A stretch of DNA of 64,000 bases from assembly GCF_004014875.1 (NCBI RefSeq), contig NZ_CP034929.1:248001-312000 (forward strand), written 5' to 3'. The translations under genes were made by a program, and so were the position numbers. This DNA is from Nocardioides yefusunii (GTDB lineage Bacteria > Actinomycetota > Actinomycetes > Propionibacteriales > Nocardioidaceae). The notes beneath the pieces were generated by a model. It ran no database searches. It was not told the DNA's origin and saw only the letters and a program-made list of their open reading frames with translations. Shown here piece after piece: positions 1 to 64,000 of this stretch (position 1 is the stretch's first letter; each line of letters begins with the position of its first letter).

Positions 1-2605
<2,605 letters not shown>

Positions 2606-2767
2606 CCAACACCGTACAAATCAACTCGACCAACAAGAGTTATTGCCACGCGTCCACTGTTCAGTTCCCAGACAACAAGCGTTGTTTTTGGAATGCACGA
2701 TACAAGTTGATATGCTTGTCTTCGTAACACAGACTACCCGCCCCTTTTTTGTGGGTGTGGTTGAAGG

Positions 2768-2885
2768 GTTACGGCGGTCATAGCGAAAGGGAAACACCCG
2801 GTCCCATCCCGAACCCGGAAGTTAAGCCTTTCAGCGCCGATGGTACTGCGATCGAGAGGTCGTGGGAGAGTAGGACGCCGCCGGA
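2768..2885 (+). rRNA. rrf: 5S ribosomal RNA, first operon
   Basis: Typical actinobacterial 5S rRNA. It starts at GTTACGGCGGTCA and contains the conserved segments CCCGAACCCGGAAGTTAAGCC and GGGAGAGTAGGACGCCGCC. The terminal stem closes with the first bases. It lies about 160 nt after the 23S 3' end and matches the copy at 9932-10049. Ends are estimated from the helix. Confidence 0.95.
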
Positions 2886-2900
2886 CAATTATTCGCCGTT

Positions 2901-2928
2901 GAGGCCCCCACCTTTGGTTGGGGGCCTC
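2901..2928 (+). terminator. rRNA operon terminator, first operon
   Basis: GAGGCCCCCA (2901-2910) pairs with TGGGGGCCTC (2919-2928) around an 8-nt loop, 15 nt after the 5S. No strong T-tract follows. The second operon has a variant at 10067-10095. The flanking sequence stays similar to about 2965 (10131 in the second copy), so the duplicated unit extends past the terminator. Confidence 0.8.
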
Positions 2929-3213
2929 CGGTCATTTCACGACCCTTTTCAGCCCAGGATGCGTTTGCGGGGTGACGGGTTCGCGTCCTGGGCCCTGGGC
3001 TGATGCCCGGGTGAAGCCAGGGCTGAGGCCAGAGTTGATGGTCACCGACCATGCCGGCGCACCAAGGTGCCACCTCGCGTCCACAATCAGATCTGAAGCC
3101 CCGCTCCAGCAGGGTTCTCCACAGCCGGCGCTGTGGATCGAGCTCGAGCAGGCTGGAACCCGGGATCGTTCTTCCCGGTACGACCACGGCGGTCGTCCCG
3201 GAAGGAGTTCCTC
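2929..3213 (+). other. Spacer between first rRNA operon and lipoprotein gene
   Basis: The first 37 bases are shared with the region after the second rRNA operon. The rest is GC-rich and carries no convincing gene. The frame of the downstream lipoprotein stays open back to 3133, but the better start is the GTG at 3214. Confidence 0.5.
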
Positions 3214-3756
3214 GTGCGCAACGTCATGCTGAAGCCCGCAGCGACGGCCGCTGCCCTGGCCGCGCTTCTTGTGCTGTCGGGATGCGGCGCCGGTGCGTCG
3301 ACCGGCGAAGAAGTATCGGCACCCGGTGAGAAGGCGTCCGCAGCCGGGGAGTCCAGGGACCCTGCGACCGGATCGAAGTGCGGTCCGGACGTGAAGGCCG
3401 ACCCGGCGTGGCAGCTCCCGTCGAGTTTTCCGAGTGACGTTCCCCTCCCCAACCTCGAGGGTCTGCACTTGCCGTTCTACGGCGCGGGCGGCGGGCGCAG
3501 CGTCGTTCTGGAGACGGAGGCCGAGTTCGACGTGAAGGCGACGGAGGCCGATCTCAGGTGCCGTGCCGAAGCCGCCGGCTACTCGTACGTCGAGATTCCG
3601 CCGAATGACTCTTTGGCTGTTGCCGGTCTGCAGACATTCATGCGAGGCGAGGAGAGCGGATTCGCGGTGGGGGTCTCCCTCAAGGAGGGGGAGCAGCCCG
3701 CGATGGTCGTCTACAGCTGGGCTGACGCGGCCAGCATGGGCGTGAAGTCGAGGTGA
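3214..3756 (+). CDS. Small secreted lipoprotein of unknown function
   Basis: A 180-residue protein starting at GTG. The Shine-Dalgarno sequence GGAAGGAG sits 6 nt upstream, which favours this start over the longer open frame from 3133. Residues 1-24 form a lipoprotein signal: positive N-terminus, Ala/Leu-rich core and lipobox LSGC with Cys24 as the acylated residue. A low-complexity Gly/Ala/Ser/Glu stretch follows, then a compact domain from about residue 50 to 178. The protein should be anchored to the outer face of the membrane. It is a lone gene between two rRNA operons, and I do not recognise its family. Confidence 0.8.
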   Translation: MRNVMLKPAATAAALAALLVLSGCGAGASTGEEVSAPGEKASAAGESRDPATGSKCGPDVKADPAWQLPSSFPSDVPLPNLEGLHLPFYGAGGGRSVVLETEAEFDVKATEADLRCRAEAAGYSYVEIPPNDSLAVAGLQTFMRGEESGFAVGVSLKEGEQPAMVVYSWADAASMGVKSR

Positions 3757-4320
3757 GGCGGTCCGAGACGTCGCGGTGCTAGCCGCGACATCCGGGTCGT
3801 CCGGGAGCGGTCCTGTCGTGGAAGGACAGGCCCGGGCGGGAGGGCCGGGCTCACGCAGTAGGGCCCGCCTCACGCAGTAGGGGTGAACTTCCCTGGAGCC
3901 CTGGAGCCCTGGAAGCCCGGAGGCGCGGGCGTTGGGAAGCCGACCTGGGGCCGCGACGAGGACTCGTGGTCACCGATGCGAAGGCAGCGGCAGCGGTCGG
4001 CGGTCGGCGGGCTGAGCGGTGCCCGTTGGGGAGGCGTCACTTCGCAGGACCTTCTTGGGCAGGTCGCGTGGATGGATGACCCCGCTGCGAGGAGCAGCGG
4101 TCGCGCGGAGTCAGTTGCTCTGTCCTGTGCATTCCCCCGGGACCCTGCGGGTGTCTTCCTGCGGGTGTCTTCCTGCGGGTGTCTTCCTGCGGGTGTCTTC
4201 CTGCGGGTGTCTTCCTGCGGGTGTCTTCCTGCGGGTGTCTCCCTGCGGGAGACACGGAGCCTCTGAGCAGTCCCGATGAACGCGTGACGAGGCCACCTGG
4301 GGCCCTGACCCGGAGGGTCA
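3757..4320 (+). other. Non-coding spacer between lipoprotein gene and rRNA promoter region
   Basis: No supported gene. It contains a hairpin 14 nt after the lipoprotein stop (GTCGCGG 3770-3776 with CCGCGAC 3783-3789), a short direct repeat CACGCAGTAGGG (3852 and 3871), and the 14-bp tandem repeat described separately. Open frames through the repeat lack a ribosome-binding site and have repeat-driven composition. Confidence 0.55.
4151..4255. repeat. 14-bp tandem repeat, 7 units, ending in a hairpin
   Basis: Six exact copies of GTGTCTTCCTGCGG run from 4151 to 4234. A seventh with one T-to-C change spans 4235-4248. The changed unit makes a perfect hairpin with what follows: GTGTCTCCC (4235-4243), loop TGC, GGGAGACAC (4247-4255). 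The array looks like repeated duplication of one arm of this hairpin. It lies about 245 bp upstream of the rRNA promoter. Confidence 0.9.
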
Positions 4321-4499
4321 GGAAGGGGTCCTCAGACCCCGATTTGGCCGTTCTCGTTGACGTGGTGCTAAGGTTTCACCTGTCGCCGCAAGGGACACGG
4401 ACACAGCCCAGAAGGGTTGCTTGACCGGGTCTTGTTGCCAGGCGGCCACTTGATCAAAGAGAAACTTAGGTTTCTCGGAAATCGCCTGAATCGCTCGGT

Positions 4500-4528
4500 T
4501 TGACTGAGAGATTCACACCGACTAAGTT
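4500..4528 (+). promoter_or_regulatory. Probable rRNA operon promoter
   Basis: TTGACT (4500-4505) and TAAGTT (4523-4528) are separated by 17 bp, a good fit to a housekeeping sigma promoter. They lie about 230 bp upstream of mature 16S. A hairpin (GAGAAAC 4459-4465 with GTTTCTC 4470-4476) lies just upstream. A second TTGACA at 4689 has only a poor -10 candidate. Confidence 0.6.
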
Positions 4529-4590
4529 TAGTCGGGTTGCTCCAGAACGAAGTAGCCGCTCGAAAGAGTGGGTGCCGGATCTGGATGTGC

Positions 4591-4757
4591 TTGATCCTTG
4601 AGAACTCAACAGTGTGTCATAGTCGACGAATTAGTTTGATATGCCCCGTCGACTGGTCTTCTTCGGAAGAACAGTTAACGGATTTCTTTTGACAATAAAT
4701 TCTGACAACAACATTGTCGGGGTTTGTTCTGTCGGGAATTGGCTTTTCTTTGAAATT
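4591..4757 (+). promoter_or_regulatory. rRNA leader with conserved antitermination-like element
   Basis: The segment TTGAGAACTCAACAGTGTG (4598-4616) is the kind of element found in actinobacterial rRNA leaders upstream of 16S. A related TTTGAGATCTGAATAGTGGA occurs in the 16S-23S spacer at 6559-6578. Such elements are thought to act in rRNA antitermination or processing; that role here is by analogy. Confidence 0.5.
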
Positions 4758-9769
<5,012 letters not shown>

Positions 9770-9931
9770 CCAACACCGTACAAATCAACTCGACCAACAA
9801 GAGTTATTGCCACGCGTCCACTGTTCAGTTCCCAGACAACAAGCGTTGTTTTTGGAATGCACGATACAAGTTGATATGCTTGTCTTCGTAACACAGACTA
9901 CCCGCCCCTTTTTTGTGGGTGTGGTTGAAGG

Positions 9932-10049
9932 GTTACGGCGGTCATAGCGAAAGGGAAACACCCGGTCCCATCCCGAACCCGGAAGTTAAGCCTTTCAGCG
10001 CCGATGGTACTGCGATCGAGAGGTCGTGGGAGAGTAGGACGCCGCCGGA
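9932..10049 (+). rRNA. rrf: 5S ribosomal RNA, second operon
   Basis: Same sequence as the 5S at 2768-2885, about 160 nt after the 23S. Identity between the two operons continues 8 bases past the 5S, then breaks with a short insertion (GATG) before the terminator. Confidence 0.95.
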
Positions 10050-10066
10050 CAATTATTGATGCCGTT

Positions 10067-10095
10067 GAGGCCCCCACCTGTTTGGTGGGGGCCTC
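10067..10095 (+). terminator. rRNA operon terminator, second operon
   Basis: GAGGCCCCCACC (10067-10078) pairs perfectly with GGTGGGGGCCTC (10084-10095) around TGTTT. It is a slightly longer variant of the hairpin after the first operon. Confidence 0.85.
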
Positions 10096-10160
10096 CGGTC
10101 ATTTCACGACCCTTTTCAGCCCAGGATGCGTTCGGGTCGTGGTGGGGTGTCGTGGAAACA

Positions 10161-10208
10161 CCTGTGGCGGTGAGTGTGTTTGTCGACAAACACGCTCACC
10201 GCCACAGG
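10161..10208. terminator. 48-bp near-perfect palindrome between converging rRNA operon and gene
   Basis: Two 24-nt arms meet at GTCGAC (10182-10187) with no loop. Only one position, T10174 opposite G10195, is a wobble instead of a Watson-Crick pair. The outer arm begins CCTGTGGCGGTGAG. It sits 28 nt past the stop of the minus-strand gene and 111 nt past the 5S, so a bidirectional transcription barrier is the simplest reading. There is no T-tract. Confidence 0.55.
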
Positions 10209-10236
10209 CGATTTCAGGGGAGCGAAGAGCAGCGCC

Positions 10237-10890
10237 TCACTGAGGAGCGGCGACGCTCTCGAGGCCGCCGTCAGGGCGTCGTACCCAGGCGAAGCCAGCT
10301 GCGTCGGTGAACTGCATCCCGGGACGTCCCACGTACTCCCAGTCATCCAGGATCTCTGAGGCCAGCGACTCCGTCATCGCACGCGTCTCCAGGTGCTCCG
10401 CGAAGCGCGGGTTGCCCAGGAGCGGGAGGACGTCGTCGAAGGAGAGCGTCACCAACGTCGGGCGGGAGCGTCGGCTCGACACCGTCGGGGGCACCGTCGC
10501 CAGCGTCGGCTTCGGACCCACAGGGGAGGGGTTGGTCAGCGTCACCGCGAAGACCGGCTGCGTGGAGGTGTTGACCACCTCCACGGCCGGCCGGCTGTGG
10601 AGGGTGCGGCATGAGGCGTCCTGACAGAGTTCGGAGGTCCGGGTCGCGACGACCGCGATCTGGGCGGCCTGCTCCTGACGTCGTTCCTGGTGGAGCAATG
10701 CAGTCTGCTCCTGGGCGATGTCGAGCAACGCCTCCACGTGGAACATGGCGCGGAACGAGGCCGCGACCGCTGCACCAGCGGTCAGGAGCGCAGCCGATGC
10801 GACACCCACTCCCACCCATCCTGCGAGCGACGAGGGTGCCAATGACGACGATGCGGTCGCTGCGGCATGCAACATGAGGTGCGGGTCCAT
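10237..10890 (-). CDS. Membrane-anchored protein of unknown function
   Basis: A 217-residue protein with an ATG start and a GGAGG ribosome-binding site 4 nt upstream. One hydrophobic segment (about residues 22-46) is followed by an amphipathic stretch rich in Gln/Glu/Ala (about 50-80) that could be a short coiled coil. A soluble domain follows. The layout suggests a single-pass protein with its C-terminal domain on one side of the membrane. It lies downstream of helD on the same strand but behind a terminator, so it is probably transcribed separately. The family is not recognised. Confidence 0.75.
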   Translation of the reverse strand: MDPHLMLHAAATASSSLAPSSLAGWVGVGVASAALLTAGAAVAASFRAMFHVEALLDIAQEQTALLHQERRQEQAAQIAVVATRTSELCQDASCRTLHSRPAVEVVNTSTQPVFAVTLTNPSPVGPKPTLATVPPTVSSRRSRPTLVTLSFDDVLPLLGNPRFAEHLETRAMTESLASEILDDWEYVGRPGMQFTDAAGFAWVRRPDGGLESVAAPQ

Positions 10891-10981
10891 CGTGCCTCCG
10901 TGGGGCAGAAGTCAGTCCTGCCCTTCAGATCGGCACTCGGTGCTCCCACGTGAGAGTTCGACGTCCACGCCGGCAACAGAA

Positions 10982-11012
10982 ACGAGCCCGCCCCCCGGAG
11001 GGACGGGCTCGT
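10982..11012 (-). terminator. Terminator after helD
   Basis: Read on the minus strand, ACGAGCCCG pairs with CGGGCTCGT (outer 9 bp perfect, inner GC pairs with one mismatch), followed by TTTCTG. It lies 27 nt after the helD stop. Confidence 0.75.
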
Positions 11013-11038
11013 CGTCGTTCTGGGTGCAGGTGAGGTCG

Positions 11039-13234
11039 TCAGGCCTCGATGACGGTGAGCAACTGCGTGGCACGCGTCAGGACGACGTACAGGGTCGCGC
11101 GACCGGTGCTGGCCTCGTCCTCGATCTCCTGAGGGCGCACCACGACGATGCCGTCGAACTCGAGGCCCTTGGTGTCGACACCAGTGAGGACGACGACCTT
11201 GTCCTCGCCCGACGGGGCGACCGTCGGGTCGATGGCGGCCTTGGCGCCCTGTGCCTCGTCGGCGAACTCGTCCCACTCCGAGAGCCAGGTGTTCACCTCG
11301 CTGCGGCGCGCGACCGGCACGACGATGCCAATGGTGCCCGAGACACGCTCACGGATCTTCGCGACCTCCGCACGGATCGTCGCCTCGACGTCGGCCCCGG
11401 CGACCTTCACGGTCACCGGGTCCTCGCCCGTGGAACGCACGGCCTCGGGCAGGTCGGCGTCGAGACCCACGCGCTTCGCGTACGCAGCAGCGTGGGCGTA
11501 GATCTCGGAGGAGTTGCGGTAGTTCTTCGACAGGTGGAAGGCGTGCACGTCCTTGCCGCGCAGCGCCTCGTCACGAGCAGCCTCGGCCTCGGCGTACACC
11601 GGCCATGACGACTGCGCCGGGTCGCCCACGATGGTCCACGACGCACCGCGGCCACGACGGCCGACCATGCGCCACTGCATCGGGGTGAGGTCCTGGGCCT
11701 CGTCGATCAGGACGTGCGCGTAGGCGTCGTCCTCGATCCGGTGCGTCGGCGGCTTCCACGCACGCCCGCGGGGAGCGAACTCGCGTTCGGAAGCCGTGAC
11801 GACCTCCTGAAGGTCGCCACCGACGTGGTCGCCGTACTCGTTGTCCTCGTCGCTGCGCTGCGGCACGTCACCGATGGCGTAGCGCAGCTCGTCGAGCAGC
11901 GGGACGTCCTCGACGCTCAGCGTCCAGCCCTCGGAGCCGGCGTCGACCCACGACGCAGCCAACAGGTCGATCTCGGCACGCGACAGGACTCCCTCGGCCA
12001 CGCGCTTGAGCACCTCGGGGTCGTGCAGCCACGTCAGGACGTCAGCAGCGTCCAAGGGCGGCCACCAGTCGAGCGCGAACTCGACGAACTCGCGGCGGTC
12101 GAGCATGTCCTGCTCGAACAGCTTGCGGCCACGTTCGCGGCCACGGTCGGAACGGACCTGCTTCCACATCGCCTCCAGCAGCGTCGAGGCCACCTTCGGG
12201 ATCATCTGGTTGCGTCGTCCCTGGCTCATCAACTGGCGACGCAGACGCCCCAACAGCGAACCGTCGAGCATGATCTGGGCGTCGTACCAGAAGATCTTGA
12301 ACTCGCGCGGGGAGCCCGGAGCCTGCTGACGAGCCGTGCGGCGCACGACCTCCGCCATCCGCGCCGAACCCTTCACGTCCGCGACAGCCGGGACGTCACG
12401 ACGGGTCGCGCGGACACCGCCCACGACCTCGCCCAGCGAGCGCAGCGCGACCGCGGTCTCGCCCAGGGAGGGGAGGACGCGCTCGATGTAGCGCATGAAG
12501 ACGCCCGAAGGGCCGATGACGAGGACGCCACCGGACTCGTAGCGACGACGGTCGGAGTACAGCAGGTAGGCGGCGCGGTGCAGAGCCACGACCGTCTTGC
12601 CGACACCCGGGCCGCCGGAGATCCGGACGACACCCTTGCCGGGGGCACGGATCGCCTTGTCCTGCTCGGCCTGGATGGTCGCGACGATCGAGTGCATCGT
12701 GCGGTCACGGGCACGGGAGAGCTGCGCCATCAGCGCGCCCTCGCCGACGATCGGGAGGTCGGTCTCGACGGAGTCGTCGAGCAGCTCGTCCTCGACGCCG
12801 ACGACGGTGCGGTGGTCCGAGCGCAGGACCCGACGACGCACGACGTTCGACGGCGTCGCAGCGGTGGCCTGGTAGAAGACCGCGGCAGCAGGGGCGCGCC
12901 AGTCGATCAGCATGACGTCGTGGTTCTCGTCGCGCAGGCCGATGCGGCCCACGTAACGCGGCTCGGTGTCGAACTCGGGGCGCATGTCGAGGCGGCCGAA
13001 GACCAGACCCTCGTGCGCGGCGTCGAGCTGCTTGATCCGCTTCGCGGCCTGGAAGACCATCGCGTCACGCTCGACGAGACCACCCTCGTGCCCCAGACGG
13101 CCACGACTGTGGCCCTCCGCAGCCAGCTTCTGGGCCGACTCCGCAGAGCGTTCCAACTGGACGTACACCTCGTCGACAAAGGCCTGTTCGGCCGCGACTT
13201 CGCGTGCGAGGACTTCTTCGGACAACGCTCTCTC
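11039..13234 (-). CDS. helD: HelD-type RNA polymerase-recycling ATPase (superfamily 1)
   Basis: A 731-residue UvrD/Rep-like protein. Walker A GGPGVGKT lies at about residues 206-213, and motif II DEAQD near 510 is followed by GDPAQSSWP and the motif IV-like YRNSSEIY. A C-terminal VLTRA motif closes the helicase core. The N-terminal region (AREVAAEQAFVDEVYVQLER) matches the coiled arm of actinobacterial HelD/HelR. These proteins pull stalled RNA polymerase off DNA, and some protect against rifampicin. The GTG at 13234 is chosen because GGAG lies 6 nt upstream and the length then fits the family (mycobacterial HelD about 736 aa). The frame stays open to 13327, but that start would fall inside the upstream hairpin. 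Confidence 0.9.
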   Translation of the reverse strand, partial: ERALSEEVLAREVAAEQAFVDEVYVQLERSAESAQKLAAEGHSRGRLGHEGGLVERDAMVFQAAKRIKQLDAAHEGLVFGRLDMRPEFDTEPRYVGRIGLRDENHDVMLIDWRAPAAAVFYQATAATPSNVVRRRVLRSDHRTVVGVEDELLDDSVETDLPIVGEGALMAQLSRARDRTMHSIVATIQAEQDKAIRAPGKGVVRISGGPGVGKTVVALHRAAYLLYSDRRRYESGGVLVIGPSGVFMRYIERVLPSLGETAVALRSLGEVVGGVRATRRDVPAVADVKGSARMAEVVRRTARQQAPGSPREFKIFWYDAQIMLDGSLLGRLRRQLMSQGRRNQMIPKVASTLLEAMWKQVRSDRGRERGRKLFEQDMLDRREFVEFALDWWPPLDAADVLTWLHDPEVLKRVAEGVLSRAEIDLLAASWVDAGSEGWTLSVEDVPLLDELRYAIGDVPQRSDEDNEYGDHVGGDLQEVVTASEREFAPRGRAWKPPTHRIEDDAYAHVLIDEAQDLTPMQWRMVGRRGRGASWTIVGDPAQSSWPVYAEAEAARDEALRGKDVHAFHLSKNYRNSSEIYAHAAAYAKRVGLDADLPEAVRSTGEDPVTVKVAGADVEATIRAEVAKIRERVSGTIGIVVPVARRSEVNTWLSEWDEFADEAQGAKAAIDPTVAPSGEDKVVVLTGVDTKGLEFDGIVVVRPQEIEDEASTGRATLYVVLTRATQLLTVIEA

Positions 13235-13315
13235 CACCCGGTGCTCCGAGCCGGCGCGGACCACCTCGTCCGCGCTCAGGCAAGGGGTCAACACTACTCC
13301 GTCCGGGCCGTAGGA

Positions 13316-13344
13316 CCGCCCCGACACCGTGGGTGTCGGGGCGG
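13316..13344 (-). terminator. Terminator between enoyl-CoA hydratase gene and helD
   Basis: CCGCCCCGACACC (13316-13328) pairs perfectly over 13 bp with GGTGTCGGGGCGG (13332-13344) around GTG. It follows the hydratase-like gene on the minus strand by about 20 nt and separates its transcript from helD. Confidence 0.85.
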
Positions 13345-13365
13345 CTCGCGGCTGGTGGAGCGTGG

Positions 13366-14154
13366 TCAGGCCTTGGGGCGCGAGAGGAACGCCAACATCG
13401 CGTCCCGGGCCTCGTCGGAGGCGAAGAGTCGTGCGGAGGTGGCGGCGAGGTGGTCGGCCTGGGCGTCGATCTTCGCGACGAGCTCGGCGTTGAGCAGCTT
13501 CTTGGTCTCACGGATGCCCTGGTTGGCGCCGGTGGCGATCTTGGCGACGAGGTCTGCGACGTAACCGTCGAGGTCCTCGGCGGGAACCGCACGCGTCACC
13601 AGGCCGCCAGCTGCGGCTTCGACGCCCGAGAACGTCTCGCCGGACAGCGCGGCCAGTGACGCCTCGCGGTTGGTCATGCGGTGGAAGACGCTCAGGCTGA
13701 TCGCGGCCGGAGCCAAGCCCAGCTTCACCTCGGTGAGGGCGAAGGAGGCCGTCTCGGCACTGATCGCGACGTCGGCCGCAGCGACCAGACCGATCCCGCC
13801 GGCGCGTACTGCGCCGAGGTTCTTGGTGACGACGACCTTGTCCATCGTCGCGACCAGACGCTGGATCCCGACGATCGTGCGGGCGCCCTGCTCCATGCCG
13901 ACCGTGGCGGCTTCGGAGAGGTCGGCGCCGGAGCAGAAGACCTTGCCCGAGGACTGCACCAGCACGACGCGGACGTCGGCGTCGGCGTTCGCGGTCTCGA
14001 GGTGCGCGAGCAGTTCGGTGACGAGCTGACGCGAGAGCGCGTTGCGGTTGTGGGGGCTGTCCAGGGTGATGGTGGCGACGCCGTCGGCGACGTCGAGGTG
14101 GACGAGCTCGGTGGGTGCCTCGAGGGGCGCTTCGGTGGCGGTTGCGTCGGTCAT
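13366..14154 (-). CDS. Enoyl-CoA hydratase/isomerase family protein
   Basis: A 262-residue crotonase-fold protein that binds acyl-CoA and acts on the enoyl bond or a related reaction. The oxyanion-hole segment (SGKVFCSGADLSEAA), the AGGIGL second oxyanion glycine segment and the LTEVKLGLAP segment are visible. Of the two catalytic glutamates of rat hydratase, the second is kept (E in LTEVKLG). The first aligns with Gly in AGGIG, so simple hydratase activity is doubtful. The ATG at 14154 has no Shine-Dalgarno; CACACT lies 7 nt upstream, which suggests a leaderless transcript. It is divergent from the PhzE-like gene. Confidence 0.88.
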   Translation of the reverse strand: MTDATATEAPLEAPTELVHLDVADGVATITLDSPHNRNALSRQLVTELLAHLETANADADVRVVLVQSSGKVFCSGADLSEAATVGMEQGARTIVGIQRLVATMDKVVVTKNLGAVRAGGIGLVAAADVAISAETASFALTEVKLGLAPAAISLSVFHRMTNREASLAALSGETFSGVEAAAGGLVTRAVPAEDLDGYVADLVAKIATGANQGIRETKKLLNAELVAKIDAQADHLAATSARLFASDEARDAMLAFLSRPKA

Positions 14155-14190
14155 GCCGCACAGTGTGCACCGCGAGTGGGCGTCGTGGTG

Positions 14191-14200
14191 AACGATCGTT
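14191..14200. promoter_or_regulatory. Possible operator palindrome upstream of hydratase-like gene
   Basis: AACGATCGTT is a perfect 10-bp palindrome 37 bp upstream of the hydratase-like start, within the region expected for its promoter. Such sites are often bound by TetR-type repressors. No direct evidence beyond symmetry and position. Confidence 0.3.
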
Positions 14201-14252
14201 AACCTTTTTCGAGGTGTGGACGCCACGGGACGTCGTTCAGCGCTGGCTCTGG

Positions 14253-14310
14253 GCAATTGTCGGATTGATGCGGTGACACGCCGTCGACGTGGCATCAATC
14301 CGACAGTTGC
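14253..14310. repeat. Dispersed palindrome family 2, copy A
   Basis: GCAATTGTCGGATTGATGC (14253-14271) pairs with 14292-14310 with one wobble in 19 bp. The 20-nt centre holds a small CACG/CGTG stem. The related copy is at 24359-24413, and both are followed by GGAGCGGAGCGACGC (14315-14329 here). This copy lies between divergent genes, so it cannot simply be a terminator. Confidence 0.75.
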
Positions 14311-14401
14311 GCACGGAGCGGAGCGACGCTGAGGCCGGGAGCAGGGCCAGCGTGCTGGGACGCGGTGCGAGCGCGCAGAAGCCGCGAACTAAAGTTGCGC
14401 C

Positions 14402-16339
14402 ATGACTACCACCACGCACTCGCAGTCCCCCATGGAAGGTGGCGCGGTGCAGGCCGCACTCGCCGAACTCCAGGGACACGAGGCGTGGGCCCTCGTCCGA
14501 CTCTCCAAGCGGGAGCCGGGCGACCCCGACGTCGTGACCTTCATCGGCGGACCCCGCACCGAGCTCGACTCGATCACCGACATCCCGCTCGAGACCGGCG
14601 TCCCGGCCGAGGGCCGTCGTCATGACCGCCTCGTCGCTGTCCCGTTCCGTCAGATCCGTGAGCGTGGCTTCGACGTCATCGACGACGGCACTCCGCTTGT
14701 CTCCATCGACATCGAGACCGAGCTCCGCTTCGGAGTCGCCGACGTCGTCGCCGCGATCGAGGACAACGGCGTCGAGTTCACCGACCGCGGCGGCTTCCGC
14801 ACCTCCGACGAGGACTACGCCAAGGTCGTCGAGTCGATCATCCGTGACGAGATCGGCCAGGGCGAGGGCGCCAACCTCGTCGTCGGCCGTCAGTACACCG
14901 CCGTCGTCGCCGACTGGGGCGTCGACAAGGCCCTCACCGTCTTCCGTCGCCTCCTCGAGCGTGAGCGCGGCGCCTACTGGACGTTCTGCTTCTTCACCGG
15001 CGACCGCTTCCTGATCGGCGCCTCGCCCGAACGCCACGTCTCCGTCACCGGCGGCGACGTCCGGATGAACCCGATCTCGGGCACCTTCCGCGTCGGGGGC
15101 CGCTCGGCAGCCGAGATGAAGCCGGCCCTGCTCGACTTCCTCGCTGACGAGAAGGAGATCTACGAGCTCTTCATGGTCGTCGACGAAGAGCTCAAGATGA
15201 TGTGCGATGTCTGCGACCAGGGCGGCATGGTGCTCGGTCCGTTCCTGAAGCCGATGACGCACCTGATCCACACCGAGTACCTGCTCGCCGGGCGCTCCAG
15301 CCGCGACACCCGCGAGATCCTGCGCGACACCATGTACGCGGCCACCGTCACCGGCTCCCCGGTGGAGAACGCCTGCCGCCTCATCAGCCAGTACGAGGAC
15401 CGTGGCCGCGAGTACTACGCCTCCGCGCTCGCCCTCTTCGGTCGCGACGCCACGGGCCAGCCCACCCTGGACTCGCCGATCGTCATCCGTACCGCCGACG
15501 TGAAGCCCGACGGCGCCCTCACCGTCACCGCCGGCGCCACCCTCGTGCGCGACTCCGACGCCGCCTACGAGGTCGCCGAGACCCACGCCAAGGCAGGCGG
15601 CATCCTGTCGGCCTTCGGTCTTGTCCCCGCCGCGGGCGCACCGTCTGCCGGACTCGCCGAGCTCACGAACGACGAGGACGTCCTGATCGCGCTCCAGTCG
15701 CGCAACCGACGCCTGAGCACCTTCTGGCTCACGGACCAGGCCGGCGCCACGCCCGACGCCTCGTTGAAGGGCAAGCGCGTCGGCATCCTCGACGGCGAGG
15801 ACGACTTCGTGAACATGATCGTGCACGTCATGCGGGTGCTCGGAATGCAGAGCGAGGTCATCCGTCACGAGGCGTGGACCGAGACCGCGCTCGACGACTT
15901 CGACCTCGTCATCATCGGCCCCGGCCCCGGAGACCCGCGCGACGGCGACGCCGCCAAGATCGCGACGTTCCGCGCCGCGACCGCACGTCTGCTGGAGCGC
16001 AAGCAGAAGTTCTTCTCCGTCTGCCTCGGCCACCAGACCCTGTGCCACGTCCTCGGCCTCGACCTCGCATTCAAGGACATCGTCTTCCAGGGCACCCAGG
16101 CCACCGTCGACCTCGGTGGCCGCACCGAACGCGTCGGCTTCTACAACACGTTCGTGGGACGCGTCGGCGAGAACGGTCTGCCCGAGGGAGTCACCGTCCA
16201 CGCCGACCCCGAGACCGGCGACATCCACGCCCTAGAAGGCCCGCACTTCCGTGGCATCCAGTTCCACGCCGAGTCGATCCTCACCGAACGCGGCTTCGAC
16301 CTGCTCGGTGAGATCGTCACCGACCTGCTGGTCGACTGA
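14402..16339 (+). CDS. PhzE-type aminodeoxyisochorismate/anthranilate synthase (fused)
   Basis: A 645-residue fusion of a chorismate-binding domain (about residues 1-430) and a class I glutamine amidotransferase (about 460-645). The amidotransferase triad is Cys541 (VCLGHQ), His622 and Glu624 (QFHAES). The synthase part has NPISGTFR and TVTGSPVENAC, and the amidotransferase has ERVGFYNTF. These are closer to PhzE (2-amino-2-deoxyisochorismate synthase) than to TrpE. It moves glutamine ammonia onto chorismate; whether pyruvate is then released (anthranilate) or not (ADIC) cannot be told here. TAAAGT lies 6 nt before the ATG, so the mRNA is probably leaderless. No other phz-type gene is in the window. 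Confidence 0.88.
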   Translation: MTTTTHSQSPMEGGAVQAALAELQGHEAWALVRLSKREPGDPDVVTFIGGPRTELDSITDIPLETGVPAEGRRHDRLVAVPFRQIRERGFDVIDDGTPLVSIDIETELRFGVADVVAAIEDNGVEFTDRGGFRTSDEDYAKVVESIIRDEIGQGEGANLVVGRQYTAVVADWGVDKALTVFRRLLERERGAYWTFCFFTGDRFLIGASPERHVSVTGGDVRMNPISGTFRVGGRSAAEMKPALLDFLADEKEIYELFMVVDEELKMMCDVCDQGGMVLGPFLKPMTHLIHTEYLLAGRSSRDTREILRDTMYAATVTGSPVENACRLISQYEDRGREYYASALALFGRDATGQPTLDSPIVIRTADVKPDGALTVTAGATLVRDSDAAYEVAETHAKAGGILSAFGLVPAAGAPSAGLAELTNDEDVLIALQSRNRRLSTFWLTDQAGATPDASLKGKRVGILDGEDDFVNMIVHVMRVLGMQSEVIRHEAWTETALDDFDLVIIGPGPGDPRDGDAAKIATFRAATARLLERKQKFFSVCLGHQTLCHVLGLDLAFKDIVFQGTQATVDLGGRTERVGFYNTFVGRVGENGLPEGVTVHADPETGDIHALEGPHFRGIQFHAESILTERGFDLLGEIVTDLLVD

Positions 16340-16385
16340 CCCGCACCGGCTGAGCTGACGACGTAGCGACGAACGTAGGTTCCGG

Positions 16386-17009
16386 GTGGGGGAGCGAGGC
16401 GGAGCGGGTACCGACGTGGTGCTCGTCGACCACCACGACTCCTACACCTGGAACCTCGCACACCTGATCGCGTCGGTCACCGGGGTGCTTCCTGCCGTCG
16501 TCCAGCACGACGCCGTCGACGTCGCGACCGTGCTGTCGTACGGCCATGTCGTGCTCTCGCCCGGACCCGGACACCCGTCGGTGGAGGCAGACTTCGCGGT
16601 CGGTCGTGCGGTGCTCGCTGCCGCAGCCACACCACACGGACGTCCGGTGTGGGGCGTCTGTCTGGGGATGCAGGGGATCGTGACCGCGTTCGGAGGCCGC
16701 GTCGAGCGGATCGAACCCGCCCACGGTGAGGTCGCCACGATCAGCCACGACGCCGACGGCGTCTTCGCCGGCCTGCCGCAAGGGTTCGACGCGGTCCGCT
16801 ACCACTCGCTCGCTGCGGTCGAGGTGCCCGACGACCTGGTGGTGACCGCCCGCGCCGAGGACGGGACCGTCATGGGCGTCCGGCACCGCACGCTGGACGT
16901 CGAAGGGGTGCAGTTCCATCCCGAGTCGGTGCTGTCGCAGTACGGCGCGGAGATGGCCCGCAATTTTCTGGCGCGCGACTTCCTTGCCCCACGCGGAGAG
17001 CGTCGATGA
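16386..17009 (+). CDS. pabA: Glutamine amidotransferase, PabA-like
   Basis: A 207-residue class I amidotransferase giving ammonia to the adjacent PabB-like subunit for aminodeoxychorismate (folate) synthesis. The nucleophile is Cys92 in GVCLGMQ; the usual His after LG is Met. The His-x-Glu pair is in VQFHPES. The N-terminus VVLVDHHDSYTWN matches the PabA/TrpG opening. The start is uncertain: GTG 16386 gives a short extension, GTG 16416 begins directly at the conserved strand. It overlaps pabB by 4 bp (ATGA), which implies translational coupling. Confidence 0.87.
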   Translation: MGERGGAGTDVVLVDHHDSYTWNLAHLIASVTGVLPAVVQHDAVDVATVLSYGHVVLSPGPGHPSVEADFAVGRAVLAAAATPHGRPVWGVCLGMQGIVTAFGGRVERIEPAHGEVATISHDADGVFAGLPQGFDAVRYHSLAAVEVPDDLVVTARAEDGTVMGVRHRTLDVEGVQFHPESVLSQYGAEMARNFLARDFLAPRGERR

Positions 17010-18310
17010 GCCCGCTGCTGCACGGCGATCCGGCCGCGTGGTTCGCCGAGGTCGCCGCCACTCATGCCCGTTGCTTCTGGCTCGACGGCGGAGGCGCGCG
17101 GGACTGGTCCGGATCGCGGTCGCTGGTTGGTGCGCTCACTGACGACGACGTCTCGATCACCTACGACGCTGCTTGCCGCGAGGTCACCCGTCACGTCGGT
17201 GGCGTCAGCACCGTCGTCGCCTCAGGGGATGACGCCGACGTGTTCGCGGTCCTGGAAGCGGAGATCGCCGCCGGGGCCGAGGCAGGCCGCCACGACCAGT
17301 GGTTCGGCTACTTCGGCTACGCCTGCCGACCCGACCTGCCTGCGCGACCCGACTGCGCGGAGGGCGGCGCCGGACTGCCCGACGCGATCTGGATGCGACC
17401 CTCGCTGGTGCGCGAGTTCGTCCACGACGTCACCGACCCGGCAGCCGCTGCGGTCACCGTCCCCACGGCGGCCAGCGACCGCGACGTCCCCGAGGAGTAC
17501 GCGGACGCGTTCGCCCGGGTCGCCGAACGCCTGCGGGCCGGGGACACCTACGAGGCCAACCTGACCCACCGCGTCAGCACGTCGTCAGAGGTGTCGCCGC
17601 CCGAGGCGTACGCACGGTTGCGCGCTCTCAACCCGGCGCCGTACGCCGGATTCCTGCAGCACGACGTCGACGGGGCGCGTGGCTGGTTGCTGTCGTCGTC
17701 GCCGGAGCGGTACGCGCTGATCACGGCCGACGCCGGCGGCCGCGTCATCGAGACCAAGCCGATCAAGGGCACCACGCCGCGTGGCGCCACCCCGATCGCC
17801 GACGCCGAACAGAAGCACCTGCTGGCCACCGACCCGAAGTTCCGGGCCGAGAACCTCATGATCGTCGACCTGCTGCGCAACGACCTCGGGGCTGTCTGCG
17901 AGGTCGGCTCGGTCGAGGTGCCGGCGTTGATGCAGGTGGAGTCGTACGCGAGCGTGCACCAGTTGGTCTCCACCGTCCGGGGGCGACTGCGCGAGGACCT
18001 GAGCACCGTCGGCGCGCTGCGATCGCTGTTCCCCGCCGGGTCGATGACCGGCGCCCCGAAGTTGCGGACGATGCAGATCACCGACGCCGTTGAGGCCACT
18101 CCGCGCGGGGTCTACGCGGGCGCGTTCGGCTGGATCTCCGGCGACGGACGCGCCGACCTGGGCGTCGTCATCCGTTCGCTCGTGACCACCGGGGACGGGA
18201 CCTGGACGCTCGGCACCGGCGGCGGGATCACGGTGCGGTCCGACGTCGTCGAGGAGTGGGCCGAGACCGCGTGGAAGGCCGAGCGCCTGCTGCGGGTCTT
18301 CGACGCCTGA
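17006..18310 (+). CDS. pabB: Aminodeoxychorismate synthase component I, PabB-like
   Basis: A 434-residue chorismate-binding enzyme. KPIKGTTPRG carries the catalytic lysine typical of PabB (TrpE has A in this place). NLMIVDLLRNDLG and GSMTGAPK are the other family signatures. With the coupled amidotransferase it converts chorismate and glutamine to 4-amino-4-deoxychorismate on the folate route. The ATG overlaps the pabA stop. No PabC lyase is adjacent. A long palindrome follows the stop. Confidence 0.93.
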   Translation: MSPLLHGDPAAWFAEVAATHARCFWLDGGGARDWSGSRSLVGALTDDDVSITYDAACREVTRHVGGVSTVVASGDDADVFAVLEAEIAAGAEAGRHDQWFGYFGYACRPDLPARPDCAEGGAGLPDAIWMRPSLVREFVHDVTDPAAAAVTVPTAASDRDVPEEYADAFARVAERLRAGDTYEANLTHRVSTSSEVSPPEAYARLRALNPAPYAGFLQHDVDGARGWLLSSSPERYALITADAGGRVIETKPIKGTTPRGATPIADAEQKHLLATDPKFRAENLMIVDLLRNDLGAVCEVGSVEVPALMQVESYASVHQLVSTVRGRLREDLSTVGALRSLFPAGSMTGAPKLRTMQITDAVEATPRGVYAGAFGWISGDGRADLGVVIRSLVTTGDGTWTLGTGGGITVRSDVVEEWAETAWKAERLLRVFDA

Positions 18311-18325
18311 GGCTCACACCCCGCG

Positions 18326-18373
18326 GGACGTCATCACATCTGGCCGCCATGGCGACCAGATGTGATGACGTCC
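18326..18373. terminator. Dispersed palindrome family 1, copy A (bidirectional terminator)
   Basis: GGACGTCATCACATCTGG (18326-18343) pairs perfectly with 18356-18373. The 12-nt centre is itself near-palindromic (CGCCATGGCG). It lies 16 nt after the pabB stop and 16 nt after the stop of the convergent mprB gene, the place of a shared terminator. Its arm is identical to that at 38617-38664. Confidence 0.75.
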
Positions 18374-18388
18374 GGGAGGAAGAGCGGG

Positions 18389-19792
18389 TCAGGCGGGCTG
18401 GCCCGGGACCCAGAGCACCAGACGAGCACCGCCGGACGGCGCACGATCGGCACGCACCGCACCACCGTGGCGCTGCGCGGCCTGCGCGACGATCGCCAAC
18501 CCGAGGCCAGAACCGGGCATCGAGCGGGAGTCGTCAGAGCGGTAGAAGCGGTCGAAGACCTTGGTCAGGTCCTCCTCGGCGATGCCGGGGCCCTCGTCGT
18601 CGACGGTCAGGACGCCCTCGGCCAGGTGCACCCGCACCGTGCCGGTCGGCGGCGACCACTTCACGGCGTTGTCGAGCAGGTTGGTGACGGCGCGTTCCAA
18701 CGCAGCCTCCTCACCGCGGACCAGCCACGGGGCGAGATCGACCTCGACCTCGACGTCGTGGGCACGACGCCGCACTCGCTGCACGGCCCGTTCGACGACG
18801 TCGTGGAAGTCGAACTCGGCCACGACCTGCGTCAACGGTTCGTCGCGGGCCAGTTCGACGAGGTCGCCGATCAGGGTCGTGAACTCCGAGAGTTGGGCGC
18901 GGACGTCCTCCAGCAGTTCGGACTTGGCCGCGGCCGGGAGGTTGTCGCCGGCCTGGGCCAGCAGGTCGATGTTGGTGCGCAGACTCGTCAACGGGGTCCG
19001 GAGCTCGTGCCCGGCGTCCGCGATCAGACGACGCTGGCGGTCCCGCGACTCCTGCAACGCCACCAGCATCTGGTTGAACGCGATCGTCAGGCGCGCGACC
19101 TCGTCGTCGCCCTCCACCGGCATCGGCGTCAGGTCCTGGGTACGTGCCACCTGCTCCACCGCGGCAGTCAGACGTCGCACCGGCCTCAGACCGTTGCGGG
19201 CCACGCCCCACCCGGCCAACGCAGCCACCGCGACACCGGCGCCACCGAAGATCCCGAGCACCAGCCCGAGCGCCTTCAACGTCCGTCGGGTGTCGGTGAG
19301 TGACTGCAGCAGCAACAACGCGCTGCCCTCGTCGTCGACGGGCACCGCAGCGACCCGGTAGTAGGTGCCGTCCTCGGCGATCACGGTCCGGATCGAGTGG
19401 TCCGTCTTGCTCTGGGCGACGTCGAGTTCGGGCTGTCCCAGCCGCAACCGCGGGCCGGGGTCGACCGAATCGGCAGTGGTCTGGCCGGGGCGGATGAACG
19501 CGACCCGGACGTCAGCCGCACCGAAGACCCACGACGGGACCTCCTGACGGTTGAGGTCCTCGAGCAGGCTCGACGCCGTCGCGGCCTGCGCGGCACGGTC
19601 GAGCAGGGACTCGTCGAGCGTGCTCTGGATCCGCATCCGCACCACCACGAACGCGGTGGAGGAGATCAGGGCGATCGAGACACCCAACGCGAACGCGGTC
19701 AGCACCGCGACCCGGCTCGCCAACGACCGGCGGTAGTGCCAGCCGCGGGTGTCCCACCAGTCGGCGATCCGCTGGTTCATCGGGGGCGTCAC
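18389..19792 (-). CDS. mprB: Sensor histidine kinase, MprB-like
   Basis: A 467-residue membrane kinase. Two membrane segments (about residues 28-50 and 175-198) flank an extracytoplasmic sensor domain. HAMP, HisKA with DAGHELRTPL (phospho-His262) and the ATPase boxes (NLLDNAVKW, DEGPGI, GSGLGLAIV) follow. The H-box region closely resembles mycobacterial MprB, which senses envelope stress. Start GTG with GGAGG about 8 nt upstream. It begins 4 nt after the mprA stop, so the two are one operon. Confidence 0.93.
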   Translation of the reverse strand: MTPPMNQRIADWWDTRGWHYRRSLASRVAVLTAFALGVSIALISSTAFVVVRMRIQSTLDESLLDRAAQAATASSLLEDLNRQEVPSWVFGAADVRVAFIRPGQTTADSVDPGPRLRLGQPELDVAQSKTDHSIRTVIAEDGTYYRVAAVPVDDEGSALLLLQSLTDTRRTLKALGLVLGIFGGAGVAVAALAGWGVARNGLRPVRRLTAAVEQVARTQDLTPMPVEGDDEVARLTIAFNQMLVALQESRDRQRRLIADAGHELRTPLTSLRTNIDLLAQAGDNLPAAAKSELLEDVRAQLSEFTTLIGDLVELARDEPLTQVVAEFDFHDVVERAVQRVRRRAHDVEVEVDLAPWLVRGEEAALERAVTNLLDNAVKWSPPTGTVRVHLAEGVLTVDDEGPGIAEEDLTKVFDRFYRSDDSRSMPGSGLGLAIVAQAAQRHGGAVRADRAPSGGARLVLWVPGQPA

Positions 19793-19796
19793 CCGT

Positions 19797-20498
19797 TCAG
19801 CCCTCCTTGAGGACGTAGCCGACGCCGCGGACGGTGTGGATCAGGCGGGTCTCGCCCTCGGCCTCGGTCTTGCGGCGCAGGTAGCCGACGTACACCTCAA
19901 GAGAGTTGGCCGTCGTCGGGAAGTCGTAGCCCCAGACCTCCTCCAGGATGAAGGAACGCTCCAGGACCCGGCGCGGACGACGCAGGAACATCTCCAGCAG
20001 CGAGAACTCGGTGCGGGTCAGCTCGATCGAGCGGCCACCGCGCACCACCTCACGCGAGGCGATGTCCATGGTGAGGTCTCCGAAGGAGAGGACCTCGGCG
20101 TCGTTGCCGGCCACCGGCGTCGCGCGGCGCAGCAGTGCCCGGACCCGGGCCAGCAGCTCCTCCAGCGCGAACGGCTTGGTCAGGTAGTCGTCGGCGCCGG
20201 CGTCGAGGCCCTCCACGCGGTCGCCGATCGAGTCCCGCGCGGTCAGGCACAGGATCGGCACGTCGTGCCCGGCCTGACGCAACGCACGCGTGGTCTCCAG
20301 GCCGTCGAGGCGCGGCATCATCACGTCCATCACGACGAGGTCAGGCGCCACGGCGGCGTAGGTCGCCAATGCTTCGGCGCCGTCGCCGGCCATCGCGACC
20401 TCGTAGCCGTTGAACTCCAAGGAACGACGCAGCGACTCACGCACGGCACGGTCGTCGTCGACGACCAGGACACGGGAGGGGGAGGACGAGTTGGGCAC
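19797..20498 (-). CDS. mprA: Response regulator, MprA-like
   Basis: A 233-residue OmpR/PhoB-type regulator with a receiver domain (acidic pocket VVDDD, phospho-acceptor Asp58 in MDVMMP, Lys in TKPF) and a winged-helix DNA-binding domain ending [10 protein letters not shown]. The run [18 protein letters not shown] and the linker are strikingly MprA-like. GTG 20498 gives the family length (about 230); the frame is open further upstream without support. It is probably phosphorylated by the MprB-like kinase encoded next. Confidence 0.93.
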
Positions 20499-20552
20499 AG
20501 GACCACTCTGCCACCGCGACCTGAGACGAGGCTGAAGTCCGGTGACGTCAGG

Positions 20553-20605
20553 CCCCACCGGTTCGAGTCGTGATTCAGGCCGTTCCACGACTCAGACCGG
20601 TGGGG
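20553..20605. terminator. Dispersed palindrome family 3, copy A
   Basis: CCCCACCGGTTCGAGTCGTG (20553-20572) pairs with 20586-20605 except for two central mismatches. It lies 8 nt after the stop of the fructosamine kinase-like gene and upstream of mprA on the same strand, as a terminator between them. A close relative is at 60061-60113. Confidence 0.65.
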
Positions 20606-20612
20606 TGCGGGC

Positions 20613-21491
20613 TCAGAGGAAGACGCGGGCCGCGTCGCCGGCCTTCGCGCCGTACGAGCCGCCGAACATCGCCGCGTGCACCAGCAGCGGGAACAGTTGG
20701 TGCAGCCACTGACGATCCCGCCAGCCGTCGGCCAGGGGCGTCACCGACTCGTAGGCGGACATCACCTTCGGCAGGTGCGGCAGCCCGAACAACGACAGCA
20801 TCGCCAGGTCGGTCTCGCGGTGACCGCCGTGCGCGGCCGGGTCGACGACGTGCACGCCACCCTCGACGGCCCAGACGCAGTTGCCGCTCCAGAGGTCTCC
20901 GTGGATCCGAGCCACCGGCTCGTGCGGGACCAACTGCGTGAGCCGGGACAGCACCCGTTCGACGTCGGCGGCGTCGGTGAGGGAGATGCGACCGCGGTCG
21001 GCGGCCAGCTTGAGGTAGGGCAGCACTCGTCGGGTGGCGTAGAACTCTGCCCACGACTCGGCCGCACGATTGGGCAGCGGGAGTTTGCCGATGAACCCGT
21101 CGGTGTGCGGATCGTCCTGTCCGCCCGCGCCGAAGGCAGGGGCGCCGGCTGCATGGGTGCGGGCCAGGCGTTCCCCGAACTCCTCGGCCGCCTCGCCGCT
21201 GGGGCGGGTCGGCTCGATCCACCGCAGCACCAGACACGTCTCGTCGACGCCCAGCACGTCCGGCGTCGGGATCCCGCCGTCGACGGCCCCGAGCCAGCGC
21301 AGACCGGCCGCCTCTGCGGGGAAGAACCCCGCGGGAGGGTGCGGCAACGTCTTCGCGAACGCCGACGTCCCGTCGCTCAGGCGGGCCCGTGTCGCGGCGG
21401 CGACATCCCCGCCGGCCACCGCCGACGTGCTCATCACCGCCGTGCCCACCAAGGCCTCGATGCGTCGGGCCACCAGTGGCGCCCTGCTCAC
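20613..21491 (-). CDS. Fructosamine kinase family protein
   Basis: A 292-residue protein of the fructosamine-3-kinase/ketosamine kinase family (aminoglycoside phosphotransferase fold). Catalytic HGDLWSGN and metal-binding DPAAHGGHRETDLAM are both intact. Family members phosphorylate sugars attached to amines, which destabilises glycated proteins or metabolites. GTG start with GGAG upstream, 13 nt after the phosphatase gene; the pair is likely co-transcribed. Substrate unknown. Confidence 0.9.
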   Translation of the reverse strand: MSRAPLVARRIEALVGTAVMSTSAVAGGDVAAATRARLSDGTSAFAKTLPHPPAGFFPAEAAGLRWLGAVDGGIPTPDVLGVDETCLVLRWIEPTRPSGEAAEEFGERLARTHAAGAPAFGAGGQDDPHTDGFIGKLPLPNRAAESWAEFYATRRVLPYLKLAADRGRISLTDAADVERVLSRLTQLVPHEPVARIHGDLWSGNCVWAVEGGVHVVDPAAHGGHRETDLAMLSLFGLPHLPKVMSAYESVTPLADGWRDRQWLHQLFPLLVHAAMFGGSYGAKAGDAARVFL

Positions 21492-21504
21492 AAGAGCTCC
21501 ACGG

Positions 21505-22050
21505 TCACGCCTGCTCCTGCGACCCCACGGTGTCGGCGTCGGTCATCTGCGCCGCGATCAGCGCGACCACGCGCTCGCTCGTCCGTTCGACCATCTCCAG
21601 CACCTCCCTGAATCCGTCCTCTCCACCGTAGTACGGGTCTGGTACCTCACAGCCGGTCCCGACGGGGTCGAAGTCGCGGAACAAGAACGTGCGCTCGCCT
21701 GGGCCGACGTCGCGCAGGTTGGAGCGATCCATGACGAGGACGAGGTCGCACTCGTCGTGCCAGGTCGGCCAGAACTGCTGGGCTCGGTGACGCGTCGGGT
21801 CGTATCCGGCGGCGCTCAACGTCGCGGCCGAGCGCGGGTCCATCCCACCCCCGACGTGGTAGCCGGCGGTGCCGGCCGAGACCACCTCGACGACGTCGGC
21901 GAGCCCGGCCTCCGCGACGCGTGCGCTCAGCACGACGTCAGCGACGGGGGAGCGGCAGATGTTGCCCAGACAGACCGCGGCGACCCGGTACCGGCCCGGG
22001 GTGCGCGGCGCCGGGACCGAAGTGCGGGGTTCGGTGGTGCGTCCGCTCAT
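21505..22050 (-). CDS. Low-molecular-weight protein tyrosine phosphatase
   Basis: A 181-residue LMW-PTP. The P-loop CLGNICRS has nucleophile Cys27 and Arg33, and the general acid is the Asp of DPYYGG. The N-terminal 20 residues are a Pro/Arg/Thr-rich extension relative to the family. Neighbouring kinase and membrane genes on the same strand are 12-13 nt apart, so it is the middle gene of a three-gene operon. Targets are unknown; relatives such as PtpA dephosphorylate proteins or arginine/tyrosine residues. Confidence 0.92.
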   Translation of the reverse strand: MSGRTTEPRTSVPAPRTPGRYRVAAVCLGNICRSPVADVVLSARVAEAGLADVVEVVSAGTAGYHVGGGMDPRSAATLSAAGYDPTRHRAQQFWPTWHDECDLVLVMDRSNLRDVGPGERTFLFRDFDPVGTGCEVPDPYYGGEDGFREVLEMVERTSERVVALIAAQMTDADTVGSQEQA

Positions 22051-22062
22051 GGCTGCGTCCTC

Positions 22063-22452
22063 TCAGTCGTCGGAGAGCACGCCGGAGACGACGCGCTGGA
22101 CGAGGGTGATCACGATCGAACCGCCCAGGGCGGTCCAGAAACCGTCGACGTGGAAGTCGATCCCGACGCTGTCGGCCAACCACCCCACGAACAACAGCAT
22201 CGCTGCGTTCACGACGAACAGGAACAGCCCCAGCGTCACGATCACGAACGGCAACGACAGGAGCTTCACGATCGGCGTCACCACCGAGGAGACCAGCCAC
22301 ATGATCACCGCGACGAGCGCGAGCGGGACGATCTTGTCGGCGAACTCGTCGGCGAACGGTTCGGCGGCGCCGCCGAACCAGATGCCGTCGAAGATCCAGG
22401 CGGACACGGCCAGGGCCGCCATCGTGGAGAGCAGCTGGGAGATGAATCGCAT
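22063..22452 (-). CDS. Small four-helix membrane protein (phage holin 4_2 family type)
   Basis: A 129-residue, very hydrophobic protein with about four membrane segments. Its length and the glycine/valine-rich helix pattern (VSSVVTPIVKLLSLPFVIVTLGLF) fit the widespread chromosomal phage_holin_4_2 family. Despite the name these are not phage genes, and their role is unknown. The ATG at 22452 is preceded by TACAGT at a 7-nt spacing, suggesting a leaderless start. It is the first gene of the operon with the phosphatase and kinase. Confidence 0.82.
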   Translation of the reverse strand: MRFISQLLSTMAALAVSAWIFDGIWFGGAAEPFADEFADKIVPLALVAVIMWLVSSVVTPIVKLLSLPFVIVTLGLFLFVVNAAMLLFVGWLADSVGIDFHVDGFWTALGGSIVITLVQRVVSGVLSDD

Positions 22453-22543
22453 GCTCGTCACTGTAGGCGGAGCCACGGCACACGGTCGGTGACCGGGGCC
22501 GCGGGAGTCGGGGAAGGTCGGTGCCGGTGGCTACGCTCGGGGC

Positions 22544-23116
22544 GTGGTGCTGGTGGGTGTGCAGGGAATGTTGGTGGGGGTGGCGGCGAGTGGGGTGCTC
22601 GCCCTCCTCGTGGCGTGGGTGCTGGTGCGCCTGCTCCCGCCGGTGAGCGCCTGGGCGTGGGCGTTGCTGGTCTTCGCGGTGCTCTGCATCGGTGTCATCA
22701 CCCTGACCCCCGCGTACGCCGTCCCCGAGGTGATCCCGGCCGACGCGCGCCCGACGCGATGCTCGATGGACTACGGCGGCCCGGCGCCCGAAGGGTTCTG
22801 GGTGGTGGCCGGCAACCAGCGGCTGCTGAACGTCGCGATCTTCGTGCCTGCCGGGTTCCTGCTGGTGCTGGCGTTGGGGCGTTGGCGTGCGGCCTGGGTG
22901 CTGGCCCCGCTGGGGCTGCTCGGTCTCGCGGCGTACTCGGTGGCGATCGAATGGGTGCAGTTCGAGGTGGCCCGCATCGACCGGGCCTGCGACGTCACCG
23001 ACATGGTGGACAACACCGTTGGCGCTGCGCTCGGGTTCGTCGTCGGTCTGCTGGCGTTGCTGTTGGTGCGTCCTTGGCGCGCGCCGTCGGTGAAGGAACG
23101 CGCACTGCGGGGATGA
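22544..23116 (+). CDS. VanZ-like membrane protein
   Basis: A 190-residue protein with four to five membrane helices. The VanZ-family pattern is visible: NVAIFVPAGFLL, then an EWVQ helix followed by CDVTDMVDNTVGAALG. VanZ gives low-level teicoplanin resistance in enterococci; the role of chromosomal relatives is unclear. GTG start with TACGCT 6 nt upstream (leaderless type). It is divergent from the small membrane protein, 91 bp apart. Confidence 0.85.
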   Translation: MVLVGVQGMLVGVAASGVLALLVAWVLVRLLPPVSAWAWALLVFAVLCIGVITLTPAYAVPEVIPADARPTRCSMDYGGPAPEGFWVVAGNQRLLNVAIFVPAGFLLVLALGRWRAAWVLAPLGLLGLAAYSVAIEWVQFEVARIDRACDVTDMVDNTVGAALGFVVGLLALLLVRPWRAPSVKERALRG

Positions 23117-23168
23117 ACTGCGGCGCGAGGGGCAGCCAAGAGGTTGACGATCCAACTAGGGTCGAACC

Positions 23169-24167
23169 ATGAGCCACGCCACCGCAGCCGACCTGACCCC
23201 GACCTACACCAAGGCCGGGGAGGCGTACGAGCGTGACATGACGTACCTCCCGGACCGCATCACCGCTGAGCCGGGACGTTCCCGTGACCCGCACGGCCAC
23301 GACAAGAAGCCTGCCGAGATCACCGCGCCGACCTGGCCGGTCGAGCCCGGGCGCTACCGACTCGTCGCGGCCAAGGCCTGCCCGTGGGCCAACCGCGCGA
23401 TCATCGTCCGCGAACTCCTCGGCCTCGAGGACGTCATCAGCCTCGGCACGCCCGGGCCCACCCACGACCAGCGTTCGTGGACCTTCGATCTCGACCCCGG
23501 CGGCGTCGACCCCGTCCTCGGCATCGAGCGGATTCAGCAGGCCTACTTCGCTCGCGACCCCGAGTACCCCCAGGGCATCACCGTCCCGGCCGTCGTCGAC
23601 GTGCCCAGCGGCAAGGTCGTCACCAACGACTTCCCGTGGATCACCCACGACCTCTTCTTCGAGTGGAGCGAGCACCACAAGGCCGGCGCCCCCGACCTGT
23701 GGCCGGTCGCGGTGCGCGAGGAGATGGAGGCCGTCATGCGACGGGTCTTCACCGAGGTCAACAACGGCGTCTACCGCTGTGGTTTCGCCGGATCGCAGGA
23801 GGCCTACGACGATGCCTACGACCGACTCTGGACGGCACTCGACTGGCTGGAGGACCGCCTCTCGCGTCAGCGCTACCTGATGGGTGAGGCGATCACCGAG
23901 GCCGACGTCCGCCTCTTCACGACGCTGGTCCGCTTCGACCCCGTCTACCACGGTCACTTCAAGTGCAACCGCCAGAAGCTCACCGAGATGCCGGTGCTGT
24001 GGGCCTACGCCCGCGACCTGTTCCAGACGCCCGGATTCGGCAACAACGTCGACTTCGAGCAGATCAAGGAGCACTACTACGTCGTGCACACCGACATCAA
24101 TCCCACCGGCGTCGTGCCGAAGGGGCCCGACGTCTCGGTGTGGATGACGCCGCACGGTCGCGGCTGA
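23169..24167 (+). CDS. Glutathionyl-hydroquinone reductase-like (Xi-class GST)
   Basis: A 332-residue protein of the YqjG/PcpF family: thioredoxin-fold N-domain with catalytic CPW (Cys71), then an all-helical C-domain. The family reduces thiol-conjugated hydroquinones. Actinobacteria use mycothiol instead of glutathione, so the thiol partner here is uncertain. Start ATG with TAGGGT 7 nt upstream, again leaderless type. The gene ends before a palindromic region shared with the convergent TetR gene. Confidence 0.92.
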   Translation: MSHATAADLTPTYTKAGEAYERDMTYLPDRITAEPGRSRDPHGHDKKPAEITAPTWPVEPGRYRLVAAKACPWANRAIIVRELLGLEDVISLGTPGPTHDQRSWTFDLDPGGVDPVLGIERIQQAYFARDPEYPQGITVPAVVDVPSGKVVTNDFPWITHDLFFEWSEHHKAGAPDLWPVAVREEMEAVMRRVFTEVNNGVYRCGFAGSQEAYDDAYDRLWTALDWLEDRLSRQRYLMGEAITEADVRLFTTLVRFDPVYHGHFKCNRQKLTEMPVLWAYARDLFQTPGFGNNVDFEQIKEHYYVVHTDINPTGVVPKGPDVSVWMTPHGRG

Positions 24168-24358
24168 CGCCTACTCGACGTCTCTTCCAGGCTGCGTGCG
24201 CAGGCGCCGCAGAAGGCCTGCAGCGTGTCCTTGGCCTGCGCGTCGCACTCACGACAGAACGGCGCACCGGGTCCACTCGGTGCCTCCAGGGCCGCAGGTC
24301 GCGGCGCGGTGAGCTGACCGTACGGGGTTGAGGCGGGCTCGGGAGGGCGGGACGTCGC

Positions 24359-24413
24359 AACTGTGGGATTGATGCAGCGACACGCTCAAGCGAGTGGCAT
24401 CCATCCGACAGTT
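24359..24413. repeat. Dispersed palindrome family 2, copy B
   Basis: AACTGTGGGATTGATGC (24359-24375) pairs with GCATCCATCCGACAGTT (24397-24413) with two mismatches. The centre shares GACACGC with copy A at 14253-14310, and GGAGCGGAGCGACGC follows at 24441-24455. It lies between convergent genes. Confidence 0.7.
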
Positions 24414-24460
24414 ACCGGGGCATGCCGGGGAGCGGGCCGGGGAGCGGAGCGACGCGGAGG

Positions 24461-24994
24461 TCAGCGACCGAGCAGTCTGTCCACCTGGGCGAGGAGTTCG
24501 TCGAGGTCGCTGAACTGCTGCTGCGACCAGCGTCCGGGCATGGAGGCCTGGTGGTAGAGGCCGTCGCCGAGCAGCATCACGGTCTTGGCCAACGCGGCGT
24601 CGCCGGTCTCGGTCTCGAGCTCGCGCAGCCAGTCGTCGTGCAGGGACTCGAGCATTCCGAGCGCGCCTTCGTGGCCGGCGTGCGCGAGCCGCATGACGGC
24701 GCGGTAGACGGGGTCGAGGTCGGCGTCGGTCTCCCAGGAGGTGCGGATGAAGTTGCGCACCGGGCCGTCGGGGTCGTCCTGCATGGCCTTGACGTCGGCG
24801 GCCGACACCTCGGCGAAGCGGCCCAGGAGCGCTTCGGCCAGGGCGTCCTTGCTGGGGAAGTGGTAGAGGACGCCGCCCTTGGAGACCCCGGCGCGGGTGG
24901 CGACGGCGTCCATCGTCGCGGCGCGCTCGCCCTCGACGAGGAGCTGGGCGTAGGCGAGGAGCACCTTCTCGCGGGCGTGGGGAGGTCGAGCCAT
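24461..24994 (-). CDS. TetR-family transcriptional repressor
   Basis: A 177-residue regulator. The N-terminal helix-turn-helix contains AATMDAVATRAGVSKGGVLY and HFPSKDAL, standard for TetR; the C-terminal ligand domain is variable. ATG at 24994 with TAGCCT 7 nt upstream. It is divergent from an MFS efflux gene across 77 bp containing a perfect 22-bp palindrome, so it most likely represses the pump and is relieved by a pump substrate. The arrangement resembles lfrR-lfrA of mycobacteria. Confidence 0.92.
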   Translation of the reverse strand: MARPPHAREKVLLAYAQLLVEGERAATMDAVATRAGVSKGGVLYHFPSKDALAEALLGRFAEVSAADVKAMQDDPDGPVRNFIRTSWETDADLDPVYRAVMRLAHAGHEGALGMLESLHDDWLRELETETGDAALAKTVMLLGDGLYHQASMPGRWSQQQFSDLDELLAQVDRLLGR

Positions 24995-25040
24995 GCTGCG
25001 AAGGCTAATAGGAGAGGGGGCCAGACGCGTGATTGAGTTT

Positions 25041-25062
25041 CTGTACCGTCTAGACGGTACAG
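25041..25062. promoter_or_regulatory. Operator for TetR/MFS pair
   Basis: CTGTACCGTCTAGACGGTAC plus AG, a perfect 22-bp palindrome centred 46-58 bp from the two start codons. It overlaps TACAGT (25058-25063), the likely -10 of the efflux gene. This is the classic form of a TetR operator. Confidence 0.8.
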
Positions 25063-25071
25063 TTATGGCAC

Positions 25072-26655
25072 GTGAGTACTTCAGCCCCCACCGAACCGCG
25101 CCCGCAGGCGCCCGCTGCCGACGCCCCGGCCGCCGACCGGACCGGGAACACCCCGACCATGGTCTCGCCCATCGCGTCGAAGCGACGTCGGTGGGCCGCA
25201 CTTGCCGTCCTGATGCTGCCGGTGCTGCTGGTCTCCATCGACAACACCGCGCTCTCGTTCGCCGTGCCGTCCCTGGCCCGCGACCTCCAGCCGTCGTCCA
25301 CCCAGATGCTCTGGATTGTCGACGCCTACCCGCTCGTCCTCGGCGCCCTGCTGATCACCATGGGATCGCTCGGTGACCGGATCGGACGTCGTCGACTGCT
25401 CCTGATCGGTGCCACCGCGTTCGCCGCGGTCTCGGCACTCGCGGCGTTCTCGACCGACGCCGCCCACCTGATCGCTGCCCGCGCGCTGCTGGGTGTCTTC
25501 GGTGCGACCCTGATGCCCGCGACCCTGTCGCTGCTGCGCAACATCTTCGTCGACGACACCGAACGACGCACCGCCATCGCGATCTGGGCCTCCGGGTTCT
25601 CCGGCGGCGCCGCCCTCGGCCCGATCGTCGGCGGCTGGCTGCTCGAACACTTCGAGTGGGGCTCGGTCTTCCTGATGGCCGTCCCGATGCTGGTGCCGCT
25701 GCTGATCCTCGGCCCGGTCCTGCTGCCCGAGTCGAAGGACCCCCACCCGGGCCCCGTCGACCCGATCGGCATCCTGCTCTCCGTCCTCGCCCTCGGTGGC
25801 GTCGTCCTCGCGATCAAGAGCCTCGGCTCGGGCGAGCCGCTGGGAGTCGTCGTGCTGGTCGCGGTGGTCGCGATCGCGTCGGGCTGGATGTTCGTGCGCC
25901 GGATGCTGACGCGCGAGACCCCGCTGCTCGACGTCCGGATGTTCCGCAGCCCCGTCTTCTCGGGTGCGCTCGCGGCCAACCTGGTCGCGATGTTCGCCTT
26001 CGTCGGCTACCTCTACTTCATCTCCCAGCACCTCCAGTTCGTCGCCGGGTACGCCCCGATGAAGGCCGGATGGATGCTGGTGCCCGGCCTGGTGACCACC
26101 ATCGTGTGCAGCCTGCTCGCGGTGCGTCTGGTGCGTCCGCTCGGGACGCGGGGCGTCGTCGTCGTGGGCCTCGCACTCGCGGCACTCGGCTACCTCGCGG
26201 TCGCGGCCTTCGGCTCGGGCGGCTCGCTGCTCGCCCTGCTCGGCGGCTTCGTGATCCTCTCGGCCGGCGTCGGCCTCTCGGAGACGATCTCCAACGACCT
26301 CGTCATGTCTGCCGTCCCGCCGGAGAAGGCAGGCGCGGCCTCCGCGACCTCGGAGACCGCCTACGAGGTGGGTGCGGTCCTCGGCATCGCCGTGCTCGGC
26401 ACCCTGCTCAACGTCGCCTACCGCACCGGCATCGACCTGCCCGGCGGCCTCACCGACGTCCAGGCCGCTCAGGCCGGGGACACCCTCGCCGGTGCCTACG
26501 AGGTGGCCGGACAGCTGCCCGCCGCTGCCGGTGACGCACTGATGGCCTCGGCCGCCCATGCCTTCGACGGAGGTGTGCTGGTGATCGCCGGTGTCGCGTC
26601 GGTGCTGATGGTCATCATGACCTTCGTGTCGGCGAAGGTCCTGCGCCAGCGCTGA
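25072..26655 (+). CDS. MFS drug-efflux transporter, DHA2 (14-helix) type
   Basis: A 527-residue proton-driven exporter with about 14 membrane helices. Motif A GSLGDRIGRRR follows helix 2, and the helix-1 motif D1-like segment (LVSIDNTALSFAVPS) is that of the EmrB/LfrA/SmvA group. The family exports cationic or amphipathic drugs. The first 37 residues are a Pro/Ala-rich cytoplasmic tail. GTG start 8 nt after TACAGT. An ATG at 25065 is out of frame. Its stop is 5 bp from that of the convergent CDF gene. Confidence 0.93.
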   Translation: MSTSAPTEPRPQAPAADAPAADRTGNTPTMVSPIASKRRRWAALAVLMLPVLLVSIDNTALSFAVPSLARDLQPSSTQMLWIVDAYPLVLGALLITMGSLGDRIGRRRLLLIGATAFAAVSALAAFSTDAAHLIAARALLGVFGATLMPATLSLLRNIFVDDTERRTAIAIWASGFSGGAALGPIVGGWLLEHFEWGSVFLMAVPMLVPLLILGPVLLPESKDPHPGPVDPIGILLSVLALGGVVLAIKSLGSGEPLGVVVLVAVVAIASGWMFVRRMLTRETPLLDVRMFRSPVFSGALAANLVAMFAFVGYLYFISQHLQFVAGYAPMKAGWMLVPGLVTTIVCSLLAVRLVRPLGTRGVVVVGLALAALGYLAVAAFGSGGSLLALLGGFVILSAGVGLSETISNDLVMSAVPPEKAGAASATSETAYEVGAVLGIAVLGTLLNVAYRTGIDLPGGLTDVQAAQAGDTLAGAYEVAGQLPAAAGDALMASAAHAFDGGVLVIAGVASVLMVIMTFVSAKVLRQR

Positions 26656-26660
26656 TTGAG

Positions 26661-27590
26661 CTACCAGTCGGTGCGGCTGCACTCCTCGGTGGCCGACTCC
26701 ACCTGCAACGTCGCGTGCTCGATCCCGAACCGTTCCCGCAGGACAGCTCGACCCGCGCCGAGCACCTCGTCGCTGCAGCCGGGATCGGCGACCAGGTGTG
26801 CGGTCGCGACGTTCATGCCTGAGGTCAGCGCCCACACGTGCAGGTCGTGGACCTCGTGCACGCCGTCGACTTCCGACAGGGCCGCAGTGATCTCCGCAGG
26901 CACGATCCCGGCCGGAGCGTGCTGCCCCAGCACCGCCACCACCTCGCGGCCCAGCATCAGCGCCCGCACCAGCACGAACGCGGCGATCGCGAGCGCCACG
27001 ACGGTGTCCCACCAGACGTCGCCGGTGGTCGCGACGAGGATGCCGGCCGCGATCACGCCGACCGATCCGAGGGTGTCAGCCAGCACCTCCAAGTAGGCGC
27101 CCTTGACGTTGATCGACTCCTTCGCGCCACCCGCGAGCAGGGCCATCGCGACCAGGTTGGCCACCAGGCCGAGCGCGCCGACGACCATCATCGGCCCGGT
27201 CTCGACCTCGACGGTCGTGCCGATCCGCTGGACCGACTCGACGGTGATGAAGACCGCGACACTGACCATCAGCAACACGGCCAACGCCGAGGCGAACACC
27301 TCGGCCCGGTAGGAACCGAACGTCCGCAGGCCGCTGCGGTCCGGCCGAGTCGCGATCCGGGTCGCGGCCAACGCCGCACTCAACGCCACCACGTCGGCGG
27401 CCATGTGCCCGGCGTCGGAGAGCAACGACAGTGACCCCGAAACGACGCCCGCGACCAGTTCGACGACGAAGAACGTCGCGATCACCGCCAGCGAGAGCGC
27501 GAGACGCCAGCGGTGGCGCCCGCCCGCATGGCCCGACGTCGCGCCGCCGTGCCCGTGTCCGCTGCTTCCGTGCCCGTGACCTGCACCCAT
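26661..27590 (-). CDS. Cation diffusion facilitator (zinc/cobalt-type exporter)
   Basis: A 309-residue CDF protein: His-rich N-terminus (GHGHGSSGHGHGG), six membrane helices and a cytoplasmic ferredoxin-like C-domain. The metal site SDAGHMAADV in helix 2 is the HxxxD pattern of zinc transporters; the second site is LADTLGSVGV in helix 5. It exchanges divalent metal for protons. The ATG at 27590 is chosen over 27614 because TACGAT lies 6 nt upstream. Confidence 0.92.
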   Translation of the reverse strand: MGAGHGHGSSGHGHGGATSGHAGGRHRWRLALSLAVIATFFVVELVAGVVSGSLSLLSDAGHMAADVVALSAALAATRIATRPDRSGLRTFGSYRAEVFASALAVLLMVSVAVFITVESVQRIGTTVEVETGPMMVVGALGLVANLVAMALLAGGAKESINVKGAYLEVLADTLGSVGVIAAGILVATTGDVWWDTVVALAIAAFVLVRALMLGREVVAVLGQHAPAGIVPAEITAALSEVDGVHEVHDLHVWALTSGMNVATAHLVADPGCSDEVLGAGRAVLRERFGIEHATLQVESATEECSRTDW

Positions 27591-27721
27591 GGCCAGATCG
27601 TAGACGCGCAGCAAGGGGCTGACGCGGGGACGGGTTCCTGCACGCCGGGTAGGACCGTGGCTCTACGCTCGTACCGTTGGCGCGGAGACCGTGAGGGTCA
27701 TCGGAACGACGAGGAGGCGCG

Positions 27722-28417
27722 GTGGGAGAGGTCGTTGCTCCCGGTGTGTCCGGACTCGTCGCGCACTTCGAGCGCTTCCTCGGGCCGGGGACGTCGGGCT
27801 GGATGAAGTCGAACTCCGGCGAACTGTTGCCGTTCCAGGTGGTGCGATGGACCCGCGGCCCCGACGTCGGCTCGGTGGCCTACTCCACCCTCGGTCTGAG
27901 CCGGAACGTCCTCGCCGCCGGTCCTTCGGGCGATCCGACGCCGGTGCGTCAGGAACTCGTCGTGATGGTCACCAAGTCGTTGCCGGTCGAGTACGTCCTG
28001 GGCGTCTTCGTCGACGCCGCCCATGTCGCGCTCAGCACCGGGCGGGCGCTGCGGCGCGGGAGCGTCCTCGGGCCGGTGCAGCCGGTCCTGCCGTTGACGC
28101 CGTCTCCTGCCGCCCCAGCCGCCCCGACGGCGCCGGTGCGTCCGCGCTCGGGGATCTGGGGGTCGGAGGTCTCGGCGCTCTACGTCGCCGACCCGGTCTA
28201 CCTGCCCGACGAGTTCGCCCGGTTCGCAGGTGAGGGCGGCCCCGACGTGCAGGTGCTGTGGCTGGTCCCGATCACCTCCGCCGAGGCACGGTTCGTGCGC
28301 GAGCAGGGCTGGGAGGCGTTCGAGGACCTGCTCGTCGATCAGGACCCTGACCTCGTGGACGTCTTCCGTGCGCCGGTGAAGCTGCCGGCGGCTGAGCTCT
28401 CCTTCGACCCGGCCTGA
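27722..28417 (+). CDS. SUFU-domain (suppressor of fused) protein
   Basis: A 231-residue cytoplasmic protein. The C-terminal segment LWLVPITSAEARFVREQGW and the following FEDLLVDQDPDLVD fit the bacterial suppressor-of-fused domain. A Pro/Ala-rich linker (about residues 121-140) splits it. Bacterial SUFU proteins are often found as immunity-like or stand-alone proteins; no toxin partner is adjacent here. GTG start with GGAGG 5 nt upstream. Confidence 0.75.
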   Translation: MGEVVAPGVSGLVAHFERFLGPGTSGWMKSNSGELLPFQVVRWTRGPDVGSVAYSTLGLSRNVLAAGPSGDPTPVRQELVVMVTKSLPVEYVLGVFVDAAHVALSTGRALRRGSVLGPVQPVLPLTPSPAAPAAPTAPVRPRSGIWGSEVSALYVADPVYLPDEFARFAGEGGPDVQVLWLVPITSAEARFVREQGWEAFEDLLVDQDPDLVDVFRAPVKLPAAELSFDPA

Positions 28418-28424
28418 GCCACGG

Positions 28425-29660
28425 TCACGAGCTCTCGTACTCGCCCCGCGTCCGCGCCGCCCGTGCCACCGGGAACAGGCTGAGGGCGCCGACGGCGGAC
28501 AGGATCGCGCAGAGCAGCATCGCGTGGTCGGCGTCGAGAGTCGCGCCCAGAAGTGGGAACAAGGCCCGGGACGCGCTCATCGCGATCGTCATCAGGCCCA
28601 GGATCGTCGCGAACCGGACCGCCCCGTAGGTGGAGGCGATCACCGAAGGTCGCGCGAGCGCGCCGACGCCCATCCCCAGTCCGGCACCGGCCAGGCACAG
28701 CATCGTCGGTCCGATCGACGTGCCGGTGAACGGCAACGACACCATCGCTGCGGCCTGCACGACGTTGGCGCAGACCGCGAGCGTGGGCATCCCGACCAGC
28801 GGCGCCAGCGGCACCAGCGCGAGCCGGGAGAGCACCTGCAGCACCCCGAGGGTGATCGGGAGGACGGCGGCCACCGCGGCAGGGTGGCCCAGGTCGAGGA
28901 ACCAGCTCACCGACAACAACGACAAGGTGCTGCCTGCCCCGGCCTGCCCGACGAAGCAGAGCGTCAGGAGCCAGAACGACGGCGTCCGCAGCGCGGCGGC
29001 GACGTCCATGCCGCGGCGCTGCGCGATCCGTCGACGGTGGGTGGAGCGTCCGGGAAGGTTCAGGGCCAGCAACGGCACGCTGACCGCGGCCTGCAGTGCG
29101 GCGAGGGCCAGCAGCGCTCCACGCCAGCCGAGGCCGTCCTCGAGCCACACGGTCACGGGGTAGAAGAGCGTGGTGCCCAGGCCGGTGACGGTGGAGATGA
29201 TCAGAAGCCCGCGGTCGCGCTGGCGCGGCCCGAGCGTGCTCACCACCACCGCGTAGGTGCTCTCGAACCCGATCGAGGCCTGGGCGCCGCCCAGGAGCAG
29301 GAACCCCAGGTAGAGCTGAGGCAGGTCGTGTGCTCCGGCGCAGGCAGTCAGGAGCAGCGCGACCGCGGCTGCGCCCGTCGTCATGACGGCCCTCCCGCCG
29401 TGCCGGTCGAGGAGCCGTCCCACGGGCACGGCGACCAGCGCACCGGCGAGCAGAGCTGCGGTACTGGCGCCCATCACCTGGGCGCGGGTGGCGTCGAGCG
29501 CCTCGGAGATCGGGGTCAGCAGGACCGCGACGGCAGGGAACGTCGTCCCGCCGACCACGGTCTGGGCGATCGCCAGTGCCAGCAGGAGTCCGGTGCGGCG
29601 GGGCGCTCGGGGTGTCGTGCGTGCCGCGTCGGGGCGCACCGGGGGAGCGGCCGTTGCCAT
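28425..29660 (-). CDS. MFS transporter, 12-helix
   Basis: A 411-residue secondary transporter with 12 predicted helices and motif A GRLLDRHGGR between helices 2 and 3. General layout resembles the oxalate/formate-antiporter-like MFS group, so the cargo may be an organic acid, but this is a guess. Start ATG with GAGGGGAAG upstream. A loose inverted repeat (CTAGTCATCC near 29682 and GGATTCTAG near 29703) lies in the promoter region. Confidence 0.88.
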   Translation of the reverse strand: MATAAPPVRPDAARTTPRAPRRTGLLLALAIAQTVVGGTTFPAVAVLLTPISEALDATRAQVMGASTAALLAGALVAVPVGRLLDRHGGRAVMTTGAAAVALLLTACAGAHDLPQLYLGFLLLGGAQASIGFESTYAVVVSTLGPRQRDRGLLIISTVTGLGTTLFYPVTVWLEDGLGWRGALLALAALQAAVSVPLLALNLPGRSTHRRRIAQRRGMDVAAALRTPSFWLLTLCFVGQAGAGSTLSLLSVSWFLDLGHPAAVAAVLPITLGVLQVLSRLALVPLAPLVGMPTLAVCANVVQAAAMVSLPFTGTSIGPTMLCLAGAGLGMGVGALARPSVIASTYGAVRFATILGLMTIAMSASRALFPLLGATLDADHAMLLCAILSAVGALSLFPVARAARTRGEYESS

Positions 29661-29765
29661 GGCTTCCCCTCGTCGTCAGCGCTAGTCATCCAAAGTTGAT
29701 CTGGATTCTAGTGATTGACGAGGGGGAGGGTGCTGGAAGTCCGCAGAAGGGCGTGCCGGAAGCGC

Positions 29766-31256
29766 TCAGGCGTGACGCGCGGCGCGCTTCTCCGGGCTGC
29801 CTGCGCCGGTGGCCAGCAGTACGGCCAGCTCCTCCGACAGCACCGCGCCGACCCGACGGCAGAACGACTCCGGCTCGTCGGCGGCATCAGGCGTCTCGGG
29901 GACGATCCGGTCGACGGTGCCGCGAGCCAGCAGGTCGGTGGAACGGACGCCCTGGGCGCGAGCCATGTCGGGCGCCTTGTCGACGGTGCGGTGCACGATC
30001 GCGGACGCCCCCTCGGGCGGGAGCGGGGAGAGCCAGGCGTGCTGGGCCGCGATCACGCGGTCGGCCGGGAGCAGGGCCAGCGCGCCGCCGCCAGTGCCCT
30101 CGCCGAGCATCAGGCACAGGGTGGGCGCCTCGAGGGTGACGAGGTCGGCCAGGCAGCGGGCGATCTCGCCGGCCAGACCACCGTTCTCGGCCTCGGCGCT
30201 GAGCGCGGCCCCGCGGGTGTCGATGACGGTGACCAGCGGCAGGCGGAGCTCGGCGGCCAGGCGCATCCCGCGCCGGGCCTCGCGCAGCGCGCCGGGCCCC
30301 ATCGGGTGGTCGGCGCTCTGGCCGCTGCGGTCCTGGGCGAGCAGCACGCACGGAGCGTCGCCGAAGCGGGTCAGGGCGAGCAGCAGGCCGGGGTCGGACT
30401 CGCCCTCGCCGGTGCCGTTGAGCGGGACGACGTCTCCGGCGGCGTGCCGCAGCAGCTCGCGAATGCCGGGGCGGTCGGTGCGTCGGGAGATCTCGATCGA
30501 CGTCCACGCGTCGGTCTCGGCGACCTTGCGGTCGGGGCGCGGCGTGGGCAGGTCGGCGGGGTCGCTGGCGCTGGCCTCGCGCCCGAGCTCGATGATCTCG
30601 AGCGCACGGTGCACGGCCTCGCCGATCTCGGCGGGCGGCACGACGGCATCGATGATGCCGCGGTCGAAGAGGTTCTCCGAGGTCTGGATCCCGGTGGGGA
30701 ACGGCTCGCCGTAGATCGCCTCGTAGACGCGGGGGCCGAGGAAGCCGAGCAGCGCCTCGGGCTCGGCGACGGTGACGTGTCCGAGCGATCCCCACGACGC
30801 CATCACGCCGCCGGTGGTGGGGTGGCGCAAGTAGACGAGGTAGGGGAGGCCGGCGGCCTTGTGGGCGGCGATCGCCTCGGAGATCCGGACCATCTGGACG
30901 AACGCCGCGGTGCCTTCCTGCATCCGGGTGCCGCCCGAGACCGGGGCACCGAGCAGCGGCAGGCCCTCGGCGGTGGCGCGGCGGATGGAGGCCACGAGGC
31001 GGTCCGACGACGCCCGGCCCAGTGAACCGGCCAGGAACCGGAACTCGCTGGCCAGGATCGCGACGCGGCGTCCGCGCAGGGTGCCCTCGCCGGTGATGAC
31101 CGACTCGTCGACGCCGGACTTCTCGGCCGCGGCCACGAGCTGCTCGGCGTAGGTGCCGGTGGCGGCGGAGTGGTCGGGGGCGGTGTCCCAGGACTGCCAG
31201 GAGCCCTCGTCGATGACGAGGTCGATCAGTGCCCGGGCGGAAAGACGTTCGTTCAT
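29766..31256 (-). CDS. accD3: Acyl-CoA carboxylase carboxyltransferase, AccD3-like
   Basis: A 496-residue protein with both carboxyltransferase halves in one chain. The N-half has the biotin-side segments GTRMQEGTAAF and TTGGVMASWG; the C-half has IDTRGAALSAEAENGG and LMLGEGTGGGALAL, as in bacterial AccA. Length and order match mycobacterial AccD3 (about 495 aa). It should transfer carboxyl from carboxybiotin to an acyl-CoA; no biotin carrier gene is nearby. ATG with TACTCT 6 nt upstream, and that -10 overlaps the TACTC-N2-GAGTA palindrome shared with fadE5. Confidence 0.88.
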   Translation of the reverse strand: MNERLSARALIDLVIDEGSWQSWDTAPDHSAATGTYAEQLVAAAEKSGVDESVITGEGTLRGRRVAILASEFRFLAGSLGRASSDRLVASIRRATAEGLPLLGAPVSGGTRMQEGTAAFVQMVRISEAIAAHKAAGLPYLVYLRHPTTGGVMASWGSLGHVTVAEPEALLGFLGPRVYEAIYGEPFPTGIQTSENLFDRGIIDAVVPPAEIGEAVHRALEIIELGREASASDPADLPTPRPDRKVAETDAWTSIEISRRTDRPGIRELLRHAAGDVVPLNGTGEGESDPGLLLALTRFGDAPCVLLAQDRSGQSADHPMGPGALREARRGMRLAAELRLPLVTVIDTRGAALSAEAENGGLAGEIARCLADLVTLEAPTLCLMLGEGTGGGALALLPADRVIAAQHAWLSPLPPEGASAIVHRTVDKAPDMARAQGVRSTDLLARGTVDRIVPETPDAADEPESFCRRVGAVLSEELAVLLATGAGSPEKRAARHA

Positions 31257-31268
31257 TACTCAAGAGTA
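31257..31268. promoter_or_regulatory. Candidate lipid-gene operator at accD3 promoter
   Basis: TACTCAAGAGTA: inverted TACTC/GAGTA arms with a 2-nt spacer, directly upstream of the accD3-like start and covering its -10. The same arms and spacing occur upstream of fadE5 at 63107-63118. Confidence 0.5.
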
Positions 31269-31378
31269 GGTCGATCGTCGGGCGCGGGGGAGGCGGGGCA
31301 GTCGCCGTGGACGAGGGGTCGTCTCAATGGCTGGACGGCCGTTTCGCCGGTCGGGCATCCATCTGTCATTGTCTATCA

Positions 31379-31399
31379 AGTCACTATGAATTAGTGACT
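31379..31399. promoter_or_regulatory. Inverted repeat upstream of sulfonate-type operon
   Basis: AGTCACTA (31379-31386) and TAGTGACT (31392-31399) are perfect inverted arms with a 5-nt spacer, 54 bp before the operon start. The surrounding sequence is AT-rich relative to the genome, as expected for a promoter. A probable operator for a sulfur-responsive regulator; the regulator gene is not adjacent. Confidence 0.55.
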
Positions 31400-31452
31400 A
31401 ACTATTACTCACTCAACCATCTGCACCACCACGTCCCGAGGGGGGACCTCCC

Positions 31453-32511
31453 ATGAGCACTCGTCCGTTGCACCGCCGCCTGCTGGCCACCGCCGCCGTC
31501 CTCGCCATGGCTGTCGGTACCGCGGCCTGCGGTGCCAACGGTGCCGAGACCACCGAGGACGGGAAGGTCGTCGTCCGCTACCAGTCCTCGCCCGGTGCGG
31601 TCACGCTGCCGGAGATCGCTGCCGAGCTCGGCTACTTCGAGGACGTCGAGCTCAAGCTCGTCGGCGAGACCACTGGTGGCCCCGAGAGCCTGCGCGCCCT
31701 CTCCACCGACCAGGTCGACATCGCCAACGCCTTCCAAGGCGCCATCGCCAAGACCATCTCCTCCGGGGCGCCGGTCAAGGCGCTCATCGCCTCCTACGGA
31801 TCCGTCGGCGACGTCGCCAGCCCGATCGTCGTCCGCGACGACGGCAGCGTGAACGAGGCCCGTGACCTGATCGGCAAGAAGGTCGCCCTCAACACCCTCG
31901 GCGCCAACTCCGAGGCCGTCCTCGACACCTACCTCGAGCAGGCCGGGCTCACCCAGGAGGAGATCGCCCAGGTCACTCTGGTGCCCCTGCCGTCCGCGTC
32001 GTTGGAGACCTCGCTGCGCAAGAAGCAGGTCGACGCCTTCTTCTACTCCGCCGCGCTCTACCCGGCCGTCGAGGCTCGCGGCGGGGTCAAGGTCCTCACC
32101 ACCGACATCGACGTCGTCGGTCCCTACACCGGTGGCTCCTACGCGCTGCACGAGAAGTTCATCGAGGGGCAGCCCGAGGCCACCGAGGACTTCGTCCAGG
32201 GCGTCGCCAAGGCCTTCGAGTGGACCCAGACCCACTCCGTGGAGGAAGTACGCGAGTTCGTCGTCGGCTTCCTTCGGGAGCAGGGCCGCGACGACGTGAT
32301 CCCGGCCGTGCAGAACTGGATCGGGTTCGGCGTCCCGACCGTCGGCGGATGGCTGCGCGACGAGGACTTCACCGCCTGGATCGACTGGCTGGAGAAGTCC
32401 GGGTCGGTCGAGGCCGGCTCCCTCGAACTCAGTGACGTCTACACCAACGAGTTCAACCCGTACGCCGACAAGGGCGAGTTCGTGCCCGAGTTCGTCGCGG
32501 CGAAGAAGTGA
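31453..32511 (+). CDS. ABC transporter substrate-binding lipoprotein (sulfonate/nitrate type)
   Basis: A 352-residue lipoprotein with signal and lipobox GTAACG (acylated Cys26). The mature part has the NMT1/SsuA-type fold: YQSSPGAVTLPEIAAELGYF at the N-terminal ligand lobe, then IGKKVALNTLGANSEAVL. It captures the substrate outside the cell for the ATPase and permease encoded next. Start ATG with GGGGGACC upstream. First gene of a five-gene operon; substrate inferred from the two monooxygenases as an organosulfur compound. Confidence 0.9.
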   Translation: MSTRPLHRRLLATAAVLAMAVGTAACGANGAETTEDGKVVVRYQSSPGAVTLPEIAAELGYFEDVELKLVGETTGGPESLRALSTDQVDIANAFQGAIAKTISSGAPVKALIASYGSVGDVASPIVVRDDGSVNEARDLIGKKVALNTLGANSEAVLDTYLEQAGLTQEEIAQVTLVPLPSASLETSLRKKQVDAFFYSAALYPAVEARGGVKVLTTDIDVVGPYTGGSYALHEKFIEGQPEATEDFVQGVAKAFEWTQTHSVEEVREFVVGFLREQGRDDVIPAVQNWIGFGVPTVGGWLRDEDFTAWIDWLEKSGSVEAGSLELSDVYTNEFNPYADKGEFVPEFVAAKK

Positions 32512-32539
32512 ACCCCGGACCAGGAACCAGGAGAGCCCC

Positions 32540-33364
32540 ATGAGCAGCAGGATCGAACTGCGCGGCGTCCGCCAGACCTTCCAGGTCCGCGGTGACGCGG
32601 ACAAGAAGCTCCACGAGTTCGTCGCGCTCGACGACGTCGACCTCACCATCGAGGCAGGCGAGTTCATCACCCTCGTCGGCCCCTCGGGATGCGGCAAGTC
32701 CACTGTCCTGGACCTGATCGCCGGCCTGACCCGGCCCACGGCGGGACGCCTCACCACCAACGGCACCGAGATCACCGCACCCGGCCTCGACCGCAGCGTC
32801 GTCTTCCAGCAGTACACGCTGCTGCCGTGGCGCACCGCGGCCGGGAACGTCGAGTTCGCCCTCGAGGCCAAGGGTGGCTACACCAAGGCCGAGCGTCGAG
32901 CCCGTGCCCTGGAGGTGCTCGACCTCGTCGGTCTCGCCGACTTCGCCGACCGCCGACCCAAGGAGCTCTCAGGGGGCATGAAGCAGCGCGTCGCCATCGC
33001 CCGGTCGCTCTCCTACGACCCCGACGTGCTGCTGATGGACGAACCCTTCGGTGCCCTCGACGCCCAGACCCGCGAACGCCTCCAGGAGGAACTCGTCGGG
33101 ATCTGGAAGCGCACCGGCACCACGATCGTCTTCATCACCCACGACATCGACGAAGCCGTCTTCCTCGGCCAACGCGTCGCCGTCATGAGCGCGCGTCCGG
33201 GCCGGATCAAGGCCCTTCTCGACATTCATCTACCGCACGCGTCGGGGGACGAGGACGTCCGCTCGACGCCCGAGTTCGCCCGGTACCGGCACGAGATCTG
33301 GTCGCTGCTGCGCCAGGGGAACCTCCGCACCACCACGCCTGAAGGGGTGACCCGCGTTGCCTAG
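32540..33364 (+). CDS. ABC transporter ATPase (SsuB/TauB type)
   Basis: A 274-residue ATPase with Walker [11 protein letters not shown]-loop [11 protein letters not shown], signature LSGGMKQR, Walker [13 protein letters not shown] and switch His in FITHD. The sequence around the Q-loop ([11 protein letters not shown]) is typical of nitrate/sulfonate/taurine importers. ATG at 32540 with GGAG 6 nt upstream, 28 nt after the binding-protein gene. It overlaps the permease start by 8 bp. Confidence 0.93.
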
Positions 33365-34196
33365 TCTGCTCGCCGAGCGCACCGAGCCTGCGCTCAATCC
33401 ACGCCAGGAAGCATCGGCCGGGGTCAAGCACGTCTCCCGCTACCGCAACGTCGCCGCGAAGACGGGCCGTGGGTTCGTCGGAGTGCTGCTGCTCGCGGCC
33501 GTCTGGGAGCTCGCCCCGCGCCTCGAGATCGTCCCGTCGTACGTCGTCTCGCCGCTCTCGGAGGCGCTCGCCGCGCTCTGGGAGATGACCGCCAGCGGCA
33601 GCCTGTTCGACAACATCGGGGCCAGCCTCGTGCGCTCCGGGATCGGGTTCGGGCTCGCGGTGGCGCTCGCGATCCCGTTGGGTGCCGCCATCGCCTGGTA
33701 CCCGGTGGTCCGCGAGACCCTGACGCCGCCGCTGGAGATCTTCCGCAACACCGCGGCGTTGGCGATCCTCCCGGTCTTCACCCTGGTCTTCGGCATCGGG
33801 GAGACGTCCAAGATCGCGATCGTCCTGTTCGCCTGCTTCTTCCCGATCCTGCTCTCGACGATCAGTGGCGTCTCCAGCGTCGACCCGCAGCTGCTGCGGT
33901 CGGCGAAGGTGCTCGGCCTCGGGCCGGTGACGACGTTCCGCAAGGTCGTCTTCCCTGCTGCGGTGCCGACCATCTTCACCGGTATCCGGATGGCCGGCGC
34001 GGTCTCGATCCTGGTGCTCATCGCCGCCGAGATGATCGGCGCGACCCAAGGCGTCGGGTTCCTGATCACCTACTACCAGAACAACTCGCTCTACCCGCAG
34101 ATGTACGCCGCGATCATCACCTCCACCGCACTGGGGCTGGCCGTCAACTACGGCCTGGTGGGGATCGAGAAACGGCTCTCCCGCTGGCGCGACTGA
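33357..34196 (+). CDS. ABC transporter permease (SsuC/TauC type)
   Basis: A 279-residue inner-membrane permease with six helices and the BPD_transp_1 EAA loop (AKVLGLGPVTTFRKVVFPAAVPTI). Start is TTG at 33357, within the end of the ATPase gene, with GAAGGGG about 9 nt upstream; a later start would lose conserved N-terminal sequence. It pairs with the preceding ATPase for import of the captured substrate. Confidence 0.92.
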   Translation: MPSLLAERTEPALNPRQEASAGVKHVSRYRNVAAKTGRGFVGVLLLAAVWELAPRLEIVPSYVVSPLSEALAALWEMTASGSLFDNIGASLVRSGIGFGLAVALAIPLGAAIAWYPVVRETLTPPLEIFRNTAALAILPVFTLVFGIGETSKIAIVLFACFFPILLSTISGVSSVDPQLLRSAKVLGLGPVTTFRKVVFPAAVPTIFTGIRMAGAVSILVLIAAEMIGATQGVGFLITYYQNNSLYPQMYAAIITSTALGLAVNYGLVGIEKRLSRWRD

Positions 34197-34267
34197 ACCG
34201 CGCCGCGTACTCGACCGTCCCACCGTGCCCGCTCCGTCCCACCCACCCGTTCCCGGGAGGAATCGTC

Positions 34268-35602
34268 ATGCCCGACCAGTCCCGTCAGCTCGTCCTCAAC
34301 GCCTTCCTCATGCACGCCGGCCACCACGAGGCTGCTTGGCGCCACAACGCCCAGGCGCCGGCCGACTACCTGCCGCTCAAGCACTGGGTGGAGGTGGCCC
34401 GTACCGCCGAACGTGGCCTGCTCGACTCGATCTTCTTCGCCGACGTCCCGGCTCTGCAGGCGCCCGACCGTCGTCCCTCGGAGTCCCTGGACCCAACCGT
34501 CCAACTCGCCGCGATCGCCGCGGTCACCGAGCGGATCGGTCTGATCGGCACCGCCTCGACCACCGTCGAGGAGCCCTACAACCTGGCTCGACGTTTCGCC
34601 TCCTTGGACCGCCTCAGCGGTGGCCGGGCCGGCTGGAACGTCGTCACCACCGGCGGCGACGTCGGCTTCAACTACGGCATCAACCCCTGGCCCGAGGCGC
34701 CCGAGCGCTACCGCCGTGGCGACGAGTTCGTCGACGTCGTCCTCAAGCTCTGGAACGGCTGGCAGGACGACGCTGTCGTCGGCGACAAGGGCACCGGTGT
34801 CTGGGCCGACCCGACGCGGGTCCACGCCGCCGACCACCACGGTGAGTTCTTCGACGTGCAGGGCCCGCTCACCGTCGGGCGCAGCGAGCAGGGCCACCCC
34901 GTCGTCGTGCAGGCAGGGTCGTCGGGTCCCGGCATTGCACTGGCTGCCAAGTACGCCGAAGCGGTCTTCACTGCACAGCGCACGATCGAGGAGGGACGCG
35001 ACTTCTACTCCACCCTCAAGGCAGCCACGCTCAAGGCCGGACGCAACCCTGACCACCTCAAGATCCTGCCCGGCATCGTCACCGTCCTGGGTGGCACAGA
35101 AGCGGAGGCGAAGGCCAAGGCCGAGGCGCTGGACGACCTGATCGTCCTCGACCACGCCCACGAGCAGCTGGCCCGCGCCGTCGGGCTGCCGATCGAGCAG
35201 GTCCCGCTCGACGCGCCCTTGCCCTCCGCGGTCCGGGCCCCCGACGAGACCACCGGAAGCCGCTACCAGCTGACGCTTGACCTGGCGCGCCGGGAGAACC
35301 TCACCGTGCGGCAGCTCCTGCGTCGCCTCGGTGGCGGCCGCGGCCACCGAGTCTTCGCCGGGACGCCGGAGCAGATAGCCGACCAGATCGAACTGTGGTT
35401 CACCACCGGTGCCTCGGACGGCTTCAACATCATGCCGGCGACGCTCCCTGACACCTTGACCGACTTCGTCGACGGGGTCGTCCCGATCCTGCAGCAGCGC
35501 GGTCTGTTCCGCACCGAGTACACAGGCTCGACGTTGCGCGAGCACTACGGCCTGCCGGTCCCGGCCGACCGTTCCGCCATCGCCGACCTCCGCGTCGGCT
35601 GA
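34268..35602 (+). CDS. Flavin-dependent monooxygenase, NtaA/SnaA/DszA family (1)
   Basis: A 444-residue luciferase-like monooxygenase. Family segments: LVLNAFLMHAGHH at the N-terminus, GRAGWNVVTT, PVVVQAGSSGPG and WFTTGASDGFN. It uses reduced FMN and oxygen to cleave C-S or C-N bonds of sulfones, sulfonates or aminocarboxylates. Position after a sulfonate-type importer favours desulfurisation. Start ATG with GGGAGG 7-8 nt upstream. No flavin reductase gene accompanies it in the operon. Confidence 0.9.
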   Translation: MPDQSRQLVLNAFLMHAGHHEAAWRHNAQAPADYLPLKHWVEVARTAERGLLDSIFFADVPALQAPDRRPSESLDPTVQLAAIAAVTERIGLIGTASTTVEEPYNLARRFASLDRLSGGRAGWNVVTTGGDVGFNYGINPWPEAPERYRRGDEFVDVVLKLWNGWQDDAVVGDKGTGVWADPTRVHAADHHGEFFDVQGPLTVGRSEQGHPVVVQAGSSGPGIALAAKYAEAVFTAQRTIEEGRDFYSTLKAATLKAGRNPDHLKILPGIVTVLGGTEAEAKAKAEALDDLIVLDHAHEQLARAVGLPIEQVPLDAPLPSAVRAPDETTGSRYQLTLDLARRENLTVRQLLRRLGGGRGHRVFAGTPEQIADQIELWFTTGASDGFNIMPATLPDTLTDFVDGVVPILQQRGLFRTEYTGSTLREHYGLPVPADRSAIADLRVG

Positions 35603-35633
35603 CCCCGCCCGCACCGCATCCCAGGAGTTCTCG

Positions 35634-36944
35634 ATGTCTCGTCGGCTCGTCCTCAACGCCTTCTTCGCCGGTTCCGGTCACCATCCTGCCGCGTGGCGCG
35701 TCCTCGGGCACGCCTCCGGTGATCTCGACGCTGCGTGGTACCAGGAACTCGCCCGCACCGCCGAGCGCGGCAAGCTGCAGTCGATCTTCTTCGCCGACGG
35801 CCCGGCCCACCAGGCCAGCCAGTTCGGCCCCACGCACGGCGTCCCGGAACCCCGGATCCTGCTCACCACGATCGCGGCGGCGACCAGCAACATCGGTCTG
35901 ATCGCCACCAGTTCCACCACGTACAACCACCCGTACACGCTGGCACGCGAGTTCGCCTCCCTCGACACCGTCAGCGGTGGCCGGGCGGCCTGGAACGTCG
36001 TCACCACCGGTCACGAGGCTGCGGCGGCGAACTACGGTGGCGCGTTGCCCACCCACGCCGAGCGGTACGCGATCGCCGACGAGTTCCTGCGCGTCACCCT
36101 GGGGCTGTGGGCCAGCTGGGACGAGGATCCGAGGCGCGAGGGCGGCATCCGCCCGATCGACCACGTGGGAGAGCACTTCTCCGTCACGGGACCGTTGACC
36201 CTGGGTCGCAGTCCGCAGGGGCACCCCGTCGTGGTGCAGGCGGGCTCGTCCGAGGCGGGGATCGCGTTGGCCGGCAAGTACGCCGAGGCGGTCTTCACCG
36301 CCACCCCGACGATCGAGCAGGGCCGCGAGTACTACGCCAAGCTCAAGGCCGCCGTCGCCGAGGCCGGACGCAACCCCGAGCACACCAAGGTGCTGCCCGG
36401 GCTGATGCCGTTCGTCGCGGAGACCGAGGAGGAGGCCCGCGCGTTGAAGGCCACCTACGACGCCGCGATCGACTTCGATGCGGGTCTGGTGGCCCTGGGC
36501 CACTTCTTCGGCGGCGTCGACCTCTCGGGCCACGACCTCGACGCACCCGTGCCGTTCGACGCCCTGCCCACCGCCGAGGAGAGCGATGGGATCAAGTCTC
36601 GGATCGAGATCCTGCGCCGGATCGCGGACGAGGGGAACCTCTCCCTCCGCGGCCTGGTCGAGGTGATCGCCAACGGACGCGGCCACCTCAACTTCGTCGG
36701 CTCCTACGTCCAGGTGGCCGACTTCATCGAGGAGTGGTTCACCACCGGTGCCGCGGACGGCTTCAACCTGCTGATCCCTGCCTACCCGGTGCTGCTGGAG
36801 GACTTCATCGACAACGTCGTCCCGATCCTGCAGGAGCGCGGCCTGTTCCACACCGAGTACGAGGGCACGACGCTGCGGGAGAACTACGGTCTCCCGATCC
36901 CGACGTCGGAGGGGACGTTGAAGGAACTGGCCCGTCTGGGCTGA
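35634..36944 (+). CDS. Flavin-dependent monooxygenase, NtaA/SnaA/DszA family (2)
   Basis: A 436-residue paralogue of the preceding gene, sharing LVLNAFF, GRAAWNVVTTG, HPVVVQAGSSEAG and EEWFTTGAADGFNLL. The tandem pair probably arose by duplication, then diverged to act on different or successive substrates. ATG with AGGAG 7 nt upstream, 31 nt after the first copy. Last gene of the operon. Confidence 0.9.
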   Translation: MSRRLVLNAFFAGSGHHPAAWRVLGHASGDLDAAWYQELARTAERGKLQSIFFADGPAHQASQFGPTHGVPEPRILLTTIAAATSNIGLIATSSTTYNHPYTLAREFASLDTVSGGRAAWNVVTTGHEAAAANYGGALPTHAERYAIADEFLRVTLGLWASWDEDPRREGGIRPIDHVGEHFSVTGPLTLGRSPQGHPVVVQAGSSEAGIALAGKYAEAVFTATPTIEQGREYYAKLKAAVAEAGRNPEHTKVLPGLMPFVAETEEEARALKATYDAAIDFDAGLVALGHFFGGVDLSGHDLDAPVPFDALPTAEESDGIKSRIEILRRIADEGNLSLRGLVEVIANGRGHLNFVGSYVQVADFIEEWFTTGAADGFNLLIPAYPVLLEDFIDNVVPILQERGLFHTEYEGTTLRENYGLPIPTSEGTLKELARLG

Positions 36945-36983
36945 CGCCGTGAACCCGCTCGGGAACGTCGGTGCTGCCGGGGG

Positions 36984-37883
36984 TCAGCAGATGCCGTCGC
37001 GGGTGAAGGTGAAGTCGGTCAGGAAGATGGCCTGCTGACCGTTGCTGGTCACGCTGCCCGAGCGGTTGTTCCAGAACTCCACCGTCACCGTCTTGACCTC
37101 GGTGTCGGTGGGGAAGTGCACGATCACGTTGCCGCCGCGGGAGTTGGTGTCGACGGCGGTGCCGGACCTGCCGTTGTTGCGGCTGGTGAGCGGCGAAGCG
37201 GCGGTTCCGCTGCCCTGGGTGCCGTGATTGGTGGTGGTGTCGTGGGTGAAGCGGTCCGGCAGCACTGCGACGCCGGCGCCGCCGGTGGCGTTGGGTTGGT
37301 TGCCGGTGACAAGGACGGCGTCGGTGTACTGGTAACTGGGGTTCGGGTTGTAGGCGTCGATGTCGGTGATCGTGAACGAGAGGTTCTTGACCGGCTTCTC
37401 GAAGGTGATGGTGAGCGTCTGTCGGCTGTTGCGGCCGTTGCTGGTGGAGTTGGAGAGGCGCTGCATCAGGGTGAGTCCGACCTTGCCGGTCCCGCCGACG
37501 TCGGAACTTCCCCCGTAGGAGTGGGAGAGCGTCATGTTGCGGAAGTTTGAGACGTTGAGTCCGCGGGTCCGACCGGTGAACGAGCTGTTCACGGTCATCC
37601 TGATCTTGGTGGCAGTCGTGGCTGCGACGCCGGTGGGGGACACGGTGACGGTTCCCGACGACGACGAACTGGTGATGCTGTTGGTTGTGGGGACCAGTGA
37701 CCCGGCGGTGGTCGTGTAGTCCGAGGTGCCCCAGTCGAGGCTGTAGTACATCGGCGCGCAGGCCGCGGTCGACGTGGTTCCTGAGGCGGCGAAGGCCGGG
37801 GTGTTCCCGGCGACGATGACGGCAGGTGCGGTCCACGCTGCGGTGCGGATGACGGCGCGGCGCGACGGTGCGGGGGTGTTCAC
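36984..37883 (-). CDS. Tat-exported Ser/Thr/Asn-rich protein
   Basis: A 299-residue exported protein. The N-terminus has twin arginines (PSRRAVIRTAAW) before a hydrophobic stretch and an AFA cleavage site, the form of a Tat signal. The mature part is rich in Ser, Thr, Asn and Gly with beta-strand periodicity (FEKPVKNLSFTITDIDAY), suggesting a jelly-roll or similar sandwich. GTG 37883 has GAGGAG 5 nt upstream and removes an unsupported extension. No sortase motif. Function unknown. Confidence 0.8.
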   Translation of the reverse strand: MNTPAPSRRAVIRTAAWTAPAVIVAGNTPAFAASGTTSTAACAPMYYSLDWGTSDYTTTAGSLVPTTNSITSSSSSGTVTVSPTGVAATTATKIRMTVNSSFTGRTRGLNVSNFRNMTLSHSYGGSSDVGGTGKVGLTLMQRLSNSTSNGRNSRQTLTITFEKPVKNLSFTITDIDAYNPNPSYQYTDAVLVTGNQPNATGGAGVAVLPDRFTHDTTTNHGTQGSGTAASPLTSRNNGRSGTAVDTNSRGGNVIVHFPTDTEVKTVTVEFWNNRSGSVTSNGQQAIFLTDFTFTRDGIC

Positions 37884-37967
37884 GAATCTCCTCGACGGCG
37901 CGGTCCGGACCGGGTGGCCGGGATGTCGCGCATGGGACAGAGGGAGTGCCGAGATCACTTCCAGATG

Positions 37968-37993
37968 GTTTTTTCACTGTGCCGCGAAAAAAC
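37968..37993. promoter_or_regulatory. Inverted repeat in divergent promoter region
   Basis: GTTTTTTC (37968-37975) and GAAAAAAC (37986-37993) are perfect inverted arms with a 10-nt spacer, between the Tat-exported protein gene and the PASTA lipoprotein gene. A/T runs this long are rare in the window. Could be an operator or a structured leader. Confidence 0.4.
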
Positions 37994-38099
37994 TTCCATT
38001 TCAGAGGTTTGCTACTGCTGGGTAGAGGGAAAGACGTGGTGCGCGTCACGTCGATCGGGAAAGGGCGCGAAACATCAGGCGGGCGGCGAGGCTGGTGAA

Positions 38100-38600
38100 G
38101 TGCCGCGTACTGATGCCATTGAGAAGCCCAAGAGGCTCGCCACCTCTGTCGCCCTGTTCGCCTTCGGCGCCCTGGTGGTCACCGGCTGCGGAGGCGACGC
38201 CGAACCGGCTGCGGGCCCGACCGCGACTGCCACTGTGACCGCCACCGTGACCGCCACGCCCGAGCCGGTCGCCGACGAGTCTGAGCCCGCCGATGAGCCC
38301 GCCGATGAGGAAGCCGTCGAGGAGGCCGAGAAGAAGGCACCCGAGCCCGTGCTCACCGCCTACACGATGCCGAACACTCTCGGCGTCGACCTCCAGTCGG
38401 CCCAGGAAGCCGTCAAGGACCTGCTGGGCGTTCCGGTCTGGCCGCTGCTCAGGTCGCACGACGTGCTCGAGGGGTGGCGCCTCCAGGTGCTCGACGCCCA
38501 TTGGAAGGTCTGTGGCCAGGAGCCCGCGCCGGGGGAGACGTTCACCGAGGAGACGATCGTCGACTTCGGTGTCGTGAAGCTCGCCGAGACCTGCCCCTGA
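38100..38600 (+). CDS. Lipoprotein with single PASTA-like domain
   Basis: A 166-residue lipoprotein: lipobox VTGCGG, a Thr/Ala/Glu-rich linker with TATVTATVTATPEP, and a C-terminal PASTA-like domain (about residues 93-164; YTMPNTLGVDLQSAQEAV then QEPAPGETF). PASTA domains bind peptidoglycan fragments in kinases and penicillin-binding proteins. Start GTG 38100. Divergent from the Tat-exported gene and ended by a long palindrome. Confidence 0.8.
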   Translation: MPRTDAIEKPKRLATSVALFAFGALVVTGCGGDAEPAAGPTATATVTATVTATPEPVADESEPADEPADEEAVEEAEKKAPEPVLTAYTMPNTLGVDLQSAQEAVKDLLGVPVWPLLRSHDVLEGWRLQVLDAHWKVCGQEPAPGETFTEETIVDFGVVKLAETCP

Positions 38601-38616
38601 GGTACCCCGTCGTGCG

Positions 38617-38664
38617 GGACGTCATCACATCTGGTCGCTCTGGCGACCAGATGTGATGACGTCC
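38617..38664. terminator. Dispersed palindrome family 1, copy B (bidirectional terminator)
   Basis: A perfect 22-bp stem (38617-38638 with 38643-38664) around TCTG. The first 18 bp of each arm are identical to those at 18326-18373. It lies 16 nt after the PASTA lipoprotein stop and 15 nt after the stop of the convergent pucR-type gene. Confidence 0.8.
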
Positions 38665-38679
38665 GCGGGCAAGAAAGGG

Positions 38680-39840
38680 TCAGGCCGGGTGGTCGAAACC
38701 CAGCGCCACGATCGCCTCGCGGACGAAGTGAGGGTCCTCGAGAGCGTCGCCGTACGCCTCGCGGAGTTGCCCCACGCGGTACCGGACCGTCTGTGGGTGC
38801 ACGAACAGCGCCTCGGCCACGGCGTCGCGCCGGCCCTGCAGCAGCAGCCAGGCCCGCAGCGTCTCGGTGAGCTTCTCCCGGGCGGTGGGCGTGTGGTCGG
38901 CCAGCGGCGCCAGCACCCGGGCGCGCAGGTCACGCAGGGCGTCGACGTCGGCCGAGACCGCCAGTGCGGCCAGATGGTGCTCGGTGTCGACCACGCTGGG
39001 TCCGTTGGCCTCCGGCAGCGTCAGTGCTCGCACGGCCCGTCGGTAGGAACGGCGCACCCGCGTCCACGGTCGCGGCGGCCCGACGATGCACTGGCGACCC
39101 TGGACGGCGCGTAGCAGCAGGCGTCGCGGAGCGTCGGGAACCAGCAGGACGACGCGGTCGGTCTCGCCGGTGAGGTCGTCGACGCGCAACGTGTGTGGCG
39201 AGACGACGCGCATCGCGGCACCCACCTGGGCCTCGGGCAGCAGGACCGCGGTCAGGGTCTCGGGTGGCTCCCACTCGGCACGTTCGGCAGCCCGGACGAG
39301 GATCTCGTCAGGGTCGCCGGCGACGAGCGAACGCGCCAGTTCGTCCAGCAGTTGCTGACGGATGCGCCCGCTCGACGCGGTCTCGTCGCTGTGGCCGGTG
39401 ACGGAGGCGTCGGAGAGCTGGTCCATGTAGGTGAAGACGAGTTCTGCGAACGACGCGATGGTCGCTGCGTCCACGCCGTTCTCCACCAGTGCTGACGCCA
39501 TCTGGCGCCACGACTCGCGGCTCCCGACGCGGTAGGCGGCCAGCAGTGCCTCCATCGAACGACCTGAGCGGGCTTCGCCGCGCCCCAGCATGTAGGCGCC
39601 TTCGAGGGCGGCGGCGCCCGGGCGTCGCAGGTCGGTGCCGTCGGCGCGGGAGGCCAGGGAGATGAAGCCGCCCAGCGCGAGGGAGACCGCGTTACGGATG
39701 TTCTCCCCCATGTGCCCGCTCAACGCGTTCACGTAGGACGGGACCTCCGCGATGATCGCGTTGACCGCGGCCTCTCCGACGGTGGCGAGCTTGGCGCGCA
39801 TCACGTCGCGCACCTCGGGGGTGATGACGAGCGTGGTCAC
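38680..39840 (-). CDS. PucR-type transcriptional regulator
   Basis: A 386-residue regulator: helical sensor-like N-domain (about residues 1-150), a central domain, and the PucR C-terminal helix-turn-helix (LFVHPQTVRYRVGQLREAYG). The first in-frame GTG (39846) abuts a GGAG with no spacing; the second GTG at 39840 has the same GGAG 6 nt upstream and is the better start. A TGTTC-N5-GAACA palindrome lies just upstream and recurs before the desaturase operon, so this protein is a candidate regulator of both. Confidence 0.87.
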   Translation of the reverse strand: MTTLVITPEVRDVMRAKLATVGEAAVNAIIAEVPSYVNALSGHMGENIRNAVSLALGGFISLASRADGTDLRRPGAAALEGAYMLGRGEARSGRSMEALLAAYRVGSRESWRQMASALVENGVDAATIASFAELVFTYMDQLSDASVTGHSDETASSGRIRQQLLDELARSLVAGDPDEILVRAAERAEWEPPETLTAVLLPEAQVGAAMRVVSPHTLRVDDLTGETDRVVLLVPDAPRRLLLRAVQGRQCIVGPPRPWTRVRRSYRRAVRALTLPEANGPSVVDTEHHLAALAVSADVDALRDLRARVLAPLADHTPTAREKLTETLRAWLLLQGRRDAVAEALFVHPQTVRYRVGQLREAYGDALEDPHFVREAIVALGFDHPA

Positions 39841-39864
39841 CTGCACCTCCTGGACGTCCAGAAC

Positions 39865-39879
39865 TGTTCGTTGCGAACA
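39865..39879. promoter_or_regulatory. Candidate operator upstream of PucR-type gene
   Basis: TGTTCGTTGCGAACA: perfect inverted arms 25 bp upstream of the chosen start. Arms TGTTC/GAACA and the 5-nt spacing are the same at 47514-47528. Position suggests autoregulation. Confidence 0.5.
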
Positions 39880-39952
39880 ACTCTAGGGGGACGGTTCGAG
39901 TGACAGGCTGTTCCTCTGATCACTGCTGGACAACTCTGGGGTGTGCGTCAGG

Positions 39953-40831
39953 TCAGACGAGATCTCGTCTGCTGCCCATCAGGTCGGCCACCCACAGCAT
40001 CAGTGCCGTCCAGGCCGCGAGCCCCGCTTGGTTGGCGAGCAGAGCGGTGGGGGAGTCGATCCCGGTGACGCTGCGCCCGCCCATCGTCGAGGGGCACAGG
40101 TGAGCGAGCGTGGTCGTGACCGTGGTCGCGCCCTCGGGCAGCAGGAAGCCTACCGAGTTGATCGCGGTCGGGACGGCCACCCAGCCGACCAGCAGCGTCA
40201 GCAGGGCCAGTGCGGGATGCCGGACCAAGGAACCGATCGCGACCGCCATCGCCGCGAGCATCGCGGTGGACACCGTCGCCATCAGTGTTCCGACCAGCAG
40301 CCGCCCGGTCCACGCCTGCCCGGCACCGCCGAGCAGGACCGCCCCCGCGGCGGCGCCGGTGAGGAACGAGGCGATCGCCGTGGCGACGGCGCCCAGGAGC
40401 GCTGCTGCACCGGCGTGGGTCAGCAGCAGGCGGCGTCGTCGGGGGACCAGCGTCGTGGCCGTCAGACAGACCCCGTCGCGTCCGGCCTGCGCGGTGTCGA
40501 GCACGAGCGCCAAGCACCACCCGGCCGCGACGACGAAGGCGGCGCTGTCCGCGCACCGCAGGGCCACGTCGAGGGGCGGGCGGTCGTCGAGGACGTGGCG
40601 CAGCACCGGAACCGCGGACACCCCGACCGCGGTGGCGAGTGCGGTGAGGGCGGCGAGTGGTCCGCGCAGACCGCCCTGGCCGAGCATCCGGACGAGGTGT
40701 GCCCGGAGCACGCGGAGCGCGTCCTGGGGGCCACGGGCGCTGGAGACGGTGGGGTCGACCACCGCGGAGACCTGCACCGCCGTGGGCACGGGCGGGAAGG
40801 AGGTGGTGTCGTCGGGGTCGAAGCTGGTCAT
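39953..40831 (-). CDS. ABC-type membrane protein (permease-like)
   Basis: A 292-residue protein with about six membrane helices after a 45-residue cytoplasmic N-terminus. Topology resembles ABC-2 permeases, with no recognisable signature. ATG 40831 has GAGGAA 4 nt upstream; the longer frame is unsupported. It starts 7 nt after the ATPase gene, so the two form a pair. Possibly an exporter or envelope-related transporter; cargo unknown. Confidence 0.8.
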   Translation of the reverse strand: MTSFDPDDTTSFPPVPTAVQVSAVVDPTVSSARGPQDALRVLRAHLVRMLGQGGLRGPLAALTALATAVGVSAVPVLRHVLDDRPPLDVALRCADSAAFVVAAGWCLALVLDTAQAGRDGVCLTATTLVPRRRRLLLTHAGAAALLGAVATAIASFLTGAAAGAVLLGGAGQAWTGRLLVGTLMATVSTAMLAAMAVAIGSLVRHPALALLTLLVGWVAVPTAINSVGFLLPEGATTVTTTLAHLCPSTMGGRSVTGIDSPTALLANQAGLAAWTALMLWVADLMGSRRDLV

Positions 40832-40838
40832 CGATTCC

Positions 40839-41747
40839 TCATTGCCTCCGGGCCGCTGCGCGCACAGCGCGGACGGCATCGGCTGGATGCAGCCGACCGC
40901 CGTCACCGGCACGGCCCAACGCTCGGACCTGGGTGGCGCCGGGGCCGTCGGCGAAGAGCACCGCACCGACCTGCTCGGGCGTCGCGCCGTCGACGACGAG
41001 CCCGTCGCCGTGGCGTTCGACCAGCCAGCTCTGTGCGACCAGCAGGGTGCGGGCGGTCTCGAGGTCGTCCGTCTCGACGTAGGTCCGAGGGGTTCCGGGG
41101 GCCAGGAACGTCGCGATGGCGCCCTCACGGACCACACGGCCGCGGTCCATCTCGACCACCTGGTCCACCAGCGGTGCGACGGCGTCGAGGTGGGAGGAGG
41201 AGAGCAGCACGGCGCCGCCTCGGTCGGCGTGCTCGCGCAGTAGCCCTTGGACCCACCCCACGTCTCCCGGTTGCAGTCCGGCGAGTGGTTCGTCGAGCAC
41301 GAGGTGGTGAGGGTGGCCGACGGTCGCGGCGGCGATGCCGAGGCGCTGGCGCTGTGACGTCGAGAGGTCCTTGACGAGTTGGTCCGGGACGTGGGTGAGG
41401 TCGGCCAGGTCGAGGAGTTCGCCGACGCGGGAGCGCGGGGCGCCGGCCAGGGCGCGCACGTACTTCAGGAAGGACCTGGGCGTGAGGCGATCAGGGATCT
41501 GCTCGCTGCCCAAGAACGACCCCACCGTGCGAGGCGGGTCGGCGGCGTCGGGCAACGTCGTGCCGTCGAAGGTCACAGCTCCCTCGTCGGGGCGAACGAC
41601 CCCGGCGACGATGCGCAGCAACGTGGAGGCACCTGCGCCGAGTGGCCCGACAATGCCGGTCACCGCTCCGTCGCGGGCGGAGGTCGAGACCCGGTCGAGG
41701 ATGCGTCGGTGCTCGTAGGTCTTCGTCACCCGCGACACGTTGATCAC
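40839..41747 (-). CDS. ABC ATPase with degenerate Walker A and signature
   Basis: A 302-residue ATP-binding-cassette protein. Walker A reads GPLGAGAST (residues 34-42), with Ala40 (codon GCC) where lysine is invariant. The signature is LSTSQ (128-132) instead of LSGGQ. Walker B LVLDEP (Asp152, Glu153) and the switch His (SSSHLD) are intact. ATP hydrolysis at the usual site should be badly impaired. A C-terminal extension of about 90 residues follows the cassette. GTG start with GAGGGAGAG upstream. Partner of the permease-like protein; divergent from the large repeat protein gene. Confidence 0.85.
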   Translation of the reverse strand: MINVSRVTKTYEHRRILDRVSTSARDGAVTGIVGPLGAGASTLLRIVAGVVRPDEGAVTFDGTTLPDAADPPRTVGSFLGSEQIPDRLTPRSFLKYVRALAGAPRSRVGELLDLADLTHVPDQLVKDLSTSQRQRLGIAAATVGHPHHLVLDEPLAGLQPGDVGWVQGLLREHADRGGAVLLSSSHLDAVAPLVDQVVEMDRGRVVREGAIATFLAPGTPRTYVETDDLETARTLLVAQSWLVERHGDGLVVDGATPEQVGAVLFADGPGATQVRALGRAGDGGRLHPADAVRAVRAAARRQ

Positions 41748-42020
41748 TGTGGCTCTCCCTCGCTCCGGTTCGCGACGCTAGCGAAAGGAAGCCGTCGGGA
41801 GGTGTCGTTGCCGCTCCGCGGACGACTTCTCGTCGGAGGGGAATGCGCTGCTGATGCACATCTACCTGGAAGGGGAGCGCAACGGGTCATGGCTGCCCCG
41901 GCGGAGCAATGTCACAGAATCATCACAGAAGTGGTGCATCAGGCACCGCTCGCGCGCCGCACCGAGGTGCGTGCGTCCATGTCGCAGCCCCGCCAGGCTG
42001 CATCCCCCGACAGGAGAACG

Positions 42021-45000
42021 ATGGAACGCCATCGCGGCGCGCTCAGGCGCGCCCTGGGAGCGATGACGAGTGCAGCAGTCCTGGTCGGAGCGATGGCGAG
42101 CGTCCCCGCGCTCGCCGCTCCCACCACTGTGGACGACTCGTCGGACACCCCCTTCACCACCACCTCCGCCGCCGCCGTCGCCCCGACGGCCCCCGGCACC
42201 CGGTCCGGCAACGACGTGGTCACCTGCGTCGGTCCGACCGGCGAGGTCACGACCTCGATCGCGTGGCGAGCCGCCGTCGACGGACGAGCAGTCACCGTCA
42301 ACGCCTACGGTGCCGATGACCTGACTCGCGGCATGAAGTTCGACATCCGTGCCACAGCCACCGTGGACGGCGAGACCGTACGGCTCTCCGGCGCGGTCGG
42401 TGCAGACGACGACCGCGCCCCGACCACACTGGGCGGTGAGCGCACTGCGGACGCCAGCGCCGGAACGATCACTCTGAATGAGTGGCTCATTCGCACCTTC
42501 GAGGACGACGGCCTCGTCATGCCGTACACGTGTGCCCCGACCGGCAGCCCGGACCCGATCCAGGCGGACGCGGGCTCCCCGACTGAGCCCGGGACCCCGG
42601 CGCAGGCTGAGGGCCGAGCCAAGGCCGGCACCGGGGCCAGCGCCCAGGCGTTGGTGGCCTCGCCCACGGTACGTGGAACCATCGCCCTTCCGGCCCCGAG
42701 CGAGTACGGCTCGGTGACTGTCGACGTCTACCGTCGCGTGATCGACGAGTGGGACGACAGCGCGTACTACGAGTGGTACGACTGGCTCTGGTTGCCTGCG
42801 TGGGACGCGACGTCCGTCGACTACGGCTTCGATCTCCCCACCGGCTCCTATCGGATCGGCGTGCGCAGCGATAGCGGCGACTGGCCGACGACCTTCAACG
42901 GAGGCGCGACGCGTCTGGGATCGGCTGCCGACATCGCGGTCGACGATGCGTCGACGACAGTGGTCGACTTCGCTCCGCAGCTCGCTGCGCGGGTGCAGGG
43001 CACCATCGTGATGACCGGGGAGCGCGACGCTCGGATGCCGGACCCGGGCGCGTACGTGCGCCTCACCCGCGTCGGCGACGCGAGGGACTGGGATTCCGTC
43101 GCGGTGGACGAGGACGGCTCGTTCGCCTTCGGCTCGCTGCACGCAGGTGAGTACTACCTCACCGTCGAGTCGAAGACTGCTGCGTTCCCCTCGCGCGACA
43201 ACGTCCGACGGGTCACGCTCGCACCGGATGACCTCGTCGACGATGTCCGGGAAGAGGTCGTGCTCAACCCGCTCCTCAGCGGTCGTGTCACCAACTCCGC
43301 GGGCGCGCCCCTGCAGTGGGCCGGTGTCTCGGCCTCGACGGTCGGGGAGGACGAGGACGGGTACGTCGCGCCTCTCGACGGTCGCTACACCACGACCGAC
43401 GAGGACGGCCGCTACGCGCTCTTCGCTCCGCGATCCTCTGAGCAGGTCATCGAGTTCCACGGCACAGACGAGTACGTCGGCCGTTACTACGGCGGCGGCA
43501 CCTCGTGGGTCTCCGCGGAGCGGGTGTCGGTCGGTGAGAGGTCGGTCGGCCAGATCAACATGGTTCTGCTGCGCGGGGCCAAGATCACCGGTCGTGTGAT
43601 CCTGCCGGACGGACACTCGGTCGAGGACGTCCGGGTCACTGCTCGTCGTCTCGACGAGGAGTCCTACACGGATTACTACGAGTACTCGCTCGACTGGGGG
43701 CAGGAGACCGAGTTGGCCGAGGACGGTAGCTACGTCCTGCGGGGGCTGGAGCCCGGGCGTTATGCGGTCGAGTTCAGAGGAGGCTGGGGCAGCTCTCTCC
43801 TCGAGGTCTTCCACGACGGTTCCACGGACGTGGGGATCGAAGGCCTGATCATCGTCGAGGCGGAGTCGGTCACAGAGCTTCCTCCGGTGACCATGGTGGC
43901 TGGTAGCACGGTCTCCGGATCCGTGGTTGTTCCAGAGGGGACGGAGCTGAGTGAGCTCTTCGTCGACCTCTATCGCGTCGAGGACGGCGAGTCGCGTCAC
44001 GCAGGTGGCACCTGGGTCGTCGACGACGGGACGTGGACCGTCCTTGGTCTGGGCGCAGGTGACTACGTCGTGAGGGCCTCGCCCGACGCGTACTACTCCG
44101 AGGTGCTTGCGACCTACTACGGCGGCAGTACGTCCCTGGAGGACGCCAAGGTCGTGACCGTGGGGAGCGGAGGCGCGCTGACGGGTCTCGAGATCGTCAT
44201 GGCGACCGCGGGCCGGTTCGTGGTCAGGGCCGAGATGCCTGAGGGCGTGGATCTGGACGACGTCCGAGTCACGCTCTCTGACGACGAGTACATGGACATG
44301 ACGCAGTGGTGGGACGCAGATGCCGGCGAGGCGGTCTTCCGCGGTGTGCGGCCCGGTCGCTACGTCGTGCAGTTCTCCGGCGGCGGACTGCTCCCGGAGT
44401 TCGTGGGCGGGACTCGTCTCCGTGACGACGCGACCTGGTTCCCGATGGCGGCAGGAGGGGCCGTCGAGGTCGAGGGTCGGCCCGTCATGGGTGGGCGTGT
44501 GAGCGGGACGGTCGCCTCCCGTGGCGGCTCGGAGCGTCCGCTCGAAGTGAGCCTGATGACCATGGAGGACGAGGGGTGGTACTACCATGTGACGCAGGAC
44601 GTGGAGATCGGCGAGCCGTTCAGCTTCGGTGGGCTGGAGGCCGGTACCTACACGGCCCGGCTCTCCGACGCGTGGAACGGCGAGGTCTACGCCTGGTACG
44701 GCGGCAGCAGCGGCAGCACCGCGCAGTCCTTCGACGTCGCACGTGGACAGAGGCTCGAAGGCATCGACCTGGTCCTGCCGGAGTTCGGTGCGGCTGCTGG
44801 CACGCTCGTCGTCCCCGAGGGACTGGACCCGGACGACTTCGCAGTCGTGGCTCACCGGTGGGACGGGACAGAGTGGGCCTGGGGCATCCGGATCCACCCC
44901 GACGAGGAGGGCCACTGGGCTGCTTCGCTGTTCCCCGGCACCTACCGGTTCATCGGCTACAGCCACCACCACGAGTTCGTCCTCAGCGACTCCGACGCAC

Positions 45001-46121
45001 TGGCGGCCGCGACCGACGTCGAGGTGAGCCCCGAGTCGCCGGCCGACGCCGTCACGGTGCAGATCGAGCAGGGACGCCTCTCCGGCCACGTCACCTTCCC
45101 CCGGGAGGGCGGCGGAACGGGGTACGTCAGGATCGAGCGACGGGTTCCCGGGGAGGACGCCTGGGTCGAGACCTCCGTCGAGGTCGACGACGAGGGGAAC
45201 TGGACCGCGTGGGGTGCTCCTGCCGGTGTCTACCGGATCGCCTACGACGGTGACCGTTGGCTGCCCCTGACCTGGCTCGGCGGCAACGACCGGGTCGGAG
45301 CCACCTTGGTCACCCTCGCATCGGGCGAACGCCGCGACGACCTCGACATCACGGTCAGGAACGGCGCGACCCTGAGCGGCCGGTTCAACTTCGAGGTGGC
45401 TCCGGGCGAGCTCGGGTACCGGTACGCCCACGTGGTCCTGATGCAGCGGCAGAGCGACGGCACGTGGGACGACATCCGCACCTTCCCCGACGCGCAATGG
45501 GATCCCGTCGTGTTCTCCGGGCTCTCTCCGGGCACCTACCGGCTCCGCGGGGAGGGGGCGCATCCGTTCCGCTCCTACGCCGGCTACTACGGAGGTGTCA
45601 CCTTCGAGGAGGCCATCGACATCGAGATGGGCACGGAGACCGTCAACCTGGGCACCGTCCTGGTCCTGCTCGCGCGGGACCTGAGTGATGAGGACGATCC
45701 GGTTGGGCCGAGCCCTGAGCCGAGCCCTGAGCCGACGCCTGAGCCGACGCCCACGCCTGAGCCCGAGCCGAAGCCGACCATCGAGCCGAAGCCCACGGCG
45801 AAGCCGGTTCCCAAGCCGGTGGTGAAGGTGGTCAAGCTCTCTGCCAAGCCCAAGGTCACTGGGACGGCGAAGGTCGGCAAGACCCTCAAGGTGTCGAAGG
45901 TGAAGGTGAAGTCCACTGACGCGAAGGCGAAGGTGACGATCACCTACCAGTGGCAGACGAAGAAGGGCAAGAAGTTCGTCAAGGTCAAGGGCGCCACGAA
46001 GTCCAAGCTGAAGTTGACGAAGAAGCTCAAGGGCAAGCAGGTGCGTCTGCGGATCACGGTGAAGGCCAAGGGCCACACCACGCTCGTGCACACCACTGTG
46101 TGGAGCAAGAAGGTCGCCTGA
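42021..46121 (+). CDS. Large modular secreted protein A, about 10 repeats
   Basis: A 1366-residue exported protein. Residues 1-31 are a Sec signal (cleavage after ALA). From about 200 to 1225, about ten beta-sandwich modules recur every 91-106 residues; each ends in a YYGG-like turn (clear at about 491, 701, 894, 1191) followed by a hydrophobic strand, as in carboxypeptidase-regulatory-like/CNA-B-type folds. A Pro/Glu/Thr/Lys linker (1227-1271) leads to a basic Ig-like C-domain (1273-1366, [20 protein letters not shown]). No LPXTG or membrane anchor. ATG has GGAG 6 nt upstream. Likely a cell-surface or matrix protein; ligand unknown. Confidence 0.87.
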   Translation: MERHRGALRRALGAMTSAAVLVGAMASVPALAAPTTVDDSSDTPFTTTSAAAVAPTAPGTRSGNDVVTCVGPTGEVTTSIAWRAAVDGRAVTVNAYGADDLTRGMKFDIRATATVDGETVRLSGAVGADDDRAPTTLGGERTADASAGTITLNEWLIRTFEDDGLVMPYTCAPTGSPDPIQADAGSPTEPGTPAQAEGRAKAGTGASAQALVASPTVRGTIALPAPSEYGSVTVDVYRRVIDEWDDSAYYEWYDWLWLPAWDATSVDYGFDLPTGSYRIGVRSDSGDWPTTFNGGATRLGSAADIAVDDASTTVVDFAPQLAARVQGTIVMTGERDARMPDPGAYVRLTRVGDARDWDSVAVDEDGSFAFGSLHAGEYYLTVESKTAAFPSRDNVRRVTLAPDDLVDDVREEVVLNPLLSGRVTNSAGAPLQWAGVSASTVGEDEDGYVAPLDGRYTTTDEDGRYALFAPRSSEQVIEFHGTDEYVGRYYGGGTSWVSAERVSVGERSVGQINMVLLRGAKITGRVILPDGHSVEDVRVTARRLDEESYTDYYEYSLDWGQETELAEDGSYVLRGLEPGRYAVEFRGGWGSSLLEVFHDGSTDVGIEGLIIVEAESVTELPPVTMVAGSTVSGSVVVPEGTELSELFVDLYRVEDGESRHAGGTWVVDDGTWTVLGLGAGDYVVRASPDAYYSEVLATYYGGSTSLEDAKVVTVGSGGALTGLEIVMATAGRFVVRAEMPEGVDLDDVRVTLSDDEYMDMTQWWDADAGEAVFRGVRPGRYVVQFSGGGLLPEFVGGTRLRDDATWFPMAAGGAVEVEGRPVMGGRVSGTVASRGGSERPLEVSLMTMEDEGWYYHVTQDVEIGEPFSFGGLEAGTYTARLSDAWNGEVYAWYGGSSGSTAQSFDVARGQRLEGIDLVLPEFGAAAGTLVVPEGLDPDDFAVVAHRWDGTEWAWGIRIHPDEEGHWAASLFPGTYRFIGYSHHHEFVLSDSDALAAATDVEVSPESPADAVTVQIEQGRLSGHVTFPREGGGTGYVRIERRVPGEDAWVETSVEVDDEGNWTAWGAPAGVYRIAYDGDRWLPLTWLGGNDRVGATLVTLASGERRDDLDITVRNGATLSGRFNFEVAPGELGYRYAHVVLMQRQSDGTWDDIRTFPDAQWDPVVFSGLSPGTYRLRGEGAHPFRSYAGYYGGVTFEEAIDIEMGTETVNLGTVLVLLARDLSDEDDPVGPSPEPSPEPTPEPTPTPEPEPKPTIEPKPTAKPVPKPVVKVVKLSAKPKVTGTAKVGKTLKVSKVKVKSTDAKAKVTITYQWQTKKGKKFVKVKGATKSKLKLTKKLKGKQVRLRITVKAKGHTTLVHTTVWSKKVA

Positions 46122-46139
46122 CCTGATTGTTCGTCGTGG

Positions 46140-46178
46140 ACGGGAGCCCTCGGACCTGTGTGGTCCGGGGGCTCCCGT
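46140..46178 (+). terminator. Terminator after repeat protein A
   Basis: A 17-bp stem with one wobble (46140-46156 with 46162-46178, arm ACGGGAGCCC) around TGTGT, 18 nt after the stop codon. Confidence 0.8.
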
Positions 46179-46294
46179 GCGTCTGGGGCACGGTCCTCGG
46201 TGGACTGAGTAGCGGCGCTCATGGCGTTCGCCGCCGCTCTCTCCTAGCGTCGGCGGAGAGCCGGGCCGCGGGCCCGCACGGGGGAGGAAGCTCG

Positions 46295-47380
46295 ATGGGA
46301 CGACGTTCTACGCAGAGAAGTTCGGCGAAGACAGGGGCTGCGGCGACTGCACTGCTGCTCGTGGTGACGGGGTTCAGCGCCGGCGGTGTGGGGCAGGCGG
46401 CGGAGCCGGGCGCGACCGCGACGATGTCGGGCCGGGTGAGCGTCCCTGCGGGCGAGTCGGTCACCGCGGTCCTGGTGCATGTCCGGAGTCAGGCGGTGGA
46501 CGGGGTCCGTCCCTCGGTCCCGGACCCGTCCCCGGTGAGGCCTGCGGCCGACGGCAGGTGGAGCGTCGCCGGTCTGGGCGCCGGGACCTACCGCGTCGAG
46601 TTCGAGACCCGTCCCGAGAGCAACGTGCTCGGTGAGTGGTACGGCGACGGGCGCTGGTCGGGAGAGGCCAAGGACGTCGTGGTGCCCGACGGGGGCAGGG
46701 TTGCCGGTGTGGACGAGGCCCTTCCAGCGGGCGCCGTCGTGACCGGGACGGTGCGTGCCGCGTCGGGGGCCCCGGTCGAAGGGGTCTGGGTTCTCCCGTT
46801 CGAGGAGAACCACTTCTACGGGGTCCAGGAGTTCTCGATGGTCGCCGGTGCGTACACCGACCATCAGGGCCGCTACACCCTCAAGCGTCTCCGGGGCGTC
46901 AACCACCGGATCGAGGTCGCTGACCTGCACGGGCGCGGGTACGGGCGGTCCTTCCTCGGCGGTGGGCGGACCTTGGCCCAGGCGCGTGACTTCGCGTTGG
47001 TCGCGGGACGCGTCCACACCGGATTCGACCACCGGTTCGCCGTCGGCCCGGGGTCGGAGAAGCCGCGCGTGGAGCCCGGTCCGAAGCCGAAGCCGAAGAA
47101 GATCGTCGTCCGGACGAAGCCGAAGGTGAGCGGCAAGCTCGCGATCGGTCGGACGCTCACAGCGACCCGGGGCGCCTACACGCCGGGCGCAGCGAAGGTC
47201 ACGTTCCAGTGGCAGGTGAAGAAGGCCACCAAGGCCGTCGCGGTCAAGGGCGCGAAGACGTCGAAGCTGAAGCTGACGAAGAGGTTCAGGGGCAAGCAGG
47301 TGCGGGTGCGGGTCACGGTGAAGGCCAAGGGCCACGCCACGCTCGTGCGCACGACGGCGTGGAGCAAGAAGGTCGCCTGA
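46295..47380 (+). CDS. Modular secreted protein B, 2 repeats
   Basis: A 361-residue exported protein related to protein A. Signal sequence to about residue 35 (AAATALLLVVTG core, GQAAEP end). Two modules have the family turn (EWYGDGRWSGEAKDV and SFLGGGRTLAQA). A short Lys/Pro linker leads to the basic Ig-like C-domain, with YQW as FQW and the same ending TTAWSKKVA. Start ATG with GGAGG 7 nt upstream. TAGCGT (46245-46250) is a possible -10. Confidence 0.85.
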   Translation: MGRRSTQRSSAKTGAAATALLLVVTGFSAGGVGQAAEPGATATMSGRVSVPAGESVTAVLVHVRSQAVDGVRPSVPDPSPVRPAADGRWSVAGLGAGTYRVEFETRPESNVLGEWYGDGRWSGEAKDVVVPDGGRVAGVDEALPAGAVVTGTVRAASGAPVEGVWVLPFEENHFYGVQEFSMVAGAYTDHQGRYTLKRLRGVNHRIEVADLHGRGYGRSFLGGGRTLAQARDFALVAGRVHTGFDHRFAVGPGSEKPRVEPGPKPKPKKIVVRTKPKVSGKLAIGRTLTATRGAYTPGAAKVTFQWQVKKATKAVAVKGAKTSKLKLTKRFRGKQVRVRVTVKAKGHATLVRTTAWSKKVA

Positions 47381-47411
47381 GGCTCCATGCTTCCCGCCTG
47401 CGGTGACGACG

Positions 47412-47450
47412 ACGTCCCCGGTCCGTACCTCTGGTGCGGGCCGGGGACGT
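47412..47450 (+). terminator. Terminator after repeat protein B
   Basis: ACGTCCCCGGTCC (47412-47424) pairs with 47438-47450, one wobble in 13 bp, followed by TTGTTCTTGT. The T-rich tail makes it a canonical intrinsic terminator. Confidence 0.85.
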
Positions 47451-47513
47451 TGTTCTTGTCGACACTTACCGCACAGTTAACCCGGGCGTAACAGGCGCGT
47501 TCTGCGCCCTTCT

Positions 47514-47528
47514 TGTTCGCAAAGAACA
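47514..47528. promoter_or_regulatory. Candidate operator upstream of desaturase operon
   Basis: TGTTCGCAAAGAACA: inverted arms with a 5-nt spacer, 69 bp upstream of the ferredoxin reductase start. Same arms and spacing as at 39865-39879 before the PucR-type gene. Confidence 0.5.
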
Positions 47529-47596
47529 AAAAAGAGGGTGAAGGTTCACTTCCTCAGGTCGAGAAAAACGGCTTCTGTCGACGCAGACTGTTCATC

Positions 47597-48769
47597 GTGA
47601 CCGCTACTGCATCCGAGCCCATCGCCCCGGCCCCCGCTGCCGCCGACGTGGACCCGCGCGCCAACTCCGGACGCAAGCCGCGCCTGCGCGACCGCGCCGT
47701 CAAGCTGGTCGAGGCGGCCACCACTCCGTTGATGCCGGCCGACTACATGGACCTCTTCGCCCCGCTCCGTCCCGGCGCCGAGCTCCGCGGACGCATCATC
47801 AGCGTCACCCCCGAGACCGCCGACGCCGCCACCATCGTCATCCGTCCGGGCGCAGACTGGGCCGGCCACGTGCCCGGCCAGTACGTCCGCGTCGGCATCG
47901 ACGTCGAGGGCGTCCGCCTGTGGCGTGCCTACTCGCTGACCCACGGTCCGCGCGGCGACAAGAACATCTCGATCACCGTCAAGGCCGTGCCCGACGGTGT
48001 CGTCTCCCATCACCTCGTGCACCGCTGCCCGGTCGGCAGCCTGGTCCACCTCGAGCCCGCCGCCGGCGAGTTCGTCATGCCCGACGTCAACGGCGGCAAG
48101 TACCTCATGGTCACCGCCGGTTCGGGCGTCACTCCGGTGATCGGCATGCTGCGCAACCTCTTCCCGGTCGCCGACTCCGGCGTCGTGAGCCTGGACCGCA
48201 GCAAGAACTTCGACATCACCGTCATCCACGTCGCGCCGTCCGAGCCCGACTCGATCTTCCTGCGCGACCTGCAGGCGCTCGACGCCGCCGGCAAGATCCG
48301 CCTGATCGCCCGCTACGACGACACCCACGGCTTCCTCGACGTCAACGACATTCCGTCGATGGTCCCCGACGTCGCCGAGCGCATCACCCTGGCCTGTGGT
48401 CCCGGTGGCCTGCTCGACGCCCTCGGTGAGCACCACGCCCGCCACGGCCTGCCGCTGATCGTGGAGCAGTTCCGCACCAGCCGCGTCGAGGCCGGCGAGG
48501 GCGGCACGGTCGTCTTCGAGAAGTCCGACGTGACCCTCGAGATCGACGGGGCCACCACCCTGCTCGACGCCGCGGAGGAGGCCGGGATGCTCATGCGTTC
48601 GGGCTGCCGCATGGGTCTCTGCATGGGATGCCTCGTGCCACTGGAGGAGGGCACCGTGCGCGACCTGCGCAACGGCGACCTCACCACCGCGGTCCCCGGT
48701 GAGTCCGGCGCGGTCAAGATCCAGACCTGCATCTCCTCGCCCGCCGGCCCCTGCCGCATCTCCAAGTAA
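47597..48769 (+). CDS. Ferredoxin reductase for acyl desaturase (Rv3230c-like)
   Basis: A 390-residue oxidoreductase: FAD-binding barrel with RAYSLT, NAD(P)-binding domain with GSGVTPVIGM, and a C-terminal plant-type [2Fe-2S] domain with Cys337, Cys342, Cys345 and Cys378. It passes electrons from NAD(P)H through flavin and iron-sulfur to the desaturase encoded next, as Rv3230c does for DesA3. GTG start with CAGACT 7 nt upstream (leaderless type). 76 nt separate it from the desaturase gene. Confidence 0.93.
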   Translation: MTATASEPIAPAPAAADVDPRANSGRKPRLRDRAVKLVEAATTPLMPADYMDLFAPLRPGAELRGRIISVTPETADAATIVIRPGADWAGHVPGQYVRVGIDVEGVRLWRAYSLTHGPRGDKNISITVKAVPDGVVSHHLVHRCPVGSLVHLEPAAGEFVMPDVNGGKYLMVTAGSGVTPVIGMLRNLFPVADSGVVSLDRSKNFDITVIHVAPSEPDSIFLRDLQALDAAGKIRLIARYDDTHGFLDVNDIPSMVPDVAERITLACGPGGLLDALGEHHARHGLPLIVEQFRTSRVEAGEGGTVVFEKSDVTLEIDGATTLLDAAEEAGMLMRSGCRMGLCMGCLVPLEEGTVRDLRNGDLTTAVPGESGAVKIQTCISSPAGPCRISK

Positions 48770-48845
48770 CGCCGAGCGCGCCCACCCCAGGCGCCGCTCC
48801 CACACACTTCCGCTCCCGCATCACCATCCCGTTCGGAGGAACACG

Positions 48846-50108
48846 ATGACCGTCATCCAGAACAAGGACGCCAACCCGATCGCCCACCTGTCCAAGGAGG
48901 ACATCGCGGAGATCGGTCGCAAGCTCGACGCGATTCGTCAGGAAGTCGCTGACTCCCGAGGCGAGAAGGACGCGGCCTACATCCGTCGCGTCATCGCCAC
49001 CCAGCGTTACCTCGAGATGGCCTCGCGCGGGGTGCTGCTCTTCTCGAAGTTCCCCCCGGCCTGGATCCTGGGCACCGTCGGCCTCTCGGTCTCGAAGATC
49101 CTCGAGAACATGGAGATCGGCCACAACGTCCTCCACGGGCAGTGGGACTGGATGCGCGACCCGAAGATCCACTCCTCCACCTGGGAGTGGGACAACGTCA
49201 CCCCGTCGGAGGCGTGGAAGCACTCCCACAACGAGGTCCACCACACCTACACGAACATCGTGGGCAAGGACAACGACCTCGGCTACGGCATCATGCGCGT
49301 CGACGAGGACCAGAAGTGGTACCCGATGTACATCGTGCAGCCGGCCTGGAACTTCATCAACGCCTGCTTCTTCCAGTACGGCATCGCGGCCTACGACCTC
49401 GAGCTCGGCAAGAACCTCAAGAAGCCCAAGGACAAGCGTCCTGAGGGCTTCGCCGAAGAGGTCAAGAAGGTCAAGACCAAGATCCGCAAGCACATGACCC
49501 GCGACTACGTGATCCACCCGGGTCTCTCGCTGGTCACCGGCTCGGCTCTGGAGACCATGGCCGCCAACCTGGTCGCCAACTGGGTCCGCAACATGTGGAC
49601 CCACTCGGTCATCATGTGCGGTCACTTCCCCGAGGGCGTCGAGACCTTCGAGAAGGAGATGCTCGACGAGGACGAGTCGCGCGGCGACTGGTACATCCGT
49701 CAGATGCTCGGCTCGGCCAACATTTCCGGTTCCAAGGCCATGCACATCATGACCGGCAACCTGTCGCACCAGATCGAGCACCACCTCTTCCCCGACCTCC
49801 CGTCGAACCGGTACGCCGAGATCCGGGTCAAGGTGAAGGCGCTGTTCGAGGAGTACGACCTCAACTACCTCGAGCGTCCGCTGGTCCCGCAGGTCTACTC
49901 GGCCTGGCACAAGGTCTTCCGTCTCTCGCTGCCCAACGGCTTCACCGAGACCACCACGGTCAAGAACCTCCCCAAGCAGCTCGGTCTGCTCACCAAGATG
50001 GTCACCGGTGACAAGCGCACCCGTCGTGCGCTGCAGGCCCACCTCGACGCCAAGGTCGCCCGCAAGCGCGCCAAGGTCGCGAAGTCGGACGTCACCACCG
50101 CCGCCTGA
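48846..50108 (+). CDS. Membrane fatty-acid desaturase (DesA3-like)
   Basis: A 420-residue di-iron membrane desaturase. Three histidine boxes: HNVLHG (about residues 93-98), HSHNEVHH (125-132) and HQIEHH (308-313). Hydrophobic hairpins lie before box 1 and between boxes 2 and 3. The family inserts a cis double bond, usually delta-9, into acyl-CoA or lipid chains, adjusting membrane fluidity. ATG with GGAGGAA 4-5 nt upstream. Basic Lys/Arg-rich C-terminus. A perfect terminator follows. Confidence 0.95.
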   Translation: MTVIQNKDANPIAHLSKEDIAEIGRKLDAIRQEVADSRGEKDAAYIRRVIATQRYLEMASRGVLLFSKFPPAWILGTVGLSVSKILENMEIGHNVLHGQWDWMRDPKIHSSTWEWDNVTPSEAWKHSHNEVHHTYTNIVGKDNDLGYGIMRVDEDQKWYPMYIVQPAWNFINACFFQYGIAAYDLELGKNLKKPKDKRPEGFAEEVKKVKTKIRKHMTRDYVIHPGLSLVTGSALETMAANLVANWVRNMWTHSVIMCGHFPEGVETFEKEMLDEDESRGDWYIRQMLGSANISGSKAMHIMTGNLSHQIEHHLFPDLPSNRYAEIRVKVKALFEEYDLNYLERPLVPQVYSAWHKVFRLSLPNGFTETTTVKNLPKQLGLLTKMVTGDKRTRRALQAHLDAKVARKRAKVAKSDVTTAA

Positions 50109-50136
50109 CGCACAGCCTGAGGCATCACGCTCCACT

Positions 50137-50173
50137 GAACGCCCCCGCAGGGTTGCCACTCGCGGGGGCGTTC
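50137..50173 (+). terminator. Terminator after desaturase operon
   Basis: GAACGCCCCCGC (50137-50148) pairs perfectly with GCGGGGGCGTTC (50162-50173), 28 nt past the stop. Confidence 0.88.
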
Positions 50174-50380
50174 GTGCGTCGTGGCGCAGCACCCTCGTCT
50201 GGACCAGCCGGTTCGCCTCGGGGCTGGAACACCCGGGGCCGGTCGCGAATCCCTGCGGGAGCCTGAGCAGGCGACCTAACATCTGGGGGACCCCTGATGT
50301 TCACATCAGCGCTGGACGTCCTCGGCAACCGTGCGGGGGCGTCGCCCCGTTAGTGGCGACACGGCGATCAGGGGGATCGC
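50174..50380 (+). promoter_or_regulatory. Upstream region of repeat protein C with two small hairpins
   Basis: CTGATGT/ACATCAG (50294-50309, loop TC) and GTCGCC/GGCGAC (50341-50360) lie in the probable 5' leader. They could be regulatory RNA structure or chance in GC-rich DNA. No known riboswitch consensus was recognised. Confidence 0.3.
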
Positions 50381-52732
50381 ATGCAGCCAGTCAGCATCGG
50401 GACGAAACGGGTGGTGATGGCGGCGTTGGCCATGGCCACTGCGTTGGCGGGGTGGTGCATTCCTGTGGGTTCACACGCCGCGACGGGAATGGGTTTCATC
50501 TCGGGCACTGTGACTGTGGGGCCAGGTGTGGACCGATCCGAGGTTGAGGTCATCGCCTACATCCATGGAGAACTGGGTGACGAAGCTGGGGACCCCACGG
50601 GGATTTTCGGGCCGCTCAGCCACTGGAGCGGTGAAGACTCTGACGCCGAGAGAGTCACCCTGAATGCAGCGGGAAGCTACCGGTTCGATGGAGTTCCGGA
50701 CGGGCAGTACTACCTCGAGTTCCGTTCCAAGGTGTGGCGCTCCACCTGGGTCCCTCGGTACCTGGGCGACACGGTCGACGAAAAGCAGGCGACCTTGGTC
50801 ACTGTTAAGGCCGGTGCGGCGGTCACCGGAGTCGACATGTACGTGAGCCCGTGGGGCTCGATCAGCGGGACGGTGCGGGCGTCCTCGGACGTCGATCTCT
50901 CCAATGTCAGCGTTCGCGCGGCGGTTGTGCCATCGGCCGGTGGGCCCCCTAACTGGAACAACGCGTTGAACGGTCGGGTGGACAGGTCCGGCAAATTCAC
51001 GGTTCCTTCGGTACGGGCTGGCTCCTACGTGTTGCGCGTCGATGCGTCCCGCGGGGTGGCCACGACGGTGCACCCCGACGTCGTGGACGTCGGCTACGAG
51101 GAGAACGTCACCGGGGTAGACCTCACCGCTGACCGTGACGCGCAAGTTGTCGGATCGGTCGAGTCCTTCGATGGGCGCGACACCGGGTACTTGCACCTGC
51201 GTGTGTACAGGGAAAACCACAACGGGGAACGCGAGCATGTGGAAGAACTGAGTTACTTGATGGACGGCTTCTGGCGCAACTTCGAGATGTACGGCCTCCC
51301 TCCCGGCCGCTACTGGTTCGAGGTCGTTGACGAGGCCAGGTGGATGTCGCCGACGTGGATCGGCGGGAATGCTGACCCGGCCAGCGGGGTCGCGGTCGAC
51401 CTCGTTGCTGGCGACCGGGTGGACCTCGGCAACACCGTGCTGCATGCCTACGGAGTGGTGCGGGGCAACGTGTTCGACGCTGTGTCCGGCGAGCCCCGCT
51501 ACGCGGAGGCGGTGGTCGCCGAGCGCAGGGTGTCGTCGTCGGACGGGGCGGTGTCATGGGTGGAGGAGGGCAGCGACGGTGCCAGGGAAGACGGTTTCGT
51601 CCTGCACGGGCTGCCCGCAGGCACTTATCGGCTGAAGGCATCGAGCAACTACGGGCTGACCACCTGGTACACGGGTGAGGCGACTGGCAGCCTGGACGCC
51701 TCGGATGCTTACCTGTTCACGGTGGAGCTCGACCAAGTGCTCGAGGGTCTCTCGCTTGTGATCTATCCCGCGGCCAACATCAGCGGGAACATCCCTTCAC
51801 CGTCCAGCCTCGCTGCCGGGGCGGTGCAGGTGGTCCTGTACGCACAGCAGAGCGACGGCACCTTCGCCGAAGCGGCGCGGACCACGACACGGGCAAGTGC
51901 GGAGTACTACGGGTTCCCTTCTCTGCCGGCTGGGCAGTACGTCCTGGGATTCACGGTGCTCGAGCGGGACGGTTCGGTCCGTGAAGGATCGGTCGGCTTC
52001 TACTCGGACGAAGGACCGGTGGCCACGCTGGAGCAGGCGCACGTGCTGACGCCCGAGGTGGGGGGCAGGACGTTGTTGATCAACCTGTCGGATCTGGTGG
52101 TCCCTACGCCTACGCCTACGCCTACGCCGACGCCTACGCCGACGCTGACGCCTACGCCGACGCTGACGCCTACGCCGACGCTGACGCCTACGCCGACGCT
52201 GACGCCTACGCCGACGCTGACGCCTACGCCGACGCTGACGCCGACGCCGACGCTGACGCCTACGCCGACGCTGACGCCTACGCCGACGCTGACGCCGACG
52301 CCGACGCTGACGCCGACGCCGACGCCTACGCCGACGCTGACGCCTACGCCGACGCTGACGCCGACGCCTACGCCGACGCTGACGCCGACGCTGACGCCGA
52401 CGCCGACGCCGACGCCCGACCCGAAGCCCACGCCGAAGGTGATCAAGCTGCTCACGGCGGTGAAGGTCTCCGGCAAGGCGAAGGTCGGCAAGACCCTCAA
52501 GGTCGGCAAGGTGAAGGTGAAGTCCACTGACGCGAAGGCGAAGGTGACGATCACCTACCAGTGGCAGACGAAGAAGGGCAAGAAGTTCGTCAAGGTCAAG
52601 GGCGCCACGAAGTCCAAGCTGAAGTTGACGAAGAAGCTCAAGGGCAAGCAGGTGCGTCTGCGGATCACGGTGAAGGCCAAGGGCCACACCACGCTCGTGC
52701 ACACCACTGTGTGGAGCAAGAAGGTCGCCTGA
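50381..52732 (+). CDS. Modular secreted protein C, 5 repeats and Pro-Thr stalk
   Basis: A 783-residue exported protein. Sec signal to about residue 34. Five modules of about 100 residues end near 127, 230, 326, 429 and 540 (turns such as TWIGGNADP and TWYTGEATG). Residues 575-679 are a Pro-Thr-(Leu) stalk encoded by an 18-bp repeat. The C-domain (about 690-783) is the basic Ig-like domain, identical at DNA level to that of protein A over 225 bp. No sortase motif. ATG with GGGGG 6 nt upstream. Confidence 0.87.
52103..52417 (+). repeat. 18-bp tandem repeat encoding Pro-Thr-Leu stalk
   Basis: The unit ACGCCTACGCCGACGCTG (Thr-Pro-Thr-Pro-Thr-Leu) recurs with insertions or losses of ACG-CC(T/G) pairs. 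Such arrays change length by slippage, so the stalk length probably varies between strains. Confidence 0.92.
52508..52732 (+). repeat. 225-bp exact duplicate of 45897-46121
   Basis: The last 225 bp of repeat protein genes A and C are identical base for base, while the genes differ elsewhere. The block covers most of the basic C-terminal domain and the stop codon and ends there. Confidence 0.9.
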
Positions 52733-52747
52733 AGACAGGCGGCGAGG

Positions 52748-52834
52748 AATGTGCGGGAGATGTTGCTCGGCGCTCGGCGCTCGGCGCTCGGCGCTCGTCG
52801 GTCGTCGGTCGTCGGTCGACATCTTCCGCACATT
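52748..52834. repeat. Inverted repeat enclosing two heptanucleotide arrays
   Basis: AATGTGCGGGAGATGT (52748-52763) pairs with ACATCTTCCGCACATT (52819-52834), one wobble. The 55-nt loop contains GCTCGGC four times (52765-52792) and GTCGGTC three times (52797-52817). It lies 16 nt after the stop of repeat protein C, the place of a terminator, but the loop is unusual. Confidence 0.85.
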
Positions 52835-52950
52835 CTGCGTAGGTCACGGGTGAAGTGACGCGTCCCCGATATCGGGTGTCCCTGCCGCGATCACGCCGTG
52901 CAGGCGAGGAGTCGCACTAGCGTTCGTCTCCGGCTCGGAGAGGAACGCAG

Positions 52951-54648
52951 ATGACCACCACCCCGCTCGTGAGCGTCCCCGGACGCCGGAGCGCTCGCTC
53001 CCTGCTGGCGGCGCTGGTCTCGGTGGCTCTCCTGCTCACCTCGGCCGCACTGCTCCTGCCGTCAGCGGTGGCTGCGGAGACCCGGCTGGTGAGCGGAAGC
53101 GTCGTGCTGCCGGTCGGAGTGTCACCCGACGACGTCGAGGTGCGTGCCTCGAGCCGCAGCCTCGACCCCGAGACCGGGGTCCCGCGCTGGAGCTCGGACG
53201 CCGAGTCGGGGCTCGCCCTGCTCGGCGAGGCCTGGGTGTACCAACTCCGGGTTCCGGCAGGGGAGTACGTGATCGGTGCGGTCGACTTCGGATCGCGGGC
53301 CGCCCCCACCTGGTACCCCTCCGTGCCCAGCGAGGAGGAGGGCAGCACGGTCACGGTCGGCGCCTTCGACGTCGTCCTGGGGGCGCTGCGACTGCAAGCG
53401 TTCAGCAGCATCGGCGGCATCGTCCAAGTGCCTGCCGCCGCCGCCCACCGCAACGTCAGCGTCCACGCCTTCCGCCGTACCGCGGCCGGGACGTGGCAGG
53501 AGGAGGCCGAAGCGGCGGTTGACGAGGACGGCGCGTACCGCGTCCTCGACCTGCGTGCGGGCACCTACCGACTCCAGTTCAGCTACGCCGGCGTCGCCCA
53601 GAGCGGGGGCTGGTATGCCGGGCCGGGACGAGCACCGGTCGTGCAACGCGACAAGGGCGCCGACGTCGTCCTGGGGCCCGCCACCGACCTCGACACCGTC
53701 GACGTGGTCCTCGGCAAGGGGGCTGACGTGACCGGGCGGCTCCGCACCGTCGCGGGCGCAGCGGTCACCGCCAAGGACGTCCGGGTCTCGGCCTACGAGG
53801 CGTGGACCGACCCGTGGGGCGTGCGCCGATGGCGTCCCGTCGTCACCGTCGGGCCAGCCGGCAACGGCACCTACGCGATCCGCGGACTGCCCGCGGGCAC
53901 CTACCGGATCGGCGTCGAGGACCGGCCGGGTCGCTACTTCGCGGTCTTCCACCCCGGTGCCAGCACCGTCGACTCCGCGCGCAGCCTCACCCTCGCCGAC
54001 GGTTCGACGCTCCGCTCGGTCGACTTCACCCTCGACCGCGGCACCACCGTCAAGGGCAAGGTCACGGTGCCCACAGGGATCGCGACCACCAGCGTCCGGG
54101 CCGACCTGTTGCAGAAGGTCGGGACGACGTGGAAGGCCACCGCGAGCACCTGGGTGGGGGCCGACGGCAAGTACGCCCTCACCGGGGTCCCGGCCGGGAA
54201 CTACCGCGTCGCCCTGGCCCACGACTCCGGTGCACTGACGCCGTGGTTCGTGGGGAAGGACGGCCCGGTGAGTGCGCTCGGGGCCGCCCGTACCGTCACG
54301 GTCGGTCGGAGCGCGAGCCTCACCTTCGACGCGGTCCTCACCCGACGCGGCACGCCGTTGCCGCAGGTCAAGGTGGTCTCCCGCCCCGGCCTCCGTGGCA
54401 CCGCCCGGGTCGGCCGCACGCTCACCGTGAAGGGTGGTCGGTACAGCCCGTCGGGCACGACCGTGAAGTACCAGTGGTTCATGAAGAAGGGGTCGAAGGT
54501 CGTCGCGATCAAGGGCGCGACCAAGCGCAGCGTGAAGCTCCCCAAGGCGACCAAGGGCCGCACGGTGCGGCTGCGCGTCACCGTCTCGCGTCCCACGCAC
54601 CGCCCAGTGAGGGTGACGACGCGGTGGAGCCGTGCCGTCCGCCGGTGA
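52951..54648 (+). CDS. Modular secreted protein D, 4 repeats
   Basis: A 565-residue exported protein of the same family. Signal sequence to about residue 40 (core LLAALVSVALLLTSAALLL, end AVAAE). Four modules with turns such as GGWYAGPGR, AVFHPGAS and PWFVGKDGP. The C-terminal Ig-like domain (about 470-565; KYQWFMKKGSKVVAIKGATK) is basic but Arg-richer and more diverged than in A and C. No stalk. ATG with GAGAGGAA 6-7 nt upstream. Confidence 0.86.
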   Translation: MTTTPLVSVPGRRSARSLLAALVSVALLLTSAALLLPSAVAAETRLVSGSVVLPVGVSPDDVEVRASSRSLDPETGVPRWSSDAESGLALLGEAWVYQLRVPAGEYVIGAVDFGSRAAPTWYPSVPSEEEGSTVTVGAFDVVLGALRLQAFSSIGGIVQVPAAAAHRNVSVHAFRRTAAGTWQEEAEAAVDEDGAYRVLDLRAGTYRLQFSYAGVAQSGGWYAGPGRAPVVQRDKGADVVLGPATDLDTVDVVLGKGADVTGRLRTVAGAAVTAKDVRVSAYEAWTDPWGVRRWRPVVTVGPAGNGTYAIRGLPAGTYRIGVEDRPGRYFAVFHPGASTVDSARSLTLADGSTLRSVDFTLDRGTTVKGKVTVPTGIATTSVRADLLQKVGTTWKATASTWVGADGKYALTGVPAGNYRVALAHDSGALTPWFVGKDGPVSALGAARTVTVGRSASLTFDAVLTRRGTPLPQVKVVSRPGLRGTARVGRTLTVKGGRYSPSGTTVKYQWFMKKGSKVVAIKGATKRSVKLPKATKGRTVRLRVTVSRPTHRPVRVTTRWSRAVRR

Positions 54649-54752
54649 GAGCCGCCGGTGAGAGCAGCCGGTGAGAGCACCGCAGTGACCACGGACACCG
54701 TCTGTGGGGAGAGCGTCAGACATCGCGAGCGAGGCCCACTATCCTTCGCGAC

Positions 54753-54818
54753 ATGTGTCTCGCTTCCTCTGCCGATGCCCTGCACGCCGGTCGTCCTCGA
54801 CTGTGCCGGGCGGGCTGA
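54753..54818 (+). CDS. Possible 21-residue leader peptide
   Basis: A short frame MCLASSADALHAGRPRLCRA-G ending TGA, 3 nt before the ATG of the beta-propeller gene. TATCCT lies 7 nt upstream of its ATG, the leaderless-promoter spacing seen elsewhere in this window. The downstream gene has only a weak Shine-Dalgarno, so translation of this peptide could deliver ribosomes to it. Two cysteines (positions 2 and 18) are notable. May be chance. Confidence 0.35.
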   Translation: MCLASSADALHAGRPRLCRAG

Positions 54819-54821
54819 GCC

Positions 54822-56378
54822 ATGGGCTGGGCACTGATCTGCCTCCTCGTCGCGCTCTACGTGGCCGTCGGCCCGTGGGGTCTGGTGGCGGCCGCAGCGC
54901 TGCTCCTGGTCCCGCAGATTCGTGAGCGGGTCCCGCGGCCGCGACTCACCCGCAAGGGCGTCGGGATCGGTGCGGCCGTCGTCGTCGCCGTGTCCGGAAT
55001 CGTCGTGGTCCTGCCCGACGGTTTCCTGAGTGTCCCCACCGCCGGCGGCCTCGTGGTGCTGCCCGGCTACGAGGGCCGCCAGCAAGCAGCGAAGCCGCTG
55101 GAGACCGAAGAACCGGCCCAGCACCCCTGGGTCGCCGACTACGCACTCCACAACCCGGGCCCGCTCGGTGACGCCCCGGTGGCCCGCAGCGGTTGGTACG
55201 GGTTGGAGGGCTGCCGCAACCTCAAGGCCGACTCGCGCGGTCGGATCGTGGCGATCTGCAACGACCCCCGCAGCCCCGTCGTCCGCGTCATCGACGCCAA
55301 GACCCTGCGCAGCGCGGCCAGCAAGCGCCTGCCGGGCGTGCCTGACACCGACGACGAGGCCCGCGCCCACGCCTGCGACGGCACCCACGGCTACCTCGAC
55401 AACGGGGACCGGCTGGTGATGGCGACCACCGACCAGCGGATCCTCGCGATCGGCACTGCCGACGCCAACGGCGACCCCGACCTCACCGTCGACGAGACCT
55501 GGAACCTCAACCGCATCCTGGAGAAGGACGACTGCCTGGTCACGGTGGCACCTGACTGGAGCGGCAAGATCTGGTTCGCCGCACTGTCGGGTCGCGTCGG
55601 CGTCCTCGACCCCGTTGCAGGTGGCGCCCAGATCGCCGACCTCGGGGCCCGCGTCACCCGACAGTTCGCCGTCGACGAGCAGGGCGTCTACGTCACGTCC
55701 GACGAGGCCGTGCACCGGCTCGACATCACCGCTGCCGGCGTCCAGGTGGGCTGGACCCACCGCTACGAACGCGGTGTCGAGGTGAAGTCGGGGCAGTTCA
55801 CCCAGGGCAGCGGCAGCGGCCCCACGCTCGTCGACGGTGACCTTCTCGCCTTCACCGACAACGCCGAGCCGCGGATGCGGGTCGTCTTCCTCGACCGCTC
55901 CAACGGCTCCGAGGTGTGCAGCGCCGGCGTCTTCGACGGAGGCGAGTCCTCCACCGACACCCCGCTCGTCTCGACCGGTTCCGGTGTGGTCGTCGTCAAC
56001 GACCACGGCGCCGAGTCCACGGCGTCCACGTTCTGGGGATTCGCCACCGCCGGGGGCCTCGCGCGCGTCGACCAGAAGGAAGGCACCTGCACCGTCACGT
56101 GGCGCAGCGACGTCTCTGCTCCCGACGTGCGTCCGGTCATCTCGTGGCGTACCGGGCAGCTCTACACCTACGCCAAGCGCCCCACCCTGTGGGGAGTCCC
56201 GGCCTGGTACCTCGTCGCGATCGACGCGGAGTCGGGGCGGACCAGCTTCACCGTCCGTGGCGGAACCGGTCGCGGACTCGAACCGCGCGAGAGCGTCATG
56301 ACGCTCGACGACTCCGGGCAGGCGTTCGTCGGTGTGGTCGGAGGCCTCGTCCGGGTCAGGGACCGCGTCCGCGACTGA
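54822..56378 (+). CDS. Membrane-anchored beta-propeller protein
   Basis: A 518-residue protein. Two hydrophobic segments at the N-terminus (about residues 3-31 and 47-68) are followed by a large domain with repeated beta-sheet blades (VVRVIDAKTLRS, RVGVLDPVAGGA, RVVFLDRSNGSE, YLVAIDAESGR), the pattern of PQQ/YVTN-type propellers. It contains several cysteines, perhaps disulfide-linked. It sits within the repeat-protein cluster and may act with those proteins at the surface. Function unknown. Confidence 0.8.
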   Translation: MGWALICLLVALYVAVGPWGLVAAAALLLVPQIRERVPRPRLTRKGVGIGAAVVVAVSGIVVVLPDGFLSVPTAGGLVVLPGYEGRQQAAKPLETEEPAQHPWVADYALHNPGPLGDAPVARSGWYGLEGCRNLKADSRGRIVAICNDPRSPVVRVIDAKTLRSAASKRLPGVPDTDDEARAHACDGTHGYLDNGDRLVMATTDQRILAIGTADANGDPDLTVDETWNLNRILEKDDCLVTVAPDWSGKIWFAALSGRVGVLDPVAGGAQIADLGARVTRQFAVDEQGVYVTSDEAVHRLDITAAGVQVGWTHRYERGVEVKSGQFTQGSGSGPTLVDGDLLAFTDNAEPRMRVVFLDRSNGSEVCSAGVFDGGESSTDTPLVSTGSGVVVVNDHGAESTASTFWGFATAGGLARVDQKEGTCTVTWRSDVSAPDVRPVISWRTGQLYTYAKRPTLWGVPAWYLVAIDAESGRTSFTVRGGTGRGLEPRESVMTLDDSGQAFVGVVGGLVRVRDRVRD

Positions 56379-56468
56379 GGTTCGGTAAGCGGACACCGTC
56401 CATACCCACTCTGAGCAGGCTCATCAGGTCTCTGGCCGGTGGAGACCCCGGAGCCTAGGGTCAACCCT

Positions 56469-57284
56469 GTGAGGGTCTCGGGGGAGTCCTCGGCCGTGCG
56501 TCGGTGTGGGGTGATGCCTGCGTCGAGTGGCCGGAGGGCAGTGGTCGTTCTGGTCGCGTCGGCGCTGGCGTGGACTCCGCTGCTGTGGAATCCGCCGGCG
56601 TGGAGTTCGCTGGCGACGCCGTCGGCGAGTGCCACGCATGCCACGAGTGCAGCACCGGCCAGGACCCCTGTCGTCGCACGCGTCGTCGCCGATGTCCGGG
56701 GCGGTCAGGCAGGCGCCCTGTCCACCACGGTGGCCAAGGTCGACCTGCAGGTGCGGACCCGCGCCGGACGGTGGAAGCGGGCCACGGGATGGTCGCACCG
56801 CACCACGGGCCGACGCTTCCGCGAGGTCGACCTGCGCGGAGTGCGTCCCGGCGTCTACCGCGTCGTCGTGACTCATCCGCACTACCTGGTGGCCACCACC
56901 GCGCCGTTCCGGGTGCGGGGGAGCGCGCCGGTGAAGCTCGCTCCGATCCGTCTTGACCGGGGAGCCCGGGTGACCGGTACCTACGTCGCGGACGGCGGCT
57001 GGTCGATGGAGCATCCGCCGACGGCGCGCGCCTACCTCCGCACCCGCACGTCGTCGGGGAAGTGGACGTGGAAGCTGGTCCGGGAGGCCCGGACCGTCGC
57101 GCTCGAGGACGACGTCACCGACGCCTTCGACCTGCGCGGCCTGCCCGCGGGTACGTACGCGGTCTGCATCCACGTGCGCACCACCGGCTGTCTCGGCGGC
57201 TCCTCGCCACGCACCGCTCAACAGGTCAAGGTGGCCGCCCGCTCCACCGTCGCGGACCTCGTGATTCGTCGAACGACGCTCTGA
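56469..57284 (+). CDS. Small secreted protein E, related to the modular family
   Basis: A 271-residue exported protein. GTG 56469 has TAGGGT 7 nt upstream (leaderless type); an internal ATG at 56514 is an alternative. After a long Arg-containing n-region and a hydrophobic core (VVVLVASALAW), one to two beta modules appear, with VRPGVYRVVVTHPHYL and GLPAGTYAVCIH matching the strand before the turn in proteins A-D. It has no stalk and no basic C-domain. Last member of the cluster. Confidence 0.72.
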   Translation: MRVSGESSAVRRCGVMPASSGRRAVVVLVASALAWTPLLWNPPAWSSLATPSASATHATSAAPARTPVVARVVADVRGGQAGALSTTVAKVDLQVRTRAGRWKRATGWSHRTTGRRFREVDLRGVRPGVYRVVVTHPHYLVATTAPFRVRGSAPVKLAPIRLDRGARVTGTYVADGGWSMEHPPTARAYLRTRTSSGKWTWKLVREARTVALEDDVTDAFDLRGLPAGTYAVCIHVRTTGCLGGSSPRTAQQVKVAARSTVADLVIRRTTL

Positions 57285-57302
57285 CGGTAGGCGGAGTGAC
57301 GG

Positions 57303-58121
57303 TCAGGGAGTGACGGCCAGGTTCTCCAGGACGCGCTGAGCGAGCCGGGTGTCCCCGTCGACGTCGACGCGCACCGCGCCCACAGGACGACGCCCACCGG
57401 CCAGCAGCAGGAACTCCTCGCGACCACAGCTGAGGGTGAGGTCCGCGGCGGGCGGAACCACGTCGAGCTGACGGGCCCGACGGTCCTCGCCTACCTGCCA
57501 GGCCCGCGGCGCGTGCCCCTCGACGAACCAGCGCACCGTCGTTCCTTCGGCCGCCTGGGCCCGTTTGGCCAGCACGTACCCGACGGCGTCCAGGAGGTAC
57601 TCGGCGGCGTGCACGGACCCGGCGCCGTCGAGGTTGCCGGGCAGGTCGAGTGCCCGACGAATGTCCTGTTCGTGCATCGCTACGTCGAGGGGACGGTTGC
57701 TCAACAGCGTCCGCAACGACCAGCCGACGAAGGCGAAGACGCCCGGCGCGGGGGCGTCGGGCTCGCTCGGCGGGGCCGCGAGCAGCGCGGCATGGCGGGC
57801 CTCGGTGCACTCCCGGATCTCGGCGACCAGGTCGCGCGGCTGCACCCCACGTCGTGCGACGACGCCCTGCTCGGTCATCCTGCCGAGGTCGTTGCGGACG
57901 TGCGCGGGGTCTCCGGTCTCGACGTCGTCGTGGTCGTGTCCGGCCTGCAACGCCTCCAGGTGCGCGACGTGCGCGACGACGGCGTGGACGTTCCAGCCGG
58001 GCAGGTCGGTGGGGTGCGCGAACTGCTCCGGGCTCAGGCCCTCCACGAGGGAGAGGAAGTCGTCGACGGCGGACTTCCAGGCCTCGACGAAACGGACGAG
58101 TTCAGGGTGACCGGTGCTCAT
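57303..58121 (-). CDS. Mycothiol-dependent maleylpyruvate isomerase family protein
   Basis: A 272-residue DinB-like four-helix metal protein of the actinobacterial family that uses mycothiol. The N-terminal LPGWNVHAVVAHVAHLEA contains a metal-binding His, and AMHEQDIRRAL the later His/Asp site. Reaction of this member is unknown; the namesake isomerises maleylpyruvate. ATG with TAGGCT 6 nt upstream. Convergent with protein E, 18 bp apart. Confidence 0.85.
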   Translation of the reverse strand: MSTGHPELVRFVEAWKSAVDDFLSLVEGLSPEQFAHPTDLPGWNVHAVVAHVAHLEALQAGHDHDDVETGDPAHVRNDLGRMTEQGVVARRGVQPRDLVAEIRECTEARHAALLAAPPSEPDAPAPGVFAFVGWSLRTLLSNRPLDVAMHEQDIRRALDLPGNLDGAGSVHAAEYLLDAVGYVLAKRAQAAEGTTVRWFVEGHAPRAWQVGEDRRARQLDVVPPAADLTLSCGREEFLLLAGGRRPVGAVRVDVDGDTRLAQRVLENLAVTP

Positions 58122-58246
58122 GGCCGGAGCCTAGAGTCCAGGCACATCGGATGGGAGAGGTCCAGGGGCGGCAGTGGGGGAAGTGTCCGTCCGGAACACT
58201 TTCCTTCGGTTGGTGTCACGAAGACGAGCCGACGCAGACTTCTCCT

Positions 58247-60031
58247 GTGACACGACGCATCGCCAAGGTCCGCGCCCCCGAACTCAACGGACGAGGCTGG
58301 CTCAACACCGGTGGGGAGACGCTGCGGATCGCCGACTTCCGCGGTTCGTTCTTGTTGCTCGACTTCTGGACGTTCTGCTGCATCAACTGCCTGCACGTCC
58401 TCGACGAACTGCGTCCGGTGGAGCAGAAGTGGGCCGATGAGCTCGTCGTCGTGGGCGTTCACTCGCCCAAGTTCGTGCACGAGGCCGACCCGGTCGCGCT
58501 CGCCGCGGCCGTCGAGCGCTACGCCGTGCACCACCCCGTCCTCGACGACCCCGAGCTCGAGACCTGGCAGGCCTACACCGCCCGCGCCTGGCCGACGCTC
58601 GTCCTGGTGGACCCCGAGGGCTACGTCGTCGCGCAGTACGCCGGTGAGGGTCACGCCCATGCCGTCGACGCGCTGATCGGTGAACTCGTCGAGGAGCACC
58701 GCGCCAAGGGCACCCTCCAGCCCGGCGACTCCCCGTACGTCCCGCCGACCGTCGAGCCCTCCGACCTGCGCTTCCCCGCCTCCGCGATGCGCCTGGACGC
58801 GGACCGTCTGGTCGTCGCCGACGCCGGGCACAACGAGGTCGTCGTCCTGGGAGCTCCCGGCGCCGAGCGCGACGGCGAGGTGCTGCAGCGCATCGGCGGG
58901 TTCAACGAACCCAACGGTGTCGCCGTCGTCCCCGAACACCTGCGCGAGCAGCTCGGCTACGACCTCGTCGTCGCCGACACCGTCGGACACCGGATTGCCG
59001 CCGTGACGCTCGCCGACGGCAAGGTCCGTACCCTGGCCGGAGACGGACAGCAGTGGATGGCCGGCGACGGGGTCACTCGCCTCTCCTCACCGTGGGACGT
59101 CGTCTTCTGGCGTGACCTGGTGTGGATCGCAATGGCCGGAACTCACACCATCTGGACCTTCGACCCGTTCACCGGCGTCGTCGAGGCCACCTGCGGCACC
59201 ACCAACGAGGGCCTGCTCGACGGCCCCGTGGCCGAGGCCTGGTTCGCGCAGCCGTCGCGGCTCGCCGTCGACACCGAGCGCGACCGCCTCTGGATCGCCG
59301 ACTCCGAGACCTCCGCGATCCGCTACCTGCATGACGTCGACGGCGAACTGCACGTCTCCACCGAGGTCGGCACCGGCCTCTTCGACTTCGGTCTGCGTGA
59401 CGGCGACGTCGCCCAAGCCCTGTTCCAGCACCCCCTCGGGGTCGCGGTCCTGGCTGATGGCTCGATCGCTGTGGCCGACACCTACAACGGTGCCGTGCGA
59501 CGCATTCACGACGGTGTCGTCTCGACGCTGGCCACCGGCCTGATGGAGCCCTCCGGGCTGTTGGCCGACGACGCCGACCCGACGACGCTGCTCGTCGTGG
59601 AGTCCACCGGTCACCGGATCACCGCGCTGCCGTTGGGTGGTGTCGTGGAGGTCGACGGGTTCGCGCACCGCACCCAGCGTCCCGTCACCGAGGTCGCCGC
59701 GGGCGTCGAGCTCGTCATCGACTTCACCCCGCCGCCGGGCCAGAAGGTCGACGACCGGTTCGGTCCGCCGACCCAGCTGCTCGTCACCTCCACCCCCGAC
59801 GCCCTGATCCGTGAGGGCGAGGGTCGCGGTACGGATCTGACGCGTCGGATCGTCCTCGACCCAACCGTGGGGGAGGGCGTCCTGCACGTCGCTGCCCGCG
59901 CCGGTTCCTGCGACATCGAGGCCGGCGAAGGCGCTGCCTGCCACATGCACCAGCAGGACTGGGGTGTCCCGGTCCGCGTCGTCGTCGGAGCCGACGCCGA
60001 GCTGCGTCTGCCGCTGGGAGGCACCGCCTGA
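58247..60031 (+). CDS. NHLRC2-like thioredoxin/NHL-repeat protein
   Basis: A 594-residue protein. The N-terminal thioredoxin-like domain (about residues 1-155) has WTFCCINC with Cys44, Cys45 and Cys48, and the cis-Pro loop in ARAWPTLVLVDP. An NHL beta-propeller (about 165-500) and a C-terminal beta domain follow. The three-part layout and CCINC motif match animal NHLRC2. No signal sequence, so cytoplasmic. GTG with CAGACT 6 nt upstream; the longer open frame (from 57650) is opposite a real gene. Probable redox or scaffold role. Confidence 0.88.
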   Translation: MTRRIAKVRAPELNGRGWLNTGGETLRIADFRGSFLLLDFWTFCCINCLHVLDELRPVEQKWADELVVVGVHSPKFVHEADPVALAAAVERYAVHHPVLDDPELETWQAYTARAWPTLVLVDPEGYVVAQYAGEGHAHAVDALIGELVEEHRAKGTLQPGDSPYVPPTVEPSDLRFPASAMRLDADRLVVADAGHNEVVVLGAPGAERDGEVLQRIGGFNEPNGVAVVPEHLREQLGYDLVVADTVGHRIAAVTLADGKVRTLAGDGQQWMAGDGVTRLSSPWDVVFWRDLVWIAMAGTHTIWTFDPFTGVVEATCGTTNEGLLDGPVAEAWFAQPSRLAVDTERDRLWIADSETSAIRYLHDVDGELHVSTEVGTGLFDFGLRDGDVAQALFQHPLGVAVLADGSIAVADTYNGAVRRIHDGVVSTLATGLMEPSGLLADDADPTTLLVVESTGHRITALPLGGVVEVDGFAHRTQRPVTEVAAGVELVIDFTPPPGQKVDDRFGPPTQLLVTSTPDALIREGEGRGTDLTRRIVLDPTVGEGVLHVAARAGSCDIEAGEGAACHMHQQDWGVPVRVVVGADAELRLPLGGTA

Positions 60032-60060
60032 CGGCTGAGCGGGGGAACCGCTGCGTCGCA

Positions 60061-60113
60061 CCCCACCGGTGTGGGTCGTGAAATCGGCGATTTCGCGACC
60101 CACACCGGTGGGG
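60061..60113. terminator. Dispersed palindrome family 3, copy B
   Basis: CCCCACCGGTGTGGGTCGTG (60061-60080) and onward pairs with 60089-60113: 25 bp with one wobble and a 3-nt loop. It is 29 nt past the NHL-protein stop. The outer 10 bp and GTCGTGA are shared with 20553-20605. Confidence 0.78.
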
Positions 60114-60193
60114 TCTGGCGCCGCAAACGCCGGACGCGGGGCCGGCATCGCTCGTACCGTCGTGGGGATCCCCACCCGTTCGGAAGGCATCCG

Positions 60194-60745
60194 ATGCTCC
60201 GCCGCACCACCTCGACCCGCGTCCCCGTGCAGCGCCGTGGTCTCGTCGCCCGGTTGGTCACCACCCTCGCTCTGGCGTCGTCGCTGCTCGCCGTCCCGAT
60301 GTCGCAGACCTCCGCCCAAGCCGCGCCCACCGTGCGGCACACGGGCAAGGTCGTGAAGATCGTCGATGGCGACACGATCGACGTCCGTCTCAGCAGCGGC
60401 AAGGTGAAGCGGATCCGGATCCTCGGTGTCGACACCCCGGAGGTCCACGGCCGTACCGAGTGCTACGGCAAGAAGGCATCCGCCGCGACCAAGCGATTGA
60501 TCCCGGTCGGCACCAAGGTCCGGCTCACCTCGGACTCCACCCAGGATCGCACCGACCAGTACGGCCGGTGGCTGCGCCACGTCCACCGTTCCAAGGACAA
60601 CACCGACGTGAGCAGGTGGTTGTTGAAGAAGGGGTACGCCCGAACCTTCATCTGGTGGGACAACCCGCTCAAGAAGGCCAAGACGTACCGAGCTGCTGAA
60701 GCCTCGGCGAAGAAGGCACGTCGCGGCTTGTGGCGCGCCTGCTGA
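60194..60745 (+). CDS. Secreted thermonuclease (SNase-like)
   Basis: A 183-residue exported nuclease. Signal to about residue 44 (LVTTLALASSLLAV, AQAA). SNase segments are intact: VVKIVDGDTIDV, RIRILGVDTPE (catalytic Arg and metal Asp) and DQYGRWLRHV (second catalytic Arg). It degrades DNA and RNA with calcium. ATG with GGAAGG 6 nt upstream. Stand-alone gene ahead of a palindromic terminator of the previous gene. Confidence 0.92.
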   Translation: MLRRTTSTRVPVQRRGLVARLVTTLALASSLLAVPMSQTSAQAAPTVRHTGKVVKIVDGDTIDVRLSSGKVKRIRILGVDTPEVHGRTECYGKKASAATKRLIPVGTKVRLTSDSTQDRTDQYGRWLRHVHRSKDNTDVSRWLLKKGYARTFIWWDNPLKKAKTYRAAEASAKKARRGLWRAC

Positions 60746-60869
60746 GGCTCGGATTCACCCGACGAGGCCCGGAAACGGTTGTGTCACGGCCCTCGTCACG
60801 CATCGAGATGAGGCGTACGGTGCAAAGCATGTGACGCAGTCCACTGCGTCCCGTACGGGAGGTGACCCC

Positions 60870-61076
60870 ATGGGCATTGTGTTCGGCATCATTCTCATCG
60901 TCGTCGGCCTCGTCCTCGCACTGGACGTCGTCAGCATCACCGCGCTCAACGACGCCACCGTCGACTCCCAGCTCCTGGGCTGGATCCTGTTCGGCGCCGG
61001 TGTCCTCGCGCTGGTGCTGACCGCATGGGTGGCAGGACGCCGCAAGGTGACCGTCGTGGAGCGCCCCGAGCGCTGA
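60870..61076 (+). CDS. Small two-helix membrane protein (DUF6458-like)
   Basis: A 68-residue protein with two membrane helices (about residues 3-23 and 36-56) and a basic/acidic tail. The spacing and LLGWILFGAGVLALVLTA resemble the actinobacterial DUF6458 type. ATG with GGGAGGTGA upstream. Function unknown. Confidence 0.8.
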   Translation: MGIVFGIILIVVGLVLALDVVSITALNDATVDSQLLGWILFGAGVLALVLTAWVAGRRKVTVVERPER

Positions 61077-61099
61077 CGTCCAGCAGCCCTGAACGACGC

Positions 61100-61134
61100 C
61101 GAAGGGCCGCACCCTGTGGGGGTGCGGCCCTTCG
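61100..61134. terminator. Bidirectional terminator
   Basis: A perfect 15-bp stem (61100-61114 with 61120-61134, arm CGAAGGGCCGCACCC) around TGTGG, between the small membrane protein and the convergent fadE5 gene. Confidence 0.9.
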
Positions 61135-61173
61135 TCATGCGTGCCCGCGGACGGGCGAGGCATCAGTTCCGGA

Positions 61174-63051
61174 TCAGAACGCAGCCTCGTCGAGCTCCAT
61201 CAGCGACAGGTCGGTCGCCTTGGCGATGGCCAGCTCGGCGGTGATGCGGGGCAGGTTGGTGGCGGCGAAGAACTGCGCCGCGGCGACCTTGCCCTGGTAG
61301 AACGCGGTGTCCTTGCCGGCGTCGCCGTCGAGCTTGGACAGAGCAACCTCGGCCTGGCGCAGCAGCAGCCACGCGCAGACCACGTCACCGAGCGCCATCA
61401 GCACGCGCGAGGTGTTGAGGCCGACCTTGTAGATGTTCTTGATCTCCTCGGCCGACGACATGAGGTCGTTGATCATGTGGCCGACGAGGTCGTTGGCGTC
61501 CTGAAGGGCCTTGCCGAGCAGCGCGCGCTCGTTCTTGAGGCGGGCGTCGCCGGACTCGGCCGTCACGAACTTCTCGATCTCCTTCGCGACGTACCCGAGC
61601 GCACGGCCCTGGTCCTTGACGATCTTGCGGAAGAAGAAGTCCTGGCCCTGGATCGCGGTGGTGCCCTCGTAGAGGGTGTCGATCTTGGCGTCACGCACGT
61701 ACTGCTCGATCGGGTACTCCTGCAGGAAGCCGGAGCCACCGAAGGTCTGCAGGGACTCGGTGCCCAGCAGGGTCCAAGAACGCTCGGAGCCGTAACCCTT
61801 GACGATCGGGAGCAGCAGGTCGTTGATCGCGACGGCCAGCTTGGCCTCGTCGGAGTCGCTGCGACCCTCGTGCTCGGCCAGGTAGACCTCGTCCTGCCAA
61901 GTGGCGGTGTAGATGACGAGGGCGCGCATGGCCTCGGCGAACGACTTCTGCGTCATCAGCGAACGACGCACGTCGGGGTGGTGGGTGATGGTGACGCGCG
62001 GTGCGGTCTTGTCGGCCGACTGGGTCAGGTCGGCGCCCTGGACGCGGGTCTTGGCGTACTCGAGCGCGTTCAGGTAGCCGGTCGACAGCGTCGCGATGGC
62101 CTTGGTGCCGACCATCATGCGGGCGTTCTCGATGACGTCGAACATCTGCGCGATGCCGTTGTGGATCTCGCCGACGAGCCAGCCCTTGGCGGGCTCGCCG
62201 CCGCCGACCTGCGGGTCGCCGAAGGTGACCTCACACGTGTTGGAGACCTTGATGCCCATCTTGTGCTCGACGTTGGTGACGTAGACGCCGTTGCGCTCAC
62301 CGGTCAGCTCGCCGGTCTGGTGGTCGAAGTGGTGCTCGGGCATCCAGAAGAGCGAGAGGCCCTTGGTGCCGGGGCCGCCCGCACCCTCGACGCCCTCGGG
62401 GCGCGCGAGAACCAGGTGCATGACGTTCTCGACCATGTCGTTGGTGGCGGAGGTGATGAAGCGCTTCACGCCGGTGATGTTCCAGGAGCCGTCCTCGTTC
62501 GGGACGGCCTTCGCGCGGCCGGCGCCGACGTCGGAACCGGCGTCGGGCTCGGTGAGGACCATCGTGCAGCCCCACTGGCGCTCGACCATGATCTCGGCGA
62601 CGCGCTGGTCGCGCTCGACGCCGTTGGAGTTGTTCCAGAGCACGCCCGCGAACGGGGCGCCGGCGGCGTACATCCACACCGGGGCGTTGGCGCCGAGCAC
62701 CATCTCACCCAGGGCCCACACGACCGACGGGGGAGCGGGGGTGCCGCCCAGTTCCTCGCGGATCTGCAGGCGCCAGAACTCGGCGTCCATCCAGGCCTTG
62801 TAGCTCTTCTTGAAGGACTCGCCGAGGGGGGCCGAGTGCGTCTTCGGGTCGAAGACGGGCGGGTTGCGGTCGCTGTCCTCGAAGGAGGCGGCCAGGTCCT
62901 CGCGGGAGAGACGCTCGACCTCGGCCAGCACCTCACGAGCGGTGTCGCCGTCGACCTCGGCGAAGGGGCCCTTGCCCAGGACCTCGTCGCGTCCGAAGAC
63001 CTCGAACAGGTTGAACTCGATGTCGCGCAGGTTGCTCTTGTAGTGGCTCAC
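61174..63051 (-). CDS. fadE5: Acyl-CoA dehydrogenase, FadE5-like
   Basis: A 625-residue acyl-CoA dehydrogenase of the long FadE5 type. The N-terminus [18 protein letters not shown], the FAD/substrate segment [35 protein letters not shown] and the C-terminal LMELDEAAF track mycobacterial FadE5 almost residue by residue. The probable catalytic base is the Glu of DTLYEGTTA (about residue 460). It oxidises acyl-CoAs of broad chain length in the first step of beta-oxidation. GTG start. A TTACTCGCGAGTAA palindrome in its promoter suggests TetR-type control shared with accD3. Confidence 0.96.
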
Positions 63052-63366
63052 AGCCCCATCCGTTTCTTCCTCGGGACGCCGACCTCGGCGGCCGGTGCGG
63101 AACGTTTACTCGCGAGTAATACCCACGAGTAACTTAATTGTGCCCCCCTGAACGGAGGTACGCAAGGGTCCTTGGTGATCCGGTCTGGACTGGCGTGTCG
63201 GCGGACCCCCTGGTGCAGCCCTCTCGCTCCGTCGGGCAGGTCTGGTCCGGCGGTCCCGCATCCCGGAGAGCTCCTTGCGGCGGCTGCCGTGCACCGTAAT
63301 GTTCATTAACCAAAGTGACTTTGTCCGGACGGGCGACCGTGGGTCGTCCCCGCTCGAGGGGTGTAC
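63052..63366. other. Divergent promoter region between fadE5 and TauE-like gene
   Basis: 315 bp with no gene. It holds the fadE5 operator (63106-63119), a second half-site CGAGTAA (63126-63132) and a palindrome CAAAG-TGA-CTTTG (63311-63323) nearer the exporter. The last is a candidate operator for the exporter gene. Confidence 0.5.
63106..63119. promoter_or_regulatory. Candidate operator upstream of fadE5
   Basis: TTACTCGCGAGTAA is a perfect 14-bp palindrome 55 bp upstream of the start; its core TACTC-N2-GAGTA recurs at the accD3-like promoter (31257-31268). An extra CGAGTAA half-site lies 7 bp away, so two dimers may bind. Confidence 0.6.
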
Positions 63367-64000
63367 GTGCGCCAACTGATCGTGCTCGGCTTCGTCGGTT
63401 TCCTGGCGCAGCTGATCGACGGCTCGCTCGGCATGGCCTACGGGGTGACGTCGTCGACCCTCCTGATCGCCGCGGGCGTCGCACCGGCCGCCAGCTCCGC
63501 CGCCGTCCACTTCTCCGAGATCGGCACCTCGATGGTGTCCGGCATCAGCCATGCCCGCCTCGGCAACGTCGACTGGCGCACCGTCGGGATCCTCGCGGGC
63601 CCGGGATTCGTCGGTGCCTTCGCCGGCGCGACGCTGCTGGTGAACCTCGACGGCGACGTCGCCAAGCCTGTCGTCGCCGTGATCCTGCTGCTCCTGGGCC
63701 TCTACGTGATGTGGCGTTTCCTCGTCCTGGGCGGCCGTCGTCCTGAGTTCAAGGGGCGCCCCTCGGCAGGGATGCTCGTCCCGATCGGCCTCGTCGGCGG
63801 CACCCTCGACGCCGTCGGTGGCGGCGGCTGGGGACCGGTCGGCACTACCTCGCTCCTCTCCTCGGGCCGCCTCGAACCCCGCAAGGTGATCGGCTCGGTC
63901 GACACCTCTGAGTTCGTCGTCGCAGTGGGAGGCTCGCTCGGTTTCCTGCTCGGCCTCGGGACCGCGGGCATCGACTGGGCGATCGCTGCGGCCCTGCTCG
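63367..64000 (+). CDS. TauE/SafE family anion exporter (3' end outside window)
   Basis: At least 211 residues with several membrane helices. The two halves each carry the family GxxxGxxxG-like turns (LIDGSLGMAYGVTSS and GGTLDAVGGGGWGPVG). TauE/SafE proteins export sulfite, sulfoacetate or other organic anions. GTG 63367 has GAGGGG 6 nt upstream; GTG 63361 is an alternative. Frame is open to the window edge, so the gene is incomplete here. Confidence 0.87.
   Translation, partial: MRQLIVLGFVGFLAQLIDGSLGMAYGVTSSTLLIAAGVAPAASSAAVHFSEIGTSMVSGISHARLGNVDWRTVGILAGPGFVGAFAGATLLVNLDGDVAKPVVAVILLLLGLYVMWRFLVLGGRRPEFKGRPSAGMLVPIGLVGGTLDAVGGGGWGPVGTTSLLSSGRLEPRKVIGSVDTSEFVVAVGGSLGFLLGLGTAGIDWAIAAALL

Follow-up and report, generated by a model that had tools for sequence, protein, structure and literature searches.

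How might a bacterium keep long secreted proteins at its surface when these carry no recognised anchor? The question is raised by five modular proteins, A to E, encoded in the window, a stretch of 64,000 nucleotides of the Nocardioides yefusunii genome. An ORF check located their frames exactly where the original prediction had placed them, the start codons of A, B and E each being picked among several candidates. The genes and domains of this locus listed next are all on the + strand. Protein A (42021..46121) consists of a signal peptide, 10 CarboxypepD_reg modules, a Pro-rich linker and a basic C-terminal domain (C-domain, 45843..46121). Protein B (46295..47380) has a signal peptide, 2 modules, a Pro/Lys-rich linker and the basic C-domain (47102-47380). 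Protein C (50381..52732) has a signal peptide, 5 modules, a long Thr-Pro repeat linker (52106-52436) and the basic C-domain (52454-52732). Protein D (52951..54648), which has a relative in P0002 (39% identity over 98%), consists of a signal peptide, 4 modules, a short linker and the basic C-domain (54364-54648). Protein E (56439..57284) contains two partial modules, is basic throughout and is without the C-domain. Three flanking backbone genes are interspersed: a FAD/2Fe-2S reductase (47513..48769), which lies outside the modular protein family, a fatty acid desaturase (48846..50108), and a conserved gene for a membrane-attached beta-propeller protein (54822..56378). The reductase-desaturase pair (47513-50108) we take to resemble the mycobacterial Rv3230c-DesA3 type. 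The DNA that encodes the long Thr-Pro-Leu linker of C (52106-52436) is itself repetitive, with tandem units of about 12/18 nt, and the length of the linker is likely to vary between strains.

The predicted modular build was borne out. An HMM made from the modules counts 10, 2, 5, 4 and 2 copies in A to E, partial copies being one in A and both in E. The module, about 96 residues long, already has a Pfam name (CarboxypepD_reg, PF13620). Whole-protein scores are 85.2 (A), 36.6 (B), 49.1 (C) and 45.5 (D) bits, above the curated cut-off of 32.3; E falls under this cut-off with 17.9 bits, and so do most single modules when scored separately. The YYGG-like turn attributed to the modules was found, as a loose pattern, at 4 places in A, 1 in B and 3 in D, but at none in C and E. 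The N-terminal stretch is the sole strongly hydrophobic segment in A-D; that of E is under the hydrophobicity threshold used. As claimed, LPXTG is absent from A-E, A-D are without a C-terminal hydrophobic segment, and the sortase-substrate combination of motif, hydrophobic stretch and basic tail was accordingly not found in either set. The claimed absence of wall-binding repeats also held, Pfam listing none of those families for A-E. The idea of WxL proteins was discarded, the WxL domain (PF13731) having 0 matches in this genome. By our reading, A-E match no adhesive-type Pfam family above cut-off, NCBIfam gives only weak matches to adhesin models, all sub-cut-off, and a PDB sequence search with D reaches a best E-value of 0.03. 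The repeated stalk domains by which fibrillar adhesins are recognised are present, as 2-10 tandem modules.

The last 95 residues or so of A-D form, as originally proposed, one homologous domain, with 60% (B), 93% (C) and 44% (D) identity to the end of A; it is absent from E. The net charge is +25 to +28 over the last 90 residues. In A, Lys makes up 29.5% of the last 95 residues vs 0.8% elsewhere; at the end of D, Arg (16.8%) exceeds Lys (11.6%). Base composition is ruled out as the source of this charge, because Lys is rare in the rest of the same proteins. The last 225 nt of the A and C genes (45897-46121 and 52508-52732) are identical and end exactly at the stop codon. Directly past the stop the similarity is at background, upstream it fades within 45 nt, and the protein bodies differ. 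This pattern fits gene conversion or a recent copying of the end domain; a sharp edge at the stop would be expected, since conversion cannot pass the end of homology.

Structure prediction, proposed earlier as a check, led us to assign the C-domain to the SCAB1/AIR9-A9 type of Ig domains. The AlphaFold2 models, from a four-sequence alignment, are all-beta (best pLDDT 84.4, five models down to 66.5). In a Foldseek search the two top matches are SCAB1 (TM 0.60 and 0.56, E-value about 0.003), no PDB match being obtained at E 0.001 or better. With hhalign, the C-domain matches an alignment of internal bacterial Ig repeats with 98.7% probability; of its 12 members, 4 match Pfam IG_AIR9 and 2 SCAB-Ig. 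For the A-D ends themselves, the Pfam listing, which extends to E 1, contains neither SCAB-Ig nor IG_AIR9. Because of the fold match to SCAB1 and the profile match to repeats of the IG_AIR9/SCAB-Ig kind, we class the C-domain as a common bacterial Ig repeat that has diverged and become basic; the same two results rule out a new fold.

Counting the C-domain in the genome, a further proposed check, yields 18 stretches with the A-D model: the four in A-D and fourteen in six other frames. Our own HMM recovered four of these six (L019-L022) and nothing from L023 or L024; in the short loci it gave a weak match in L015 and none in L016. Judging by their appearance, two of the frames presumably encode a CAP-like secreted protein and a propeller-like protein; two further ones are a frame of 428 residues and a long one that holds numerous tandem copies. 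In L019 (minus strand, 2350-7830), many tandem A9-type Ig copies are followed by a Lys-rich histone-like tail and not by a basic Ig domain. A model of internal copies finds matches at E 1e-5 in 117/149 genomes of the family and 52/148 of the class, and at E 1e-8 in 25/296 of the phylum; the one diderm genome searched gave no match of the Ig repeat. A profile search of genome contigs with the C-domain itself returned one distant locus. Domain partners in the matching proteins include CHAP, NlpC/P60, glucosaminidase and PG_binding (all of peptidoglycan hydrolases), RCC1 repeats and a nucleotidase domain; a subtilisin also carries the Ig domain. In these other proteins the domain often stands in tandem, and it is also found internally and N-terminally. 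Such placements rule out a C-terminal-only signal, and the suggestion of a new sorting signal gave way to that of a folded Ig module.

What sets the ends of A-D apart is the charge, and we asked how it is distributed among the copies of the repeat. A first census comprised 81 distinct proteins. The last copy was more basic than those before it in 32/33 proteins where it lay at most 12 residues from the stop, and in 16/25 where it lay more than 60 residues before it, figures obtained with a model trained on basic terminal copies and hence biased. Because of this bias the census was repeated with a near-neutral model, rebuilt from twelve low-charge internal copies. The terminal copy was then more basic in 28/32 proteins of the first set (+17.3 vs +4.2 charges per 100 residues), in 23/23 from 40 further loci (+19.2 vs +4.6) and in 2/3 of the phylum set. 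Pooled, this amounts to 53/58 proteins (about +18 vs +4), counts that ignore kinship: related genomes are over-represented, and some pairs are near-identical orthologues (e.g. L149, L152, L162) and not independent events. Frames with a missing stop were dropped (none in the first and the 40-loci sets, 4/23 in the phylum set, where 2 duplicates were also removed); single-copy frames (6/49, 5/45 and 10/17 in the three sets) were listed and left unpaired. Outside the organism's own family, the terminal copy is more basic in 10/11 proteins from 8 families. In the 23 proteins with at least 4 copies, the charge per 100 residues is +0.7 in the first, -0.3 in the middle, +5.8 in the penultimate and +16.0 in the last copy; from first to last, Lys rises from 3.1 to 9.9% and Arg from 4.2 to 10.5%, and Asp and Glu decrease. 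Thus, in proteins that end in this Ig domain, the final copy far exceeds the other copies in positive charge, a new regularity. Terminal basic copies are also present in peptidoglycan hydrolases (P0016, P0018, P0021); in the subtilisin P0010 the terminal copy is not more basic.

Some of this trend reflects a charge that climbs along the protein to its C-terminus, because last copies that are not terminal are more basic too: 11/11 in the first near-neutral set (+10.3 vs +3.3), 12/16 in the 40 further loci (+5.1 vs +1.9, p 0.09) and 3/4 in the phylum set. This milder rise favors a reading in which the C-domain is just the last spacer of freely secreted proteins, with a charge that serves secretion, folding or solubility. 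Such a spacer would also suit A-D, which have no known anchor, and a repeat that many secreted proteins contain as a plain tandem module. We nevertheless consider it unlikely, in view of the large step at the last copy, which other secreted proteins do not have. The charge of the last 60 residues is -0.4 in other secreted soluble proteins near the loci (52 frames) vs +28.6 in 14 modular Ig proteins, in a comparison of 526 frames called and sorted by crude rules of our own, some of them mis-sorted (e.g. desaturases as secreted). The value for the neighboring frames rules out a basic end as a general property of the secretome. The positional charge pattern and the basic end would agree with a holding on anionic wall polymers, as far as sequences can tell.

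Proteins that continue beyond their last Ig copy offer a second view of such ends. Among 47 tails listed, 20 were scanned in Pfam, and 12 of these match Big_3_5 at E <=0.01 (6 above the cut-off). The last 60 residues of the Big_3_5 tails average about +20 per 100, with a range of 7 to 42. The L216 tail, at first flagged as membrane-like, is Big_3_5-like. The other scanned tails are three DUF3152 (+7 to +15), one GDSL hydrolase (-2), one SLH (0), one weak match to a carbohydrate module (+7) and two without match (-3 and -13). The Ig-repeat proteins with a C-terminal DUF3152 (L178, L185, L229) have ends that are mildly basic only. In the protein with SLH repeats, a known wall anchor, the Ig copies are acidic, and P0008, which combines CWB2 repeats with CarboxypepD_reg-like modules, has a neutral end. 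These two may serve as natural controls, single cases that prove nothing by themselves.

The best reading of these data, which we hold with about even confidence, is a non-covalent, charge-based retention on anionic wall polymers by means of a polycationic terminal cap. A-D would be secreted through their N-terminal signal-type segment, by a route suggested by that segment. The rod consists of the 2-10 prealbumin/transthyretin-like CarboxypepD_reg modules, neutral to acidic, followed usually by a Pro-rich linker. The basic terminal Ig domain would pair by charge with anionic wall glycopolymers and so keep the protein in the wall, with the linker spanning the wall and the rod pointing outward for adhesion or matrix building. 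The working part would be the charge and not the fold, so that any Ig-like domain standing at the end would be basic. A-E themselves are secreted stalk proteins that have expanded in this lineage, at a locus conserved in Nocardioides; together with the retention proposed here, this forms a proposition that we would place midway between doubt and belief. More tentative, and in our estimate rather doubtful, is a generalisation to a fold-independent retention device in actinobacterial repeat proteins lacking a recognised anchor, in which the last beta-sandwich (A9-type Ig or Big_3_5) becomes a polycationic cap docking on anionic wall polymers. For the cap we count the step at the last copy, the basic Big_3_5 tails, the Pro-rich linkers, the occurrence in hydrolases and the SLH/CWB2 controls. 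Pro makes up 20% or more of the linker in 13 of the 17 proteins with both modules and C-domain (four from the window, one public relative and twelve from genus loci). Pro-rich linkers beside wall anchors are a feature of Gram-positive surface proteins. Against it we count the short, Pro-poor linker of D, the lack of a C-domain in E, the P0010 copy, and the two sortases of this genome. Since sortases are present, covalent anchoring was available, and the organism does not itself dictate that LPXTG be absent. A member of a teichoic-acid-type polymerase family was found in this genome and in 22/25 genomes searched, which bears on the plausibility of wall binding only.

The opposite charges within one protein raise the possibility of a dipolar self-assembly, in which each acidic rod would bind the basic end of a neighboring molecule to give an extracellular matrix or cell-cell links. 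The module part carries -10.5 (A) and -6.5 (C) charges per 100 residues vs about +30 in the C-domain, and several paralogues occur at one locus; over the 17 proteins, the module part ranges from -0.5 to -13.2 and the last C-domain from +8 to +39. However, B and D have the same basic end although their module parts carry almost no net charge (-1.0 and -0.5), and proteins that lack such modules can have basic terminal copies too, which makes self-assembly improbable. A quite improbable target of the basic end is some other polyanion, such as extracellular DNA or an acidic biofilm exopolysaccharide: charge alone cannot distinguish polyanions and the many Lys/Arg residues form no conserved binding motif, but no specific pointer to DNA was found, and the occurrence in peptidoglycan hydrolases points to the wall.

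The beta-propeller protein had been included in the proposed surface system. It is indeed predicted to be a membrane protein, with helices at 2-63 followed by beta strands (pLDDT 88.3), and Foldseek matches it to designed propellers, BamB and YxaL. At E 1e-20, propeller matches occur in 80/118 genomes of the genus, some of them weak or partial. We compared 42 loci around propeller homologues (40 listed, G023 and the window), four of which are cut by contig ends. The gene backbone recurs in many of the 42; we take it to consist of a PucR-type regulator, reductase, desaturase, propeller, isomerase-like and NHL-type genes. Many Nocardioides loci have the reductase-desaturase pair conserved next to the propeller gene. 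Modular C-domain proteins are encoded in 9/41 other loci, in seven between desaturase and propeller and in two solely beyond the propeller. These nine all belong to the 21 loci with a desaturase homologue, and none is among the 20 others. The same locus encodes one 10-module protein in G023 and three modular proteins in G076. G023 has its propeller homologue broken into two frames (L054, about 13199-14804). Because 32/41 other propeller loci are without a modular gene, a partnership of the propeller with A-E, let alone an obligate one, is unsupported. What stands of the proposed undescribed surface system is a set of surface-type proteins without recognised anchor; the propeller link does not stand, and both domain types belong to known families. 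That the C-domain is a sorting signal proper, which an enzyme would recognise and cleave at the C-terminus, possibly together with the propeller protein, is highly improbable: the extreme C-terminal position in A-D and their nearest relatives and the seven loci with the modular gene between desaturase and propeller would suit it, but the domain is also tandem, internal and N-terminal, it has no short motif and no C-terminal membrane segment, and the propeller is present in loci without modular genes.

The modules and the Ig fold are known families, but the charged end piece seems to be a feature without a name that many related proteins have in common. If the retention reading is true, wall retention could be predicted throughout the phylum by a simple and testable rule on charge and position, and the end domain would be a possible display tag. 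Even without an anchoring role, a basic end domain common to two domain types would need another explanation. A literature search on wall binding, actinobacteria and C-terminal domains that are basic or rich in lysine met no such cap in titles and the starts of abstracts, most subscription papers lying outside the search, which is weak evidence of absence. Table 1 of PMC5817068 covers wall-attachment domains (LPXTG, LysM, WXL, SH3, SPOR, PGB, CWB1/2, SLH, ChW) and, within that table, has no Ig-type entry; the likeness to A-E is in the proposed role only, the holding of secreted proteins on peptidoglycan or wall polymers, and none of these domains is matched in A-E. According to excerpts of PMC9210967, 21,247 fibrillar-adhesin-like proteins are predicted in Actinobacteria, in which wall anchoring stands out less as a trait than it does in Firmicutes. 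In the terms of those excerpts, A-E resemble these proteins in being secreted and long, with repeated stalk domains, but are without a recognised adhesive domain or anchor. With the prealbumin-like stalk modules of CarboxypepD_reg, SdrD_B and SpaA (PF13620, PF17210, PF17802), they have in common the tandem rod of small beta modules, A-D passing the PF13620 cut-off; A-D differ in having no LPXTG or pilin motif and in combining the rod with a basic Ig end. The C-domain is similar in fold and profile to SCAB-Ig and the A9 Ig of AIR9 (PF16709, PF23197), whereas the A-D ends are far more basic and miss the Pfam models, and the plant proteins are cytoskeletal. A functional parallel to the basic cap is found in the basic SLAP domains of lactobacilli.
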